This document shows positions 1-64,000 of a stretch of DNA of 64,000 nucleotides, piece by piece. The number at the start of each line of letters is the position of its first letter. The stretch's first letter is position 1. Where the stretch lies: positions 55,443 through 119,442 of the forward strand of contig PLDW01000518.1 of assembly GCA_003136315.1 (NCBI GenBank), given 5' to 3'. The notes beneath the pieces are model-generated. The model did not search any database. It worked only from the letters and a program-made list of their open reading frames with translations, and was not told where the DNA came from. This DNA comes from Gemmataceae bacterium (GTDB taxonomy: Bacteria; Planctomycetota; Planctomycetia; Gemmatales; Gemmataceae). The translations under genes were made by a program, and so were the position numbers.

Positions 1-1143
1 AGCACACTCGTCGGCGAGCGAACTCGGAGCTATCGCGCGGTGGCAGCGCTTGGGTACGCTGCCCAGCGGACTAGCCCCGCGTGTCCTTTCCGCACAGAAC
101 TCTGTGAATCGCTCATATGGCTCAGCCAACGGCCAATGACCATCGTCAACACGATGGCCGGATTCGTTCTCGATCCGGTGGCGCTTCTGGGAATCGCAAA
201 CGGCGCTCGCTGCTCTGGTGATCCGGAAGTCGAAAAAGCGATATCAGGTTGGATGACTCGGGTTCTGGCGACCCGCGCGGGTCTGCCCATTGCTGACCTG
301 TGGGAGCGATGCTTGATTGCCGCAGTCGGATTCCGGCTTCGACTGCCGAATACTCCAGAAGTACCCAGCACTCCGAAGGTCGCCGATTGCCGACTCGTCC
401 TTCGAGCTAGGGGAGCGTTACCAGCAACACATGCTGCCGACAGCCACGCAGATGAAGCCAGTCTTCTCCCCCTGCTCCTAGACGACACCTCGGAGGATTT
501 GGGTTTCACCCGTATGGTCATTCGCGCTGCGGCGTTCGATGTCTTGAAAAACGTTACAGTTGCCTCGGGCGTCGTCGGGGGACTGAACGCCGAAAAGGGA
601 CACTTGACGATAGTGGAAGGAGTAAAGGCCATGAAGAAGGTTTTTGTAAGCTACTCGTGGGACTCGGAGGAGCACCAGCAACGGGTTCGTCAATTGGTGG
701 ATGACCTCCGGGGATATGGGTTCGCGGCGACGATGGACCTCTACGAGCCGAACCCGCCTAAGGGCTTAGCCGCATGGATGCTCGAAAGCATCCGCAACTC
801 GGATTTCGTGCTGGCGGTCATTACTGAGACCTACCGGAAGCGGTGCGAAGGTGAGGAGGAACAGGGTAAAGGCAACGGGGTGAAGTGGGAAACTGGGCTC
901 ATGATCCGCAAAATATACCAGGACGGGTTCGCAAACGAAAAGTTCATTCCCGTCATCCTGAACAAAAGCGACGCGAAGTCGATGCCAACTGTATTCCTCG
1001 GAAACGTTTACTATGACGTGTCGGACCCGGCTCGGCTTTTAGGACTCGTGCGGCTCATCTCGGATCAACCAGAATACGTCCCGCCTCCGATTGGTCGCAC
1101 GCCGGTGCTCCCGCCTCGCAACGCTGGACCCGGATCTGACTAG
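1..1143 (+). CDS. SEFIR-domain protein, 5' end outside window
   Basis: The reading frame is open from base 1, so the gene probably begins outside the window. The last 170 residues, from the Met at base 631, form a SEFIR/TIR-like domain opening with KKVFVSYSWDSEEH and running through a conserved acidic, Trp-rich helix region. SEFIR domains act as signalling or effector modules in bacterial conflict proteins. The preceding 200 residues look coding but I do not recognise them. A good ribosome site (GGAAGGAG) precedes base 631, so the SEFIR part may also be made as a separate 170-residue protein. The next gene faces it. Domain call is firm; the fusion versus internal-start question is open. Confidence 0.72.
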   Translation, partial: STLVGERTRSYRAVAALGYAAQRTSPACPFRTELCESLIWLSQRPMTIVNTMAGFVLDPVALLGIANGARCSGDPEVEKAISGWMTRVLATRAGLPIADLWERCLIAAVGFRLRLPNTPEVPSTPKVADCRLVLRARGALPATHAADSHADEASLLPLLLDDTSEDLGFTRMVIRAAAFDVLKNVTVASGVVGGLNAEKGHLTIVEGVKAMKKVFVSYSWDSEEHQQRVRQLVDDLRGYGFAATMDLYEPNPPKGLAAWMLESIRNSDFVLAVITETYRKRCEGEEEQGKGNGVKWETGLMIRKIYQDGFANEKFIPVILNKSDAKSMPTVFLGNVYYDVSDPARLLGLVRLISDQPEYVPPPIGRTPVLPPRNAGPGSD

Positions 1144-1881
1144 TCCGTTCACAGCAGAAAAGCGGACAACATTCTGCGATAGGCAAATCCCCCTTTCGGA
1201 CGGCACGAAGACGACTCTGCCCGGACAAGACGAAATCCAGCGGGAATTAACCGCCGAGTCTCCGGGAGCCTACTACGACTGTAATTGAATGGTATTAGCA
1301 ACGGGTACTGCAAACGGTGGGTACAAGAAAAAGGGAGCTGGGCGATCAAGACCCTTGAGGTGAACCTCCAAGATGCCAGTCGCACATCACCCACCCCTTT
1401 GCCGCCGCGGTTACGCCACAGAACACGATTCCGCGACACGAGGGCCGGAGCTAATCGCGACACTGAGCAGACCGCATGCGGCGAGCAGCAAATGCAGGCC
1501 TGCAAGCTCTCGCGGTTCGCTATTGGGCAAGCCGTCGGTTCAGATATCTGTCCAAATGACAAGGTCGAAAGCTAGCACAATCGCCACCAATCTGGCGACA
1601 TGAACCCCGTCGACGAACATACGGGTGAGTATAAGGAAGCTCCTTTCTACTTGATGCCCCATGCTCGGGGAACATTATGTGTCAGTTTGGGTAGAATGTG
1701 CCACACTCCGTCAACGGAAATCGTTAAGCACGGTCAACTTCGGCTTCATGTGTTCGATCCCACAGCAGGTGGCATCACGAAGAGAATGTCAGATAAATTT
1801 GGCAGATAGTTGTCATATAATTTGATCAATAATTCGACAACATGACAAAAAACCGTGCGAGACAAACTCAAGCGTGCCATC
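1144..1881. other. non-coding stretch, nothing recognised
   Basis: About 740 bases between converging genes. Short frames occur on both strands but none has a ribosome site, a recognisable motif or convincing codon use. Base composition becomes clearly AT-richer from about 1800 to 1860, near the 3' end of the PIN gene. Confidence 0.5.
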
Positions 1882-2265
1882 CTAACGGATAAGCTCGATC
1901 TTAACGTCTACAGGTAGATCAGACCATTGGCGATCAGCAGTTAGAACAGGAAAATCCATTCGCTTCCCTAACGCGAGGCAACTTCGGTCGCCGAGCGAAA
2001 GTCCAGCAGCTCGCGTAGGCCCACGTAGTGCGGCGGCAACTCGGGCATCTTCCGAAGTGAAAGCAAGGATCTCAAGTTGAAGTCGATGGAGTTGGCGTTC
2101 GACTTCAGTTCCCTGCCGGCCGAAGTCGGTCATCTTGGCAATCACCTCGCTGAAATTGACGGCTGAAATTGCTGCCTCCCCCAGAACGGCACGTACTCGG
2201 TCCCCGCCTGGCTCATCTTTGATGAATGCAATCAAAGCCGAGGCGTCGAATACTATCCTACTCAC
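1882..2265 (-). CDS. PIN-domain toxin (VapC-like)
   Basis: 127-residue PIN-domain ribonuclease, the usual length for VapC toxins. The acidic active-site residues are visible: D in the opening IVFDASALIAF, E in NFSEVIAK, and D in SLGDRSCL and TADRQW. It overlaps the AbrB-type antitoxin gene upstream by 8 bases, the normal layout of a toxin-antitoxin pair. It is clearly paralogous to the PIN protein at 4279-4662 (shared DASALxAF, GLSLxDRxCLAL, VLTxDRQW). Family members cleave tRNA or other RNA and are held inactive by the antitoxin; the target here cannot be read from sequence. Confidence 0.9.
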   Translation of the reverse strand: MSRIVFDASALIAFIKDEPGGDRVRAVLGEAAISAVNFSEVIAKMTDFGRQGTEVERQLHRLQLEILAFTSEDARVAAALRGPTRAAGLSLGDRSCLALGKRMDFPVLTADRQWSDLPVDVKIELIR

Positions 2266-2530
2266 ACTCCTCCCGAGCAGCTTCAGCTCGTCGGTCTTTA
2301 ATCAGCTCGTCCGAGAGATATTCTCCCGGCGGGCCCACATCTTTGAAATAGTCTTGAACTTCAGCGAGAACCCGGTTCCAGTTCCTCAACCGAACCCCAC
2401 TACCGTCAGCTTCTATCACGACCTGCTCGCCAGGGGTCAATCCGAGTTGTTTCCGGAGAACCGCCGGGATCACAACCCGTCCGTCGTCCCCCACGGTGGT
2501 ATGGAATACGTCGCCCATCATGTCACCCAT
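2258..2530 (-). CDS. AbrB/MazE-type antitoxin
   Basis: 90-residue protein with a swapped-hairpin AbrB DNA-binding domain at the N-terminus (GDDGRVVIPAVLRKQLGL, then a VVIEADG strand). The C-terminal tail is charged and is expected to wrap the PIN toxin. It precedes and overlaps the toxin gene, so the pair is probably one transcript that the antitoxin represses. Three Met codons lie within the first five residues and no strong ribosome site decides between them. It is paralogous to the antitoxin at 3984-4286. Confidence 0.88.
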   Translation of the reverse strand: MGDMMGDVFHTTVGDDGRVVIPAVLRKQLGLTPGEQVVIEADGSGVRLRNWNRVLAEVQDYFKDVGPPGEYLSDELIKDRRAEAAREECE

Positions 2531-2645
2531 ATTTCGTTAGCACAGAATTATGAATATATAACAGATTGGCAGACAGTGTCAAGAAAATGGAGTTCAGCCG
2601 GGGAGAGGAAGGTCTGCGAGGTTATCGCTGGGCTGGCAGATTGAG

Positions 2646-3605
2646 TTCCCCGATAAATGTCACCATTTTCTCCCCGCTATTTGTCACCCTGACAGACCTT
2701 CATTTTCAACGATTTTGTCAAATGGCAATTCAGAGATTGGATGGCGGCACTTCGCTCCCAGGGAGTGTCCTTCGACAAAACCTAGGGAGACGATGGGCGA
2801 TTTTTGACTGCTTGGAGAATGGTTACTTCTTGGAACACGCCTCGCATCCTGCGGCATGCATCAACGTGGCTCCGTCCAGTTGGGTGAACAACAGATAGTC
2901 GTGCCCATCCTGGGCTCGAATAAGCCGAATGGATTGATAGTGCTCCACCTGCTTTGGGGCAACGTCGAGGAACTCGGAGGAGGCGGAGTTCGGTGCGGCT
3001 GGGGGCAGGCGATTGGCTGCGAAGCCACCCACTATCAGGACCGAGACGATCACGGCCGTCGCGATTATTAATCGGGTCAATTGCATCTCCTTGAGAACCG
3101 TTTCGGGTAGCGAAGTGCTACGCCCGTCAACCGCGTCCCGCGGGAGATGGCCGTAGCTTCTATTGCCGTCTACTCTGAGGAGATTGAAAATATCTGTTGG
3201 AAGATGTGCCGAAATAAAAACTCAATAGAACAGACTTGCATCTCCACTGAGTTATTCCCAGAATTAATATCCGCGTGCTAGAAATTGTTGAGTAATAGCT
3301 CATTAGTTCTGGCTGCTGTTGAGCAGACGGTTCCGCTGCTTCATCCATTCAAACCGATCACAGAGCACAATCCGGCGAGCAGCCGTTCACGCGATGCCTA
3401 ATCCCGATCAAAATACCGTCTTGTACTATTAATGCCGATGATTTAAACTGTTAAGTGACTCGCTATTTGTCACTCTTTTTACCCTGGTAGTTGTCACTGC
3501 GCTTGAGTGACAGTCACCAAATCAAGGTCTTCGCTTCCTCCTGACGACCAAGGGTGACAAATAGCAGGGAAAAAAGACTGTCATTTATCGGGGAAATTAA
3601 CAAGA
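2646..3605. mobile_element. non-autonomous element with ~50 bp terminal inverted repeats
   Basis: A ~50 bp sequence beginning TTCCCCGATAAATGTCACC and ending in CTATTTGTCACCCTGACAG lies at 2646-2695, and its inverted counterpart lies at 3551-3605. The interior holds one small gene and no transposase. A third, weaker copy of the CTATTTGTCAC motif occurs near 3462-3500. The arrangement fits a transposase-less element or an IS whose interior was replaced; the parent IS family is not identified. Confidence 0.6.
2823..3086 (-). CDS. small secreted or membrane-anchored protein
   Basis: 87 residues. The N-terminus is a signal-anchor or signal peptide (short positive end, then a run of V, I, L, A and G, then GGFAANRL). 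The mature part has no recognised family, but it has two cysteines near the C-terminus (GCEACSKK). AAGGAG directly abuts the ATG with almost no spacer, which is unusual. The gene is the only coding unit inside the inverted-repeat element, so it may be cargo. Function unknown. Confidence 0.5.
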   Translation of the reverse strand: MQLTRLIIATAVIVSVLIVGGFAANRLPPAAPNSASSEFLDVAPKQVEHYQSIRLIRAQDGHDYLLFTQLDGATLMHAAGCEACSKK

Positions 3606-3607
3606 AG

Positions 3608-3772
3608 TGTTAATTTCCGCAGTAAATGTGACCATCTTCTCCTCACTATTTGTCACCCTGACGGCCCATACTGCCCAAAGGTTTGTCGAAGGGCAACGCC
3701 GAGAACGAAGTACCAACGGAGTGACAAATAGCAGGGAAAGAAAGGTGACATTTATCGGGGAAATTAACAAGT
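3608..3772. repeat. 165 bp palindromic MITE-like unit
   Basis: The left arm (3608-3666, TTAATTTCCGCAGTAAATG onward to TATTTGTCACCCTGACGG) and the right arm (3719-3772) are inverted copies of the same ~50 bp ends seen in the larger element. They are separated by about 50 bases. The unit abuts the right end of the larger element, so the two repeats stand head to head. There is no coding capacity. Confidence 0.65.
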
Positions 3773-3983
3773 TGGCTCGGTGCTCAGGTTTCATGGTAGC
3801 GCATCATAAGACCCCTTATCGGGCGAATGTTAATAATAGCTCTAAACCACCTGCCCTTCTGAGGTGGCCTGAAACATCGACAAGATTTGTCCCATCGAGT
3901 AAAACTGGAGTCAAATTATGTTTGACATATTAAAATATATTGCGTATCTTTAAGAAAGTGTAACGAAATAAATAAAATGAAAA

Positions 3984-4286
3984 ATGTTAAAATCCTTTCA
4001 TGTACGAATTGCCAATGACGGGCGGGTGATGATACCAGCCACACTACGAAAGCGATTGGGCCTCCACCCTGGCGACACAGTCGTCATAGAGGAGGAAGAC
4101 AACTCGGCCAGGCTCTCGGGCTACGCCCAAGTGCTCCGGGAAGTGCAAACAGCATTCGCCCCTTACCGGGTATCCGGGCTAAACGTCGTGGACGAATTGA
4201 TCGCGGAGCGCCGCGCCGAAGCCGCGAAGGAAGACGCCGAACTGGACGAGTGGCTGGACGGACGAGGCCTATCGGGAAATGCGTAG
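3984..4286 (+). CDS. AbrB/MazE-type antitoxin (second copy)
   Basis: 100 residues with the AbrB-type N-terminal domain (IANDGRVMIPATLRKRLGL, GDTVVIEEED) and an acidic C-terminal tail (DELIAERRAEAAKEDAELDE) of the kind that binds a PIN toxin. It overlaps the downstream PIN gene by 8 bases, exactly as in the pair at 1.9-2.5 kb. The upstream region is very AT-rich and would suit a self-repressed promoter. The two antitoxins share the RVxIPAxLRKxLGL core and the RRAEAA tail, so one locus arose by duplication or both were acquired from one family. Confidence 0.9.
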   Translation: MLKSFHVRIANDGRVMIPATLRKRLGLHPGDTVVIEEEDNSARLSGYAQVLREVQTAFAPYRVSGLNVVDELIAERRAEAAKEDAELDEWLDGRGLSGNA

Positions 4287-4662
4287 CTGCGTCCTCGACG
4301 CTTCCGCGTTGGTGGCGTTCCTGCTCGACGAGCCGGGGGCGGAGTCCGTGGCCCCCTATCTCCGTGCCGGCCTCATCTCGTCCGTCAACTACACTGAAAC
4401 ACTGACCCGCTTCCTCGACCTCGGGAAACCACTCGCCGACGCTGTTATCGCGATCGGACGGTTGGAAGTGGCGGTTGTACCTCATGACGCCGATCTGGCG
4501 GCGGTGGCCACGTCCCTTCGGCCGGCCACCAGGACTCTTGGATTGAGCCTTGCAGATCGATGTTGCCTCGCCCTGGCGGTCTCCCGCCGATTACCGGTCC
4601 TGACCGGCGACCGGCAGTGGCAGAAGGCTGGAATCGACCTGGAAATCCTTCTCATCCGCTGA
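4279..4662 (+). CDS. PIN-domain toxin (second copy)
   Basis: 127 residues, the same length as the first PIN toxin and alignable along its whole length. Active-site acids are present in CVLDASALVAF, NYTETLTRF, LSLADRCCL and TGDRQW. It is probably a VapC-like ribonuclease neutralised by the overlapping antitoxin. The pair is oriented opposite to the first, so the two modules diverge around the inverted-repeat elements. Confidence 0.9.
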   Translation: MRSCVLDASALVAFLLDEPGAESVAPYLRAGLISSVNYTETLTRFLDLGKPLADAVIAIGRLEVAVVPHDADLAAVATSLRPATRTLGLSLADRCCLALAVSRRLPVLTGDRQWQKAGIDLEILLIR

Positions 4663-5085
4663 TGGGTAGGTACCAGGCTAACGCGGCTGGGTCATAGAAA
4701 ACGCAGTCATCTCCGGCTTCCAAGGTATATACCGACCCAGCGGGGGACTCGGTCGGGCGGATCCGCTCACCGCCAGTATACTTCCCTGTCCTGTCCCCAT
4801 TGGACGACCATTGGACGACCGGGTCACCGATGCGATCGCCCCGTTCGGTTCAACAGCCACCAAATCACTACCCCGCTCCTCCGGCGTGATCTTCTGCAGC
4901 CGGGACATGACCAACTTCCTGTCGGGTGCCCAGTCGAACTCGCCACGCTCGACGTTCTCGGGCCAACCGCGATTGCGGCCACCGCCCCCAGCTTGCCTGC
5001 CTGCCCTGGTGAACGATCGGTACTCGCATTCCGCCTGGCAACTGATGGGATTCCTTCAAGAAATCGTCAACACGATAAGACCAGT
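4663..5085. other. non-coding stretch before IS630
   Basis: About 420 bases with no gene I can support. A minus-strand frame near 4868-4914 looks mildly protein-like but has no recognisable motif. It may be the remains of a gene lost when the IS630 copy arrived. Confidence 0.4.
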
Positions 5086-6262
5086 TATACTTCGCTTGGG
5101 GATGAATGAGCCATTTTGACTGTATGTCGTGTCGGGATACAAAATCTCCGCGAACTGCCTGTGACGTTTGTCTGACCCGGAGAGTTTTGGATGGCATGGT
5201 ATCGGATCGCCTTGCCGACCAAAGAGCAAGAAGTGGTGAACGCCGAACGCGATTCCCACCCTGATGTCCATGTCCGTCGCAAGATGCTCGTCCTCTGGTT
5301 GCTCCACTGCGGGCTCACCCGCGAACTGGCTGCCACCATCGCTGGCCTCGGCCGCGTGACCGTTCAGCGATACGTCGCGGCGTACCGCAACGGCGGCTTG
5401 GATGGGCTGCGGCAATGGGATGTGAGCGGCCCAGTCAGCGATCTGGCCGCTCACACTGACGCGATCCGCGACTCCCTCACCACGACTCCGGTTCGAACCG
5501 TGGCCGAAGCGTGTGAGCGGATCGAGAAACTGCCGGCCTGAGCCGCCGTCCGAGTCAGGTCCGCGTGTTCCTCAAGGGGCTGGGCTTCAAGTGGCGGCGG
5601 ACCCGGGCCATCCCAATCCCGCCCAAAAAAACTTACCCGAGCACATCCGAGATCAAAAAGCGTTCCTGGACACCGAACTGAGGCCGCGGTTGGATGAGGC
5701 GGTTACTGGGAAGCGGAACGTCCTGTTCGTGGACGCCGCCCATTTCGTCTTCGGGACGTTTTTGTGTTCCCTGTGGTCGATCGCCCGAATCGTGGTGCGG
5801 GCGACGTCGGGACGGCAGAGGTTCAATGTCCTCGGGGCGTGGAACGCCTGCACTCAGGAGTTGATCTCGATCACCAATATCACCGTCGTCAACACCGACA
5901 CGATGTGCGAGTTGTTGAAAGCCGTGGCCAGTCGGGGGTTGGTCGGGCCAATCACCCTGATCCTGGACAACGCCCGGTATCAGCGAAACGACATCGTGAA
6001 GGGACTGGCCAAGGTGTTGGGAATCGAATTGTTGTTTTTGCCCTCGTACTCCCCGAATCTGAACCTGATCGAAAGGTTATGGCGGTTCACCAAGCGGCAG
6101 GCTGCATACGGGAAATATTACCCGAGTTTCGCGGATTTTCGGGCGGCCATCCAGAATGTTCTGGAGGGCGTCCCCGCGAAACACGCCAGCGACCTACAAT
6201 CGCTGATGACGCTCAATTTCCAGGTGTTTGACGATGTCTCACTCCTGGCCGCGTAGAGTATA
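5086..6262 (+). mobile_element. IS630-family insertion sequence, disrupted
   Basis: The transposase below is bounded by imperfect inverted ends that begin TATACT on both sides (about 5086 and, in reverse, about 6262). They also share a GAxTGAGxCAT block further in. IS630 elements insert at TA, and both outer ends show TA here. The right end lies inside the coding frame of the minus-strand gene that follows, so the insertion truncated it. Exact ends are uncertain by a few bases. Confidence 0.7.
5191..6256 (+). pseudogene. IS630 transposase, frameshifted
   Basis: The first part (5191-5541) is the helix-turn-helix domain that binds the ends. The last part (from about 5633) is the DDE catalytic domain, with VDAAHF, LILDNARYQ and the late E in SPNLNLIERLWRF. 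Between them the coding sense changes frame twice. Near 5532 one base appears lost (KLTGL expected, KLPA then stop found). At 5626-5632 an A7 run sits where IS630 elements often use a -1 programmed frameshift. The first shift is probably a lesion and the second may be natural. The copy is probably inactive. Confidence 0.85.
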
Positions 6263-7382
6263 GCACACGGCGGTGACGACGCGCTCGAACGAGCCGGAAT
6301 ACACCGGTCGGCAGGTGAGCAGATGTTCGACCGCTTCCCCCCGGATACCACTGCGCGGCCACAGCACCCAGCCGGCCGAAGTTCCAGTCGCTCAGGAAGT
6401 ATTCCGGCAACTGCGCGGGAAGCAACTCGCAGTAACGGTAAGCGTTCGGGTTCGGGTTGGCGTGGCTGTGCTCGAAAACCAACTCGGTTGCGCCGCCGGC
6501 CTCGCGTACTCCAGTCAGCCGCCACTGGAAGTCATCTCCGAGCCACGTCACCACAACGACGCGGAGGCACTCTGCGTCGATCAGAACAGTGGGTCGGTCG
6601 TTGCCCGCCGGCACCGTCGCCTCGACGAACGGGGGTGACTGCGAGTCCGACTTCACCATCCCCAAGTACGTGGCGAACGAGCGCTCCACCCAGGAAGGAT
6701 TAGACTTGAAGATGCGACCGGGGAACACCCGCTCGAGGATCGCGAACGTGCGGAAGTGCTCGTTCCGCTGGTAATGGTCGCTGATGGGGTACACACGGCA
6801 TGTGCCCTCGTGACAGAGCAACTCGACCGCCAGCGCGGGGCACTCATTGGACGCGTCGTCAGCCGAGCCGAGTTTCACGTCGATGAGAAAGCGCACCGGC
6901 CAGCGGGTGCCGGCACCGCGGGCGAGTGCAACGAACTGCGTTCGGAGGGCACGGCATTCGTCACCGTGGCGGCCGGCGAAGGTGCTGCGGTACGGGATCG
7001 CGACCGTCCACACCGACTCGTCCGCCGCTCGGCTGAACGGGGTGTCGATCTTACTCAATCGCTTCTCGCCGTCGTCAAGGACGACGACCCGCGGGTACGC
7101 ATACGCGGCGAACATGCCAAGCAACACGTCTCACGCGCCCCACGGGTCGGCGGGCAGCGTGCAATTGCGAGGTTCTGTCCAGTGCACATCGGCCGCTGCC
7201 GGGCGAGCCCGATAGTCGTCCACGAATAGCACCGGCAGTTTCGGGGAGCGCAGATATAAGTCCGACAACCAGCTTCGGACGGTCGCTTTGTCCGTGTCGG
7301 TTGTCACGGTCGCGAACACTACAATATGCAATGAATCGTTCGGATACAGCGTCGCGAATGCCTCATCATAGAACACCAGCAC
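6262..7382 (-). pseudogene. receiver-like protein gene, nonsense codon and IS630 truncation
   Basis: The frame starting at 7382 (MLVFYDEAFATLYP) runs 83 residues to a TGA at 7131-7133. It continues in the same frame to about 6262, where IS630 begins and supplies a foreign C-terminus. The N-terminus resembles a divergent response-regulator receiver (LFVDDYRARP). The remainder (about 290 residues) is unrecognised. A GTG at 7127 could restart translation after the TGA. It is the last member of the sensory gene array. Either it is a dead gene, or two short genes are read in one frame; the missing 3' end argues for the former. Confidence 0.6.
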
Positions 7383-7467
7383 TAGTTTGATTTAGGCGTT
7401 TGCATGCTCGTCCCCGAGCGCGCACCGCGGTATCATGGATGACAGTCACCTTGAGCATCGGGCGTCC

Positions 7468-8904
7468 TCAGTCGTCGTCCGGGTAGTAACTCGTCAGCGT
7501 CGGGTAAGCTTTCCATAGCTCGGGGTATAGTTCACGGAGTCGCTTGGCATTCCGCCGCATGGTCGAGCGGTCGGCGAAGCCGAGGAGTTGCCGCGCCGCC
7601 TCCTTGGAACCGCGGGCGCGGTCGAGTGCTTCGGCGAACACTTCGATCTGGGCGTGCGCCGCCCTGCGATCGAAGTCCAGCCCGCAGGCCGCCGGTTCCA
7701 CCGGCGCACTCAGGAGCCACGGCCCGACCAGCTCGGCCGGGATCACTTCAGTCGGGCACAGCGTCGCGGCCCGCTGCACGATGTTGTCCAACTCGCGCAC
7801 GTTGCCCGGCCACGCATACCCGATCAGGCGATCCACCGCCACTGGGTCGAAGCGGCGGGCAGCGCACGGCACGCGGTCGCGGAACCGGTCGAGGCAATGC
7901 TGTGCTAGCAGCGGCACGTCCAGCAGGCGCTCGCGCAGCGGCGGAACTGACAGCCGCAGGACGTTCAACCGGTAGTACAGGTCGGACCGAAACCGCTGGT
8001 CGCGAACCGCCGCTTCCGGGTCGCGGTTGGACGCGGCGATCACCCGCACGTCGATACCGCGCTCGCTCGTACCGCCGATCCGCCGCACCCGTCGTTCCTG
8101 CAAGACTCGCAGCAGCTTTGCCTGCGACTCGAGCGGCAACTCGGTCACTTCGTCAAGAAGGAGCGTACCGCCGTGAGCCTGCTCGAACAGCCCCGGTCGC
8201 ATCCGGTCGGAGCCGGTGTACGCACCCTTTTCCGCACCAAACAGCTCCGCCTCCACCAACGACCCAGGCAGCGCCGCGCAGTTCACGGCGACGAACGGGC
8301 CGTCCTTCCGCGGGCTGGCGCGGTGAATTCCCTGCGCCACGACCTCCTTACCTGCGCCCGATTCGCCTGTGATAAAGACCGTCGCCTCGCTGGCCGCGTA
8401 TGCCAAGAGCATCGCCTTTAACGACCGCATCGGCTCGGACTCGCCGACCAGTTCCGACCCTTCGTAGCGGTCCAGCCGGTCGCGCAACACCACCGTTTGC
8501 GAACGGAGGCGGCGACGCTCGAGGAGCGCCTCCACCTTCGCGACGAGCAGGTCGATTCGCAGTTGCTCCTTGCCGATAAAATCCGCCGCGCCGCGGCGAA
8601 GCGCTTCCACTTCGACGTCGTCAGCGCCGAGGCCTGTGAGGATGATGATGGGCACATCCGGGACGTGTTCCTGCGCCCAACTGAGGAACTCCAAGCCGCT
8701 ACGGTCGTTCGGATCAGCGCGGCCGGCAAGCCCGACGTCGACCATCGCAAGGTCGATCCCGTCTTCGAGATGCCTCTGCGCCGCCGCGACAGCGGTCGCC
8801 GTGAGGAGTTCGAACCGCTCCGGCGTGCCACGCCGGAGCGCCGCGGCAAAGCGCGCGTCGTCGTCGAGTAGGAGTAGGCGCGGACGGGTCATGTTTGGGG
8901 CCAA
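7468..8904 (-). CDS. NtrC-family sigma-54-dependent response regulator
   Basis: 478 residues in three parts. The receiver (about 1-125) has DDD, the phosphoacceptor D in AMVDVGL, T in ILTGL and K in IGKEQ. The AAA+ domain (about 140-370) has Walker A GESGAGKE, the sigma-54 contact loop as GAYTGS instead of the usual GAFTGA, Walker B LLLDEV and the arginine-finger region. The C-terminal region has a helix-turn-helix (RSTMRRNAKRLREL). It should activate sigma-54 promoters in response to phosphorylation. It overlaps the receiver gene upstream in another frame. The A-to-S change in the loop could weaken sigma-54 contact. Confidence 0.92.
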   Translation of the reverse strand: MAPNMTRPRLLLLDDDARFAAALRRGTPERFELLTATAVAAAQRHLEDGIDLAMVDVGLAGRADPNDRSGLEFLSWAQEHVPDVPIIILTGLGADDVEVEALRRGAADFIGKEQLRIDLLVAKVEALLERRRLRSQTVVLRDRLDRYEGSELVGESEPMRSLKAMLLAYAASEATVFITGESGAGKEVVAQGIHRASPRKDGPFVAVNCAALPGSLVEAELFGAEKGAYTGSDRMRPGLFEQAHGGTLLLDEVTELPLESQAKLLRVLQERRVRRIGGTSERGIDVRVIAASNRDPEAAVRDQRFRSDLYYRLNVLRLSVPPLRERLLDVPLLAQHCLDRFRDRVPCAARRFDPVAVDRLIGYAWPGNVRELDNIVQRAATLCPTEVIPAELVGPWLLSAPVEPAACGLDFDRRAAHAQIEVFAEALDRARGSKEAARQLLGFADRSTMRRNAKRLRELYPELWKAYPTLTSYYPDDD

Positions 8905-9283
8905 GCAGTTGCGTCAGCGCGGCGAGAAGGTCGCTGACGCGGATCGGTTTGAGTAATATCAGGCGGGTGCCGTAGCGGACAGCCTCGCGCGGCAGCGCCG
9001 GGTCGTTGAGAGCGGACATCGCGATGACTACCGCGGCCTTGCGGTTGTCGCGACACCACCGCACCACGTCCAACCCGTCGCGGCTGTCCGGCCGTACGTC
9101 GGCGAGCGCAGCGGCCAACCCGGACGTTGCCGCGGCCTGCGCCTCTGCTACGGCGGATGTGGTGATGAGATCATACTCGTCCCGCAGCGCCAGCGAAAGG
9201 GCCCGCAGGTAAGTCGGTTGGTCGTCCAGAATCAGCGCGGTGTAGACACGGGGACATCCGATACGAGAAGGCGAGTCGTTCAG
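8714..9283 (-). CDS. single-domain response regulator (receiver)
   Basis: The frame from 9283 downward encodes a receiver: ALILDDQPTYL, an acidic ADVRP at the phosphosite, AMSAL and LLKPI with the conserved K. No ATG, GTG or TTG precedes the DD motif. The best start is a CTG at 9283 overlapping the previous stop (CTGA), which would be translationally coupled. The conserved part ends near 8920 (LLGPKHDPSAP), yet the frame continues about 190 bases inside the NtrC gene, so the tail is probably not functional. A frameshift that once fused this receiver to the NtrC protein is an alternative. Confidence 0.6.
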   Translation of the reverse strand: MNDSPSRIGCPRVYTALILDDQPTYLRALSLALRDEYDLITTSAVAEAQAAATSGLAAALADVRPDSRDGLDVVRWCRDNRKAAVVIAMSALNDPALPREAVRYGTRLILLKPIRVSDLLAALTQLLGPKHDPSAPTPTRRRRALCRGAPAWHAGAVRTPHGDRCRGGAEASRRRDRPCDGRRRACRPR

Positions 9284-10119
9284 CGGGCGCGGCGGGCGGC
9301 GCGCAGCGCGGCGACGACCGCCGCGACGGCGGCGCTCGCGGCCTCCAACGCGCGGACGCGGGCGGCCACAGCCGCGGGTTCGGCAGAGGCGAGGTCGATC
9401 GCGCGGATGGCGGCGGTTGCGGTAGCGAGTGGCCCGTCAATCACCCCCGGCGGAAGTGCCGCTCGCACCTCCGGCGCGGCCAGTGCGTCGTCGATCGCGC
9501 GGACTAGCGCCGGCTCGTCGCCAGGTACCGCGCCGAAACAGTCCGCGTCGATCTCGGCGCATATCCGCCGGTCGCGGTCGCTCAGCGGTGCGCCGCACGC
9601 CGTCATCTTGAGCAACACGTCGCGCTCGCACAGGATCGGAATGTTTAGCAGGAAGTGAATCGCATCCGACACCCGTGATGCCGCGGCGGGCGGGCCGGGC
9701 GGCCGCCGGCCGGTACGGAGGAATGTCAGCACGGCGGCGAGTTCGGCGGCGCGGTCGGTGTCGCGCTTGGCGTACAGCAGGCTCCGTGCCGGGTCCAGGA
9801 GGTTGGCCTCCTGACCCGGTTGTGACGAGTAAACGCACCCGCGAACGAACCGGCCGTCAGGCCGCTCGGCTAGCGCGTTCAGCAGCGTCATCCCGCCGTC
9901 CGGCTCCGCGCCGAACCGCGCGTCGGTGATCAGGCAGTACTCCTCCGGCCGATCGTTAAGTACGGCATCTATCAGATTCGCGAAGTGCCGGGAGTACGGC
10001 CGCCGGGGGCTGCGCGGCGGTGGGCCGAAGAACGGGTGCAGCTCGAACCCCATCCACAGAGCGACCGGCAGATCCTCCCAAAACGGCTGGAGCGCGTCAT
10101 CGGTAACGAACAGGAGCAT
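9280..10119 (-). CDS. divergent receiver-like protein
   Basis: 279 residues. The N-terminal 140 look like a loosely conserved receiver: TDD near the start, CLITDARFG at the phosphosite, YSSQ, and a late K in LLYAKRD. A spacer follows, then an alanine-rich helical C-terminus (about 215-279) likely to form a coiled coil. No DNA-binding domain is visible, so it may relay signal by contact. It starts 3 bases after the preceding gene ends and overlaps the next one. Function beyond signal relay is unknown. Confidence 0.65.
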   Translation of the reverse strand: MLLFVTDDALQPFWEDLPVALWMGFELHPFFGPPPRSPRRPYSRHFANLIDAVLNDRPEEYCLITDARFGAEPDGGMTLLNALAERPDGRFVRGCVYSSQPGQEANLLDPARSLLYAKRDTDRAAELAAVLTFLRTGRRPPGPPAAASRVSDAIHFLLNIPILCERDVLLKMTACGAPLSDRDRRICAEIDADCFGAVPGDEPALVRAIDDALAAPEVRAALPPGVIDGPLATATAAIRAIDLASAEPAAVAARVRALEAASAAVAAVVAALRAARRAR

Positions 10120-10122
10120 GGC

Positions 10123-11685
10123 TCACCGGTCGGGCATGAGGATGGTCATGCGGATGCCGCCGCGGCCGCCGGCCGCGGGTTCGGGCGTCGCTTCGTCCGA
10201 CCCGCGGACCGGGTGCCACCGATCCGCGATCAGAATCGCGAGCGAGTCGGCCCGGTACCGGCTGGCGAAGAGCAGCAGTTGGGGTAGGCCGCGGTGCCAG
10301 CCCTTCTCGATCGAGGCCACGGCCGTGGCGCGGAAATCGTCCTCGTCCCGGAACGAGGATCCGCCGATGAACCGAAGTACGAGCCGGGAGTTGCACAGGT
10401 CGGCCCGCAACTCGAACTGCTCGCCGTCGGCGTTCGCGGTCAGGACGGACTGCACCGCATTCCAGTGGTTGAGGTCGAGCGGTAGCCGCTTGCGGCGGAG
10501 TCGTGGAACCTCCCACACTGGGTCGATCGGCTCGCCCTGTCTACTCGGGGCTGGGTAATCCGGCAGGTCTCGGGACTCCTTCGCCATCTTCCGGATGAGT
10601 GGCAACCCGTCGTAGAGAGTAGCCCAGGCGGATTCCCACGCCCCACGGTAATCGCCCGCCTGGAACTGGCTGAGCGCGGGCGCGCTGCGGGGCAGGCTGC
10701 CGAACAGCAGGTCGTTGACGAGGCTGCGGGTTTTGTCGTTGAGCGCTCCGCCTCTCACCGGCTCGCGGAGGAGGTGTTCCGCCCCGCTGAGCGCGGCGGC
10801 CGCCTGATCCGGTACGACCGCGAACACGATCGGTTCGAGTTGCTGCAGTTCCTGCTGGCGATCCAACAACCAGCTCGAGTCGAGCTGTGGGAAGAACACC
10901 CGCGGCTCGTACCGGACCAGCCCGCCGGCCTCTGCCGACGCCATGACGAGGTCGGGTGCCTGGGTGTCGAGAGACTCGCATAGCCACACCTTCTGCGCCC
11001 ACAGGCGCAACTCCATGTTCCGATTCAATCGCCCCACTTGAAGTTTGCGGAGGAGCGGCAGCAGATCCCACTTGTCCAGCGGCTGGTTCGCGTCCTGGTG
11101 CAGCACGTGCGTATGCGGCGAGCGGAAGCGCAGCCACGGTGCCAGTCCCGGCCGGCACTCGATTTCCTTGGCCGACGACGAGTACAGGGCCAACTCGGCC
11201 TCGGGGTAGAGGTGGCTGACCCACGCCGCCAGCCACAGCCCAATGTCCTTGCTGTTAATCAGCCATTGAAGCCAAGTCGTGGCGCTCTTCTGGGCAAACG
11301 CGATGCGGTCGAGCCACTGCTGCGTGAACGCCGCTCGGGCGCGGAGGCAGGTTTCGCTCGTCAGCGGATTATCGACTTGGTCGGCCAGCCCGCACGAACA
11401 TGCGGGCTGGCCGCACTCCAGAACTGGAAGCCCGGTCCCTGCCAGTGCCGGATCTTCCTCAGCCCAGCGGGGGACGTTGTCCCAGACCAGATCGACCAGC
11501 ACGACATGGGGGCGCTCGTTCCCCTCCCAGATCTCGTCGAGCCGGTACAGCTCTTCGAACCGCCCGCCGGCGCTCTGCACGCGGCAGGCCCCAGCCAGCA
11601 TCCAGGGCAGTTTGTCGGGCGTGGCGTCGCCGGGGTTCTCGTCGAGTACGAGAAACTCCCAGCGGAAGGCGACTGCGTCACTCAT
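10123..11685 (-). CDS. degenerate receiver/kinase-like signalling protein
   Basis: 520 residues. The start (FLVLDENPGDATPD, then HVVLVDLVWDN near residue 95) resembles a receiver with a long insertion. The middle is unrecognised. The final 130 residues (RADLCNSRLVLRFIGG, GLPQLLLFASRYRAD, GGIRMTILMP) follow the pattern of a histidine-kinase ATPase domain that has lost its usual ATP motifs. It is probably a catalytically weak or dead partner of the kinase-like protein upstream. It lies inside the signalling array with 3 bases to the next gene. Confidence 0.6.
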   Translation of the reverse strand: MSDAVAFRWEFLVLDENPGDATPDKLPWMLAGACRVQSAGGRFEELYRLDEIWEGNERPHVVLVDLVWDNVPRWAEEDPALAGTGLPVLECGQPACSCGLADQVDNPLTSETCLRARAAFTQQWLDRIAFAQKSATTWLQWLINSKDIGLWLAAWVSHLYPEAELALYSSSAKEIECRPGLAPWLRFRSPHTHVLHQDANQPLDKWDLLPLLRKLQVGRLNRNMELRLWAQKVWLCESLDTQAPDLVMASAEAGGLVRYEPRVFFPQLDSSWLLDRQQELQQLEPIVFAVVPDQAAAALSGAEHLLREPVRGGALNDKTRSLVNDLLFGSLPRSAPALSQFQAGDYRGAWESAWATLYDGLPLIRKMAKESRDLPDYPAPSRQGEPIDPVWEVPRLRRKRLPLDLNHWNAVQSVLTANADGEQFELRADLCNSRLVLRFIGGSSFRDEDDFRATAVASIEKGWHRGLPQLLLFASRYRADSLAILIADRWHPVRGSDEATPEPAAGGRGGIRMTILMPDR

Positions 11686-11892
11686 GGAGAAACCCTCTAT
11701 TGGGGGTTCCGTGTAGCGCCCAGATATTCTCCATCAGCGGGCCACTCTCGACCGCTAAGCCGGGCAGGCGCTCGCCGTTGCCGGCTTGGAAGCCGTCCGC
11801 AAGCGCCGGCGCTCGCGGACGCGATCGAGAGGAGTTGGAATCGCTCGTTCGAACGATTGAAAAGCACCGAAGTAGGTTCTGTTGCGGCCCTT

Positions 11893-12456
11893 TTAGATCG
11901 GTTGCCCAGCGCTCACACCGACGATCAACGGCTTCACGCCGCCGGACACGATTTCGTCGATACGGTGTAGTAACTCCGCATCTCGCCGAAAATGCTTGGC
12001 GATATAATTGGCGAACGGGATAAACGCCGTCTTGAGGAAGAATTCGACGACCGTGCCTTCTGGACCTAAGAGATCCTTGTACTGCGAACACACCAGGGTG
12101 TGTCGCCAATAGGGCCGCAGCCCGTCGTCTATAAGTTTGTTATAGATGTCGATACCGCCGTAGTCCAAATCCCCGAATTGAATGTCCAAAAGCATGAAGT
12201 CGAACGGCGTGTTGGCCGATGCGTGAGTAACCAACTGGGCGCGTGTCTGGGAGTAGGCGTCTGCCGTTTGCTTCTCAAAGACGGACATGACATGATGCCC
12301 TCGGGCATGTAAGGCTTGAACGAGGGAATCGCGCTGCGCTTGCCGATCCTCGATGAGCAAAAACGTGAACGGACGAGTCGGGGTAGACACGTTATACCTG
12401 GGGAAAGCGGTATTCGAAGCAGTTGCATTTGCCATCATCGTACACTCGCCAGTCAC
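11893..12456 (-). CDS. response regulator receiver protein
   Basis: 187 residues, essentially one receiver: LLIEDRQAQRDSL (acidic pocket), FMLLDIQFGD (phosphoacceptor D), TLVCSQY and FLKTAF (conserved K). The C-terminal helix segment has no DNA-binding motif. The start overlaps the end of the kinase-like gene by up to 65 bases; a Met six codons later (MMANA) may be the true start. Its position directly after the PAS/kinase-like gene suggests a cognate pair. About 200 bases without a gene separate it from the next member. Confidence 0.75.
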   Translation of the reverse strand: MTGECTMMANATASNTAFPRYNVSTPTRPFTFLLIEDRQAQRDSLVQALHARGHHVMSVFEKQTADAYSQTRAQLVTHASANTPFDFMLLDIQFGDLDYGGIDIYNKLIDDGLRPYWRHTLVCSQYKDLLGPEGTVVEFFLKTAFIPFANYIAKHFRRDAELLHRIDEIVSGGVKPLIVGVSAGQPI

Positions 12457-13810
12457 CGCCGTGGTCGGTCGTAATACGGTGGCAGAAGTAGAGGCCGTAC
12501 CCCATACCGGATGTCTTCACCTGATTGCCGAATAAGTCGATGAGGGGAGCTTTAAGACCGGGGGTACGGCCGATTCGTTCCCTAAATTCGGAAGCAATGC
12601 ATTTCCCTCCCCGCGCGAGACTCCGGAACGTCAGGTAGATGGACATGTCCTCGCTTCGCACGTCAACCACCAGTGGGACATTCGAATCACCGTGGCTCGA
12701 ATGATTACGCAGTTGCTGATAAACCAAGATTCGGAGTTGGTCGAGATTCGCGGCCATCGTCAATTCTTGGTCGCACTTGGCGACGATTGATTGACCCGAG
12801 TCAGCCTTTCTGGTGATGCAAGTCGAAAAAAATTCGCCCATGTAATCGAATAGTGCGGTCGAGACGAAGAATGTGTCGTATGTTCGAGACTTCAGACTGC
12901 CGGACTTGCCAAGGTCCGTCGCATAGTACCAAGATAGATGCATGAGATACGCGCTCATAAAACAAATTGGGATGTACTGATTGAGCGCAAAGGTAAGTAA
13001 CGTCCCGGCGAATGTCTCAGCCGTCGGGGCCAGGGGCACATCCTCGTCTGACGCCGGTGTGTAAAGCCGCGTGTCCTGGCCCAGCTTCAACAGCCGCTGC
13101 GCCCGTTGCCGTTCTGTCAGGTAGTCCGGGTGTTGCCCGTTGGCTACTAACGTTAGCGTCTCTTCGAGTTGCTTCCGTAAAGCTAATAACGTGTCCGCGG
13201 CCCAGTCGTGGGAGATCAGCTTTACCACCTCCGCGATACTCCGCTGCTTTGTGAAGAAGCTGACATCCTCGGAGACGGATATCACCCCGATGCTCGGCCC
13301 TTCAGGCTCCGCCGCGGCGACGATAGGGTAGCGCGTTGTCCGAATCTCGCGGTATATGCCGTTCTCGTCCGCTTGGAGAGCGGTCCACGGCTCAACGACG
13401 GTGTGCGGACGCTTATCCTGCATCACCTGACTATCCAGGTCATAATACCGTTGCCATTCCGACCTCACCTGCACCAATTCTATGTCCTTCATGCCGAGGG
13501 GATTTACATTCGGATAGTTGAGTAGCTTTCTCGCCTTTGCGTTAAGGTAGACGTATCGACGTTCCCGAGCGTCTTTCGCATAGATTTGGATCGGGGCGAC
13601 GTTCAATAACTGTTGTGCGAATCCTCCACTCGACAGATCGTCGAGGCTATCGACCACGACTTGTTGCAAGTGGCTCGGCTGGGGTTCATCGGGTGGGTCG
13701 TCGTAAACGCCCTTCTGGTGTATGATCGCCTTGAGGCGAGTGATCTCACGCTCCTGCGCGGCAATCACTGCCCGGAGTGCCTCTGGGTCATCCTGGTCGA
13801 TTCCCACCAT
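12392..13810 (-). CDS. PAS-domain histidine-kinase-like sensor
   Basis: 472 residues. A short N-terminal coiled coil (REITRLKAIIHQ) is followed by a PAS domain (about 70-190: APIQIYAKDARERRYVYLN, then GVISVSEDVS). A region resembling a dimerisation helix carries a possible phospho-His (LISHDWAAD). A C-terminal ATPase-like domain has an N-box-like QLRNHSSHGD and a G-box-like GMGYGLYFCHR, ending ENRFP-style as FEYRFP. No membrane segment is visible, so it is cytoplasmic. It follows the substrate-binding protein gene by 23 bases and may read the importer's state. Kinase activity is uncertain because the boxes are divergent. Confidence 0.75.
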   Translation of the reverse strand: MVGIDQDDPEALRAVIAAQEREITRLKAIIHQKGVYDDPPDEPQPSHLQQVVVDSLDDLSSGGFAQQLLNVAPIQIYAKDARERRYVYLNAKARKLLNYPNVNPLGMKDIELVQVRSEWQRYYDLDSQVMQDKRPHTVVEPWTALQADENGIYREIRTTRYPIVAAAEPEGPSIGVISVSEDVSFFTKQRSIAEVVKLISHDWAADTLLALRKQLEETLTLVANGQHPDYLTERQRAQRLLKLGQDTRLYTPASDEDVPLAPTAETFAGTLLTFALNQYIPICFMSAYLMHLSWYYATDLGKSGSLKSRTYDTFFVSTALFDYMGEFFSTCITRKADSGQSIVAKCDQELTMAANLDQLRILVYQQLRNHSSHGDSNVPLVVDVRSEDMSIYLTFRSLARGGKCIASEFRERIGRTPGLKAPLIDLFGNQVKTSGMGYGLYFCHRITTDHGGDWRVYDDGKCNCFEYRFPQV

Positions 13811-13833
13811 TGTATCCTTACGCTCGGTTCCTC

Positions 13834-14856
13834 TTACCGCCGGCGGTACTGCTCACAATTCTCCTTTGTGATGAGTTCGACCGGTACGATAATCTGCCGT
13901 GGCAACGTCCGCGTGTCTCCCTTTCCGAACTTCCCGAAACTCTTCTCTTTCTGGGATAGAAGGATCGTGTACCCGAGGTAAGTCATGAATTCCGAATTTT
14001 GGGCGACCGATGCCTGGATCCAACCATCATTAATCATGTCGATCACCTGATTGTCGAAGTCCCACGCTGACACGATCACTTCGCCAGGTTTGTAGCCAGA
14101 CTCCTTGAGCGCCTGGACGGCCCCGACTGCGGATCGCGAGTCGCAGCCGAAGATCCCGGTAATGTCCTTGCTCTGGGCCAAGATGACGCGAAGGGCTTCG
14201 GCCCCGACCGCGTCGTCGAATTTGTCCTCGATAGTAACGACTTGACGGAATTCGGGAGTGCGGCTCAGAACGTTTCGGATGCCTCGAGCGCGGGCCTCCT
14301 GCTCGTCGTTACCGGCTTGGCCGTAGGAGACCACCGCGCGGCCCTGCTGGGGTTTGTTCGCGGTCGCGCGCGTCGCCACCCGCTCGCCGGCAGCCTCAAG
14401 ATCGGACGTGATGTAGGTCAAACGTTTGCTCTCCGGGCAGTCCGTCAAGAAGGTGACGACCGGAATTCCCCTGTCCGCCGCGCCGTTGATGGACCGAGTC
14501 AGCGTTTTCGAGTCTCCAGGATAAATGAACAGGCCGTCGATACCACCCGCGGCGACGAGGGCATCGATCTCCTCGGCCTGTCGTTGCGCGTCCGTGTTAG
14601 TCGGACCGCCATACGTCGCGGTAGTGTTGACGTACACATCCGGCATCTTTGCCCATGTGGCTCGTGCCTCCGTCCAAAACGGCACGCCGCTCACTACCAC
14701 GTTCATCGAGAACTTGGTCGCCTTCGTTGCGCCCAGCTTGGCCGGGGTGCTGCTGTTGTCTGATCCGTCGGAAGATCGGGGCAACCGCAGTCCCACGAAG
14801 ACGCCGACACCGAGGGCGGCGATTGTCACCAGAAGAATTGGCAACCGTTTACTCAT
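13834..14856 (-). CDS. sugar-type ABC transporter substrate-binding protein
   Basis: 340 residues with an N-terminal membrane anchor or signal peptide (residues 5-25) and a type I periplasmic-binding fold of the ribose/galactose kind (SGVPFWTEARATW, DGLFIYPGDSKTL, GIPVVTFLTDCPES, GIFGCDSRSAVGAVQAL). Such proteins capture a sugar or similar solute for an ABC importer, or present it to a sensor. It follows the permease gene by 16 bases, so the three transport genes form one unit. The ligand cannot be read from sequence. Confidence 0.88.
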   Translation of the reverse strand: MSKRLPILLVTIAALGVGVFVGLRLPRSSDGSDNSSTPAKLGATKATKFSMNVVVSGVPFWTEARATWAKMPDVYVNTTATYGGPTNTDAQRQAEEIDALVAAGGIDGLFIYPGDSKTLTRSINGAADRGIPVVTFLTDCPESKRLTYITSDLEAAGERVATRATANKPQQGRAVVSYGQAGNDEQEARARGIRNVLSRTPEFRQVVTIEDKFDDAVGAEALRVILAQSKDITGIFGCDSRSAVGAVQALKESGYKPGEVIVSAWDFDNQVIDMINDGWIQASVAQNSEFMTYLGYTILLSQKEKSFGKFGKGDTRTLPRQIIVPVELITKENCEQYRRR

Positions 14857-14872
14857 CGCTCTTGCTCCTTAT

Positions 14873-15844
14873 TCATTTCGTCACAGACCGCTTCGCACTC
14901 ACATCGGCTGCAGCCGCGATCAACAGGAACATGCCGACGACCAAATATCGCCAGTACAGCGGCACGTCCATCGCCACAACGAGGTTCCGCGTCGATACCA
15001 CGAGGATCAGCCCGAAGGCGGCACCGATCATACTCCCCCTGCCCCCCTTCAGTGTCCCTCCTCCGATAATGCAGGCCGCAATGCACTCCAACGGCAAATC
15101 TTGGAAACTGAGCGGTGAGGCAGACATTGATCGCGCCGCCTGAATGATCCCCGTACACGCGCCGCCGATGGCCGAGAGGGCATATGCATAAACGATCAGA
15201 CCGCGTACGGGCAAACCTACCGCTCGAGCAGCCGGTTCGCTGCTGCCAAGCGCGTACAGCCTTCGCGACGCCAGATGGTATCGAAACACCCAGGTACCAA
15301 TCAGCAGCAAGCATGCGGACATTGCCAACAGCCGGGAATCATCGCCGGGGGTTCCGAGCGTCTCTGCTTGCAACGACGGCGGGAACTCGGAGAGTGTCCT
15401 CCCGTCCGCGACGACAAGGGCGATCGACCGGACGATGCCCATGAGAGCGAGCGACGCGATGAGGCCGTCGATACGGAACAAGGTCGTTAGCGCGGCCGTC
15501 GCAACTCCGACGGCGGCACCTGCTAACATCCCCCCCGCGATAGCGACCCACACCGGTTGGCCCCGGAGAAGCATCACTCCCGTGACTACCCCGGCCAGCG
15601 CGGCCGTCGCCCCGCTGGCCAGATCGAATCGTCCCGCGATCAGCAGCGTCTGCATCCCGAGCACGGCAGGAAGCAAGATCGCGGCGGAGCACACCACGCT
15701 CAGGAGTGTCGACGGGAGCAGAAACCGCGGCGCGTAAACTGCCGCGACCGCGAGCAACGCGAGTAAGAGTAGTACGCTCAGATAGTCACGGACTTGAGAC
15801 ATCGTCGGCACTACCCCGAAGTTGCCACCGTTCAACTTTCGCAT
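14873..15844 (-). CDS. ABC transporter permease (RbsC-like)
   Basis: 323 residues, almost entirely hydrophobic helices (about eight to ten). The conserved permease segment LPLECIAACIIGGGTLKGG is followed by GAAFGLILV, the signature of ribose/sugar permeases. It overlaps the ATPase gene by 13 bases upstream and is followed closely by the binding-protein gene. It should form the membrane channel of the importer in the inner membrane. Confidence 0.9.
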   Translation of the reverse strand: MRKLNGGNFGVVPTMSQVRDYLSVLLLLALLAVAAVYAPRFLLPSTLLSVVCSAAILLPAVLGMQTLLIAGRFDLASGATAALAGVVTGVMLLRGQPVWVAIAGGMLAGAAVGVATAALTTLFRIDGLIASLALMGIVRSIALVVADGRTLSEFPPSLQAETLGTPGDDSRLLAMSACLLLIGTWVFRYHLASRRLYALGSSEPAARAVGLPVRGLIVYAYALSAIGGACTGIIQAARSMSASPLSFQDLPLECIAACIIGGGTLKGGRGSMIGAAFGLILVVSTRNLVVAMDVPLYWRYLVVGMFLLIAAAADVSAKRSVTK

Positions 15845-16644
15845 CCGGCCATCATCAGTCCGATCTGCGAATCCGTCATCTGCGTTGTTTCGCCTTCCGA
15901 CACAATCCGACCTTCACTCATGGCGACGACTCGGGTCGTCACCGCGCGGATGTCTCGGACCGAGTGGGAAACGATCACGACGCCGAGTCCTGCTGAAGAT
16001 AACTTCCTAATCGTTTCGTACAGCCACCTTTGCTCAGCAACCCCGAGCGAATTCGTCGGCTCGTCAAGGAGGAGAACGGCGGGTCTGACGAGGAGCGCCC
16101 GCGCCAACGCGAGCGCCTTCCGCTGGCCGCCGGAGAGTTCGCCAGCGGGCTTGTCCAAGTCGATGTTCGGATTCCCCGCGAGTTCCAGCCCTTGCTTCGC
16201 GAAAACTTGGCAGCGGTGCCACTGGATGAAAGATGCCAACCCCCATCCCACAGTGATTTCGCGACCTGCACAAATATTCTCACAAACAGATAATTCAGAG
16301 AACAATTCATCGTCTTGTGTTAACAGGCAAACTCCTTCCGCGATCCCGTCCCTTGGGGTACGTAATTTTGCGTCCCGTTGCTGGATCCTCAGCTCGCCAC
16401 TGTCGAGCACCGCGTGGCCCGAGCAGATTCTCACGAGCGTTGACTTGCCCGACCCGTTGGGGCCGACGACGCCCACAACCTCTCCAGAACGGAGGCGAAA
16501 CGATGCTTCCGCGAGCACGTGTGTCGAGCCGTACGATTTGGTGACACGATCCGCGACGAGGAGCGTTGATCCAAGTTCGAGTGCATTCGTCGGAAGGTGA
16601 GTCACAATCTCTCTTGGTTCGATGTTCATGACACTATTGGACAC
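15832..16644 (-). CDS. ABC transporter ATP-binding protein
   Basis: 270 residues with one nucleotide-binding domain: Walker A GPNGSGKSTL, Q-loop region LLTQDDELF, signature LSGGQRKALALARAL, Walker B VLLLDEPTNSLG and switch His in VIVSHS. Ribose-type importers normally use a protein with two such domains; a single domain suggests a homodimer or a branched-chain-type arrangement. It is the first gene of the importer unit; no promoter stands out upstream. Confidence 0.92.
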   Translation of the reverse strand: MSNSVMNIEPREIVTHLPTNALELGSTLLVADRVTKSYGSTHVLAEASFRLRSGEVVGVVGPNGSGKSTLVRICSGHAVLDSGELRIQQRDAKLRTPRDGIAEGVCLLTQDDELFSELSVCENICAGREITVGWGLASFIQWHRCQVFAKQGLELAGNPNIDLDKPAGELSGGQRKALALARALLVRPAVLLLDEPTNSLGVAEQRWLYETIRKLSSAGLGVVIVSHSVRDIRAVTTRVVAMSEGRIVSEGETTQMTDSQIGLMMAGCES

Positions 16645-16853
16645 AAAAACTCATCAGTCTTTCATTCTATTTATAGTCATATTGTTTGATTGTGAAGTAA
16701 AACTCCCTCGGCTGCCGGCCCGCGACGGTCGGTGTCCATGTCTCCGTACGACAGAGGACTCCAATACACAACCGCCCTGCGACGACTCCCGCCAGCGCGA
16801 TTGAGAGGGGCGAAGTCCGGTGACGTCGTGTCCAGCGGCGCGAAGGCAGTGGA

Positions 16854-16990
16854 GTGAGGGGACATAAGTCTCGCAACGACCTCCAACAGCGTCGCTTTTC
16901 CGGCCCCGTTCTCGCCGAGTCGTGCAAGTACCTCACCCGCCGCGAGCGGCAGCGTCATGCCCTGCGGATATCCTCGCACCGAACGCTGCA
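16854..16990 (-). pseudogene. ABC ATPase remnant
   Basis: A short fragment reads MTLPLAAGEVLARLGENGAG, then KATLLEVVARL. This is a Walker A region in which the usual KS/KT pair is KA. No signature motif or Walker B follows and the flanking frame is not protein-like. It is the debris of an ABC transporter ATPase gene upstream of the intact importer. Confidence 0.6.
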
Positions 16991-17339
16991 TGAACCGCAG
17001 TAACTGCCAGCAGCAGCCATCGGTCGATTGCTTGCGGTTCAACGGGCGTTGGCTTTTGAACAGGAGCAAAGCGTGTACCTCTCGTCGGAGCCGGAGAATT
17101 TTCAACAGGAACACTCCGAATTGGTGCTGTGGCGTGGGAATCCGCGTCATCGGGAGGGGCAAGTTCGCCTCACAATGAAGCAGGAGTGCCCCACCGTAAA
17201 ATCGGGTTTCAAGGCTACAGGCCAGCGGACTCGTAGCGTTCGAAGCAAGCATGCGGTGCTTCAAAGACCAACGTTCGGTGCATGTGTCCTAGCCGAACGT
17301 ACCGACCAACGGTGAGCAGTCCTGACGCGCGCGGCGTTC

Positions 17340-17961
17340 ATGTCGGCCGGGCTGGCATTATCGACTTGGGCCACGCTCATTCCTTTTGCCAAAGCGCGGC
17401 TGCAACTCAACGATGGGCAATTGGGGTCGCTGCTGCTGTGCCTTGGGCTCGGGTCGATCGTAACGATGCCGTTCGCCGGGTCGCTGGCGGGGCGATTCGG
17501 GTGCCGGCGGGTGATTGTGGTCGCGGCGTTGGTGATCTGCGGGTTGCTGCCGCCGCTGGCGATGCTGCACGACCCGATCGGCGTCTGCATCGTGCTGCAG
17601 GGGTTCGGCGGTGCATTGGGAACGCTAGACGTGACCATGAACGTGCAGGCTGTGCTCGTGGAACGCGACAGCAGCCGGGCGATCATGAGCAGCTTCCATC
17701 GCCTGTTCAGCGTCGGCGGCCTGATCGGTGCCGGCGGCCTCGGCCTGTTGCTGTCGGTCGGGCTGACACCCGCGACCGCGACGCTGGTTGCCGTGACAAC
17801 GATTTTCAGCCTCATCGGCTTGAGCTTCCCAGCGTTGCTGACTTTCGGCAGCGACGAGGCACCGCCGGCGTTCGTCCTCCCGCGCGGGTACGTGCTGCTA
17901 CTGGACGTCATGTGCTTCGTACTGTTCATCGGCGAAGGCGCTGTCACAGACTGGAGCGGCG
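17340..17961 (+). pseudogene. MFS transporter, cut at its 3' end
   Basis: About 207 residues match the first half of a major-facilitator transporter: helices 1-6, with the motif-A-like stretch GRFGCRRVIVV between helices 2 and 3. Similarity stops abruptly after VLFIGEGAVTDWSGV, where the family would continue with helices 7-12. From there the sequence belongs to a WD40-like gene in another frame. The gene is a chimera junction and cannot encode a working transporter. Confidence 0.75.
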
Positions 17962-18639
17962 TACGTCTGCAGCCTGGTCGCGATCCGCGCGCCGCGCCTG
18001 CCGATCAGACCGGACCCGCTCGTTGTCGTCGGGGTCGATCTGCGCGGGTGGGTGGTCGGCTGGAACCTGCGGACCGGGGATCCCGGGGCGCGCTGACTCG
18101 TGACCGGGACGCGCCGCCCGACTGAGCGGGAGCAGGCCGGGCAGAAGCTGTCAGAACCCTGGGACGCGCTCTGCGTCTGGGACCCGGCGGACGCGGCGGC
18201 GCTCGACGCGGGCCGGCCGCGCTACCGGGTCGCGGTCGATAACGGCTGGGGCCGGGTCACGGCCGTCGCGCTCCGGGCGGACGGCGGGCACCTGTACGTG
18301 GGCCACTCGGCCGCCCCCGTGTGCCGGATCGAGGCGCTCGACCTGACGCCCGACGGGCCGCGCCGCGCGTGGGTGCGGGCGCTCGACGGGCCGGCGGAGG
18401 CGGTCGTGGACCTGGCCGCGAGCCCGGACGGCCGGTGGCTTGCGGTGGTCGCCAACGGCGTCGGCTCCGGGCACAACGTCCATGCGCGGCGCGCGACGGA
18501 CGGGGCCGAACTCGACGGCGTGACGGCGTTCCCGGGGCGTGACTCGCCGTGCGCCGGGGCGATCGCGCCGACCGGGCGCGCTCTCGTCGCCGCGTCCCAG
18601 AGCGGTGTGGTCACGGTGTGGCCGATCGAAGTCGAATAA
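17962..18639 (+). pseudogene. WD40-repeat protein fragment
   Basis: The frame containing LVVVGVDLRGWVVGWNLRTG reads into a TGA near 18093 and resumes in the same frame with a GTG at 18100. It then encodes ALCVWDPADAAA, LRADGGHLYVGH, LAASPDGRWLAVVA and VVTVWPIEVE, which are WD40 blades. Only two to three blades are present, against seven in a full propeller. It is probably the tail of a larger gene joined to the MFS fragment. The 180-residue part from 18100 could still be translated. Confidence 0.6.
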
Positions 18640-18857
18640 CCGCCGGAAGGCGTCCCCGGTCGTCCGGCGGACGCCCCTCTCGCCCCTCGGCCGTGCGAAT
18701 TACGGGCGGGCCGGTCCTCGGACTCAGTTCCGGCGGAGCTACACCTGCCGCGCGGGCCAGTCGGACCGAGAACAGCCGAAGGGCGGAATTCGGGCTCCCG
18801 GCGACCGACCGGTTGTTTCGGGTCGTGGTGTGCCCCTCCCTTGGGAGAGGCGTGGTG

Positions 18858-19438
18858 TTACTTCCGCTTGTGCACGCAGATCTCGGCCAGCCCGATCTCC
18901 GGCGACTTCCACTCGTCACTCACATTCGCGATGTCCAGGCCGTACTGACCGAACGGCCCGACGAGCAGCCGGCGGCCCGACTCCACCACGTCCTGGCACC
19001 GCAACCGCGGGGTTTCGAGGCGCTCGCCGGTCGCCAGGAAGTGCAGGACGAGAACGTGACGACCTCGCGGGCCGCCGGTGGCGCACCGAGGAGGAGCCGT
19101 TTCCGCTGCTCCGCGAACGCCTGCCCCGGCTCGACGGCGCGCAGCTTAATCTGCTTCCACCACCACGCATCCGTATCCGCCGCGAACCGCCCGGAAAACT
19201 CCTTGAGGGCGAACAGCGCGCGGTACTTCGCGACGAGCGTCCGGATCGAGACACCGGGGTCCCAGAACGTGACGAAGCCGGTCACCCGCGCGGGCGGCGG
19301 GGGCTGGTCGTACGGGCCGGGGAGCCCGAACAGCTCCTGAACCTTCTGCGGGGCGAGCGGCTCGACCGCCTTCGGCTCATCGACCGCCGTTGCCTTCTCG
19401 TCAACCTTCTTCTGCGCGGGCTTCTTGGCTCTGGCCAT
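18858..19438 (-). pseudogene. hypothetical gene with one frameshift
   Basis: It starts at an ATG (19438) with a good GGAGG site, then a Lys/Ala-rich leader (MARAKKPAQKKVDEK). Protein-like sequence runs to about 19053. Beyond that the sense continues only in a neighbouring frame (LVLHFLATGERLETPRL to EICVHKRK, stop at 18858). A single-base indel near 19053 restores one protein of about 193 residues. The family is not recognised. Confidence 0.55.
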
Positions 19439-19730
19439 GACTGCCTCCGGTTGGGAACGAACACCTGCGACAGGGTGGCACGAGCCGCCCCGCCGGCGCA
19501 ACCGGCCCAACCAGACGCTGGCGCGAACGCCGCATTTGGCGCGGGAGACATGGCCCTCACGGGCGCGACGCCTGCGCGACGGAAGCGGCGGATCGGTAAT
19601 CGAACCGTCGGAGCCCTCCCGACCACTGTAGTCGCGTCCATAAAGGACGTTATGATTGACAATTGTCATTTTCATTCAGTATGTGAATTCATCTCCGATT
19701 AGCAACCGGGAAGGCATAGGAAAGAGGACC

Positions 19731-20027
19731 GTGACAAGAGAACACGTCGAATTAGACGCCAAGATGGCCACCTTTGCCGGGACATTCCCTACTCTACGGG
19801 AATCTCCGGGAACAGTTCGGTGGGATGCCAACACCCTCGATTATTGGGCAGCCGACACCCCCCTCTCGCCAGGGGAATTGTGGACAGCGCGGTTTGTGCT
19901 GGCGGTGTGGGATGCGAGCCACCCGTGGCAGTGTGGCCGTTTCGATGTGATGGAAGCGTTACGGGTCTGGGATCTGAAGCACAGGGCCGCGTTCCTCGCC
20001 TGGGTGAATGACCCGTGGTGGCCGTGA
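19731..20027 (+). CDS. hypothetical protein upstream of recombinase
   Basis: About 98 residues from a GTG preceded by AAGAGG; the frame is open further upstream but that part is not protein-like. Trp-rich (LDYWAADTPLSPGELWTARF, then NDPWWP). It overlaps the recombinase gene start by 13 bases, so the two are probably co-translated. It may be an accessory factor of the integrase, but no family is recognised. Confidence 0.5.
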   Translation: MTREHVELDAKMATFAGTFPTLRESPGTVRWDANTLDYWAADTPLSPGELWTARFVLAVWDASHPWQCGRFDVMEALRVWDLKHRAAFLAWVNDPWWP

Positions 20028-21003
20028 CGACAACAAGCGACGCGAGAGCCGACGAAGTGATGCGGCTCGATAGAGGGACTGTTCTCCCTTCGACCCTCCT
20101 TCAGGCTGGACCCCGCGCTTCGGAGAAGTTCGTCGAATTCTTTACAGCAGCAATACGGAACCCGAATACTCGTAGTGCCTACCACCGGGCCTCGGTGAAG
20201 TTCTTCGATTGGTGTGGTGCGGTTGGCCTGTCCCTGGAGCAGATCCTGCCTGTTCACGTCGCCACGTACATCGAGGCCCTCGGCCGGGAGATGTCGGCCC
20301 CAACGGTCAAGCAGAATCTCGCCGCCATCCGAATGCTCTTCGACTACCTCGTGGTCGGTCAGGTCGTCGAGATGAACGCAGCGGCCGCTGTCCGTGGGCC
20401 GAGCTACTCAGCGAAGAAGGGAAGACTCTGGTCCTCGACGAGGACGAGGCACGGACACTGCTGAAGAGCATCGACCACACGAGCGTGGTCGGCCTTCGTG
20501 ACAGGGCTGTCATCGGGTTGATGGTCTACACCTTTGCCCGAGTTGGAGCGCTGGTCGCGTTAAACGTTGAGGACTACTACCCGCAAGGCAAGAGGTGGTG
20601 GGTGCGGTTGCATGAGAAGGGCGGAAAACTTCACGAGGTGCCGTGTCACCACAAGCTTGAAGAGTGGCTGGATGCCTACCTCGATGCGGCTGGGCACAGA
20701 GATACAAGAAAGGCACCCCTCTTCAAAACAGTGATCGGAAGGACCAGGAAGTTGAGTGAGGGGCGGATGACCCGCGGGGACGTTTACAAGATGGCCAAAC
20801 GACGGGCAGTTGGGGCTGGGATCGAGACCGCGATCGGCTGTCACACGTTTCGGGCGACCGGGATTACCAACTACCTGTCCAACGGGGGGACGCTGGAAAA
20901 GGCCCAGGCTATCGCCAATCACGAGTCCACACGGACCACGAAACTCTACGACCGCCGAGAAGACAAGCTATCACTCGACGAAGTAGAGAGGATTACGATC
21001 TGA
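20015..21003 (+). pseudogene. tyrosine recombinase/integrase, frameshifted
   Basis: The N-terminal SAM-like core-binding domain (NTRSAYHRASVKFFDWC) lies in the first frame to about 20420. The catalytic domain then continues in another frame: R in FARVGALVALN, HTFRATGITNYL (HxxR), H in ANHEST and the nucleophile Y in KLYDRRED. One base appears missing in the A/G-rich stretch near 20422. Repairing it gives one XerC/D-like protein of about 330 residues. It borders the defence cluster and may once have moved it; as it stands it is probably inactive. Confidence 0.85.
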
Positions 21004-21014
21004 TAAAAATCTAT

Positions 21015-21677
21015 TCACTCGTCAGTGGCGATTGCGTTGAATTCACCACGAAACCACGACCGCCCAAGCAGCTTTCTGAGTCGGTTCACCTGCCGGTTGT
21101 GACACCGTCCAAGGCGGCGGTGACTGCCACACGGGCATGGTTCTTTATTCGCGACACGTCGTCGAAGTGAAGTGAGATGAACGAACACGCGCGCGGCAGC
21201 CCGACTTGGTGCCCTGAACAGTGAGGCAAAGTATTGGAGTAAGCCGTCCCGGCCATGTTCGAGTTCGCCAAACGGCATCACACCGTGGGCCTCATGGTAG
21301 CTGTGGCCGAACAGATACGGGATGACGAGCCGATCGACGAAGCCGAGAAGTGTCGGCGCTGTCGCCAATTGGATCTGGATTTCCGTACGCGCCCCGAGGC
21401 AAAGCAGATCGCCTTCGAGTTTGTGAAAGGCGGGAGCGATTCGCCCGCCGGTTTCACGGACAGTCGGGATCCCCCGAGGAAACGTCGACTGGACCCGGAT
21501 TTCGATCGCGTAGCAATCCTCGACCGTACGCCCGTCGGGGCCTGTTGCCCGGAACGGAAGATCCCCGGCGAGAAGTAGATCGTCACCGGAATTCGGCATG
21601 ATCCGCAGCCCGGAGTGACGCAGCAGTAGGTCTTGCAACCGCCAGCGGGCAAAGCGGTCGGAGGCCGATTCAGCCAT
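21015..21677 (-). CDS. E2-like CBASS ancillary protein with SEC-C tail
   Basis: 220 residues. The first 160 match the E2-like fold of short type II CBASS: a probable catalytic Cys in KLEGDLLCLGART and a conserved GHSYHEAHG segment. The last 50 carry a SEC-C zinc motif (CPCG, then RCH). E2-like Cap2 proteins conjugate the CD-NTase C-terminus to a target to prime it. It overlaps the CD-NTase gene by 8 bases and is the last gene of the cluster. The E2 reading is from context and the Cys motif; no JAB protease gene is next to it. Confidence 0.7.
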   Translation of the reverse strand: MAESASDRFARWRLQDLLLRHSGLRIMPNSGDDLLLAGDLPFRATGPDGRTVEDCYAIEIRVQSTFPRGIPTVRETGGRIAPAFHKLEGDLLCLGARTEIQIQLATAPTLLGFVDRLVIPYLFGHSYHEAHGVMPFGELEHGRDGLLQYFASLFRAPSRAAARVFVHLTSLRRRVANKEPCPCGSHRRLGRCHNRQVNRLRKLLGRSWFRGEFNAIATDE

Positions 21678-22833
21678 GTTGTCCCCAGGGCCTTGGGCCC
21701 GAAGGAATGATCAGTGGCGGTGCGGCCTTCAGGATCGTCGGGGCCGTGGTCACCGATCCTGATCCAAACTCCCGAAGTTCAGTCTGTGTCAGGTCAACAC
21801 GGAGGATAGCCCGCACTTCCCGACCAAGGGTCGGACTGCGGAGGAGCCCTGGGAGTTTTGCAACATCGGCCTTCACAGCCGCGTACCAGGCCCAGAAATT
21901 CGTTTCGAGCCGGGCGTCTCGCGACCACTTGTCGGCGTAGTCCTCGCCCGGAGCTGCCGGGTTCGGAACGCGGGGACGTTCGCTCCGTACGAACGATGCC
22001 ATTCGCTCGACGATATTCACCAGAGCCGCGTAGATGTCGGGCTCGCCGTCATAGGCCCGTGCAGCAAGATTGGTAATGATCATCGAAATCGGTTGCAGGT
22101 CGGTATTATTTCGAAACATGACGTCGCGATGCCGTTTCAAAAACTGAATGCTCCGCTGGAGCGTTGTCTTCCACTCGTACGGGGGCACGTCTTCGATCGA
22201 GGCTTTTAGACGGCCTTCGAGCAGACTCCGAGATCGGCCCAAGGCTGCGCGTGACTCGAACCAATGGGCGAACCCGCGTGGGTTGCTGCTCGTCCATCGC
22301 TGCGAGAGGACTCGATAATCCGGATGTTTGCGGTCGGTGATCGCAATCGCGCGGCCGGCGAGGTCCTGGGGCACCCCAAATTCGGCCAGATGTCGGATGA
22401 CCACCGCGTCCTCCGGGACACAGGGCAGCGTGTCGAGATGGAAGTTGACATCGTCAGCGTACACAAGCCGCCAGCACCGATTGTGCTCTTCAACAGGGGC
22501 CAGCATGTTGTAGGCTTTGGCGTAGGCTCGAATCTCTTCGCCATACAGCCGCTTCAGCTCCACCTGTGTGAGTGTCCCTTTCGTCAACCCCCGCAGCAGG
22601 CAAACATCGTCGAGATCGTACTCGTCATTCTCGTTTAGAGGCCGGTTCACAGTCCCGTACCGGAACGAGCCTTGCGGCCGCACGTCAGGGTTGAAGGCTC
22701 GCACGAGGGAATTCGGGCGATGTAGCCACTCGCCGAGCGAGCGGTGCCTGGCTGCCGCCTTCTCGTAGAGCGATTTTGGCACGTCGAAGTGTTCGATGAT
22801 GGCCGTCAAGAGACGGCTCAGCTCAGGGTTCAT
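21670..22833 (-). CDS. CD-NTase (CBASS cyclic oligonucleotide synthase)
   Basis: 387 residues. The nucleotidyltransferase core shows QGSFRYGTVNRP (the GS motif), then EYDLDDVCLL with the paired metal-binding Asp, and a further Asp in NFHLDTLPC. Helical C-terminal domain follows. These enzymes sense infection and make a cyclic di- or trinucleotide that activates the effector. The ATG at 22833 is 2 bases after the effector stop, so translation is coupled. The C-terminus ends in Gly (GPRPWGQHG), consistent with a residue that an E2-like enzyme could conjugate. The product cannot be predicted by eye. Confidence 0.9.
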   Translation of the reverse strand: MNPELSRLLTAIIEHFDVPKSLYEKAAARHRSLGEWLHRPNSLVRAFNPDVRPQGSFRYGTVNRPLNENDEYDLDDVCLLRGLTKGTLTQVELKRLYGEEIRAYAKAYNMLAPVEEHNRCWRLVYADDVNFHLDTLPCVPEDAVVIRHLAEFGVPQDLAGRAIAITDRKHPDYRVLSQRWTSSNPRGFAHWFESRAALGRSRSLLEGRLKASIEDVPPYEWKTTLQRSIQFLKRHRDVMFRNNTDLQPISMIITNLAARAYDGEPDIYAALVNIVERMASFVRSERPRVPNPAAPGEDYADKWSRDARLETNFWAWYAAVKADVAKLPGLLRSPTLGREVRAILRVDLTQTELREFGSGSVTTAPTILKAAPPLIIPSGPRPWGQHG

Positions 22834-22835
22834 GA

Positions 22836-24023
22836 TCAATCTCCGTTCGGGATAGACAGGGCGTGAATGAAGCCACCGCGAGCGTTCACCTGGTCGTACA
22901 CATGCCACGGCGTATCGGCCTTCGGCATCCGAATGCGGCCGAGTTCGACGGCCATCGCAGCTGACACCGCCGGAAAGATGTGGATGGGGGTGATTTGACC
23001 GTGGACCGCCTTGATGCGGTCCAACTGCGTGCGGAGGACGGCCCGAAACCGACCGAGCTGCTCCCGGCTCTTGGTCATGTCGTTGTGCGGTTGATCAACG
23101 GTGACCTCCCAGACACTCACAGTTGGGCCGAGCACGGCTTCAATCCGGTCGGGGGTGACCGTCGCGCTGAGGGCCAGGACGAGAGCCGCCGGCCCGTCCG
23201 TGGTCGCCGGTTGTCGTACGATGAACTCCGGGGTCACGCGGGCTACCGGCCAGCTCCATGATGGTGGCTCGCGGTGGCGCTGGTACACGTCCGCCGGCGT
23301 GATGTCGCCGAGAAGCGTGCCGAGCAGAACGAGCAGCGGTTGCGGGGCGAGTGCGAACACGGACAAGTGCTCGATCTCGGCCGACGACAACCGCTCCCGC
23401 ACCCTGCGGCTAAAGTGCGACCGCAGGTGAGTGGCTTCCATTTGCCAGAACTCGTCGCTCCGGTCCTGTGTCGGGCAGTCCAGCGAACCGAGGCTGATGG
23501 GCGTCGCCGAGGCCGGATACCGTAACGGGAACATGGCGCTGGCCGCGTCCGTCATCAGCCGCGGGGAATTGTGTTCCCCGATGTTCGCGCCGTAAAGCAG
23601 GACGTGACTGCGAAGCTCGGCATTGATGCCCGTGACGATCTCGATGCGAAGTTCGTGTCGCGCCTTCATCTCCTGCAACACCTGAGCGGCGTACCGCCCG
23701 CCGTCCGGAGCGCGATCAATTGTTAAGTGGCAGATGGGGCAGACGAGGATCAGGTTGTCGACCGAGTTGATGTCGTCCGTAGCAACGCCCGCGTTCCCCC
23801 TCGGCCCGTCGCAGCTGAACGAATAAATGTGCGCCCGCTGGGCGACGTTCACCGGCTCCTTGGTTACGGGGGAACGCCACAGGGGCAAATTGCACCCAGC
23901 AAACTCGCACCGCCCGCCGGCGCGCCCCCAGAGCATCGCGGTCATGTGAGGCGAAATGTAACGGGTCACTTCGCGCGGCTCGTCGGAGCTGTTGACAGTA
24001 GGTGGTGTCGTTTTGGGGGCCAT
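22836..24023 (-). CDS. HNH-SAVED effector nuclease (Cap5-like)
   Basis: 395 residues from the ATG at 24023. The N-terminal HNH nuclease has the zinc-type motif CEFAGCNLPLW, HIYSFSCDGPRG and NLILVCPICHLTID. The C-terminal half (about 190-390) is a SAVED-type sensor (FALAPQPLLVLLG, ending VDQPHNDMTKSREQ and HIFPAVSAAMAVELGR). In CBASS this protein binds the cyclic nucleotide and degrades DNA. It directly precedes the CD-NTase gene. The upstream 250 bases hold a copy of the helicase 3' end, not a gene. Confidence 0.9.
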   Translation of the reverse strand: MAPKTTPPTVNSSDEPREVTRYISPHMTAMLWGRAGGRCEFAGCNLPLWRSPVTKEPVNVAQRAHIYSFSCDGPRGNAGVATDDINSVDNLILVCPICHLTIDRAPDGGRYAAQVLQEMKARHELRIEIVTGINAELRSHVLLYGANIGEHNSPRLMTDAASAMFPLRYPASATPISLGSLDCPTQDRSDEFWQMEATHLRSHFSRRVRERLSSAEIEHLSVFALAPQPLLVLLGTLLGDITPADVYQRHREPPSWSWPVARVTPEFIVRQPATTDGPAALVLALSATVTPDRIEAVLGPTVSVWEVTVDQPHNDMTKSREQLGRFRAVLRTQLDRIKAVHGQITPIHIFPAVSAAMAVELGRIRMPKADTPWHVYDQVNARGGFIHALSIPNGD

Positions 24024-24072
24024 TTTTGTCTTTGCCGGACGGGTGATGCAGGATACTTCAGTGAGCCGCAGG

Positions 24073-24205
24073 CGGTTTGCCGTGGGTCTGAAGAAGTAAT
24101 CGCTCGCCCGGGAAGCGACCGGTAACATCACCCGAGATTTTTTTTCAGCAGCCCGTCGGCCAGCGGGGACAGGTTCTGCTCGGTTTGAGTGGGACCCGGC
24201 CCGCG
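24073..24205. repeat. direct repeat, copy A of helicase 3' end
   Basis: This stretch repeats 26629-26790, including the identical core GGAAGCGACCGGTAACATC followed by ACCCGAGA and a T8 run, and the GGGGACAGGTTCTGCTC block. It lacks about 30 bases present in the other copy. Copy B is the real 3' end of the ImmA-UvrD gene plus its downstream spacer. Copy A lies upstream of the HNH-SAVED gene and encodes only a broken tail of that helicase. Together they bracket the ubiquitin-like module. Confidence 0.85.
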
Positions 24206-24242
24206 GGACTCGATCGCTCGACTTCAGAAACCTTGCGAAGGC

Positions 24243-24698
24243 TCATCGCCGCCAAGCTGAGAGCCACAAACATAGCCGAGCCCACCAACTTAGTAATTTC
24301 TCATCGCGTACAGTCGAAATCGATGTCGGTTGTGGTGGGGTTGTCGTCGCCGCTGGAGTGTCGCCACTCGCCGAGGTGGTGATGTCCCGCTGACGCACCG
24401 CCGCGACTTGCGAGTTGTTCCAGTGCCCAGCCTCAAGGACTCGCCCGCGGTCAATCACGTAATGTGAACGGCACGGCAAAGTCCAACTTCCCACCGACGG
24501 CCACACGGAAACGGTCTCGCCGTCGTACGTCATCTTCCAACCGGTCGGCGAGAACGGGGTCACGACCTCCTCACCGCACCCACAGCAGCAACTGTGGGTG
24601 GCGGTGCCGAACTCCATCGACACGTAGAGAACTCCCGGCTCAAGACGGTCCGGAAAGTTACACACGAATCGGTGTTCGAGGCGGTGGCAGCGGATCAC
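24243..24698 (-). CDS. DUF6527-like protein of the ubiquitin-like module
   Basis: About 151 residues from a GTG at 24698 that overlaps the E1 stop (GTGA). The core resembles DUF6527: MEFGTATHSCCCGCGEEVV, then GETVSVWPSVGSW and LPCRSHYVI. Its Cys and His residues suggest a metal site. The C-terminal tail is Ser/Thr/Pro-rich and ends in a Trp-rich hydrophobic helix (WWARLCLWLSAW). DUF6527 proteins occur beside multi-ubiquitin and E1-like genes; their activity is unknown. Confidence 0.72.
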   Translation of the reverse strand: MIRCHRLEHRFVCNFPDRLEPGVLYVSMEFGTATHSCCCGCGEEVVTPFSPTGWKMTYDGETVSVWPSVGSWTLPCRSHYVIDRGRVLEAGHWNNSQVAAVRQRDITTSASGDTPAATTTPPQPTSISTVRDEKLLSWWARLCLWLSAWRR

Positions 24699-25870
24699 GC
24701 CCGGTCTCCGTTTTCGAGTTGGTTGCCGTCGGTCGTATAGGTGCAATGATGTTCCCGTTCGAGGTCGCGATAGAACCCCCGAATCTTCTTCCACTTGATG
24801 ACGGCCAGCACGGCGTTGAGTGCGTTTAGGTCGGCGACCTGGATGTTGGAGGAGTAAACGTCGTCCGCCCCGCCGCCGGCGAAGGAGATGCGGCCTTGGT
24901 GAACGTGGTCGCGCTTTTCGGGCGTGCTGGCCGTCACCCGGAGGATGCCGCCGAGCGAACCGTCGACCAGCTCCAACCCCATGCCCGAATCGATGAACGG
25001 GACCCCGAGCGCCTCAAGCTTCCCGACGATCACTCGCTTCGCGTCGCCCGCGCCCAGGCACAGAAAGGCAAAGGTGGTTCCGTCGAGCAGGGGCAGATTG
25101 TCCGCGGTGAGCCGGGTCTTGTGCGCAACGATCCCGCGGTGCATCTTCGAATAAATCCCCTTGAGATAATCGACTTTCGACGGTGCGTCTCGAAGCTCCT
25201 CGATCGACGGCGCACCGGGCGCGCGAAATGCGTTGTGCTGGAGGAACTCGTCCGCGTCGAAGAGGCGGATCTCCCGCACCGGTGCCTTCGCCACGAAGTC
25301 AAGCAGGTACGAGCCGGTCCCCCCTAGGCCGATGATGCTCACGATCTCACGGGTCAGCAGATCACTCAGCGCGCCGATCCCCACCCTGCCGGACGCGGTC
25401 TCGATGTAGTTAAAGACGCCGTCGTTTTCGTCTTCTGGTTCGCGGAACACTCGCGGCGTGGCATTGGGCTTCAACACCGCGGCCGGGCCGGAGAGGATGC
25501 CGGCGTATGTGGTCATCTTCTCGTGGTAGTCGAGATAATTCCGACCGGGCTTGGTCGAAAAGTGGTACTTCGCGGTCAAGCCGTGGCCGAGGTTGTGATC
25601 TCCCGCACCATCGCCGATGCCCGTGATTCGCTTGCCGTCGGCGTTGCACGGGAACTCCCCGTCGAACCACACCTGGTGCGTGTCGGGAGGCCGGGTCTGG
25701 TCTCTGGCCAAGGTGAGGCTTGAGATGAGCGTACCCGTCAGCACCTCTCGCTTCGCGTTGACGTAGGGCACCTCGCGCATCACCAGGAGCGAGCCCCGGA
25801 TCTGCACGAAGTAGCCCTCGTCACGAAGGCGCTTGAGATCGGCGTTACGACTGAGTAGTGCGTGTGACAT
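24695..25870 (-). CDS. ThiF/E1-like adenylyltransferase
   Basis: 391 residues from the ATG at 25870. The first 180 residues form an extra domain (LKRLRDEGYFVQIRG, then GDHNLGHGL). The rest is an E1/ThiF Rossmann domain: ISIIGLGGTGSYL-type motif (IVSIIGLGGTGSY), the adenylate-binding LFDADEFLQHNAFR, and DGTTFAFLCLGAGDAKR. It should adenylate the C-terminus of a ubiquitin-like protein, most likely its upstream neighbour. It overlaps the multi-ubiquitin gene by about 26 bases. A dedicated E2 is not next to it; the SEC-C E2-like protein 4 kb downstream could serve. Confidence 0.85.
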   Translation of the reverse strand: MSHALLSRNADLKRLRDEGYFVQIRGSLLVMREVPYVNAKREVLTGTLISSLTLARDQTRPPDTHQVWFDGEFPCNADGKRITGIGDGAGDHNLGHGLTAKYHFSTKPGRNYLDYHEKMTTYAGILSGPAAVLKPNATPRVFREPEDENDGVFNYIETASGRVGIGALSDLLTREIVSIIGLGGTGSYLLDFVAKAPVREIRLFDADEFLQHNAFRAPGAPSIEELRDAPSKVDYLKGIYSKMHRGIVAHKTRLTADNLPLLDGTTFAFLCLGAGDAKRVIVGKLEALGVPFIDSGMGLELVDGSLGGILRVTASTPEKRDHVHQGRISFAGGGADDVYSSNIQVADLNALNAVLAVIKWKKIRGFYRDLEREHHCTYTTDGNQLENGDRA

Positions 25871-26600
25871 TGAACACAGTTCCGTTCTTGACTTGGACTC
25901 TCCCGCCGGCCCCGAGCTCCCCCGACGGGGGCTTCGAAGCGGCGTGGCGGTATGAGATGGAAAAGACAACATCCGGGTTGTGCGCCCCGGGGAACGCCAA
26001 CTGCACGATCTGCTCGAACGTCACGTCCGGCCCAGTGACAGTCTTCGGTCGCGCGTTTACGATGATTTCGAAGGTCGGCCGAGGGGCCGTGAAGAATCGT
26101 TCGACGCCCGGCTTCGTCAGGTCGATCAGTTCGCAAGGTTCTACGAGGCGGTCTTCGCCCCCGCGCACCTCCAGGTACACGACCTGGTCGTCAGAGGGGT
26201 TCGCCAAAGTGCGGAGGGCCCTGCCGCTGATCGTTGGCTTGCCCCACCGCAACTCGTGGTCGTTTAAGGTGAGGTGGAAGTCGCGGTCGGAGCGGAACGT
26301 CACGAATCGCTCGGCCCCCTTCGCACGGAGGTCGAACGTCTCATCCAGGCGGATGTCTTCGAAGTCTCCGCTGGGAAGGATTGCGAAGAGACTAAATTCG
26401 TCGATCGGCGCAAGACCGGCAGCCGTCAGAATCTGGCGCCCCAAGGGAACCGGGACGGAGATGGTGACCGGGCGAAAGTTGAGGCTTTCGTCGCTCACGG
26501 CAATCCGGTACGACGCGGCGACGCGGACGGCGCGGCCCTCTCGCACCGCGGCGCCAATGTCTTCGGTGTCTCCGGGAGTTGTCGTTATGTTGTCGTTCAC
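25845..26600 (-). CDS. multi-ubiquitin-like protein
   Basis: 251 residues starting at GTG with GAAAGGAC upstream. Three successive beta-grasp-like segments are visible: about 28-105, 106-175 (DFHLTLNDHELRWGKPTISG) and 176-251 (PTFEIIVNARPKTVTGPDVT). This matches the multi-ubiquitin proteins found with bacterial E1-like enzymes. The C-terminus is VTRTTQS, not a di-glycine. Repeated domains, E1-like gene directly after, and shared overlap support a conjugation system. It is the first gene of the module bracketed by helicase repeats. Confidence 0.8.
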   Translation of the reverse strand: MNDNITTTPGDTEDIGAAVREGRAVRVAASYRIAVSDESLNFRPVTISVPVPLGRQILTAAGLAPIDEFSLFAILPSGDFEDIRLDETFDLRAKGAERFVTFRSDRDFHLTLNDHELRWGKPTISGRALRTLANPSDDQVVYLEVRGGEDRLVEPCELIDLTKPGVERFFTAPRPTFEIIVNARPKTVTGPDVTFEQIVQLAFPGAHNPDVVFSISYRHAASKPPSGELGAGGRVQVKNGTVFNVTRTTQS

Positions 26601-26628
26601 GAGGATCGTCCTTTCAGTTAGTCCCAGG

Positions 26629-26790
26629 CATTTCGCGTGGGTCTGAAGGACTAATCGCTCGACCGGGAAGCGACCGGTAACATCACCCGAGATTTTTTTT
26701 CAGCGGTCCGTCGGGCAGCGCGCCGCAGATGAAAAACGCAGGGCAGCGGGGACAGGTTCTGCTCAGCTTGAGCGGGAAACGGCCGGCCTG
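26629..26790. repeat. direct repeat, copy B (resident helicase 3' end)
   Basis: It covers the stop region of the helicase gene and the spacer before the multi-ubiquitin gene. It matches 24073-24205 at most positions outside one ~30 base gap. The shared part includes the helicase stop and the spacer, so duplication involved a DNA segment and not a selected protein motif. Confidence 0.85.
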
Positions 26791-29700
26791 CACCGCGTTC
26801 CCCATTTGGTCAATCGACGCGCGCCGGTTTGCAAGGACGCGAGCCGTCATCGCGACCGGTGTTATCACCGCGTCGCTCAGGTGAACCAGTTCGACCGCGC
26901 AGTCCGAGGAGTGGGTATGCGCCGCGATGACGAACGCCGCAGTCGCAAGGCTCTCGTCGTCCTTAGAGCCCTTGTGCCCGGTGTCGACCCGGCGCATCGT
27001 GATCTTCCCGCCGACACTTAGCACCTGGTCGGGCCGGATCACGATCTCGCCACCCGGGACCGGTAGGCGGAGGCACGGCACCTGGCGGACTTCTGCACCG
27101 ATCACGGTTCCCGCGTAGAAGTTCAGCAGTTGCATGGCGATTCGCTTGTACTCGTCTCCGTAGCCGTGGTCCACCAGACCGTGCTCAGCCCACACGGCGT
27201 CTAACGAAGCCTCCAGCTCCACGAGCGAAGGTTCTTTACCTCCTATCCCGTCAACGACCTTCTGAACCGCGACGTGCAACTGCATGAACCCGGTCTCCGT
27301 CCGACGGCCGCCCACGTCAAGGATGTGCGTGTACAGAAAGCGGCGCGGGCACCGCTCGTACAGGGCCAGTTGGTGATCGGTGAAAGCGAACGGCCCATCC
27401 ATCGTCAGCGGAACCGGCGAATCTTCTGGGCTCGGAGGTAGCACCTTCGTCGGCGTTACGTGGCGCATATCGATTCGGCTGCTCAAACGATCGATGAACG
27501 GCGACCGTGGGTGACTCGCGCTGTTCGACTTTTTCGTCTGAGAGTACATGACGAGTCGGTCGCGGGCTCTTGAGAGGGCGACGAAGAACAAGCACTCTTG
27601 TTCCTCGCTCAAGGCTTCTTTCACAGCATCGATTGCCTTGCCGGCAGCCCCGTCGATCAGTCCGTCGGGAGGAACAATCATGCCCGCAACTAAGGCGTTC
27701 GGCGAGCGTGGCAGACTCGCGTTGGTCAGGCCGGGGATGTGGACGGCCCGGAATTCGAGCCCCTTGCTCCCGTGCATCGTCATGAGCCGAACGGCATCAA
27801 TTCCTTGCGCGGCCGCGGGGAGCTGACGCAGGTCGCGTTCGTCGGAAAAAAGAACCAGACGACGAATTCTGGTGAGCAGGCGGGACAGCGGGAGCCCCTG
27901 TCCGTCGGATTGGCTTCGAACGAAATTCATGAACTGCCAGATCGCAATGCCGCGCGACCGCGCCCGAAGATCCTCGGCCGGGGCGATCTCGGCAGCGGCC
28001 CGCGTGCGGTCGAGTAGCACCGCGCAAAGGATGTCCCACGGATTCGCGTCCGACGTGAATCCGGCAAGTAGCTCGGCGATGCCCCGAAGCCCATCGAGCC
28101 CCGCCGGAGAAAGTGCCGTGAGGGTGCCGAGGGCCTCCACCCACTTCATCGGCTCGCAGTCGTCCTTTTTGAGATGCGAGAGCACAAGAGCGACATCGGC
28201 AAGCGGGACGGCGTGGGACTTCTGCGCCGCGACGCGCAGTAGCCCCATCGCCCTGCGATCAACGAGGATCGACAGCAGCGAGAGGAGATCCTTGATCTCG
28301 TCTCGCTCAAACAAGCTCCCGAGATAGAGAACCGGAACGCCGAGGCTCTCCAGCCCTTCGGTCAACCGCCCGAGCCGCTCGTTGCCAGCGCTCAAGATCG
28401 CTTGGTCGCGGTACGAGTATCCCTCCTTCTGCAGTTCCTCGATCGCTTCCGCGACCGCCGCGATTTCTTGGTCGCCAGTCTCGACCGACCGGTACTCGGG
28501 CCGCCGCCCGGCCGCGCCGCGGGCCGCCCGCAAGCCGATCTCGGTGCCGCGGACGCTCGGGATCTCCGCAGCAAAAGCGAGGTACGTGTCGACCACCTCC
28601 TCGACGCTTCGGTAATTCGTCGTCAGCCGCCCGCGCTTCGCCCCCGAGAAATCCTCACGGTCGAAGCGAACCATGTTGAACGCGGACGCCCCCCGGAACC
28701 GGTAGATGGATTGCTTGACGTCACCGACCGCCCAAAGATTGCGACCGTCCCCGGCGATGGCCTTCAGCAATCGCACACTGCTTCGGTTGACGTCCTGATA
28801 CTCGTCGACAAGGATGTGCTCGTAGCGCGCGGCCAGGTGCTCGCGGACGTCCTCTTGCTCTTCACACAGGCGGACCGGCAACGCCACGAGGTCGCCGAAG
28901 TCGATGTACCCTTTAGCCGCCTTCATTTTCTCGTAGGCCGCGAAAACGGTCGCCACTTCGAGGCTGCGCCCAGCGGCCTCGCGCGCTTCGGGAGTAGTGG
29001 CAGACGCGAGCATCGACTCCGCCAGGGTGCGGTATCCGACAGAGTCGATAACTTCGTCTCGGGCGCGCGAGATCGCGTCGAGGATGCTCTTGATCGAACC
29101 CGACGGATCCCGCAAGTCTTTGAAGTGTTCAAGGCCGAGTTTCGGGTACTCGTCCTCCAGGAACCCGATCGCGTCGGTCCGCTCAAGGAGCTTCGGGTTG
29201 CGTGGCAAGTCCAAGCGATCGTGGAAACGGCGGATGATATCGAGCCCGAAGCCGTGGAACGTGCCAATCCAGATGCTCGCCGCTGCCGCTCGGTGTTTGG
29301 CCCCGATTCTCTCCGAAAGCTCGCCGGCGGCCTTGTTGGAGAAGGTCAGAATGAGGATTTTCCCAGGCTCCACCCCCTTCGAGAGCAGGTAATCGACTCT
29401 GCCGACCAGCGTCTGCGTTTTCCCCGTCCCCGGCCCGGCCTCGAGCAGGTAAGCAAATCCCTCGTGCGTTGCCGCCGCTTCCTGGTCCGGCTTCAGCGGC
29501 TTGTTCTCAATTTCTTTGGGCGGGGGAATCTCGAACCGGGGAAGGAGGAGCGCGTCGAGGAGTTGCTGCGCGACAACCGCGTGTGGCGCTCCGAGCTTTG
29601 ACGCGATGGTGTCTGCTGAAACTCCGTCCTCAAGGTGGAGCGTTCGTACCCACGGCCTTGGTACCAAGAACTCTCGTGCAAACAGGTCCATCTGGACCTC

Positions 29701-30084
29701 GCGCCGTTGCCGCTGACTGTAGTCGACGACACGATCAACGCCGACGGGGACGGCCTCGGATGCCCTGAGCGGATCGCCATCCGACATCGCGTCCGCCTCG
29801 TCTTGACCGTCAAATTCAACGTGTCCGATCTCGTGAGCTACCAGAAACGCGCTGGCAAACTCGTCTCCCGTGTCCTCGTGGAGGATCAGGAGTGCGTCGG
29901 GATCGTAAACCGCTCGACCGCCGAAGAGGCGCACATCCCCCACCGAAACCCTCTCGACCGCAATCTCCCGTCTGGTCGCTTCCGCGCAGGCAAAGGCGTA
30001 CGGTTTCCACGGATCGTGGCCCGCCGCGACGGCGTTGACATGGAACCGCTCGGCGCACTGTCGGCTGATTTCAATAGAGTCCAT
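26683..30084 (-). CDS. ImmA/IrrE peptidase-UvrD helicase-nuclease fusion
   Basis: 1133 residues. Domain 1 (about 1-180) is an ImmA/IrrE-type zinc peptidase with HEIGH at 84-88 and the typical LFAREFLVPRPWVR helix. Domain 2 (about 200-870) is a superfamily 1 helicase: Walker A AGPGTGKT (216-223), TFSNKAAGEL, WIGTFHGFG, VDEYQDVN, GDVKQSIYRFRGA, TTNYRSVEEV, MTMHGSKGLEF and VALSRARDRL. Domain 3 (about 900-1133) looks like an AddB-type PD-(D/E)XK nuclease (YERCPRRFLYT) ending in a Cys cluster (CPRCPAFFIC), perhaps an iron-sulphur site. It overlaps the XRE-like gene by 14 bases. Confidence 0.9.
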   Translation of the reverse strand: MDSIEISRQCAERFHVNAVAAGHDPWKPYAFACAEATRREIAVERVSVGDVRLFGGRAVYDPDALLILHEDTGDEFASAFLVAHEIGHVEFDGQDEADAMSDGDPLRASEAVPVGVDRVVDYSQRQRREVQMDLFAREFLVPRPWVRTLHLEDGVSADTIASKLGAPHAVVAQQLLDALLLPRFEIPPPKEIENKPLKPDQEAAATHEGFAYLLEAGPGTGKTQTLVGRVDYLLSKGVEPGKILILTFSNKAAGELSERIGAKHRAAAASIWIGTFHGFGLDIIRRFHDRLDLPRNPKLLERTDAIGFLEDEYPKLGLEHFKDLRDPSGSIKSILDAISRARDEVIDSVGYRTLAESMLASATTPEAREAAGRSLEVATVFAAYEKMKAAKGYIDFGDLVALPVRLCEEQEDVREHLAARYEHILVDEYQDVNRSSVRLLKAIAGDGRNLWAVGDVKQSIYRFRGASAFNMVRFDREDFSGAKRGRLTTNYRSVEEVVDTYLAFAAEIPSVRGTEIGLRAARGAAGRRPEYRSVETGDQEIAAVAEAIEELQKEGYSYRDQAILSAGNERLGRLTEGLESLGVPVLYLGSLFERDEIKDLLSLLSILVDRRAMGLLRVAAQKSHAVPLADVALVLSHLKKDDCEPMKWVEALGTLTALSPAGLDGLRGIAELLAGFTSDANPWDILCAVLLDRTRAAAEIAPAEDLRARSRGIAIWQFMNFVRSQSDGQGLPLSRLLTRIRRLVLFSDERDLRQLPAAAQGIDAVRLMTMHGSKGLEFRAVHIPGLTNASLPRSPNALVAGMIVPPDGLIDGAAGKAIDAVKEALSEEQECLFFVALSRARDRLVMYSQTKKSNSASHPRSPFIDRLSSRIDMRHVTPTKVLPPSPEDSPVPLTMDGPFAFTDHQLALYERCPRRFLYTHILDVGGRRTETGFMQLHVAVQKVVDGIGGKEPSLVELEASLDAVWAEHGLVDHGYGDEYKRIAMQLLNFYAGTVIGAEVRQVPCLRLPVPGGEIVIRPDQVLSVGGKITMRRVDTGHKGSKDDESLATAAFVIAAHTHSSDCAVELVHLSDAVITPVAMTARVLANRRASIDQMGNAVQAGRFPLKLSRTCPRCPAFFICGALPDGPLKKNLG

Positions 30085-30673
30085 CGGCGTCGCAGTCCCG
30101 GAGGAGGAGTTGCCGTTGCTCGTCGGTCATTTCCGTGGCCAGAACAAGCTCTCGAAACGTCTTCTGACCCTGGTGCGATGGCTTCACGTCCGATTTGAAC
30201 GCGAGCGCCGCCAGTCCAGGTTGCGCCTGCACGAAATAGTCGCGAGCTGACTCGACGGACAAGCTGGTCGCATCGGCGAATCGCCTCGTGAAAGGCTCTG
30301 GAATGGACGTGGCCGTCACCAGGCCGTCCCGGAATGCCGTGAGAAACGAGCGCGGGACGTTCAGTGCTGCCGCCAGTTGCACGAAGGCTGCGCCCTTGCA
30401 ACGCACGAACGGATTCACGACCTCGTTGCTGGGCACCGCTTGTCGCTTGCAGCCGAGGAATTCTTGCCACGCCGCTTCGAGGCCCGGGTCCGCCACCGTA
30501 CCGCCGGCCGGTTTCCCCGGAGCATTCGCAAGACGGAGTTCTGACGACAGGTCGATTAGCTCCTCAGTGAGTTCCGGATACTGCCGAAGGTAGCGATCAA
30601 GCGTACTCCAGTCGTGAGTTGCCTCGACTGCGAACGCGTCAAGAATTGCCTCCGGATCGTGGGGGTTGCTCAT
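30071..30673 (-). CDS. XRE-like regulator preceding ImmA fusion
   Basis: 200 residues. A helical N-terminus (LDRYLRQYPELTEELIDLS) is followed near 95-135 by an XRE-type helix-turn-helix (FVQLAAALNVPRSFLTAF). XRE repressors are the classic substrates of ImmA/IrrE peptidases, and here the peptidase is fused to the next gene. The start overlaps the sigma factor stop as ATGA and its end overlaps the helicase by 14 bases. That makes a sigma factor/repressor/peptidase regulatory head. DNA binding is inference. Confidence 0.7.
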   Translation of the reverse strand: MSNPHDPEAILDAFAVEATHDWSTLDRYLRQYPELTEELIDLSSELRLANAPGKPAGGTVADPGLEAAWQEFLGCKRQAVPSNEVVNPFVRCKGAAFVQLAAALNVPRSFLTAFRDGLVTATSIPEPFTRRFADATSLSVESARDYFVQAQPGLAALAFKSDVKPSHQGQKTFRELVLATEMTDEQRQLLLRDCDADGLY

Positions 30674-31506
30674 ACGTCGTCCTCCTCTTTCAGGGCGTCC
30701 CGCAGTGTTTTAAACGCCCGATCACGCCTATTGCGCACTGTTTGCTCGACGCAACCAACGAGCTTGGCAATTGTAGTAACCCCTTCCTCCTGGGAGTCGA
30801 TCGGCACCTCTTGGAAGATCAGCTCGATGACCCGCCGCTGGTCGGGCGGCAGGGAATTAATCGCCGTGTGGAGTTTGGACCGGTAAAGGAAATCCACGCC
30901 TTCGTCATTCAGAGCGTTTCTCATCGCCGCCAGGGCCGATTCTATCTCCTCCGAGGCCTCCCCTGCATTGTCCGTGAAGTCCGTCGATTCGTAACGGGAC
31001 TCGTCCCGCCAGACCCGCTTTCGCGCAGTCGACCGAAGACGGGCGAGCGCGAAGTTAAAACGGCACTCGAAGCAATCGAGCCTGTCGTCGTATTCTCCGC
31101 CACGGTCTCCACAGAGCATCTCTTGGAACTTCTGGATGACGACTTCCTGGATTTCCTGTTCCCCCGACTTCTCGACAAGTTTCGCCGTGCCGGCCAGACG
31201 CCGAGCGGTCACAGGCACAGCCCGAAGTACTCGCTGGCGTAAAATCACGAACAGATCGTGAAGAGCGTCGTCGACCAAGCCAGGTCGACGGAAAAAGTAC
31301 AAAACACACTCAGACAGAACATAGTTCGGAGCGTCGACGTCCTCAATGCGGGAGCGTTCGATGAGTTCGTGTGTCGACAGCTCTAAAAGGGCTGTGAGCG
31401 CCGTTTCGACCTCGTTGGGGCGACAATACAGACCACCGTCAGGTAACCGCTTGCGGAGCGGTGCGACCGGCGGTTGTGTTCGTTCTCGGGCGACGTTCTG
31501 AGTCAT
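30670..31506 (-). CDS. sigma-70 family factor (ECF-like)
   Basis: About 278 residues from the ATG at 31506 (GGAGG lies 13 bases upstream; a GTG at 31530 is possible). Region 4 is clear near the C-terminus: INSLPPDQRRVIELIFQE, then TTIAKLVGCVEQTVRNRRDRA, the helix-turn-helix that reads the -35 box. Region 2 is weaker, in the helical ALHDLFVILRQRV to EVVIQKFQEML part. It is the first gene of the cluster, so it may drive the operon or answer to the following XRE/ImmA pair. Confidence 0.82.
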   Translation of the reverse strand: MTQNVARERTQPPVAPLRKRLPDGGLYCRPNEVETALTALLELSTHELIERSRIEDVDAPNYVLSECVLYFFRRPGLVDDALHDLFVILRQRVLRAVPVTARRLAGTAKLVEKSGEQEIQEVVIQKFQEMLCGDRGGEYDDRLDCFECRFNFALARLRSTARKRVWRDESRYESTDFTDNAGEASEEIESALAAMRNALNDEGVDFLYRSKLHTAINSLPPDQRRVIELIFQEVPIDSQEEGVTTIAKLVGCVEQTVRNRRDRAFKTLRDALKEEDDV

Positions 31507-32160
31507 GTTCTGCTCGCCGCCTCCCCACACACCTCGGGATCCAACAGTCGCAAGCGTGGAACGTCCTAACGTTGGCTGAACTGTTTGACGCGTCTTTTCG
31601 TCGCATTATGCAATTTGAGGTCGTGCGTGGTCGTCAGCCGGTGACCATTGCGGCCTATTCGCCGCATGCTCGATCACAAAGTGTTGCTATGATACTGAAC
31701 TCGATGCGCCAGCGATTGTCCCATGATTTTACCGCAACTGCACTCTGTCTTGCAGGGAAAAAACGAGCTCTGGGAAATCTAGTGGCCGATCGGAATGTGG
31801 AACCGGCATACTAGTGGGTCACTTGCGTGAGTCGTAGCCTTTCGTGGCCAGGCTGGTTCAGACTGTTGCCCCTCGAAACACCAGGGTATTCGAGGGTCGG
31901 AAAGGCCATACTCGACCCAGGTGACCCACTAGTTGCTAGCCAGGGGGTTCACCTGACCGCATATGCCCAGCCCAGATTCTCCATTTCCATGAACGCAACA
32001 CCCTCCCCGTTGTCTACCCGGCCACGCTTTGCATGAAACCGCAGCCGGTGAGCAGAGGGTGATTTTGACCGACAACACCCGCGCAACCCGATCTCGTCAG
32101 CAATTGCCGGTTATCAAGGTTCCCCGATGACTTTATTCCCGTACTTGCTTGTCCTACCGT
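31507..32160. other. spacer between divergent gene blocks
   Basis: About 650 bases upstream of both the defence cluster and the next plus-strand genes. No gene is supported. It contains the 124 bp inverted-repeat element listed separately, and the promoter of the defence cluster must lie in its first part. Confidence 0.5.
31810..31933. repeat. 124 bp MITE-like element
   Basis: The ends are inverted copies, ACTAGTGGGTCAC at 31810-31822 and GTGACCCACTAGT at 31921-31933; similarity extends to about 25 bases with a few mismatches. TA lies at both outer edges, as for IS630/Tc1-type movement. There is no coding capacity. Confidence 0.65.
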
Positions 32161-32660
32161 GGGCGAATGTCCACGCCATTCCCTCATCGCCGGCCCGTTC
32201 TCTTATCCTTCCGATCCGTTGAAACCGCCTTGATCGGCTCGCTCGTGATGGCCCTGGTAGCAATCTTCGCCCCTGGCGGCTCAACTCGCTGTGCTCGGGC
32301 CTTCGTTATTATACTCGGCGGTCTGTTCCTCAGCTATCTGGATCAGGAAGAAGTCTGGATCGTCGTCCAACGGAAATGATCCAGCTTCTGGTCGACACAC
32401 TCTCCCTCGCACCGGAGGACGAACTCTTCCCCCCCTTCACCTTGGCCTATAGCTGGGCCATCACCGCCCTTGCCGAGCAGACCGGCCCATGCTCCGCGAA
32501 ATCGCCACCCTCAAACGCACCTCTGTCTATGCCCTGATCGATACGCTCACCGCCAGGACGATCGGGTTCGAAGGGACGGAGACCTGGCGGGCGGTCTACG
32601 AGCAGTTGCTCGCCAAATGGAGCGTTCAAGATTATCGGTCCGTGGCCGTGGTCACAGGTG
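32161..32660 (+). pseudogene. degenerate copy of the downstream membrane protein
   Basis: Its conceptual pieces match the intact protein at 32920: FSFxxVxTxLIGSLxM, IILGGLFLSYLDQ, LREIATLK and ETWRAVYE all recur. The frame is broken at least twice (a stop after YLDQEEVWIVVQRK, and a shift near 32480) and similarity ends near 32660. It is a decayed tandem copy of the 5' half of that gene. Confidence 0.8.
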
Positions 32661-32919
32661 TTCCAACCAGCATGCTGAGAAGCTGGGTCTTCCCCCGGCT
32701 TCTGATGCAAGGGCACCAACCAACCCAGATCGGGGCCAACCCAGTGATCAAAACAAAAAAGTGGAGATTGTGGCTCTGCGCTGTTAGTTGGAAACGAGAG
32801 GGGCCTTGGGTGACAACAGCTTCCGGAGTCCCCTCACAGGGCTCTGAAGTGGCAACAAGTGTCTTGCTGGTTGTGAGTTCCGGCTTGCCTGACACCCCCG
32901 GCCGTCATACCGTGCGGGC

Positions 32920-33834
32920 ATGGCGAGCCCACCCACCCTGCGACGCGCGATACTTTTCAGTTTCAAGTTTGTCGGCACCTCACTGATCGGGTCGCTGACA
33001 ATGACTCTTGTTTGCGTCTTCGCCGGCGCTCCCGCCCAGTTGGCCGTTCTGGGGGCATTAATCAGCATCCTCGGGGGGCTGTTCCTCAGCTACCTCGACC
33101 AGGACGAGGAACGAGACCGACGACGAAATGAGGTTCTTGAACGGCTAGCCGTGCCGCTCACCCTGGCTCCTGAGCACGACCTCTACACTCAATACCTCGC
33201 CTTCTGCAAAACGCTCACCGATCTGGCCAATCAGACTGACCCGCTTCTTCGCGAGATCGCAACGCTCAAACTCGCTTCTGTGAACTCGCAGATCGAGTCG
33301 TTAGCCCAGGGAACGGTCGTGTTCGCAGGAACCGAGACGTGGCGGGCAGTCTACGAAGTGCTCCTCGCCGGCACCGATCTCCGGGAATACCAGTCGGCGG
33401 CATGGGTCCGGAGCAAGGATTACTGGCAGGATGCTCCGGGACGGCAGAGCATGAAAGCCAACTTCGAGGCGGTCAATCGCGGAGTGCTGGTCGAGCGGAT
33501 CGTCATCCTCCGGGACGACCTGTGGCCGCGGGGCCAGATCCTGCCAACGGACGACATCCTTCCTTGGCTCGAAGAGCAGAACAACCACGGATTGGATATC
33601 ACTCTGGTGCGGGAGTCGGACCTGGCTTCCGAGCCGGACCTACTGGCCGACATCGGGGTGTATGGCGAACGAGCGTGCGGCACTCAAGAACTCGACGAGC
33701 GCTCTCGGACCGTCCGATTTATCCTGTATTTCGACCGGCAGGCCGTCCGCTTGGCCAAGGATCGGTGGCGGAGGCTCGCGATTTACGCCACCCCGCTCAG
33801 CACACTACTGGATCAGATCGACGATGATCGGTAG
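32920..33834 (+). CDS. two-helix membrane protein, unknown family
   Basis: 304 residues. Two transmembrane helices lie at about 12-34 and 38-58, followed by a charged turn (YLDQDEERDRRRNEVLERL). The large C-terminal cytoplasmic domain has a distinctive core: ETWRAVYEVLLAG, QSAAWVRSKDYW, RGVLVERIVILRDDLW. That core resembles sensing or nucleotide-proximal domains but I cannot name the family. It ends 33 bases before the aminotransferase gene, so the two are probably one operon. Confidence 0.7.
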   Translation: MASPPTLRRAILFSFKFVGTSLIGSLTMTLVCVFAGAPAQLAVLGALISILGGLFLSYLDQDEERDRRRNEVLERLAVPLTLAPEHDLYTQYLAFCKTLTDLANQTDPLLREIATLKLASVNSQIESLAQGTVVFAGTETWRAVYEVLLAGTDLREYQSAAWVRSKDYWQDAPGRQSMKANFEAVNRGVLVERIVILRDDLWPRGQILPTDDILPWLEEQNNHGLDITLVRESDLASEPDLLADIGVYGERACGTQELDERSRTVRFILYFDRQAVRLAKDRWRRLAIYATPLSTLLDQIDDDR

Positions 33835-33867
33835 GATCGAGATCGGTGATCTTTGGGGGGGCAGCCC

Positions 33868-35097
33868 GTGGGCGAGTTACTCTACCTGGACACGGCACGG
33901 CTGGGCCGGATGACGGCGGGAGCCCGGCAGGCCCATCACGCTTTCACGGAACTGGCCGGTGAGGAAGGCGGCTCAGCGTACTTCGAACGCTTCCTCCGCG
34001 GAGGACTCGATTGCCTCCCGAGCAGTTTTCAGGGCCGATATCCGGGGCTGGCAGGGTGGCGGGGAGTAGGTTCGCTGAAGGAATCGCTCCGGCGACTAAC
34101 TGGCAGACGCACGGATCTCCCGGTCCTACTCGCCAACCGGTCGGCCCAACTTATGAAACTGGCTGCACGCCTCCTGTTCCACAGCTGCCGGAACGCTCTC
34201 ACGACCGACCTCGACTGGCCGGGTTACCAAGACATCCTTCTTGCTGAGTGCCGCCGTGTGAATCGAGCGGTGACGGTTGTACCGGCTCGTTCGGGGATCG
34301 CAGTGGAGGGTATCGGCGAGGACGAATTGGTGGAAAGGATTCGTTCTGAGTTCACCCGTAACGGCTGCGACGGGCTGTTCCTCACGGCGGTCAGCAGTGA
34401 CGGCATCCGCTTGCCAGTCGAGCGGATTGTACGCTCGTTGGAGGCCCGCTGCCGAGTCAAGTTCGTGGGAGTGGATGGTGCCCAGGACTTCTGCCACGCC
34501 GGAGCGGATCTGCGGTGCTGTGACCTCTACTTGGCTGGATCGCATAAGTGGCTCGGGGCATACCATCCGCTCGGAATCGGCTTCTATGGCCGGCGAAGAT
34601 CGATCGGCAGAATCGAGACGACACTCGTCACTATGACGGCGTGCGGCGATCTCGACGACCCTTTACTCCGGTTCTCGGGCCGTCTGGAGGCAGGCTCTCT
34701 AGCCGGGCTGGCCGAGACCGTCTCAGTCGCTCCCCTGTTCTCGTGCCAAGGTGCGGTTGACGATTGCCTCGATTCGCTCGACGCTGCAGGCTCAGTGTTC
34801 ACGGACCGCCTGAAGACGCTAGAGACAACTGCCGAGTTGTCACAGGCGGAGGGCTGGCGACCCATTCTCCCGGACCAGGCGTTCCGTTCGGGTATACTGC
34901 TTTTACGGCCCGAAGAGGATCATAGCGATCGGTTACTGCCAGATGCCTTGAGGAACGCATTTCGAGACCGAGGCATCTCTCTTTCGACTTACGAGGGGGG
35001 CTCGATCCGCCTTTCGATCCCGGCCACTCCGTGGTCTGGGGATGAACGAGACCACCTCCAAGATGCCTTGCGAAGCGTCGCCACAGGCCAATGCTGA
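33868..35097 (+). CDS. class V aminotransferase (PLP enzyme)
   Basis: About 409 residues from a GTG at 33868 with a G-rich ribosome site (a TTG 15 bases earlier is possible). The fold type I PLP signature is clear: VDGAQDFCH for the cofactor-ring Asp, and YLAGSHKWLGAYHPLG, where K is the Schiff-base lysine. The family includes cysteine desulfurases, kynureninases and serine aminotransferases. The substrate cannot be assigned. Pairing with a membrane protein of unknown family is unusual. Confidence 0.8.
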   Translation: MGELLYLDTARLGRMTAGARQAHHAFTELAGEEGGSAYFERFLRGGLDCLPSSFQGRYPGLAGWRGVGSLKESLRRLTGRRTDLPVLLANRSAQLMKLAARLLFHSCRNALTTDLDWPGYQDILLAECRRVNRAVTVVPARSGIAVEGIGEDELVERIRSEFTRNGCDGLFLTAVSSDGIRLPVERIVRSLEARCRVKFVGVDGAQDFCHAGADLRCCDLYLAGSHKWLGAYHPLGIGFYGRRRSIGRIETTLVTMTACGDLDDPLLRFSGRLEAGSLAGLAETVSVAPLFSCQGAVDDCLDSLDAAGSVFTDRLKTLETTAELSQAEGWRPILPDQAFRSGILLLRPEEDHSDRLLPDALRNAFRDRGISLSTYEGGSIRLSIPATPWSGDERDHLQDALRSVATGQC

Positions 35098-35396
35098 TGC
35101 TTATGTTTTGGTCGGGGAACGGCTCAGTGGCGACGGGGTACTGCGACTCCGCCACGTCCGCCGGGCCAACACCTCCCGCCTGGTCGGTATCCTACCCAGC
35201 CGAGGCAATCGGTGTGAACATGTGAATGGCTCCATCCGCGGTCCAGCCGAACCCTGGAAGTGGCTCATCGAGGAGAGATCGGATGAAGCGAGACGACAAG
35301 AAACGAACCCCTCAACCCTGACCCCTCTCCTTCAGAGTGCGTAGGGGGGAAAGTGCGATTTGAACCTCTCGGTCGTCTCCGGACTCTTTGAGTCCC

Positions 35397-36263
35397 ATGA
35401 TACGCTCAAGGTGTCCCCCCGTGCCCCCCTCAACGTATCTCGTCTTCGGCGACTTACACGGCCGCGTCCTGCCAGCGTTCAGGCTCGCGCAGGCGTGGTC
35501 GCGTGAGCACAATGTCGCCCTCGCCGGCCTGTTGCAGGTCGGCGATCTCGGCGAGTTTCCCGCGAGGCACCACTTTGATGAGGACAGGAGCCGCCACGCA
35601 CAGAAGGAATCACTTGAAGGCGGCATGCGGTTCGTGGCGCAGCCCAGTGAGGAAGCAGACGCGGTCTTCGCCGACGAATCCTGCCCCGAGGCACTGTGGT
35701 TCACTGCCGACAATCACGAAGATTACGACCTGTTGAAGGAGTTTGAGCGGGGGGGCGGCCGGGCGGCGAACAGCTTCGGAGTTGACGCTTACGACAAGCT
35801 GCGCTGCGTTCGAGACGGCCATGTCGCCGAACTGCCGGGTGGGCTCCGCGTCGGGGCGATCTGGGGTGTCGACCCGAGCACCCGCAGAAGGATCCCGCCA
35901 CGCGCCCGGATCAGCCATCGCAGCACGACTGTGCTGAGCAGCGCCAGCTTCGACGTGCTGCTCACGCACGATTCGCCGCGCGATGCCATCCTCGCTGACA
36001 GCGGCAGCGAGGAGATCGGGTCGGTCATCCGCAGCGCCCGGCCCGCGTTCGCCTTCTTCGGCCACTACCACAGTACCGGCCGCGAGGCTGACGGGGAGTT
36101 CGGTCCCACGCGAGCTTACCACCTCAGCCACCTGGAGCTTGACTCACGCGCTGAGGAGGGGTCGGTCGGCGTGATGAGTTGGGAGGGCGGGGCCGGCAGC
36201 TTTGCCTACCTCGACCCCGCCTGGCTGCGCACCGTCACGCGCCACAACTGGAAACATCGGTAA
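35397..36263 (+). CDS. metallophosphoesterase
   Basis: About 288 residues from the ATG at 35397; a GTG at 35421 just before STYLVFGDLHGR is also possible. Calcineurin-like motifs in order: FGDLHG, QVGDLGEF, TADNHED (GNHE position, with an altered first residue), LLTHDSPRD and FFGHYHSTG. It should hydrolyse phosphomonoesters or cyclic nucleotides with two metals. Near a CBASS locus a nucleotide-degrading role is conceivable, but that is speculation. Its 3' 280 bases recur at 39738-40017. Confidence 0.85.
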   Translation: MIRSRCPPVPPSTYLVFGDLHGRVLPAFRLAQAWSREHNVALAGLLQVGDLGEFPARHHFDEDRSRHAQKESLEGGMRFVAQPSEEADAVFADESCPEALWFTADNHEDYDLLKEFERGGGRAANSFGVDAYDKLRCVRDGHVAELPGGLRVGAIWGVDPSTRRRIPPRARISHRSTTVLSSASFDVLLTHDSPRDAILADSGSEEIGSVIRSARPAFAFFGHYHSTGREADGEFGPTRAYHLSHLELDSRAEEGSVGVMSWEGGAGSFAYLDPAWLRTVTRHNWKHR

Positions 36264-36625
36264 GCGACGAAACCACCGCGCCCCTCACGTACCACTGATC
36301 GTTCGCGAGCTGGACGAATGTCAGCGGATCGCGCATGACAAGGAACTTCACCAGGTAACCTCGGCTCCCCTTCCTGCATCGCTTCATCAAGTGGTGTGGA
36401 CACCCCCCAAGACTCACTCGACATCAACTCGACAACTCGACATGACTCGACATCGAGGCGGCCGATTTCCCTTGCCTCCCGGTTCTGGCACTGTTACCAG
36501 GGAAGATCCCCTCCGGGCCACCCGGGAGGCGGGAGTTCCTCCGCCACCGATAGTGGTACGCCTCGCCCAACGCGATCAATGCACTGCCGAGGCCGATGTC
36601 ACCAAGGCTGGACAGGCGGGAGATG
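36264..36625. other. spacer with short direct repeats
   Basis: About 360 bases without a gene. Near 36413-36455 an ACTCGACA motif recurs four to five times at irregular short spacing, which may be a regulatory or recombination site. Nothing else is recognised. Confidence 0.4.
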
Positions 36626-36675
36626 ATGGTACATAATACCTCCAGAATAATAAAAGTGGTGGTAAATCGTACCAT
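36626..36675. promoter_or_regulatory. inverted-repeat operator upstream of abiEi
   Basis: ATGGTAC at 36626-36632 is mirrored by GTACCAT at 36669-36675, which overlaps the start codon. A nested TACCTCC/GGTGGTA pair lies between them. AbiEi antitoxins repress their own promoter through inverted repeats, so this is a good operator candidate. Confidence 0.55.
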
Positions 36676-37297
36676 GCCGAACAGTGCCTCCAGTACCGAA
36701 GACGCCTACACCAGGGCTGAGCGCCTGTTCCGCGAGCGGGGCGGGATGCTCAGGATGGCCGAGGCCGTCGAGGCCGGTATCCACCGCCACACCCTGTACA
36801 CCCTCCGAGATCAGGGAGTCCTCGAACAACTCAGCCGCGGGCTCTACCGCCTGGCCGACGCCCCGACACTCGGTCACCCGGACCTCGTCGCCGTCGCCCG
36901 CCGGGCCCCGAAGGGCGTCATCTGCCTCGTCTCAGCGCTCGCCTTCCATGACCTCACAACCCAGGTTCCGCACGAGGTCTACCTGGCGGTGCCCCGGGGC
37001 TCCGAGCCGCCCCGGATCGACTACCCGCCTGTCCGCGTGTTCCGAGTCGGCGAGCGAGCGTTCACGGAAGGGATCGAGACGCATGATCTTGACGGCGTCC
37101 CCGTGCGGATCTACTCCCGGGAAAAGACGCTCGCCGATGGATTCAAGTATCGCTCGGCGATCGGGCTCGACACTGCAGTCGAAGCCGTCCGTCGGTATCG
37201 AGACCAAGGCCGCATCGATGTCGAGGCCCTCCTCCGGGCCGCCCGGGCGTGCCACGTGGAGAACGTCATGCGGCCTTACCTGGAAGCCGTCCTGTGA
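36674..37297 (+). CDS. AbiEi-type antitoxin/regulator (locus 1)
   Basis: 207 residues. The winged-helix N-terminus shows AGIHRHTLYTLRDQGVLEQL and SRGLYRLAD. The AbiEi C-terminal part follows (CLVSALAFHDLTTQVPHEVY, REKTLADGFKYR). It should repress the operon and neutralise the AbiEii nucleotidyltransferase. Its TGA overlaps the toxin GTG (GTGA). Confidence 0.9.
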   Translation: MPNSASSTEDAYTRAERLFRERGGMLRMAEAVEAGIHRHTLYTLRDQGVLEQLSRGLYRLADAPTLGHPDLVAVARRAPKGVICLVSALAFHDLTTQVPHEVYLAVPRGSEPPRIDYPPVRVFRVGERAFTEGIETHDLDGVPVRIYSREKTLADGFKYRSAIGLDTAVEAVRRYRDQGRIDVEALLRAARACHVENVMRPYLEAVL

Positions 37298-38205
37298 CCA
37301 AGCCGGTAAAAGACATCGCGGCCTCCGTCCGCCACCGTCTCCAGAATGCGGCCAAGGCGTCAGGTCGCCCGTTTCAGGAGGTGCTGGAATACTTCGCTAT
37401 GGAGCGGTTCCTCTACCGCCTCGCCCAGTCCCCGCACGCCGGCCGGTTCGTGCTCAAGGGAGCGCTCCTGTTCCGGGCGTGGGGCGGCCCGGCCTCTCGG
37501 CCCACCCGAGACATCGACCTGCTCGCACGGATGGAGAACACGGTCGAAGCGGTTGTCCGCGTGTTCCGTGAGGTATGTGGGATCGGGGTGGAATCGGACG
37601 GCATGGTGTTCGACTCGGAGTCAGTGGTCGGGACTGTCATCAAGGAAGACGCCGAATACTCGGGAGTCCGAGTGACCTTCCTGGGGAGGCTCCAGAACGC
37701 ACGGGTGGCGATGCAGGCCGACATCGGGTTCGCGGACGTGGTGACGCCGGGGCCGGTGCCGATGGTCTACCCAGTCATCCTCGAACTCCCTGCCCCACAC
37801 CTCGACGGCTACACCCGGGAGACGGTGGTCGCCGAGAAGTTCGAGGCGATGATGAAACTCGGAGCGCTGAACAGCCGGATGAAGGACTTCTATGACCTAT
37901 GGGTTCTGGCCCGACGATTCGACTTCGATGGGGCGACGCTCGCTTTGGCCGTGGCCCGGACGTTCGCGAACCGGAAGACGGCCGTTCTCCCAGGCACGTT
38001 GGCCCTGACTCCGGGGTTCGCTCTGGTCGCTGGGAAGGAGGCCCAGTGGAAAGGGTTCCTCCGGAAGACGAAGATCACCGACGCGCCGGGGGAACTCGCG
38101 GCGGTGACCGCGAAACTCGGGGAGTTCCTTCGACCGGTTGCCACGGCGGTCGCTGCCGGGGCTGACTTTCGCCACGCCTGGCGAGCACCCGGTCCGTGGG
38201 GATGA
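37294..38205 (+). CDS. AbiEii-type nucleotidyltransferase toxin (locus 1)
   Basis: 303 residues from the GTG at 37294. The nucleotidyltransferase motifs of AbiEii are present: FVLKGALLFRAW, PTRDIDLLAR (DxD), a later acidic strand in ADIGFADVV, and ETVVAEKFEAMMKLG with the catalytic Lys region, then MKDFYDLWVLAR. Family members act as abortive-infection toxins, reported to transfer nucleotides to target molecules. The copy is intact. Confidence 0.92.
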   Translation: MTKPVKDIAASVRHRLQNAAKASGRPFQEVLEYFAMERFLYRLAQSPHAGRFVLKGALLFRAWGGPASRPTRDIDLLARMENTVEAVVRVFREVCGIGVESDGMVFDSESVVGTVIKEDAEYSGVRVTFLGRLQNARVAMQADIGFADVVTPGPVPMVYPVILELPAPHLDGYTRETVVAEKFEAMMKLGALNSRMKDFYDLWVLARRFDFDGATLALAVARTFANRKTAVLPGTLALTPGFALVAGKEAQWKGFLRKTKITDAPGELAAVTAKLGEFLRPVATAVAAGADFRHAWRAPGPWG

Positions 38206-38322
38206 GCGGGACGGGACATCGATCAACTGCGATCTATGCCAGAGAAAAAGTCGGCCGATCCCGGAAAGAACGCCCTATGGAAGGCGGTCGTGCGGAAAGC
38301 GAAGCTCACGAACGTGCCGGTG

Positions 38323-39210
38323 TCATGCGGCGACCACGACGTCAGCGAACATCCCGGCATCCCTCCGAAGCCTCTCCTCGGCAATCGCAACGTACTCGGG
38401 GTTGAGTTCGATTCCGACGCAGTGCCGACCAAGACGGTCAGCGACCAGACCGGTCGTGCCCGCCCCGAAGAATGGGTCAAGCACCGTGCCCCCGGCCGGA
38501 CACCCAGCGAGAATGCATGGCTCGATCAGCTTGGGCGGGAAGGTTGCGAAGTGAGCTTGGCTGAATGGCTGGGTGGGCATCGTCCACACCGTCCGCTTGT
38601 TCCGACCCAAAAGAGTGTGGGTCCGATTGGTCGTGGGAAGTGAGACGATCGATCTCTGCACCCTCGGTTCGCGAATGGCGTTGCTATCGTAGAAATACCG
38701 CTCGAATTTACTGAGCAGGAACAGGTATTCGTGGGCCTTTGTCGGGCGATCGCAGACCGATTCTGGCATCGGATTGGTCTTGTGCCAGATGATGTCGCTG
38801 CGGAGGAACCACCCATCCTCTTGGAGGGCGAACGCGACCCGCCACGGAACCCCGATCAAGTCCTTGGTCTTCACCCCCGTCTGCTTCTTCGCATGAGCCG
38901 GCATGTGGTCGTTTCGAGACTGCTTCGGCCACCGCTTCTCGTCACGCGTGCCGCAGCCACCGTTGGCGTAACTATCCCCGAGGTTGAGCCAGAGCGTGCC
39001 GTCATCCCTGAGCACTCGCTTCACCTCGCGGAACACGGCGACCAGGTTCCTCACGAACTCGTCCGGCGTCGGCTCCAGACCGAGTTGTGCGGCATGCCCG
39101 TAATCACGGAGGCCCCAGTACGGCGGAGAGGTGACGCAGGTATGGACTGACTCGTCAGCGAGGGCCGCGAGGTGTGACTGGCAGCATCCTGTAAGAATTT
39201 GAATTGCCAT
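38323..39210 (-). CDS. DNA methyltransferase, beta class (N4-C or N6-A)
   Basis: About 295 residues from the ATG at 39210; an earlier start is possible but that part is not protein-like. Motif order is catalytic first (TSPPYWGLRDYG) and SAM-binding last (LDPFFGAGTTGLVADRLGRH), the beta arrangement shared by N4-cytosine and N6-adenine enzymes. SPPY occurs in both. No restriction nuclease gene is next to it, so it is an orphan enzyme or the remains of a restriction system. It converges on the AbiEii gene. Confidence 0.88.
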   Translation of the reverse strand: MAIQILTGCCQSHLAALADESVHTCVTSPPYWGLRDYGHAAQLGLEPTPDEFVRNLVAVFREVKRVLRDDGTLWLNLGDSYANGGCGTRDEKRWPKQSRNDHMPAHAKKQTGVKTKDLIGVPWRVAFALQEDGWFLRSDIIWHKTNPMPESVCDRPTKAHEYLFLLSKFERYFYDSNAIREPRVQRSIVSLPTTNRTHTLLGRNKRTVWTMPTQPFSQAHFATFPPKLIEPCILAGCPAGGTVLDPFFGAGTTGLVADRLGRHCVGIELNPEYVAIAEERLRRDAGMFADVVVAA

Positions 39211-39737
39211 CAGAAGCTTTTGCGCTACTGTCGCAGGAGATGATCGCTCGCCTGACACGTTTCGGGTCTGGGGAACACCAGCAGTGTTGATCGCACGGAG
39301 GCGGCCCACCCGGTTACCCCACATCGGCTCTGATATTTCAAGCATTATGCCAGATGTTTGGTGTGAGTGCCAGGTGGTGTGTGTTTCGGTGTTTCGTTGC
39401 TCGCTGGCACTCTGGCGATGGTCATCGACCATGCATACTGCGCCGGCCTGATTGTTGTCATTCCTTGCAACACGCTCAGACTTGATTCAGCAACTCAACT
39501 CTCCCTCTGCAAGCAACGCCTCGTGATGAGCCGGAACACCTGCCCTGAATCCTCTAGCGTTCCGGAGGAAGTTTGCAGCGGTCGGAGCCTGGCGGACATC
39601 ACATTTTTCTTGATAATGGCTATTTTCTTGCGTCGGCCGAGTTCCGGGAATTCCTCCGCAACTTAGGCCGAGACGACTCAGAACCGGATCGCCCTCAGCG
39701 GCACGAGTTCCATCGAGACAATGCAATCATGACCCGC
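39211..39737. other. non-coding stretch
   Basis: About 530 bases upstream of the methyltransferase, probably holding its promoter. No other gene is supported. A T-rich segment near 39603-39620 is all that stands out. Confidence 0.35.
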
Positions 39738-40017
39738 GATGCCTTCCTCGCCGACAGCGGCAGCGAGGAAATCAGGTCGGTCATCCGCAGCGCCCGGCCG
39801 GCGTTCGCCTTCTTTGGCCACTACCACAGCACCGGCCGCCAGGCTGACGGGGACTTCGGTCCTACGCGCGTCTACCACCTCAGCCATCTGGAACTTGACT
39901 TGCGCTGAAGAGGGGTCGGTCGGTGTGCTGACCTGAGAGGGTGGAGCCGGCAACTTCGTCTACCTTGACCCCGCCTGGCTGCGCACCGTCACGCGCCACA
40001 ACTGGAAACATCGGTAA
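39738..40017 (+). pseudogene. metallophosphoesterase 3' end, decayed duplicate
   Basis: It matches 35982-36263 at roughly 85-90 percent of positions by eye, down to the shared end near CACAACTGGAAACATCGGTA. The frame encodes LADSGSEEIRSVIRSARP and FFGHYHSTGRQ, then breaks because bases are missing near 39903. It is a direct repeat 3.75 kb from the intact gene; the AbiE locus 1 and the methyltransferase lie between the copies. Confidence 0.85.
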
Positions 40018-40384
40018 GGCTGCGGAACCGCCATGCCCACCACTCTCACGCAGGACCGATGGTGGACGAAGTGATGGGTTGTGCGCTGAACGCACCAGCG
40101 ACAAGCTTGTCGAGGTCCACGAGACGCCCATCACCGAGGCCATTCCTCGATTCGGTGTGGACCCTTTTCGTGGCCGACTTCCTCTCCCTCCGATCACGAT
40201 TCATGCCCACCTGAGAACCTCTACGGATCGTCACTGGAGATAGATGTTCGTCTCTCACCGATCATGGTATAGCTCCCGGATACAGGCTTTCATTCGGTAG
40301 ATGTGCTCATCTCCCGGTCCCACCCACCGCGTGCTCGCGGCGACTCGGACCCGGTGGTGCATCCCAGGTTCATTGGAGGTTCTC

Positions 40385-40750
40385 ATGGATGCGGGCGACG
40401 ACCCGCCACTTCCGACGGTTGCGCTGGCCGACATCGTGCGGCTTCGCGTGCCGTATCAGCCTGTCCGCGGACAGGATCGCCAATGTGGGCCGTTCGGGTT
40501 CGGGATCGTGGCCGAACTCCTGAACGTCCTTCCAGACGGCCAGGTGAGGAACGTCAGCCTCTACCTGTACGACCCCGCCCGGCGGGAAGTATTTATGGGA
40601 CCGAACGGCATCCCAGAATTTGTGGACTGCCACGGTTCCGAGTTCGAGTTGTACAAGCGGGCCGAGGACATGGGATACACCCCACTCGTCCCCCCACCCT
40701 TCTTCACCGATCCAGCAAATGACGAAAGGCAGGTGTCCGATGACTCGTGA
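40385..40750 (+). CDS. hypothetical protein
   Basis: 121 residues with an excellent GGAGG site before the ATG. The sequence (VALADIVRLRVPYQPVR, CGPFGFGIVAELLN, then SLYLYDPARREVFMG) looks like a small beta-rich soluble protein. No family is recognised and no membrane segment or metal motif is seen. It stands alone between the metallophosphoesterase remnant and the second AbiE locus. Confidence 0.65.
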   Translation: MDAGDDPPLPTVALADIVRLRVPYQPVRGQDRQCGPFGFGIVAELLNVLPDGQVRNVSLYLYDPARREVFMGPNGIPEFVDCHGSEFELYKRAEDMGYTPLVPPPFFTDPANDERQVSDDS

Positions 40751-40965
40751 CAGGAACAGCGACCGGCCGATCACGGCCGACCACCCGACATAAGGAACGG
40801 TTTTTCGAGGGGCGTGCGCGGTGCCACCCCGAGACCCGATTGCACCACCCGGGTCTCACCACTCAGGAGAACGCTAGTTTCGTGTGACACTCGGGAAGAG
40901 GAGGAATTTGTCCAGAGCCCCGCCCACGAGCACCCAGACTGAGATGCCGTGTCTGGCATTGGCCA

Positions 40966-41877
40966 TCAACTCCATCCCCTACCCGGATCCCATACCGCAT
41001 CGAATGTGTTGGTTCCACGCGCTGCATCAAGTGGTGGCAACACAAACCCTTCAAGCTCTATCACCACCTCGCTCAGTTCACCCACCCTCTGTCCCAACCC
41101 GCTTCGCCGCACGAAGGCTTTCCATTGCTTCTGCTTGGCGTCATCTGTTGCGAACGCTTTGGTGAGTGCGATGGGAGCCGTGGCGGGTATCACGGTTTCC
41201 CGCCTCCGGAACGTGGCGGTGATCGCATCACGCACCCGCGCGCCCTCGAACGGAAGCATTCCCGATAACACGAGCAGATCGTAGAAATCCTTCATCCGTG
41301 AGTTGGCCAGCCCGAGCTTCACCATCGCCTCGATTTTCTCCGCCACCACAGTTTCCTTCGGGTATGCTCGGAGCCTCGGCGGCTCCATGCCAAGGAGCGT
41401 CGGATACTCGACGGCTTCGGCTCCCGGTGTGATCGCATCTCCAAAGCCCACATCCACCTGGAGTGACACTCGCGCCGGCCCCAGCGTTGCTTGGAACGTA
41501 ACCCGCCTCCCGCCGTATTCGTCTTCCTCGCGGATCTGTTCGACCGACACCGAGTTGGGGTCGAAGACGAGCCCGTCGTCACCAGAGTCGCCATCGCAAA
41601 GGGCACGAAAGACCTCTGTCAGCCGTGCGTCACTATTCTCGCCAAATCCGAGGAAGTCCACATCCCGGGTCGGTCGGTGCATCTCCCCCGTCCAGAGAGC
41701 AAAGAGCATCGCTCCTTTCAACACGAAGTTGTCCACATGGTCGGAACCCGCGAGCCGGCAGAGCAGTCGCTCGACGGCGTATCGGGTGAGGAGAAGTTGG
41801 AAGTCCTCACCTGTCCTCTTGCTGATGTTCAGCAGTCGCTACTTGGACGAGGCAGCAGGATTTTTCTTCTTCGTCAT
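40966..41877 (-). pseudogene. AbiEii-type toxin (locus 2), amber codon near the start
   Basis: The expected ATG at 41877 overlaps the AbiEi stop as ATGA. The frame opens MTKKKNPAASSK and then meets TAG, after which the same frame continues with RLLNISKRTGEDFQ and the full AbiEii core: NFVLKGAMLFALW, PTRDVDFLG, VDVGFGDAI, ETVVAEKIEAMVKLG, MKDFYDLL. A GTG at 41736 could start a protein lacking the first helices. The toxin is probably silenced by the nonsense codon. Confidence 0.8.
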
Positions 41878-42482
41878 ACGAGTGACTCGATGTACGGCCG
41901 CATGACGTTTGCCATCCGGCACACCCGAGCGGCTGCCCACATCTCGCCCATTGTTGCCTTTCGCTTTCGCCAGCAGTCACGGAGCGCCTCGATCGCCACG
42001 TCGAGGCCGACCGTGTTCCGGAACTTGAAACAGTCTGCCACTGTCTTCGCCGGTGTGTAGACTCGCACGGTGACTTTCTCGATCAGGTGGGGTTCGAGAA
42101 AGTCCGTGAGTGACGGGCCAGAAAACCGCATGATTCGCAGTTTGGGTGATTCGAGTTTCGGAACCCAGGCTTTGTTTGGGAGGGCGAGCCACACCTCGTG
42201 CGGGGACTGCGTGGTGAGACCGTGGAACTGGAGGGCCGAGAGCAGGCACGCCACACCGGCAGGGACAGACCGGGTGGCCTCAGCGAGCGAATGGTGCTCG
42301 GTGACTTCCCGGTCGGGCCAGGCGTAGACCCCACGGGCCACACGCTCGATCACCCCTCGGCGGCGGAGCCGGTCCAGATAATCCGTTGGAATGTCGTGGC
42401 CTGCGAGGTCGCGAGGTCGGAGAATCCCCTTCTTCTTGACGAGTCGGATGGCTTCTTTCAGCTTGGTCGTGGGAACCGGCAC
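41874..42482 (-). CDS. AbiEi-type antitoxin/regulator (locus 2)
   Basis: 202 residues starting at GTG. Winged-helix domain: GILRPRDLAGHDIP, LRRRGVIERVARGVYAWPD. AbiEi C-terminal part: CLLSALQFHGLTTQSPHEVW, KTVADCFKFRNTVG. It is paralogous to the locus 1 antitoxin but not identical in sequence. It appears intact even though its toxin partner is broken, as expected when a toxin is lost and the antitoxin retained. Confidence 0.9.
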   Translation of the reverse strand: MPVPTTKLKEAIRLVKKKGILRPRDLAGHDIPTDYLDRLRRRGVIERVARGVYAWPDREVTEHHSLAEATRSVPAGVACLLSALQFHGLTTQSPHEVWLALPNKAWVPKLESPKLRIMRFSGPSLTDFLEPHLIEKVTVRVYTPAKTVADCFKFRNTVGLDVAIEALRDCWRKRKATMGEMWAAARVCRMANVMRPYIESLV

Positions 42483-42492
42483 GGCAATAAAA

Positions 42493-42520
42493 CCTCGGTA
42501 TTTAAGGATAGCTACCGAGG
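42493..42520. promoter_or_regulatory. inverted repeat upstream of the second abiEi
   Basis: CCTCGGTA at 42493-42500 and TACCGAGG at 42513-42520 form perfect 8 bp arms 12 bases apart, just upstream of the AbiEi start. The position matches the operator of AbiEi-type autorepression. The arm sequence differs from locus 1, so the two regulators probably do not cross-repress. Confidence 0.6.
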
Positions 42521-43278
42521 AATTGTTGCACGACTCCGCTCTTCTAGCAAGTGGAACCGTGGACCCCTGGATGCTTGGTGGTGCAAAATCCTACGAGAAA
42601 CTTGAAGGCTTCGGCTTCATATGCTCGGCCCGGAATGGGAATAGATCGCACCCGCGACGGCGAAGCCTGGCATCCGTGCCGAAGAGCGTCGCCATCCTGG
42701 CGACGGGATTTTCCGAGGCATGACTCCGGTGTTCGATGGCCGGGGATGGGCGTGGTGACGGGTGTTTCTCAGGGCACACGCCGTCAAGGCCCGAACCGTC
42801 TCGCCAAAATGCACGAAGAACCGTGAGGGCTAAACGTGGCTCCGGTAGCGCAGGCCTACCGGAGCCCGACACTGCATCCATCGACGCACCGTCGGCCCGG
42901 CTATCCCTTGGTTGGTTGCGTCCCCGCAGAGCCCACCTCCGTTTCACCGGGCCAAGCAACGATAGCTCGATCGTCCAAATCGGACAATTGACACCGAATG
43001 GGGGGAGGGGCGTTGCTCTGTAGACCAGGTTTGCTCGGTCCACGGCGGCGGTTCAAATCACCCCATTCGTCGCAGGCATCCAATGAACTGGCGCTTCGCG
43101 ATGACCTTCAGCCGAAACCACGTCGGTGTGTCGGACCGAAGCGGGAAAGCTAATCTTGGCACCCTGTCTCGGAACCCGGCATTGTTTCGTCGCGGTCAGA
43201 AGTTGTGGATAGCGGATCATTGCGGACCTGAGTAATTGTCACTCTGCGTCGCGTCGCGCATCAGGTAGCACCGACACC
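42521..43278. other. non-coding stretch with an 11 bp hairpin
   Basis: About 760 bases without a supported gene. GGCTCCGGTAG (42838-42848) pairs perfectly with CTACCGGAGCC (42856-42866), a strong hairpin without a T-run, possibly a transcription end or a recombination site. The rest shows nothing I can name. Confidence 0.5.
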
Positions 43279-43779
43279 TCACCCGTTGGAAGATCTGGCC
43301 CGGATCTTCGTGGACGGCCGCTGGCGCATGCCTTCCGCCTGAAGCAACTGCGCTTGCTGGACGCCCGAGAGAAGGTCAGCAGTGACCGACACCACCACTA
43401 CCTCAAAGTGGAACTCGCGAACGACCGCGGAGCACCACGATTTTCCACAGAGGAAAGACCGCGCCGGCTCGTCAACGACACAGATGATTTTGCGCCATGC
43501 CCCGCCGAGGGCGTGCTCGATCGCAAGGAGCTTCAGCATGTCCTTGGCAAGCTTCTTTTTCTGCCCGTCCTTCATGCTCCCGACGTGAGCGAAGAACTCA
43601 CACAAAACCTTTGCCTGCTGGTCCATACCGTCAATGCGGAATTGAGTGCCGTCCTCCAGCCGAATCTCCTCGGGCTCTAATCGCACCTGTAACTCGGTGC
43701 CGACCAGAGAGAGGCAAAATAGTTCGGCCGCTGACTGGACAGAGGAATCGGAAAGGTGCTTTGGCATTGTGTTCTTCAC
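43279..43779 (-). CDS. hypothetical protein of a two-gene unit
   Basis: 166 residues, probably from GTG at 43779 or ATG at 43767. The central part (EPEEIRLEDGTQFRIDGM, VLCEFFAHVGSMKDGQKKK) has an acidic-strand, E-then-K pattern that recalls PD-(D/E)XK nucleases. A later strand reads WRKIICVVDEPA. This nuclease reading is weak. The gene follows its neighbour by 5 bases, so they form a pair; function unknown. Confidence 0.65.
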   Translation of the reverse strand: MKNTMPKHLSDSSVQSAAELFCLSLVGTELQVRLEPEEIRLEDGTQFRIDGMDQQAKVLCEFFAHVGSMKDGQKKKLAKDMLKLLAIEHALGGAWRKIICVVDEPARSFLCGKSWCSAVVREFHFEVVVVSVTADLLSGVQQAQLLQAEGMRQRPSTKIRARSSNG

Positions 43780-43784
43780 GGTTG

Positions 43785-44417
43785 TTACTCGACCCAGACG
43801 GGGAGGGCGTCCGCGTTCGCAAGCACGATGCGCGCCACCTCGCCGCCGCAGACGTCAAAGTAATTCGCCCCTTCCCGGCCGCAGAACTGGTTGTGGCTCG
43901 CAAGGAAGTTGCCGGCGGAGATGCTGATGTGCAGCAGGGGGAAGACATTTACGGCCAGGACGTCAAAGAGCGGCAATCGCTCCCTAAAGGCCTGCCCAAG
44001 CGTCCTGGCCCCCCAGTAATCGTAGCGCCGCATGGGTTCCTGCCCGAGGGCTCGGCGGGCAAACTCGTAAGCGAACGCCCCGAAGGAGAACAGGAACACC
44101 GGCTTGTGCTGCCCCAAGAGGTGAGACAAAGCGGTCACCTCGGCGTTGACCTCGATCGGCCAATCGACGTCCCGGTCTCGGGGCTTATCCTTTGCCTTTT
44201 CGATGGCGTTGCGGATGTGGAGGGCTGACGTGTCGATCCGGCCACGCCGGGCGCGGAACACCTTATCCTGCACCACGTCGGCCACGGAAGTCCAGATGTT
44301 GTGCCGCGCAGAGTGGCGGGGGTCGAGAGGCGTCTCCAGGCGGTCTTCCCACTCCTCGGGGTTCGAGTCACCGAGGAGCCAGATGGGGAAGTTCCTCGTG
44401 CCGACTTCACGTTGCAT
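43785..44417 (-). CDS. hypothetical protein, possible UDG-like fold
   Basis: About 210 residues from the ATG at 44417, which has a GGAGGTG site. The start FPIWLLGDSNPEEWED and a later segment LLHISISAGNFLASHN loosely resemble the two active-site motifs of uracil-DNA-glycosylase-like proteins (G-D-x-P and H-x-S). This is pattern-level only. It is followed 5 bases later by the other unknown gene. A two-gene defence or repair unit is possible. Confidence 0.6.
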   Translation of the reverse strand: MQREVGTRNFPIWLLGDSNPEEWEDRLETPLDPRHSARHNIWTSVADVVQDKVFRARRGRIDTSALHIRNAIEKAKDKPRDRDVDWPIEVNAEVTALSHLLGQHKPVFLFSFGAFAYEFARRALGQEPMRRYDYWGARTLGQAFRERLPLFDVLAVNVFPLLHISISAGNFLASHNQFCGREGANYFDVCGGEVARIVLANADALPVWVE

Positions 44418-44618
44418 CGTGTTCACCTCCACCCCATTCTAGCTGGCGGGACACAGGCGGACATCGCGGTGTCCCCCCGGTTGTCTCCGAGAAGGGGTTG
44501 CGCGCTTCGGTCACATCGACCGACGCGTCGAGCGGCACTCGGAACTGAACTCACAGAGGTCGTGTAGCCAGGTCACAGTGGGACAGATGCAGACCGGTTG
44601 ATTTCGGTCGGCTTCCCT

Positions 44619-45248
44619 TCACTCTTTCCCCCGTTTCGCTTCCCCGAAAACCGTCCCTATTCGTCTGCGCAGGCGTAGACACGAGAGCGGAACGCGGTCG
44701 AGGCCGGCCTCCCGCCTCGCCCGATTGATCGTCCCGAGCAAGCCGAGCATCTGGCGGCGAATCGGAGCATAAGGCTCATACGGGAGTGACCCGAGTTCAT
44801 CGGCCAGCACCGCGACCGGCCGCCGGGTGGCAATCCCCCGGAAGTAGGCTTTGAGGTCACGATACTCGTTCTGCTCGATCCGGACCGACACACGCCCTGC
44901 CCGGACGCTGATCGAATACCCCTCAACCTTGAGTGGCTCACGCCGCACGTCTCGGATCTGACCCGCCTCAGCGGTGAAGAACGGGTGTGTCCCGTGGGTG
45001 GCCAGGAGCACGAACACGCCCCGAAACCGGAGATAGTGGAGGTTCGCCTTCCCCGCCTGCTTCCGCCTCGCCCGAACGTATTTCGAGCAGTCGATGCCGT
45101 AACGCCCGATGAGCTTCGCATCCACGGCCCGGGGATCCTTGGCCTGCGGAACCTGGCCGAGGACATAGAAGACGTACCCGTTCGCCACGTAGCTCACGGC
45201 CAGTTGCTGAATGAACCCTGGGAGGGAAAGTGCTTCGCAGCGGTACAT
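44619..45248 (-). CDS. hypothetical plasmid-type protein
   Basis: About 209 residues from the ATG at 45248; the longer frame upstream has poor codon use. The sequence YVANGYVFYVLGQVP, RYGIDCSKYVRARRKQAG, LHYLRFRGVFVLLATHG and EYRDLKAYFRG is basic and well-formed, suggesting a nucleic-acid-linked soluble protein. I do not recognise the family. It sits at the border between cargo and the plasmid backbone. Confidence 0.6.
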   Translation of the reverse strand: MYRCEALSLPGFIQQLAVSYVANGYVFYVLGQVPQAKDPRAVDAKLIGRYGIDCSKYVRARRKQAGKANLHYLRFRGVFVLLATHGTHPFFTAEAGQIRDVRREPLKVEGYSISVRAGRVSVRIEQNEYRDLKAYFRGIATRRPVAVLADELGSLPYEPYAPIRRQMLGLLGTINRARREAGLDRVPLSCLRLRRRIGTVFGEAKRGKE

Positions 45249-46655
45249 ACCCGGTTCGGGTGACAGATCGACCCGTGTCCTACACCGTCGATCACCCGGC
45301 CGGAAATTCGGGCAAGCCCGCGAAATGCTCCCCAAGTGGGGGCGGTGTTTGTCGGCACACCGCCCGGAAGCCGTCCCTTGCGCGGAACCCTGTTCGGCGC
45401 TCGCCGCTGCTCGGACCCCTGCCCCTGCTGTATTCAGGAGTTGCAGTTGCCCTTTACTGGCGGTTGCGCCAACCGGAACCTCTGGCGGACCTCGGATACA
45501 CCCCGAGCGTCCGCCGTCCGTTCGCCGCCAAACGACTCCCCACCTCCCGATGGAGACTTGTTTGGCCGCAGATACGCCCTGCCAAGGGAAGGGCATCCAT
45601 GCCCCACGATCATCGAGACAAGAATCACCCGTCAGGGCTTTCGTCGTGGCTCGCACCCGGCACCACCCGGACACGCCAACGGAGCGAGCACTGCCTTGCC
45701 CCCTCCCCGCCCGGCTCCCGCCGGCTCCTACTTGCCCCCCGCTCCCAGTCCTCGGCATTTGAATCACCCGGAGACCACTCCGGGCACCGGGGGGACCACC
45801 CCCGGCCGCCGAGCACCTTCCCAGGTTAGTGTCGAACGTCCTTCCGCCAGTCACGTTGCTAGGGTTTGGACCCAGAGCCAGATGGTGTGCCGCGCGTTCC
45901 CGCGCAGACACTGTTTGCAGCCGCCCGGTATTCCGGGCGACCGATTTCTGGGGGCCGAATACAGAAGCGCCCCCGTACCCCTCCACCTGGCCTTTTCGCG
46001 GTTCGGCCTCGCGTCTCTGGACGGAACTGACCGGCAAGCCCTTGCAGGCCTCTCGTGGTTGAGCTGTTCATGGCCCCCGGATTTGCCGGAGGACCCCGGG
46101 CCAGGTCATGGCCCGGTCCCAACTGTTGCCAGCCGGGAACTCCCCACGCCGGCACGGTTGAACGGACCTGACGGGACTTCCACCCGAATTGCCGCACCTG
46201 GCGGCTGTGGTCCGAACCCCCGCGGTGGGATTGTGTCGGCAAATACCGACGGCACCCACTTCACTCGACACGGCCCTCCGCAGGATAACGCTGCGGCGGG
46301 TCTGTCCCTGTCGCCCTGTTTCGCACTTCGCCATCGGATAGAACGCCGGGATTCCTCCCCTGGGTTTCGCCTCTGCCCTACGACGGCAGCGGCCCCGGGG
46401 GCACTACACCGACGAGCCTCCGTCGCACCGGACGAACACGTCACCGCGTATCCGGCGCTACGGGCCTCGGCACCTCTTGCGGCTGGTGAAGCCGTCCCCT
46501 TCGTTCCGCTGGTGAGGCGAAACTTCCGGGTGGTGCCGCCCGTCTCGATGACCGTCCGTAACGCTCCACGTTATTCAGACAGCCGCAGCGTTTCCGCTGC
46601 TGACAGGCGGAGCATCGCACGATGACGGGGGAGTACACACCGGGGAAAGTGAGGG
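45249..46655. other. 1.4 kb GC-rich non-coding region
   Basis: Very long frames are open on both strands, but they are arginine/proline-rich and show no motif, so they are probably chance frames in GC-rich DNA. Short palindromes are scattered through it (for example GGGCAAGCCC near 45310 and GGGCCAGGTCATGGCCC near 46098). It may be related to the hairpin-rich DNA at 52.8 and 57.2 kb. Confidence 0.45.
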
Positions 46656-46796
46656 TCACCGCCGAGCAGCCGACCAGAGGAACCAGAACAGCCACAGGGT
46701 CACGAGCCAGCCGAGTAATCGGGGGAAGGCCACGAGCATCGCACCAATGAACAGAAAGATCGGGTTCATATCGGCGTCAGCGACATCGCTCCCCAT
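46656..46796 (-). CDS. small membrane peptide
   Basis: About 46 residues, dominated by one or two hydrophobic helices (NPIFLFIGAMLVAFPRLL, GWLVTLWLFWFLW) and ending SAARR. No strong ribosome site is seen. Such peptides occur near plasmid genes and may be holins, toxins or anchors; nothing decides. Confidence 0.4.
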   Translation of the reverse strand: MGSDVADADMNPIFLFIGAMLVAFPRLLGWLVTLWLFWFLWSAARR

Positions 46797-46808
46797 CGTG
46801 CAAGCGTA

Positions 46809-46958
46809 TTGAACCGACGTAGCACGATCGGTCGGCCAGTTCCACAGGATCTGCCTCCGGTCCGACCCGGATTTTCCGTGTCGAACCGGCGGCCCAACTG
46901 CCGCCGTTCTCTGAGTCGGGCTCAACAGTTAGCCAGGAATTGCCCGTGGCAATCCGGC
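46809..46958. repeat. 150 bp direct repeat, copy R1
   Basis: It matches the 150 bp before parA (R2) with scattered substitutions and one single-base indel. Shared blocks are TTGAACCGA, GTAGCACGA, CCCGACCCGGATTTTCC and GAGTCGGGCTCAACAGTTAG. It contains the palindrome ATTGCCCGTGGCAAT at 46939-46953. Confidence 0.85.
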
Positions 46959-46990
46959 CTAGAGTCTGTTATGAACCTAAGGCAGTTGCC

Positions 46991-47440
46991 TCACAGACTC
47001 GCCCCGGCCAGCGCCTCCTCGATCTGGTCGAGGTGGCCCTCCCGGTGCGAACCCCGGTCCAGGTTCGGGCGGTCGGGACGTGCCAGGGCCGTGTCCACGA
47101 CCTCGTCGGGTACGGTCAGCAGGAACGCATCGACTTCCTCGGCCGACTTCAAAGCGATCTCGGCAGCCCTGTCCGGCGGGATCGTCTCCAAAAACGGTAG
47201 CAGCACCTCGTTGAACACCTCGCCATCGTAACCCCCGTTACACCAGTTGCCCGCTGCCCACCGCCGCATCAGGCACAGCCGCTGGCGGTCCCAGAAGGCG
47301 ATGTGGGCGAGGGCGACGGCAACCGTCCACCCGTTGGGCAGCCGCACGGCGAGCATGGATGCGTCGAGGCGGCCGACCAGTTTTCGCAGCCGCTCTGTCT
47401 GGGCGCGGTTGCTCTCGGCGAAGGCAGGTGACACTGGCAT
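46991..47440 (-). CDS. DinB-family protein
   Basis: 149 residues with the four-helix DinB/maleylpyruvate-isomerase pattern: NGWTVAVALAHIAFWDRQ (first metal His) and a late GSHREGHLDQIEEAL segment. Family members are metal-dependent transferases, often induced by DNA damage or used for thiol chemistry. It is the last gene of a minus-strand group that follows DHFR-like, DoxX-like and VOC genes. Confidence 0.8.
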   Translation of the reverse strand: MPVSPAFAESNRAQTERLRKLVGRLDASMLAVRLPNGWTVAVALAHIAFWDRQRLCLMRRWAAGNWCNGGYDGEVFNEVLLPFLETIPPDRAAEIALKSAEEVDAFLLTVPDEVVDTALARPDRPNLDRGSHREGHLDQIEEALAGASL

Positions 47441-47476
47441 ACAACACCTCCTGAGTAAGGAGATAGCACAGACCGT

Positions 47477-47863
47477 TCATCCCTCTGCCACCGGCTGCGT
47501 GAAGCAGTAGCAGTACCCGTTCTCGGCCTCGCGGAGGAAGAACACGCGGTACTTCTTCCCGTCCCACTCATCCACCCGGATGCCGCCGAGGTCGAGGCCG
47601 CGACCGTCCAGCTCCGCCCGCATGGCGTCGAGGTCGGCCACCGCTATCGCGAATGACCCGGCCTCCCCCGGCTTGTGGTCCGGCTTCCTGACCAGCCCGA
47701 TCCTCGCGTCGTCCCGCTGGAGGGTCGCCGCTGCATCGTCCCGATCCACGACGGTGAAGCCGAGCACGGTGCGGTAGAACTCCACCGCTGGAGCGATGGC
47801 CTTCACGGGGAGGGCGGACAGGTCCTCGCCGGAGATCGGGTACACGCCGTTGAGCTGCTTCAT
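47477..47863 (-). CDS. VOC/glyoxalase-family protein
   Basis: 128 residues from the ATG at 47863, which has AAGGAG at a good distance. Paired beta-alpha-beta units: PAVEFYRTVLGFTVVDRD, then IGLVRKPDHKP and VADLDAMRAEL, ending NGYCYCFTQP. VOC enzymes include glyoxalases and bleomycin-binding proteins; the substrate is not evident. It is in the middle of the small metabolic operon. Confidence 0.85.
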   Translation of the reverse strand: MKQLNGVYPISGEDLSALPVKAIAPAVEFYRTVLGFTVVDRDDAAATLQRDDARIGLVRKPDHKPGEAGSFAIAVADLDAMRAELDGRGLDLGGIRVDEWDGKKYRVFFLREAENGYCYCFTQPVAEG

Positions 47864-47906
47864 GACCATCTCCTTTGAAGGCCGATTTCCAGCGCGGGCC
47901 CGCCGT

Positions 47907-48278
47907 TCAGGAGATCGGCTCCAGGACCATCCGGCCATACGCGATGAACGCCATGAGGAGGCCCAGCACGCCGCTCAAGATAATGGGCGTGATCTCGCGG
48001 TACTTGGCATGCACCCAGACGAACACGAGGCTCTCGATCGCCAAGACCGTGGCGGCTACCACCGTGAGCACCGGCTGCCAATGGAAGGCAGCGGGGACGA
48101 TCAGCCCGACCGTACAGATGAGTTCGAAGACGCCGAGGGCCAGCCAGGCTTTCCGCGGCAACGCACCAAAGGACGGGACCCCTTCGCTTACCTTGTCGAA
48201 CATGAAGACCTTCATGCAGCCCGACGCTCCATACAGGAGCGCGGCCAGCACCTGCAGAGCCCACAACAGGATGTTCAT
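47907..48278 (-). CDS. DoxX-like membrane protein
   Basis: 123 residues with four hydrophobic helices. The DoxX opening is seen: LQVLAALLYGASGCMKVF, then LALGVFELICTVGLIVP. DoxX proteins are small inner-membrane partners of oxidoreductases and thiol stress systems. It lies between the DHFR-like and VOC genes in the same direction. Confidence 0.85.
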   Translation of the reverse strand: MNILLWALQVLAALLYGASGCMKVFMFDKVSEGVPSFGALPRKAWLALGVFELICTVGLIVPAAFHWQPVLTVVAATVLAIESLVFVWVHAKYREITPIILSGVLGLLMAFIAYGRMVLEPIS

Positions 48279-48314
48279 TGTGTCCCTCCTCCCGGTTGCC
48301 TCGGTCGATCACGC

Positions 48315-48935
48315 TCAGACCGCGCCGGAGCGCCGGTAGGTGTTCACGAGGACTCCGGATCGCAGGGCGCGGGTCTCGGCCAGAGTGAGTCTGGCGAGCG
48401 CGAACCCGTCAGAGAACAGCTTCTTGCCGGTCCCAAGCACGAGCGGGTAGACAGCGAGCCGGTACTCGTCGATCAGGTCGTGCTCGGCCAGCGTCCGGAT
48501 CAGCTCGGTGCTCCCCCACACACGAATCTCGCCGCCCGGCTCCGCACGGAGCTTCGCCACCGCAGCCGGCACGTCGGGGCCGAGAAGGCGCGAGTTCTTC
48601 CAGCCCACCTCTGTCAGCGTGCGGGACGCGACGTACTTGGGGATGCGGTTGTACCTCCTGGTCAGCTCCCCTTGCAGGCCCTCGGCGTTCTCGTCCCACA
48701 CGCCCCAGGCTCCGGCCCAGATCTCGTACGTCTTGCGGCCCAGCAGCAGCGCCTCGGTCCTGCTCTCCCACTCCAAGACGAGCTTCCCGCCCTCATCGGC
48801 CTTGTCCATCTGCTCGTCATACCCCATCATCCAGCCGCCGTGCTCGAAGCCGCCGTCGCGGTCCTCGTCCGGGCCGCCGCCCGCCTGGACGACGCCGTCG
48901 AGGGTGATGAACGCATGCACCACAATCCTGCTCAT
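48315..48935 (-). CDS. RibD C-terminal/DHFR-family protein
   Basis: 206 residues. The fold of RibD/dihydrofolate-reductase-like proteins is visible: ITLDGVVQAGGGPDED, LLLGRKTYEIWA, YVASRTLTEVGWKNS, IRVWGSTELIRTL and LVLGTGKKLFSDG, a full set of nucleotide-binding motifs. It probably uses NAD(P)H. It is the first gene of the operon; the three following genes (DoxX, VOC, DinB) are commonly grouped as stress functions. Confidence 0.88.
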   Translation of the reverse strand: MSRIVVHAFITLDGVVQAGGGPDEDRDGGFEHGGWMMGYDEQMDKADEGGKLVLEWESRTEALLLGRKTYEIWAGAWGVWDENAEGLQGELTRRYNRIPKYVASRTLTEVGWKNSRLLGPDVPAAVAKLRAEPGGEIRVWGSTELIRTLAEHDLIDEYRLAVYPLVLGTGKKLFSDGFALARLTLAETRALRSGVLVNTYRRSGAV

Positions 48936-48994
48936 ATTCGGTTATCCTTAGTCTGGTTCGAGCTCTTGCCTTCTCCACGAACACCTAAATGATG

Positions 48995-49085
48995 AATGGA
49001 ACAAAGCCAAAATACTGAGCCCGCCCGAGCGTGACGCCGATTGGGTACACGCCTTTGAACTGCTTCAGGTCACTCCCATGCGGAG
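48995..49085 (-). pseudogene. VOC-family gene 5' fragment
   Basis: On the minus strand the sequence reads KQFKGVYPIGVTLGRA, near-identical in pattern to the start of the intact VOC protein (KQLNGVYPISGEDLSA). No further VOC sequence follows. It is a short relic of a second VOC gene. Confidence 0.45.
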
Positions 49086-49228
49086 GTAGGTTACCGTCGA
49101 CTGGGGTGCCGGGGAAGGTCAGCAGGAAGGCGTGGAGGGCAACGTGAGTTGCGCGACTGACAGGCCGGAGGAGCGGGGAAAATCGCCTCGGCTCTGTTCG
49201 ACAGACATTCGTGAAACGAGATAACAGA

Positions 49229-49314
49229 CGTGTCTCTCGCGTTACGCTTGAAGTGTCTAAAGCGTGTCTCCCGCGTTACGCTTTCGCATGAGAGGCGTGT
49301 CTCTGGCGTTACGC
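49229..49314. repeat. three iterons, candidate replication origin
   Basis: The 19-base motif CGTGTCTCTCGCGTTACGC occurs at 49229, 49263 (CGTGTCTCCCGCGTTACGC) and 49296 (CGTGTCTCTGGCGTTACGC), spaced 34 and 33 bases, three helical turns. A further half-motif precedes the second copy. They lie just downstream of the rep gene. Such phased repeats are typical binding sites of plasmid initiators. Confidence 0.7.
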
Positions 49315-49474
49315 GGGAGGGGCCAGTTGCCACGGGCAATTCCTGGTAAGCCCTCCGTACTCCTGAAGTTTTTCCGGGGATCGCGAGGACAGTTCGGTTG
49401 CGCCAAAGAAGATCAACAAAGATCTCTGAATACAAAGGCGATGATCTGCCATCTGACAGAGTCAGAGAAAGCGA

Positions 49475-50776
49475 TCACCGGATGCTGCGAACGAGCCCCT
49501 CCGCCGGGGTATTGGGTTGAGTGTCAGGCGGGAAGACCGCCTCCGTCACCCGGCGGAGAACTTCCCCACTGTGGTCGACGAGGTCGTCCGACCGACTCGG
49601 TTCGGAACCGACGACCGAGAGTGGCCGGGGCTGACTTCGCTCACGGGTGCGGAGGTCGTGCCACCAGTCCGGGGCGGTCCGGCCAGATGAGACCGCCTCC
49701 CGCACGTTGTCGACGAGATAGGCTTGCGGGCTCCGTTTGAAGAACCCCGGGCCATACCGCTCCCGGGCCGCGAGGGTAATGTCGAGCCACTCACGGACGA
49801 CACGGTGCGGGGCGTCCGCCAGCAGCCGGCGGGCGGCGGCCGAATCGAAGCCGAGGGCCAGGAGGCCGTCCCAGAGTGGGGAATCGGCCTCCAGTCGAAT
49901 GGTCGGGGCCGATGGGTTCGAGAACCGCGGGCCGCGTGCGAGGACGATTGAGACAGATCGGTCCGGGCAGCGCTCGAATACTGCGGGGCTCTCGACCACC
50001 CCGATTGCTGCGAGGGTTGCAATCACCCGCTGGAGTTTCTGCCGCTGGTGACGCGGGGCGAGGGTCGGCGAGAACCCGAGGACATCGACCGCCAGGTGGC
50101 CGACATCGAACCTTGGGGTCTGTGCCCGCCTCTGGAAGATCTTGCTCACAAGCAGGAACAGCCGCCGGGCGGCTGGGTCGAGAGACCGATAGGTGTCGAG
50201 GTCGAACCGGAACTGACCGCCGAGAGGCCGGACCAGATCGAAGAACACCGGATCCCAGGCGACCCGCCACGCTCGCGACGAGTCCGGGTCAAGTGGCAGG
50301 CTGTAACTCAGGAATCCGAACCGCACCCGCCGGTGTTCCCCCCGGACCGGGTCGTAGAACGCATCGCTCGCGTAGCTCACCTGGGCCAGACGGTCGAGGG
50401 CGTCAGCAAACTGCTGGTACTGCCGGCCACCCCGGTTGGCGTGCTGATCGATGAGGCCAAGTCGCCGCAGGCAGTGGTGGGGTGTCGCGTGGAACTCCCC
50501 GTCGGGCTCCGGTTCCGCGCACGTCAGGGCGAGGAGCCCCCAGAGGTAGAACTCATCTCCCGGAGAGAGCCCAGCAGGGCAAGTGACCCGCACCGACGCT
50601 TTCCGGTAATGGCGGGACTTGTCCGCGAAGTAATACCCGGTCTCGAAGACCAGGTTCTCCTGGAGTGATTGCCCGGCATCGAGTGGGCAGAGGGCGTGCT
50701 CGACGAGTGTCAACTGGCCGAGTCCTGTTGAGGATCGGCGGGCCATCCCGTTCTGTGCTGTCGGTCGCCGCGGCAT
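49475..50776 (-). CDS. RepA-like plasmid replication initiator
   Basis: About 433 residues from the ATG at 50776 (a GTG at 50815 is possible but lies in the repeat R2). The long basic protein resembles initiators of the winged-helix type: DEFYLWGLLALTC, YDPVRGEHRRVRFGFLSY, WDPVFFDLVRPLGGQFRFDLD, FLLVSKIFQRR, then VVREWLDITLAARERYGPGFF. It should bind the nearby iterons and open the origin. It diverges from parA across R2, a usual plasmid backbone arrangement. Confidence 0.75.
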   Translation of the reverse strand: MPRRPTAQNGMARRSSTGLGQLTLVEHALCPLDAGQSLQENLVFETGYYFADKSRHYRKASVRVTCPAGLSPGDEFYLWGLLALTCAEPEPDGEFHATPHHCLRRLGLIDQHANRGGRQYQQFADALDRLAQVSYASDAFYDPVRGEHRRVRFGFLSYSLPLDPDSSRAWRVAWDPVFFDLVRPLGGQFRFDLDTYRSLDPAARRLFLLVSKIFQRRAQTPRFDVGHLAVDVLGFSPTLAPRHQRQKLQRVIATLAAIGVVESPAVFERCPDRSVSIVLARGPRFSNPSAPTIRLEADSPLWDGLLALGFDSAAARRLLADAPHRVVREWLDITLAARERYGPGFFKRSPQAYLVDNVREAVSSGRTAPDWWHDLRTRERSQPRPLSVVGSEPSRSDDLVDHSGEVLRRVTEAVFPPDTQPNTPAEGLVRSIR

Positions 50777-50798
50777 CCGCCCCCGTGGTTTAAGTGAG

Positions 50799-50948
50799 TT
50801 GAACCGAGGTAGCACGACCGGCCGACTCGGGAAACCGGATTTCGTTCCGGCCCGACCCGGATTTTCCTTGACGACCCTCTGGGCCGCGTGCGACCGTTCC
50901 CCGAGTCGGGCTCAACAGTTAGCCGGGAATTGCCCGTGGCAATCCGGT
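50799..50948. repeat. 150 bp direct repeat, copy R2
   Basis: It covers most of the spacer between rep and parA and ends 10 bases before the parA start. Compared with R1, most differences are transitions and one base is inserted or lost. It holds a second copy of ATTGCCCGTGGCAAT at about 50929-50943. Confidence 0.85.
50929..50943. promoter_or_regulatory. palindrome upstream of parA, candidate parS/operator
   Basis: ATTGCC and GGCAAT flank CGT, giving a 15-base inverted repeat 16 bases before the parA ATG. The same palindrome occurs at 46939-46953 and, with one mismatch, at 49326-49340 (GTTGCCACGGGCAAT read on the plus strand). Three copies around rep and par suggest a ParB site or ParA operator. 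Confidence 0.6.
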
Positions 50949-50958
50949 CCGGAGGGGG

Positions 50959-51777
50959 ATGTCCACTACAACGGTTTGCTTCATCAACCAGAAAGGCGGG
51001 TGCGGGAAGTCAAGTTCCTGCTATCACCTCGGGGGAGCGCTCGCCGAGCGAGGACTCAACATCCTGCTCGTCGACGCCGACCCCCAGGGATCGCTCAGTC
51101 AGGCGTTCTTCGGCTCGGCCGCCGTCGAATCGCTGGCCGCTCGCGACACCCTCGCGGCCGTCTTCGACCAGAACTCCATCCTCATGCACCCAAGCCGACT
51201 CGCTGTTGCGACAGGGCTCGACCGGTTGAGCATGATCCGGGCAAACCAGTCCCTCGCTCCCCACAACCGGCCCGAGCCGGAGCGTGAGGGGCTGACCCAG
51301 TTCCTGCTCCGGGACGTCCTGGCGGATGTTCCCGGCTACGATCTCATTCTGATCGATTGTCCACCAAACCTCTACCTGGCGAGTTGGAACGCGATGCTCG
51401 CAGCCGACCACGTTGTCATTCCAGTCCCGCCTGAAGACTTCGGAGCGCAGGGGCTGCGGGTCGTCCACCAGGCCATCGAATTGGCCGCCCGGCTCAACCC
51501 ACGGTTGTCCCTCCTGGGCCATCTCGTGACCCGATTTGACGGCCGCCTGGCAGTCCACCGGGCCTACGAGCAGAAGCTCCGGGGGCTTTACCGGGAGACC
51601 GTGTTCGAGGCCGTCGTGCCCGAAGCTTCCGCGTTCAAGGTGGCCCTCGCGTGTCGGACACCTGTCACGGCCTACTCGCCTGCGTCGAAGGCCGCACGAA
51701 GCATGATTCAGGTCGGTGACGAACTGCTGGCCCGGATCTCTCTCGCCGGGAAAGCCAGCATCCGGAGCGTGGGTTAG
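50959..51777 (+). CDS. parA: ParA partition ATPase
   Basis: 272 residues. Deviant Walker A NQKGGCGKSSSCYHLG near the start, ILLVDADPQGSLSQAF, and Walker B DLILIDCPPNLY. This is the ATPase that moves plasmid copies with ParB along the nucleoid. GGAGG precedes the ATG. The length is that of small plasmid ParA without a DNA-binding N-domain. Stop and the parB start are 2 bases apart. Confidence 0.93.
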   Translation: MSTTTVCFINQKGGCGKSSSCYHLGGALAERGLNILLVDADPQGSLSQAFFGSAAVESLAARDTLAAVFDQNSILMHPSRLAVATGLDRLSMIRANQSLAPHNRPEPEREGLTQFLLRDVLADVPGYDLILIDCPPNLYLASWNAMLAADHVVIPVPPEDFGAQGLRVVHQAIELAARLNPRLSLLGHLVTRFDGRLAVHRAYEQKLRGLYRETVFEAVVPEASAFKVALACRTPVTAYSPASKAARSMIQVGDELLARISLAGKASIRSVG

Positions 51778-51779
51778 CG

Positions 51780-52694
51780 ATGGCGACCGTCCGGAACATC
51801 CTCGAAAGGGCCGGTTCAAACCTCGACGAATCGATGGGTGTGCGGGTCGTTGACCTCCGCCCAGCCCTCGCCCCGGTCCCCGATCCGCGAGACCTCGGCC
51901 GCCGGCCGCTCCGAAACGTCGGCCAGGTGGACGTGAACCAGGTGGTCCCTGACCCGGACCAGCCACGGGCCGAGTTCTCCGAGGAGGCCCTCGACCGGCT
52001 CGCCGACAGTATCCGGGAGCAAGGCCAACTCGCACCGATCCGTGTGCGGTGGTCGGGGCCACTTGAGAAGTGGGTGATTGTCGTCGGTGAGCGCCGGTGG
52101 CGGGCAACTCGCCGCGCCGGGTTGGAGACCATCGACTGTGTGTTCGTCGATGGAGATCTCTCCCGTGGCGAACTGCTGTCCCAGCAACTCATCGAGAACT
52201 TGCTCCGGGAAGACCTCCGGGCGATCGAGGAGGCCAAAGCCTTTCAACAACTCATGGACCTGAACGCCTGGACGGGGAAGGAACTTGCTGACGCCCTGCG
52301 GCTCCCGCCGTCGAAGGTCAGTCGGTCGCTCGCATTGCTCGACCTGCCAGAAGATCTCCAGGAGCGGGTCGAGACCGGGGAACTCGGTGCCCGGTCCGCT
52401 TACGAGATTGCGAAACTTCCCCACGACGATTCGCGCCGGGCGCTGGCCGATACCGTTCGTGAGCGGGGCCTCACATCCGAGGATGCCCGCAACGCGGTGC
52501 GGGTGAGGAAGGGCAGGGCCGCGCCCAAGGCCCGGATGAGCCGAGAACGATTCACCGCACCGGGTGGGGTGACAGTGACCGTTTCCGCCAGCCGCCTCCT
52601 TCTGGACGACGAGGTGCTGGCCGCATTGACCCACGCTCTGGGAATTGTCCGGAGTCGTTCCGGGGTCGGCAACGATCCATCAGAATCGCATTAG
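51780..52694 (+). CDS. parB: ParB partition protein
   Basis: 304 residues. ParB N-domain: VNQVVPDPDQPRAEFS, LADSIREQGQLAPIRVR, VVGERRWRATRRAGL, LIENLLREDLRAIEEA (CTP-binding/spreading region), then the helix-turn-helix LADALRLPPSKVSRSLALL. It should bind centromere sites and load the partition complex. It follows parA directly. The C-terminus ends just before the hairpin-rich repeat. Confidence 0.93.
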   Translation: MATVRNILERAGSNLDESMGVRVVDLRPALAPVPDPRDLGRRPLRNVGQVDVNQVVPDPDQPRAEFSEEALDRLADSIREQGQLAPIRVRWSGPLEKWVIVVGERRWRATRRAGLETIDCVFVDGDLSRGELLSQQLIENLLREDLRAIEEAKAFQQLMDLNAWTGKELADALRLPPSKVSRSLALLDLPEDLQERVETGELGARSAYEIAKLPHDDSRRALADTVRERGLTSEDARNAVRVRKGRAAPKARMSRERFTAPGGVTVTVSASRLLLDDEVLAALTHALGIVRSRSGVGNDPSESH

Positions 52695-52803
52695 ATTCCC
52701 GCAATTGGCCCCAAACGGGATTTTCTCTCCGAGTCCAGGCTTTCCCCCCGCCGGACTCAGGTTCGTTGTCATGCGGAGCATCCCCCGCCTCCCCCGAACG
52801 GCG

Positions 52804-53180
52804 AAGCGCCGGCATTTCCGCGTTGCGGAAGATGCCGCTGTGTTGCTGGGAATTGCCCCGCTCCATTCCCGCGTTGCGGGAGATGGAGCCACCCCGCCCC
52901 ACGCTCGCCTCTCGAATTCCCGCTTCGCGGGAGATGTTCGGCTCCCTCCCCCGAGTGGTCGGTCAACCGACTGGGCTCTCCGGTCGCTCCCCTTGCAGGG
53001 AGCCCGCCAGGCTCCCCCACACCCTCCACCACCGCCCCCCTTCGAGCCTGTCATGCTCCCTGCCGCGCTCCGCTCCCTCCGATCCCAGCCGGTTGACCGG
53101 CCGTCTTCGCTTTCTGCATGAGGGGCGGGTCTCCACTGCGTTTTGAAAGACACCGCCCCTCACGCAGAAAGCTTGTGGGC
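52804..53180. repeat. 377 bp hairpin array, copy 1
   Basis: Three stem-loops share a core ATTCCCGC-loop-GCGGGAGAT (52811-52836, 52861-52888 and 52912-52940). Their outer arms differ but each pairs with itself (GGCAT/ATGCC, CTCCAT/ATGGAG, CGAA/TTCG), which is compensatory covariation. A 20 bp terminal hairpin closes the array (TCTGCATGAGGGGCGGGTCT, mirrored at about 53150-53171). Other stems read GGTCGGTCAACCGACTGG and GGGAGCCCGCCAGGCTCCC. The same 377 bp recurs at 54076-54452. Confidence 0.88.
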
Positions 53181-53223
53181 TGGGGCCACATCGCACCGGT
53201 CGGTAACAGGGGGCTGAAAGATT

Positions 53224-53994
53224 ATGGCATCGGCAAATTTGGATTACTTGCGACGCTGTGACTCGTTTACCGTCGGGCCGTTCATGTTCGCCCGGTTCGA
53301 GACCAACCCAAACGAGCACCCTGACACGCGACTGTGCTGGAGCAGTCGGAGGGGGTACTACCTCGTCGGCATCGTCAACGAATGCTTCTGGGAGCAAGAC
53401 CCGGCCGAAGTCTCGAAACCGCTCGTCGTCGTGAGTGATATCTGGGGGAGAGTTCTTCTCATGAACGAATTCGCCTCGCTCGAACAAGCCGAGCGTGCCA
53501 TGTTGCGTTCACGCGAGACGGGCTCATCGTCGGAATCGGATTACCGACCGACCAGGGAGGGTCTTAATACCCGGAGGACTGCGACACAGGACCACCGAGA
53601 CGAGAAGATGGAGCGAGGCGGAGGTAGTGAGGACGCACGGGAATTACTGACCCGTTACAAAGGGAAGGTCTACCGCGTGGTGTTCGGGCCGCCGTGCTTC
53701 GTCGAACAACGCAACGGGGCGTTGTTGGGCACCGGGATGCCGAGTATCGAATTGGCCGACCCCGAAACCGGTGTGCCGCTCCACGGCCTGACCTTCGACA
53801 TTCCCGAGGCACCGCTACGGCCGGGTCAGGTGCTCGTTGGGGGCCGGGAAGAAGGCCTCCAGGCCCTCACAGAAGCGGGGGTCGTCCGCTTCACAGGGGC
53901 CTATTACCGCTCCAAGCGGTTCTTGGCGACGTTCGCAGTGTGTGACCTCCTCGTCGGCCCCTTCCGCCGACGCACCCCGACGGCGCTCCGCTGA
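53224..53994 (+). CDS. hypothetical protein between the two hairpin arrays
   Basis: 256 residues. The N-half (VGPFMFARFETNPNEHPD, YYLVGIVNECFWEQDP) and the C-half (LLTRYKGKVYRVVFGPPC, FTGAYYRSKRFLATFAVCD) are joined by a Ser/Arg-rich linker. The family is not recognised and there is no membrane segment. A G-rich ribosome site precedes the ATG. With its flanking array it forms a 1272 bp repeated unit boundary, so it may be a mobile cassette. Confidence 0.6.
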   Translation: MASANLDYLRRCDSFTVGPFMFARFETNPNEHPDTRLCWSSRRGYYLVGIVNECFWEQDPAEVSKPLVVVSDIWGRVLLMNEFASLEQAERAMLRSRETGSSSESDYRPTREGLNTRRTATQDHRDEKMERGGGSEDARELLTRYKGKVYRVVFGPPCFVEQRNGALLGTGMPSIELADPETGVPLHGLTFDIPEAPLRPGQVLVGGREEGLQALTEAGVVRFTGAYYRSKRFLATFAVCDLLVGPFRRRTPTALR

Positions 53995-54075
53995 CCGTCA
54001 TCGCTTGCCTCGCCCGGGTAGTTCGGCCACCCTCCTCGCCCGATTCCGCCGCTGAGGTCGGGGGTTTTTGCTCCA

Positions 54076-54452
54076 AAGCGCCGGCATTTCCGCGTTGCGG
54101 AAGATGCCGCTGTGTTGCTGGGAATTGCCCCGCTCCATTCCCGCGTTGCGGGAGATGGAGCCACCCCGCCCCACGCTCGCCTCTCGAATTCCCGCTTCGC
54201 GGGAGATGTTCGGCTCCCTCCCCCGAGTGGTCGGTCAACCGACTGGGCTCTCCGGTCGCTCCCCTTGCAGGGAGCCCGCCAGGCTCCCCCACACCCTCCA
54301 CCACCGCCCCCCTTCGAGCCTGTCATGCTCCCTGCCGCGCTCCGCTCCCTCCGATCCCAGCCGGTTGACCGGCCGTCTGCGCTTTCTGCATGAGGGGCGG
54401 GTCTCCACTGCGTTTCGAAAGACCCCGCCCCTCACGCAGAAAGCTTGTGGGG
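54076..54452. repeat. 377 bp hairpin array, copy 2
   Basis: Exactly 1272 bases from copy 1 with no indel and only a handful of substitutions. The substitutions in the closing hairpin improve its pairing (ACACC in copy 1, ACCCC here). Copy 2 ends shortly before the next gene's ribosome site and could also act as a transcription end for the gene before it. Confidence 0.88.
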
Positions 54453-54516
54453 TGGGGGTCTGTGGATGAACGCAATGCTCCGGGAACACCCCGGGGCACA
54501 ACCTATCGGAGGACAC

Positions 54517-55104
54517 ATGGAGACGAACGCAACACCGACCTACTACGGTTGCGCGAACTATGAGACCTGGGCCGTGAACCTGTGGCTATCGAACGATGCC
54601 ACGAGCTATTCGCACTGGACTGAGCGAACACGCGAGATTCTGGCCGAATCCGGCATAATCGAAGACAATCGCTCCGCAGTCGGGCAGCTTGCCGACGCAC
54701 TCCGCGAAGCCATCAATGACGAATACCACACGGAGGGCGCGGGCCTGATATCGGACCTGCTGACCGCGGCTCTGAGCAAGGTCGATTGGCACGAAATCGC
54801 ACAGTCGTTTATCGACGACGTCTCACTAACACCCACCGGGAAGGTTGTTCCGCTGGGCCTGGTGGTTGCCACCCCTGGAGTGTTGGCAGAACTGACGGAG
54901 GAAGACCGACTCGGGGCATTGGCACGGCATGCCCGCGGGGACTGGGGGGACGTGGACGCAGAGGATTGGGCGGAGAACGAATTGTCCCTCAACGAGGGCT
55001 TTCGACTCCTCTCGGCTTACCACTCCGCAGGTGGTGTCAAATTCTGGATTATCACGGAGGCCGACCGCTCCATCACGACCATGCTGCTCCCGATTGAATA
55101 CTGA
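54517..55104 (+). CDS. DUF7249-like plasmid/phage protein
   Basis: 195 residues from an ATG with GGAGG. The N-terminus YYGCANYETWAVNLWLSND matches small proteins common on plasmids and phages. The C-half (HARGDWGDVDAEDWAENE, AYHSAGGVKFWIITEADR) matches another domain often carried by plasmid proteins. Both are of unknown biochemical role. A hairpin terminator follows 20 bases after the stop. Confidence 0.8.
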   Translation: METNATPTYYGCANYETWAVNLWLSNDATSYSHWTERTREILAESGIIEDNRSAVGQLADALREAINDEYHTEGAGLISDLLTAALSKVDWHEIAQSFIDDVSLTPTGKVVPLGLVVATPGVLAELTEEDRLGALARHARGDWGDVDAEDWAENELSLNEGFRLLSAYHSAGGVKFWIITEADRSITTMLLPIEY

Positions 55105-55125
55105 GCGGATTGATTGGATGAACCC

Positions 55126-55152
55126 AAGCCCGGGTGGTGATGACCCGGGCTT
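55126..55152 (+). terminator. hairpin terminator
   Basis: AAGCCCGGGT (55126-55135) pairs with ACCCGGGCTT (55143-55152) over ten bases with a 7-base loop. TCT follows. It lies between two plus-strand genes and fits an intrinsic terminator with a weak U-tract. Confidence 0.7.
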
Positions 55153-55173
55153 CTCAGACTTGTTAGAGGGACT

Positions 55174-55929
55174 ATGAAACGACTGGATTGCAACTGTCAC
55201 GCACTTCTCAAAAGCCACAGCCACCCACTCAACCCGCCGACGGCCGCTCACTTCCCGCATGAGGAGACCGTCTCTCGGTTCGCGAAGCGTGTCCGCTCTC
55301 ACCCGGCTGGGGAGTTCACACTTGGCCATAACCACCTCAACCCGAGCGAGCGGCCGGACTCTGTGCTGAAATCGCATTATCGGCAGTATTCGGCGGTTCA
55401 AGGCGACCACGACATTCTCTCTGTTGCGGTCGTGCCGGTGACCGCTGAGGAACTTGACAGCTGGCCCGGCCAAGACGCGACCGGTGGGAGTGACCACCTG
55501 GTCGCCCTCGCGGACGCCGCGGGCAAGCTCCTGCTGTTCGATTGCTACACGCAGGCCGGGGCGGAGCAGGTGATGGAGAAGGCCGCACGCGCGACGACCG
55601 AATGGACCACTGCACAGGGTCGAAATCCGCTCTCGCCCGAGTCCGGAGAATTCATCGCTGGCTACCCGCTCACCAAGGAGGAACTCCGCCTGCTCGCCAT
55701 CCACTGGGCAACACTTCATATCGACAATGCGGCATGGTGCGTTCTCGCCGCGACGGTCGGGACCACTGAACTCGGGGTCGCGGATTACACAGGAACCCGC
55801 TTGGATCTTATCGCCGGCATCCTCGGGGATGAGGCGATCGAGGCCGCTTACTTCGCGGCTGAGGAGCGTATCCGAGAAAGGCTAGTACTACAGCGCAGCG
55901 GCCATGAACCCCTTCCGCAAACGCCATGA
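55174..55929 (+). CDS. hypothetical protein with MITE-derived C-terminus
   Basis: 251 residues, unknown family. The N-terminus is His/Cys-rich (CNCHALLKSHSHPLNPP). A central region reads VVPVTAEELDSWPGQD, LADAAGKLLLFDCYTQ and LLAIHWATLHIDNAAWC. The last 16 residues (LVLQRSGHEP to QTP) come from the inverted-repeat element beginning at 55882, so the native C-terminus is lost or changed. No stop or frameshift occurs before that point. Confidence 0.65.
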   Translation: MKRLDCNCHALLKSHSHPLNPPTAAHFPHEETVSRFAKRVRSHPAGEFTLGHNHLNPSERPDSVLKSHYRQYSAVQGDHDILSVAVVPVTAEELDSWPGQDATGGSDHLVALADAAGKLLLFDCYTQAGAEQVMEKAARATTEWTTAQGRNPLSPESGEFIAGYPLTKEELRLLAIHWATLHIDNAAWCVLAATVGTTELGVADYTGTRLDLIAGILGDEAIEAAYFAAEERIRERLVLQRSGHEPLPQTP

Positions 55930-56084
55930 AAACGGCCTAGGAAACCGCAATTCTGAAGGATATCAGACCGACTCGGCGAGTGATGTCTAGTACTGCTTCC
56001 TAGCTGGCATCGACGCAACTTCTTATCTTGCTAGTGGTTAGTGACAAGCGTTGAAGGCTGCGTGCGGCTGCGCTGTAGTACTAG
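55882..56084. mobile_element. 203 bp MITE-like element with 18 bp inverted ends
   Basis: CTAGTACTACAGCGCAGC at 55882-55899 is repeated in perfect inversion at 56067-56084. TA lies at both edges, as for IS630/Tc1 elements. The inside has no gene. Its left end lies in the coding sequence of the preceding gene. Confidence 0.82.
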
Positions 56085-56201
56085 GCGACGAACTGTGGAC
56101 AGCATTCCGGGAGCGAAAACCGGTCCTACGCGAGCGGATGGATGCCGACCAAATGGCGACCACAGAGTCTGAGACGGAAGGGTCTTGAGTGACCGCCTGA
56201 G

Positions 56202-57068
56202 ATGCAGGTGGTGGACGCGGCGGCCGGGGCCATTCCGGCCGTCGTTGAGACAAACGACGGTATTCCCTATTCCTTGATGAGGCTTATGCACTTTCTGGTG
56301 ACCGTTTTTGGCGAAGATGTGGACCGGCAACTTGCACCCTACCAGGAGAACAACTTCGGAACCTGTCCCGAGACCTATCTGGAGTTTTACGACGTGGAGG
56401 AGGAATTCCGGGAAGAATTCCGAAGTGGACGGTTCGGCACGACCGGGCTTGGGTGGTTCCACCCGATTCGTCTCCTGAAACTCGTCCGCAGCACTTTCAT
56501 GGCGTTCGACAGCGACATGGCCGAGGCACACTCCGGTCTGCGGGACGAGCGGACCGGGCGTTACGGCGACTGGTGGAACCCGAATTCGGAATATGACTTT
56601 TATGAAGTCGGTGGACGGTGGGCCAGCCACCTGATTCTCCGTGGCGAGCGAATCGGGCAACTCTGGACACCCGCGGCTCGCACGCCCCAAGCCGGTCCCT
56701 GTCGGGCCGACCAGGCGAGAAAGGGAGACATCGACTTTCGGGCGATGGGGTGGGAATGCCACAACCGGTTTCTCGACGCCTGGGATGAGTTGGAGCGGAC
56801 GGGGCGGACGAGCGACCGTTGGGCCAAGTGGAATCGCCGCATCCCGGAGAGCATCACGACCCGAGAGCAATTGGCGGCTTACGCCCTCAAACGGTACCGA
56901 GTCAGCGCTCCGGACGCGGTTGTGTTCGAGGGTGAGTGGACTGGCCCGTGGTGGGACAAGGACGACCTGACGGAAGAAGCGGCGGACCGGTGGGACGCCT
57001 GGTATGCCGCCCTCCTGGCGTCACTCTCCGATGAGACGCTTGTGACCGTTGTCGATTGCCACACCTGA
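56202..57068 (+). CDS. plasmid/phage-type hypothetical protein
   Basis: 288 residues, Trp-rich. A conserved-looking motif reads WWNPNSEYDFYEVGGRW, a signature seen in many plasmid and phage proteins of unknown role, and the C-half has VVFEGEWTGPWWDKDD. No enzymatic motif is clear. The start is uncertain because the MITE right end lies 117 bases upstream. Confidence 0.7.
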   Translation: MQVVDAAAGAIPAVVETNDGIPYSLMRLMHFLVTVFGEDVDRQLAPYQENNFGTCPETYLEFYDVEEEFREEFRSGRFGTTGLGWFHPIRLLKLVRSTFMAFDSDMAEAHSGLRDERTGRYGDWWNPNSEYDFYEVGGRWASHLILRGERIGQLWTPAARTPQAGPCRADQARKGDIDFRAMGWECHNRFLDAWDELERTGRTSDRWAKWNRRIPESITTREQLAAYALKRYRVSAPDAVVFEGEWTGPWWDKDDLTEEAADRWDAWYAALLASLSDETLVTVVDCHT

Positions 57069-57823
57069 AGCCTTGGGACAATCTGCCGTGTGCCGCAGGA
57101 GAGTGCCGGCACACGGCACGCTGTCGGAGGCGCGTGGCAATTCCCGTCACGGTTCTGGGTGAATCGGGGGAAGCGGTCTCGGCCGGGATTTCCGCAGGGC
57201 AGTGCCCCACGGAGAATCCCGGCCTCGTGCCCCACCCGGCATTCCCCGGTGCTTTGCACCAGGGAGATGCCACCGCGGAATTCCCGACCGCGTTGCGGTC
57301 AGGACATTCCGCCCACCACTCCGGTTTTTTCCCGCCGCCCTGGCGGGCGGCTCGGGCCGTGTCCTGAACGGACACCGGCCATTGAGATGGGCCAGGACGG
57401 GCGATGCTGGGGCGCGGAGGATGCAGCCCTTCGGGCCTCGGACCGCAGGGAGCAGTCGCGGATCGTGGCCCCGCGGAACGCTTCGCCCCAGGCCGACCGC
57501 ACTTGCGGTCTGTTGGCTCATTCCCGATCGGCGGGATCATCGCAAGACCGCGTTGAAGGCCCATCTGGGTGCTCTCTCTCTCACGATCCCGCCGGTTGGC
57601 GGGATCGTCTGGTCCCCAGGGACGGAGCGAATTGTTACCGTGCGGCTGCCGGGGTACATTCAATTGGATTCAGAACGTCTGCCACCATCGTTCTATGGAG
57701 AGCACGTGGTTCGCATGTTTCGCGTGAACGGCGGCGGACGAGTCGTTGCGAACGGATGCCGGGTGTGTCAAGAAGGACAGGGGGAATCGGAGGCCGATCC
57801 GATTCCACCTGCCTGGGGGCCTG
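57069..57823. repeat. hairpin-rich non-coding stretch
   Basis: At least five stem-loops: 57238-57271 (GGCATTCCCC with GGGAGATGCC arms, the same family as the 377 bp arrays), 57276-57311 (GACCGC/GCGGTC stem), about 57498-57518 (GACCGCACTTGCGGTC), about 57520-57542, and about 57580-57606 (ACGATCCCGCC with GGCGGGATCGT). No gene is supported, though 57640-57840 has a weak protein-like frame. Confidence 0.65.
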
Positions 57824-58171
57824 TTACGCGCCGAGGATTATCCTAATCGTTACGAACACAATTTCGGCGAGTAAAACCGTTGCCATGCCGATCGTGACGT
57901 GTAACAGGTCCCTGCCACTGGGCCACTCGTCGTGGAACTCCCAGAAGCGATACCGGGGTTTCGGGTTCATGAGCACCTCGGCCATGTGCTCACCGCTATG
58001 ACTCTCCCCGGTGAAGAGCGAGATCGAGTCGGGCAGCTTTTTCTCGGCCAGGGTGTAAAGCCTGCCGTCCGTCGCCTGGATGGCGACGGAGTAAATCCGC
58101 CTCGTCACGACCCGCCCGTTCTCGTAGTGGGTGACCTTGCAATACCATTTGTCACCTGATTTGAGTGCCAT
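57824..58171 (-). CDS. small protein with C-terminal membrane helix
   Basis: 115 residues from an ATG with AAGGAG upstream. The N-part (KSGDKWYCKVTHYENGRVV, IYSVAIQATDGRLYTL) is a beta-rich cytoplasmic domain, and the end (LLHVTIGMATVLLAEIVFV) is one transmembrane helix. Function unknown. It may be an accessory of the mobilisation block that follows on the same strand. Confidence 0.7.
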   Translation of the reverse strand: MALKSGDKWYCKVTHYENGRVVTRRIYSVAIQATDGRLYTLAEKKLPDSISLFTGESHSGEHMAEVLMNPKPRYRFWEFHDEWPSGRDLLHVTIGMATVLLAEIVFVTIRIILGA

Positions 58172-58677
58172 CGCACTTCTCCTTGAAAATCCCGGCTTGC
58201 AGCCGGGGTGGGTTGAAAATCCGGCGCCATGCCGAACACGAGATCAACAGTCACAAGGACCGCTCAACTCGACCCACGCGAGGCCGTCACTACGAGAAAA
58301 ACAAGAGACCCACTCGGGGTCTCTTGCGACACGAAAGGCACGAACGGCGTTTTTACGGTCCCGTTCTTGTCACCCCGGTTGCCGGATCACACGGATCGGC
58401 TCGGGTTGCGCCTGTGTCTGTTGCCCTGGGTTGCACTTCCGGGCAGCGGGAAGGATCTGAGGGATAAGCTCAGCCACCGCATGTTTTTGGAAATTTCCGG
58501 GTGGGGGGAAATTGAGAAGACCGGTCCGCGGCCAGGACACCTCGTTTCTCATTCAGACCGCGGCAGTGTGCGGGGTTGGTCAGAGACCGTCGGGAACGTT
58601 GGCCCCGATGAATTCAGGATACCGCGGCCCCGGAGCACCGCGAGTCGACGGTGGGGCGATTCTGGGGTGGGAGTCGA
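58172..58677. other. spacer with a terminator-like hairpin
   Basis: About 500 bases without a supported gene. It contains a CCCGGCTTGCAGCCGGG palindrome near 58186 and the hairpin listed next. Confidence 0.4.
58303..58325. terminator. hairpin, AAGAGACCC/GGGTCTCTT
   Basis: Nine paired bases with a five-base loop. It could end transcription from either side; there is a TT after the stem on the plus strand and an AA-rich stretch before it. Confidence 0.5.
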
Positions 58678-60048
58678 TTATTTGGCGAGCAGCCCTTCCT
58701 CGACCATGACTGGGCCGAGTTCGTTGAGGAGATCCTGGGCCTTCTTAATCGAGGTTTGATCATCGCCCGTCCACAGGTGACTGGCCGGCTGATACCCCCA
58801 TCGTGGTCGTTCATTATCGCGGGGGCTGGAGGCTATGTAGGTTAATTCCTCCAGCCCCTTCACCGTCTGGTCGAGCGCCCCGGCCGTCTTCAATGCCCGA
58901 AGTGAGACCGGCTGTTTGTTGACTGAGCGCTCGAACGCTCGGCTACCGTGTGGTTGGGTAAACCCAGGCGCGAGAAAGGGAGCGAGGGCCTGCTTCACCT
59001 CCGCCGTGTTTGCCTTCTTGAGTAGCCGGTCCCGCTCGGCCTTGGCCTTCTCCTGTTCGACCGCCTCCTTTGCTTTCTGGACCGTGATCTCGGCATCCCT
59101 CTCGATCCGTTTCGCCTCGGCGGTCTTCGCTGCACGCAGCTTCTCCCGCTTTGCCTCCTCGATCTTGCGTTCGTGCTCGCCGGTCTCCTTCACCAGCTTC
59201 GCATTCTCTTCCTCCCGAACCCGCGACCGCTCCTTCTCCAACGCCGTCGCCAGGGCCAACGCCTCCGCCTCGGCATCCGCCCGTAACGCCTGGTCGAGTG
59301 TCCGGGATGACGGAGACCACGCTCCCCGACGGGCGTCGGCGACAATGGCCTCGATCGTCCGTCGGTCCTGCTCCCAGGCCCGTTTCACGCGGGTGATTTC
59401 GGCAGTCAACCGATCCAATTCGATTGTGATTGCATCCATCGGATTCGATCCGTCCTTGGGGTTGCCCAGGGAGACTCGGACCGGGGCGATCAAACTCTCC
59501 GCGGATCGCCGACATCGCTCGGCCCCCTCTTTGGCGGGCCGGTCTTTCTCCAGGACTGCCCGGAACCGGGTGAGTTGAGCCGGGTGGCCGGCGACTTTCT
59601 TGCCGTCATCCCCGTTCAGGAGGGGTTGGAGCACGGCATCGAACGCAGTGATCTCCCGCTGGCACTCGTCGGCGAGGTGAATCACCGCGTCCCCCTGGTC
59701 GACAACCAGTTTCTGCCGGGTCTTGGCAAAGGCCAACGCCTGTTGCTCCGCGCCTCGATCTGACGCCAACTTGATCTCCGGCGGGACGGACACGGCCGGT
59801 GTGGGAGGCGGGGCGGGATTTGGTGCGACGGACGAGACGGCACTCGATGTGGCCGCCTGGATCGGGTCCGGGAGCGTGCCCGAGTTCGCCAATTTCGCCG
59901 GCCCAGCCCACTTGTCGAGGTTGTTCAGGGCGAAGTAAGCGATCACGATCAAGACGACCACCCAACTCCAGCCCGGCACGCTCTGGAACAGGCTTCGTCG
60001 ACCGGGTGGGACGGTGGAATACCCCCGCCCTCCGGATGGGTTCAACAT
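58678..60048 (-). CDS. membrane-anchored coiled-coil protein
   Basis: 456 residues. One N-terminal transmembrane helix (about 25-45, WSWVVVLIVIAYFAL), a Pro/Ala-rich linker, then a long charged helical region (about 95-340) with heptad-like runs such as EERKIEEAKREKLRAAKTAE-type sequence. The C-terminus carries TYIASSPRDNERPRWGY. It lies downstream of the coupling ATPase gene with 42 bases between. It may tether or scaffold the transfer apparatus; the family is not known to me. Confidence 0.7.
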   Translation of the reverse strand: MLNPSGGRGYSTVPPGRRSLFQSVPGWSWVVVLIVIAYFALNNLDKWAGPAKLANSGTLPDPIQAATSSAVSSVAPNPAPPPTPAVSVPPEIKLASDRGAEQQALAFAKTRQKLVVDQGDAVIHLADECQREITAFDAVLQPLLNGDDGKKVAGHPAQLTRFRAVLEKDRPAKEGAERCRRSAESLIAPVRVSLGNPKDGSNPMDAITIELDRLTAEITRVKRAWEQDRRTIEAIVADARRGAWSPSSRTLDQALRADAEAEALALATALEKERSRVREEENAKLVKETGEHERKIEEAKREKLRAAKTAEAKRIERDAEITVQKAKEAVEQEKAKAERDRLLKKANTAEVKQALAPFLAPGFTQPHGSRAFERSVNKQPVSLRALKTAGALDQTVKGLEELTYIASSPRDNERPRWGYQPASHLWTGDDQTSIKKAQDLLNELGPVMVEEGLLAK

Positions 60049-60090
60049 GGGTGCGTCCTCCGTATCAGGATGAGAAACGAGTGGGTGAGG

Positions 60091-62805
60091 TCACAGGGAG
60101 TCGTTCCGGAATCGCTCGTCCCAGTCGGTCGCCGGTCTGCCAGGCAATACCTGCGGAACCCGTTCCGGCTGGGTTCGTCTGACCGGGTCAGGCCCCGGTG
60201 CTGGCTCGTCGGGAAGGATCGGCCACGAGGCTTTCTCACGCTTCTCGTGGGTCTCTTTGTCGACCGGGAAGAGCGACCGGACGATCGTCGTCTTGGCCCC
60301 GAACTGAGTATAGCCACTGCCAAATGTGAAGCGAATCAAACTCGCCTGCGGGTCCGCGCTTGCGGCCATGATGGTGTTCCGGTCCAGTGCTGGACCGGGC
60401 GACTCGCTCAGTTGGAGAAACCCCTCGACTGCTCGTGATGGATCAATCTCCACGTCCCTGCGGGCCACGATGTCCTGGGTCCACGTCAACGAATGGTAGG
60501 TTTGCACCCCGGACATCTCCTCGATCCGCTTGACCATCCTCAGGTCCGACACCCGCAAGATGTGCTTCACGGCGGTGCAGGAGTCGATCGTGTCCCCCAG
60601 ATCGGTGCCCTGCCGGAGCAACTGCCCGCCCGTTTGGTGGATCGGCACCAGGGTCACCCCGAGCCCACGAATCTGTTCAAACACCAGTTTGATACCGTCG
60701 GCGATGATCTGCTGGAACTCGTCAATGAACAGGTAAACCCGGTTGTCCCGACTCGGACGGTTGGCGGCAGCCGAGAACAGTGACCAGAGGAACAGGCGAG
60801 CGATCGTCGCCGCCGCAAGCGGCTCCTGGGCGGATTTCAGGTTCAGGTAGACGACCTGTTTGGTGTGCAGGATGTCGGCCACCTCAATCCGCCGGGGCGA
60901 ACCCTCGGGCCGCACCTCGTTGAGCGGCTTCACCGCGGCCAGGCGATTGACGAGCGCTGTCAGGTGACCCGCGTCGCGGAGATCCTTCGGGGTCATGAAG
61001 TCCAGCCCCTGGGGGCTATTTAACATCGCATTGAGTTCCGTGAAAGACGTCACCTCCACCGTCCGGAGAATCGACTTCATCACCTTCTCGTTAATCGCCG
61101 TGAAATAGGCCCGACCGTAGTCCATGCCGTAGTCGAGTGAGAGCCCCTGAATCAGGGTCTCCGCCCGCTGGTCGGTCGTTACGTCCCGGTGGTAGGACTG
61201 CACGAACGGGTTGAACGTGAAACTCGACTGTCCCCGTTCCGAGGTGAACCACCGGAACGGCAGCCTCGCCTTCGCCGCCTCGATCCGGCAAGACTCGAAG
61301 AGGGCCATGTCCCCCTTGAGGTCGAGGATCACGACCGAACAGTCGTCGCGGGCAATCAACTGGGTCGCAAGCGGGCCGGCGACGAGTGACGACTTCATCG
61401 AGCCGGTGTCCCCCGTCAGGTGATAGTGCTGGTCGAGGATCGCCTTGTGCAGCAGCACCGGGTAGTCGCCGAACAGGCTGAACCCGACCAGCACGTGTTG
61501 CTTTTCGAGTCGGTGCTGGGTGCTGAGCAGCCGGCAGACATAAACATCCCACTCGCTGTCGGGTGTCTGGGCCTGACCGCCTGGGGCTTCGAGCGCCAGG
61601 TAGTAGCCGGTGAGCAGTTCACCCACGGCCACCCAGACCACCGCCACGATCAAGAACACCATCCCCAACGGCATCACCACCAGGGCCGTGAAGATTCGTG
61701 TGGGGATCGAGACCCACCGCTCCTGCCTCATTCGCTCGATATCCTCCTGGGTGACGGTCCGACTCCGCACCAACTCCGCCGTTTGTCGTCGTGACTCCTC
61801 GGGCGAGAGTGTGGCCAGGTACTGGCGTTCATGGGGAAGCAGTCCTCCCTGAGCGAGTTGGGCCGTCACGGGTGGTGGCCAGACGGGCGGGATGACGACG
61901 GCCGTTGCGAGGCCGGCGGTGAGCAGCAGGACGATCACAAACCGCTTCCGCTGGTCCACGTCGACAAGCCGACGGGCGGGGAACCGGAACACCCCGGCGG
62001 CCGGGGTGCGGTGCCGGTTGTAGGTGACGAACACGACGAAGAGTTCCCACAGCACGCGGGCTGTCAGACGGAGTGAGAACCCCTCATCCTTGCCGAACAG
62101 TCTCCGCAGGAGCACGATGAGGACGAGAAAGAGCGTGAAGCCAACTGCAGCGACCGCCGGAGTGAGAGGGTTGCTGCCGTCGAAACCGAGTCGATCGAAG
62201 ACGAGGATCCCGAATCCATACGCAGCGAGCAGGAAGAGCGGAGCCAGCACCGTGGCCCGCGTGGCAGGTAACGCTTCGGCCACCACCCACCGGCCCGGGT
62301 GTGGGAAATAGCCCAGCCACTTCCGGCCGATGTCGCTATGCACCTTCGGATTGACCGCCATCCACCCCACGACCTGGCGGGCGGAGATGAGGGCCAGTCC
62401 ACCGATGGCGAGGACCGCACATGGGAAAGCGATCAGATAGCCGGCGAGGTGAGGTGGGAGAGTGGTATGGAGTGCCAGGCCCACAACCACCACAGCGAAG
62501 AGCCAGAGACGGAACTCTCTCAGTCGACCGGGCGTCTCCGGATCGGACCGGGTGACATCAGGGACCAACCACCAGGTCCGCCAGAAGAGGGCGATGATCG
62601 CATAGCCGAGTGTGTTGAGACCAAAGAATCTGAGGAGGAGGGCGACAACCACGGCCCAGATGACTGCGACTCGCAAAGTGTGGAGAGTGAATCGGAGTTC
62701 GGTGTCGACGTCCGGGCGGGTGCGATAGTCGAGTTCGGTCCCCTCGGTCGGGGGTAAGGACGCGGCGTCGAGCGTGTCGTTCGTCTCTGACGTCGGGATG
62801 CGCAT
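60091..62805 (-). CDS. type IV coupling ATPase (TraD/VirD4-like)
   Basis: 904 residues. Several N-terminal hydrophobic helices (about 45-75, 98-145, 185-235, 285-310 and 370-400) precede the ATPase. Walker A is GDTGSMKSS at 465-473, with Met where Gly is usual. VVILDLKGDMALFE follows, and Walker B is YLFIDEFQQI near 690. The region AIHQTGGQLL-type (VPIHQTGGQLLRQ) matches TraD/TraG coupling proteins. It should bring DNA to a transfer channel. No relaxase is in the window. Confidence 0.9.
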   Translation of the reverse strand: MRIPTSETNDTLDAASLPPTEGTELDYRTRPDVDTELRFTLHTLRVAVIWAVVVALLLRFFGLNTLGYAIIALFWRTWWLVPDVTRSDPETPGRLREFRLWLFAVVVVGLALHTTLPPHLAGYLIAFPCAVLAIGGLALISARQVVGWMAVNPKVHSDIGRKWLGYFPHPGRWVVAEALPATRATVLAPLFLLAAYGFGILVFDRLGFDGSNPLTPAVAAVGFTLFLVLIVLLRRLFGKDEGFSLRLTARVLWELFVVFVTYNRHRTPAAGVFRFPARRLVDVDQRKRFVIVLLLTAGLATAVVIPPVWPPPVTAQLAQGGLLPHERQYLATLSPEESRRQTAELVRSRTVTQEDIERMRQERWVSIPTRIFTALVVMPLGMVFLIVAVVWVAVGELLTGYYLALEAPGGQAQTPDSEWDVYVCRLLSTQHRLEKQHVLVGFSLFGDYPVLLHKAILDQHYHLTGDTGSMKSSLVAGPLATQLIARDDCSVVILDLKGDMALFESCRIEAAKARLPFRWFTSERGQSSFTFNPFVQSYHRDVTTDQRAETLIQGLSLDYGMDYGRAYFTAINEKVMKSILRTVEVTSFTELNAMLNSPQGLDFMTPKDLRDAGHLTALVNRLAAVKPLNEVRPEGSPRRIEVADILHTKQVVYLNLKSAQEPLAAATIARLFLWSLFSAAANRPSRDNRVYLFIDEFQQIIADGIKLVFEQIRGLGVTLVPIHQTGGQLLRQGTDLGDTIDSCTAVKHILRVSDLRMVKRIEEMSGVQTYHSLTWTQDIVARRDVEIDPSRAVEGFLQLSESPGPALDRNTIMAASADPQASLIRFTFGSGYTQFGAKTTIVRSLFPVDKETHEKREKASWPILPDEPAPGPDPVRRTQPERVPQVLPGRPATDWDERFRNDSL

Positions 62806-62808
62806 GTG

Positions 62809-63498
62809 CTAACCGCCTGTGAGCCACTCTCCCAGTTCCGGCACGATGACGACGCGGACCCTCACTGGTCCACGGTGACCAGCCCGAACGGCCTGTTCGA
62901 GTTCGACACACTTCGCCGGATATCCTGTCAGTATGACGAGTTGGAACTTGCCGCACAAGATCAGGTCTCGGAATGTCGGCATCCGATACCGCTGGGCGAT
63001 CACCTTACGGACCTTTGCCATCATCCGCTTCGGGGACGTCGCCCGGTCGATGAGGAACAGACCCAGCGTAAATCGGCCCTCGACCTCCTCCTTGAAATAA
63101 TTGGACCGGCACTGCGTCGGCTTGCACAGGTCGGGATGGCACTCCAGGAATTTTGCCGCCGTGTATCGCTTCGCCCCAGTGGCGACGCAAAAGCAGGCTG
63201 CCCCGAATGCTCCCGGGAACGATTGCTCGGTGAACGGAACCGGCTCCCGCACTTTCGTCCCGACGAGTCGGCATGCCCGCGGGGCGAGGACGTAGTAAGC
63301 CGCCTTCGGACTCAGTGGGAATTTGCGTAGGTAGTTGTGTTGGACGAGCCGAAACGTCACCTTGCGGATGGCCCGCAGGTCGGTTACGTCCGGGAAAAAC
63401 ATCCGCCGGAACAGATCGTCGGTGCCGAGGCGATACTGGCCGACGAACTCCAGGAGAGCGCGGTCGCGGTCGGAGAGGTCGTGTTTTCGCTTCGCCAT
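62809..63498 (-). CDS. replication-relaxation family protein
   Basis: 229 residues from the ATG at 63498. N-terminal winged helix: LSDRDRALLEFVGQYRLG, then DLFRRMFFPDVTDLRAI, VTFRLVQHNYLRKFP and YYVLAPRACRLVG. This matches replication-relaxation proteins carried by conjugative plasmids. It ends 4 bases before the coupling ATPase start and probably helps mobilisation or replication. Confidence 0.82.
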   Translation of the reverse strand: MAKRKHDLSDRDRALLEFVGQYRLGTDDLFRRMFFPDVTDLRAIRKVTFRLVQHNYLRKFPLSPKAAYYVLAPRACRLVGTKVREPVPFTEQSFPGAFGAACFCVATGAKRYTAAKFLECHPDLCKPTQCRSNYFKEEVEGRFTLGLFLIDRATSPKRMMAKVRKVIAQRYRMPTFRDLILCGKFQLVILTGYPAKCVELEQAVRAGHRGPVRVRVVIVPELGEWLTGG

Positions 63499-63503
63499 CG
63501 GCT

Positions 63504-64000
63504 TCACCACAGTTCGTAAGAGAGGGATTTCGTCGCACACATGACGTGGAAATCTCGCAGCCGTTCGTCCCCGTAAGCCCCGCCAAAATCGACCGCCCGG
63601 ACCGGATTTCCGCCCTTGTTGCACAGCACCGCGTCGGGGAGCTTTTTCCATTCCCACCGAGCCGCAATCATGTCCTCACCCACCCACTGCTCACGCCAGT
63701 TCAGCCCGGCCTCTCGGTAGCGGAGGAAAATCTCGGCGAGGTGGAGATCGTGGGTCGTCTGGCAGGCGTTCTTCACATCGCCCGGGGTCGATCCGCCGAA
63801 CACCTCCAGTGCCCGTCGTCCTGCGACCACGACTTCGGTTTGCACTGCCGGACATTCCCACCGCTCCTGGCAGCGATTTTCCAGGAGCGTAAATGCGGGC
63901 TCGGGATCTCCCGGAGCCCACTCGAAAATCGGCGCCGATAATTCGAGCATCGGTCGGGCGAGGACGGTCACCGGGCAGTGGTCTTCCCCAAGAAAAATGG
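63504..64000 (-). CDS. hypothetical protein, 5' end outside window
   Basis: At least 165 residues; the frame is open to the window edge, and GTG at 63971 may be internal. The sequence (FEWAPGDPEPAFTLLENRCQ, GREDMIAARWEWKKLPDAVL-type, GGNPVRAVDFGGAYGDERL) resembles the partner of replication-relaxation proteins. It ends 6 bases before that gene. Family not certain. Confidence 0.6.
   Translation of the reverse strand, partial: IFLGEDHCPVTVLARPMLELSAPIFEWAPGDPEPAFTLLENRCQERWECPAVQTEVVVAGRRALEVFGGSTPGDVKNACQTTHDLHLAEIFLRYREAGLNWREQWVGEDMIAARWEWKKLPDAVLCNKGGNPVRAVDFGGAYGDERLRDFHVMCATKSLSYELW

Follow-up and report, generated by a model that had tools for sequence, protein, structure and literature searches.

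A peptidase-helicase fusion, a sigma-like gene and a candidate XRE-like regulator form a conserved cassette ahead of ubiquitin-like immune operons

Immune operons are costly, and how bacteria turn them on is an open question under active study. For ubiquitin-like and CBASS operons, three DNA-damage regulators that can replace one another are known: CapH + CapP, for which DNA damage is the signal and which controls CBASS, Bub and other immune operons, and CapK + CapS and CapW, both of which act on Bub, Bil and CBASS operons (PMC13373217). Immune operons including Bub and Bil carry any of the three in the same position (PMC13373217). The members of the M78 peptidase family with known function cut repressors, as IrrE does with DdrO and CapP with CapH, and single-stranded DNA activates both PprI/IrrE and CapP (PMC10904395; PMC13373217). 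The model for IrrE/PprI and DdrO in the Deinococcus radiation response is the single-strand-activated cleavage of an XRE repressor (PMC10904395).

The window, by which we mean the whole stretch of 64,000 nucleotides that was analysed, contains a three-gene cassette that, by analogy, is best explained as related to CapP/CapH and IrrE/DdrO, with the peptidase in fused form. Its genes and the domains of the fusion are the following.

30670..31506, minus strand: sigma-like gene (SIG), with its ATG at 31506 and a Pfam Sigma70_r4_2 match
30071..30673, minus strand: candidate XRE-like regulator of 200 aa, directly upstream of the fusion (AlphaFold model and Foldseek)
26683..30084, minus strand: fusion of an M78 peptidase, a UvrD helicase and a probably inactivated PD-(D/E)XK domain, 1,133 aa
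29515..30084, minus strand: M78 (IrrE/ImmA-like) peptidase domain, residues 1-190 of the fusion, Pfam above cut-off
29821..29835, minus strand: HEIGH, residues 84-88, with H84 and H88 as predicted metal ligands and E85 as predicted catalytic Glu
29698..29700, minus strand: E129, predicted third metal ligand (QRREVQMDLFARE), from column identity across homologues
27445..29496, minus strand: SF1A UvrD-type helicase core with all motifs, residues 197-880
26725..27372, minus strand: PD-(D/E)XK-like domain, RecB/AdnB-like, residues 905-1120, from Pfam and a column check

The fusion is a single open reading frame that starts with ATG and has no internal stops. Pfam recognizes Peptidase_M78 (PF06114) at residues 63-175 with 41.9 bits against a cut-off of 22, UvrD-helicase at 197-476 (207.9 bits, E 3e-61) and UvrD_C at 487-627. 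This bears out the preliminary description of this DNA, which had reported an ImmA/IrrE peptidase fused to a UvrD helicase. The AlphaFold model (pLDDT 88.3, pTM 0.87) resembles the PDB folds of UvrD/PcrA, AdnB and AddA, and the profile of the M78 domain matches only IrrE (3dte, 8slm) and CapP (7t5t) in the PDB, weakly (E 0.23-0.75). Like IrrE/PprI, the fusion has the M78 site of HEXXH and a Glu. The HEIGH motif lies where the preliminary description had placed it, and the third metal ligand, whose absence had been named there as a point against its reading, is present as E129 within RREVQMDLFAREFLVPR. All four residues, H84, E85, H88 and E129, are the same in all 74 aligned full-length fusions and at 12 of 12 added loci; judged from these columns, the zincin ligand set is complete. 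What follows the peptidase differs from the known relatives: IrrE is a free protein of 300 aa with a GAF-like end, where the fusion instead has a helicase module of 950 aa, and the M78 domain closes with three helices where IrrE-type peptidases have an HTH. Unlike stand-alone CapP, the peptidase is fused to the helicase and its apparently dead nuclease in all full-length homologues.

The helicase resembles AdnAB, AddAB and RecB as well as PcrA and UvrD in its core, in its fold (AdnB, TM 0.70 normalized to the target) and in a four-Cys end of the PD-(D/E)XK type. Its motifs I-VI are intact and near-invariant across homologues, in agreement with the preliminary description; Walker A and B are invariant, and the core finds PcrA (1pjr) with an E of 1.3e-55. 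The C-terminal end had been described as a Cys-clustered nuclease, a claim of which the cysteines stand and the nuclease is doubtful. Pfam places PDDEXK_1 at residues 905-1120 (33.4 bits, cut-off 22), and C912, C1111, C1114 and C1120 are conserved in 73-74 of the 74 aligned sequences, a set that matches the Fe-S type pattern and may hold a cluster. D1019 is mostly kept; however, the fusion differs from AdnAB, AddAB and RecB in having lost the catalytic D-x-K, besides having gained the N-terminal peptidase domain. As the D-x-K is replaced by Arg (R1031) in 74/74, the domain is probably catalytically dead. The fusion at locus L139 has Q at this position, and the D-x-K columns of the 74 aligned sequences and 12 further loci led us to reject an active nuclease.

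The sigma-like gene is the first gene of the cassette and overlaps the XRE-like gene by four bases. Its C-terminus carries a sigma-70 region 4 HTH (Sigma70_r4_2, E 1.1e-6), which 27 of the 34 family members match; in the PDB the family profile finds region 4 of FliA at E 0.003. The N-terminal half is conserved within the family and is not recognized as region 2, a Pfam domain found in none of the 34 members; the NCBIfam sigma70-ECF model covers residues 127-280 with a score below its cut-off. The earlier claim that a sigma factor leads the operon thus holds for the position of the gene, and for its identity as far as region 4. Compared with CapH + CapP the sigma-like gene is always an addition.

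The product of the second gene is a candidate XRE-like HTH protein. It consists of a conserved N-terminal helical domain (residues 1-75), a putative lambda-repressor-type HTH at about 95-150 and C-terminal helices, with a linker that is modelled at low confidence yet conserved, including K160, K164 and P165. The AlphaFold model (mean pLDDT 84.8) has among its best Foldseek matches in the PDB the XRE proteins 3kxa, SinR (3qq6), ClgR and C.AhdI, all sub-significant (E 0.7-5). No Pfam or PADLOC family covers the protein, and the profile built from the family alignment (53 sequences) matches nothing. The XRE-like gene that had been reported ahead of the fusion is therefore certain in its place, and the name comes from the structure model, not from sequence. 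An M78-type peptidase beside a candidate HTH protein, with immune operons downstream, recalls the arrangement of CapH + CapP; in contrast to CapH, to which its sequence shows no detectable resemblance, the XRE-like protein carries an additional domain at its N-terminus.

The three genes occur in fixed order at 80 of 80 genome loci. The conservation of this order at 80 homologous loci in other genomes rules out that the fusion is a sequencing or assembly artefact, a product of chance or a lone curiosity; it is a widespread family of chromosomes and plasmids. The cassette is found in Planctomycetota, Alpha-, Beta- and Gammaproteobacteria, Myxococcota, Verrucomicrobiota, Acidobacteriota and Cyanobacteria, and also on plasmids; homologues occur neither in IMG/VR nor in phage records, which gives a phage-borne origin no support. 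With the XRE-like protein as the only query, the fusion was adjacent at 10 of 10 further readable genome loci and at 6 of the 7 plasmid loci checked. At a Cupriavidus plasmid locus (L144) the sigma-like and XRE-like genes precede BilABCD and no fusion gene lies in the vicinity, which shows that the pair can occur with no peptidase. This bears on the explanation that the fusion is itself an effector, whose helicase strips along invading DNA while the peptidase destroys bound phage repressors or terminal proteins, the two small genes merely regulating its expression. The complete motor with its AdnB/AddA-like fold and the defence-island genes that neighbour the fusion throughout its loci would fit such a role. 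However, we consider it improbable, as M78 proteases are typically highly specific and the pair in L144, occurring without the fusion, is not there just to regulate it.

Directly behind the cassette stand Multi-ubiquitin or Bil operons, and CBASS comes after those. In the window these genes are as follows.

25845..26600, minus strand: Multi-ubiquitin protein with three ubiquitin-like repeats (Pfam Multi_ubiq, E 1.4e-60, 3 stretches)
24695..25870, minus strand: E1-like ThiF protein with DUF6791 (DUF6791 E 2.3e-56, ThiF 4e-6; NCBIfam PRK06153), with the family start codon at 25870
24243..24794, minus strand: Cys-rich DUF6527 protein, gene 3 of the ubiquitin-like module (Pfam E 1.7e-22)
22836..24131, minus strand: HNH-SAVED effector of CBASS (Pfam SAVED E 3.6e-48; PADLOC Effector/Endonuclease E 1.8e-139)
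21670..22908, minus strand: DncV-like CD-NTase of CBASS (PADLOC Cyclase E 2e-111)
21015..21677, minus strand: CBASS E2 with a C-terminal SEC-C-like motif (PADLOC E2 E 1.4e-55; SEC-C weak)

The CBASS module thus adjoins the ubiquitin-like operon on the side far from the cassette. Among complete, readable fusions a ubiquitin-like operon almost always comes next, and it is of at least four kinds: Multi_ubiq with E1 (DUF6791) and DUF6527, as in the window; a Multi_ubiq-E2 fusion with JAB-E1 and DUF6527 (L029, L136); Ubl-E2 with JAB and E1 (L028); and genuine BilABCD (L103, L138, L145). Beyond the operon lie CBASS (in the window), caspase, RelA/SpoT or SbcCD genes. CBASS is adjacent in few loci (the window, L023, L026, L079 and L100) and a ubiquitin-like gene almost everywhere, and we rejected dedicated CBASS regulation as the main role. 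The cassette appears to control most directly the ubiquitin-like operon right behind it, with the CBASS genes as an exchangeable neighbour. In many genomes Bil, Multi-ubiquitin and CBASS genes come after it, in agreement with the earlier idea that it controls the defence genes behind it; the proposed clients are the conjugation operons that follow it, of the Multi-ubiquitin/Bub-like, Bil and type II CBASS kinds.

The literature that we searched describes no SIG-XRE-fusion cassette among the components of these three systems and mentions neither DUF6527/DUF6791 nor the peptidase-helicase fusion; its coverage is incomplete and the gene order may have been noticed before. Iyer 2006 (PMC1779556) mentions neither a helicase nor a sigma factor, and no E. 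coli copy of the RIT714 operon was found at the megablast level. PADLOC 2.0.0 has no model for the sigma-like or XRE-like protein, and the fusion matches its generic UvrD helicase models only.

We lean slightly toward the explanation that the cassette is a DNA-damage control unit for the ubiquitin-like operon that follows, and for neighbouring immune operons, in which the fusion cleaves the XRE-like protein upon engaging DNA. At rest the XRE-like protein would keep the operon silent, by binding DNA as a repressor or by sequestering the sigma-like protein. Phage attack or damage would create DNA ends or single strands on which the UvrD/AdnB-like motor loads, with the four-Cys nuclease fold, probably inactive, as a DNA-binding and structural part. 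Loading would activate the attached M78 peptidase to cut the XRE-like protein; the most plausible place for the cut is the flexible, conserved linker around K160-P165. The cut would release transcription of the immune operon. We infer the cleavage, its target and site, the activation by DNA, the operator or sigma-dependent promoter and the function of the sigma-like protein. This switch is favored by the constancy of the sigma-like and XRE-like partners while the following module varies. CapK + CapS and CapW share with the cassette their genomic position and exchange among immune operons; as a kinase/STAS pair and a WYL protein they are unrelated in mechanism. The cassette would be a fourth such regulator. 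Against the switch stand the sigma-like protein without a recognizable region 2, the sub-significant match behind the XRE-like assignment, the pair without a fusion in L144, and an ATP-driven motor that is bigger than sensing of single strands needs. Upstream of the sigma-like genes we found no shared promoter or operator motif, with dyad and 7-mer counts not above those of shuffles.

An alternative explanation assigns the peptidase to the ubiquitin-like machinery itself: it would mature the Multi-ubiquitin precursor or strip conjugates off DNA-bound targets, with the helicase taking it to the DNA, in analogy to a DNA-protein-crosslink protease. The window-type operon has no JAB or other peptidase among its genes, and the conserved tail of the Multi-ubiquitin protein (...GGxVxVKKKGTVFNVTRTxQS) does not end in Gly-Gly, so that it would need trimming for classical conjugation. 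In a mirror-tree comparison, in which all operon genes are correlated (0.80-0.96), the highest partial correlation of the M78 domain outside its own protein is with Multi-ubiquitin (0.31, against 0.10 with the XRE-like protein); the bootstrap ranges overlap, and the comparison neither singles out the M78-XRE pair nor decides the partner of the peptidase. However, this explanation is unlikely, as the M78 residues are kept before every module kind, equally so at loci with a JAB peptidase (L028, L029, L085, L136, L139) and before BilABCD, where the modifier is one of unrelated sequence, and as the constant partners are the sigma-like and XRE-like genes and no single ubiquitin-like protein. We know of no M78 enzymes with a role in ubiquitin processing or conjugate removal.

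The peptidase might instead cleave the sigma-like protein, or control both regulators by binding without cleavage. The sigma-like gene is linked as strictly as the XRE-like gene and the sequence data are compatible with either target. However, the M78 substrates known so far are HTH proteins of the XRE type and the full catalytic conservation favors catalysis over binding, so we give this reading little credence.

Within the control-unit explanation, a motor-coupled protease switch is a tentative version: a RecB/AdnB-like translocase with a retired nuclease fold would, by engaging DNA or moving along it, drive the zinc peptidase to destroy an anti-sigma-like XRE protein, and the dedicated sigma would then activate the ubiquitin-like antiviral operons. 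Such a cassette would couple a DNA motor to a protease within one chain and, if this were the case, would be the first such regulator whose sensor is a helicase and which comes with a sigma factor of its own. The cassette also stands directly before an experimentally established system, Bil, which makes it testable with existing assays.

The preliminary description had placed a peptidase and a helicase in one protein, and this holds: in the window, which is drawn from an 11.6-Mb genome, both lie in a single uninterrupted reading frame, and Pfam recognizes them, together with a nuclease-like domain, above its curated cut-offs.

26683-30084, minus strand: fusion protein, 1,133 aa, one unbroken frame
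Fusion residues 63-175: Peptidase_M78
Fusion from residue 197: UvrD helicase
Fusion residues 905-1120: PDDEXK_1
30071-30673, minus strand: XRE-like gene, 200 aa
30670-31506, minus strand: sigma-like gene
25845-26600, minus strand: Multi-Ub protein (C-terminal tail with invariant TRTxQS instead of Gly-Gly)

The HEIGH motif lies at residues 84-88, as had been claimed, and a predicted third metal ligand, E129, is present. H84, E85, H88 and E129 are invariant in 74/74 aligned full-length fusions, a set that counts the window sequence and several near-identical Bradyrhizobium copies, and they are intact in all 12 additional loci, including the quite distant L139. Searched against the PDB, a profile of the M78 domain matched only IrrE and CapP chains, with weak E-values (0.23-0.75). 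Three helices close this domain in the AlphaFold model, and we infer that they take the place of the HTH in IrrE-type peptidases. The SF1 helicase motifs, also reported before, are near-invariant across the aligned family; the nearest solved relatives are PcrA/UvrD by sequence and UvrD, AdnB and AddA by fold (AdnB TM 0.70 on target). The Cys-clustered nuclease end fared less well. Four cysteines are kept in the C-terminal domain, a set common to AddB/AdnB-type Fe-S nucleases, but R-(R/K)-x-x-T-G-H stands at the expected D-x-K position (R1031 in 74/74), and, judged from this replacement in the alignment, the nuclease is probably inactive.

The fusion and XRE-like genes overlap by 14 bases and the XRE-like and sigma-like genes by 4; the three genes are therefore translationally packed. 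The proposal that an XRE-like regulator precedes the fusion stands in part: AlphaFold models the protein well (mean pLDDT 84.8) and the top Foldseek matches of this model include NGO0477, SinR, ClgR, C.AhdI and lambda repressor, but none is significant, and sequence searches of Pfam, PADLOC and PDB with the 200-residue protein gave no match. Its N-terminal domain is conserved (VLDAFAVE...TLERYL..YPE.A.ELIDLSREL), as are K160, K164 and P165 of the linker, though the linker is modeled with low confidence. A planctomycete protein, L107, carries a segment resembling the N-terminal domain (E 7e-4) in front of its kinase domain, a likeness we take as a lead and no more. The putative sigma factor does lead the operon, and region 4 was recognized in 27 of 34 family members, but region 2 in none of the 34 checked. 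PADLOC 2.0.0 has no model for either gene.

With residues 1-260 of the fusion as query, 84,980 species genomes yielded 148 relatives, and the order sigma-like, XRE-like, fusion is identical in all 80 loci retained. To avoid the bias of a fusion-based search, the XRE-like profile was also searched alone. It is rare in 392 Planctomycetota genomes, where the window's own genome gave the only convincing match; among 398 Bradyrhizobium-order and 369 Pseudomonas-class genomes, all ten new readable loci carry the sigma-like gene before and the fusion after (one further match, a contig-end fragment, was left out of the ten). A match at L141 was spurious and was excluded. Of seven plasmid loci picked for divergence, six have the fusion; in L148 it is broken by a frameshift. 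On a Cupriavidus plasmid (L144:8219-13934) the sigma-like and XRE-like genes lie directly ahead of BilABCD with no fusion gene; an opposite-orientation gene occupies its place. The L148 cassette (766-9582, Rhizobium plasmid) adjoins an ImuA-ImuB-DnaE2 type mutagenesis cassette.

In every locus of the species-genome scan with a complete fusion and a continuing contig, the next gene is ubiquitin-like; at L137 no recognized module was found downstream of the fusion. Four module types occur: (a) that of the window, in which a triple-ubiquitin protein, a DUF6791-bearing E1 and a separate DUF6527 protein occur without E2 or JAB; (b) a Multi_ubiq-E2 fusion, a JAB-E1 fusion and DUF6527 (L029, L038, L080, L136); (c) Ubl-E2-like, JAB and E1 genes (L028); and (d) true Bil genes (L103, L138, L145; PADLOC BilA/BilB/BilD, E 1e-44 to 1e-171).

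We lean toward the reading, made by analogy, that the peptidase cleaves the XRE-like protein and that the helicase is the DNA sensor. The helicase part would sense DNA, the M78 peptidase would cut the XRE-like protein, and the latter would act as a repressor or as an anti-sigma factor. Cleavage of the XRE-like protein is the likeliest reading because the peptidase site is retained whichever module follows, including those with a JAB peptidase of their own, because the sigma-like and XRE-like genes are the constant partners of the peptidase, and because IrrE/PprI and CapP cut an HTH repressor upon ssDNA activation (PMC10904395, PMC13373217). The first two observations also argue against processing of the Multi-Ub protein by the M78 peptidase, which we regard as improbable even though the window-type operon contains no other peptidase and the partial correlation of evolutionary distances is modestly higher for this pairing (0.31 versus 0.10, with overlapping ranges). 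No common promoter motif was detected upstream of the sigma-like genes.

If the XRE-like protein is indeed cleaved, the cassette may work similarly to CapH/CapP. However, it is not a member of CapH/CapP as defined, since its peptidase is part of a larger protein and it has an additional sigma-like gene. The source compared for novelty mentions UvrD only as E. coli repair genes and sigma only in anti-sigma analogies. Bub operons are reportedly defined by Gong 2025 and Ye 2026, and the gene order of the cassette may already have been noted in one of these papers.

Beyond the ubiquitin-like module, the window, L023, L026, L079 and L100 have CBASS genes, 12 loci (near-identical copies counted) have a caspase-DEAD helicase, and L131 has a RelA/SpoT gene; SbcC/SbcD-like genes, or a PDDEXK protein with UvrD, are also seen at this place. 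AbiEi/AbiEii pairs are often found upstream of the sigma-like gene (21 loci). The caspase-DEAD-box helicase, at L059:16340-19444 a Peptidase_C14 caspase fused to a DEAD-box helicase, sits immediately after DUF6527 or immediately ahead of the sigma-like gene in about a dozen loci. The 1,005-aa RelA/SpoT-domain protein (L131:9527-12544), immediately 3' of the module, is possibly a toxic (p)ppGpp-type effector. At L146:5028-15531 the cassette is flanked by two divergent Multi-ubiquitin operons, one of which carries SbcD-like and YhaN genes.

Over 16-21 kb, the cassette and caspase-helicase region of L055 and L058-L064 shows 99.3-99.98% identity across Bradyrhizobium, Sphingomonas, Xanthobacter and other genomes, which reflects either very recent inter-order transfer or shared contamination. 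In the window, a tyrosine recombinase split across two overlapping frames (20015-21003, plus strand) adjoins the end of the CBASS module and is likely a frameshifted integrase. Direct repeats of about 285 bp with 89.5% identity (35979-36263 and 39735-40018) flank AbiEi/AbiEii-like genes (36596-38205) and a DNA methyltransferase (38323-39432); they are a partial duplication of a phosphoesterase-like ORF.
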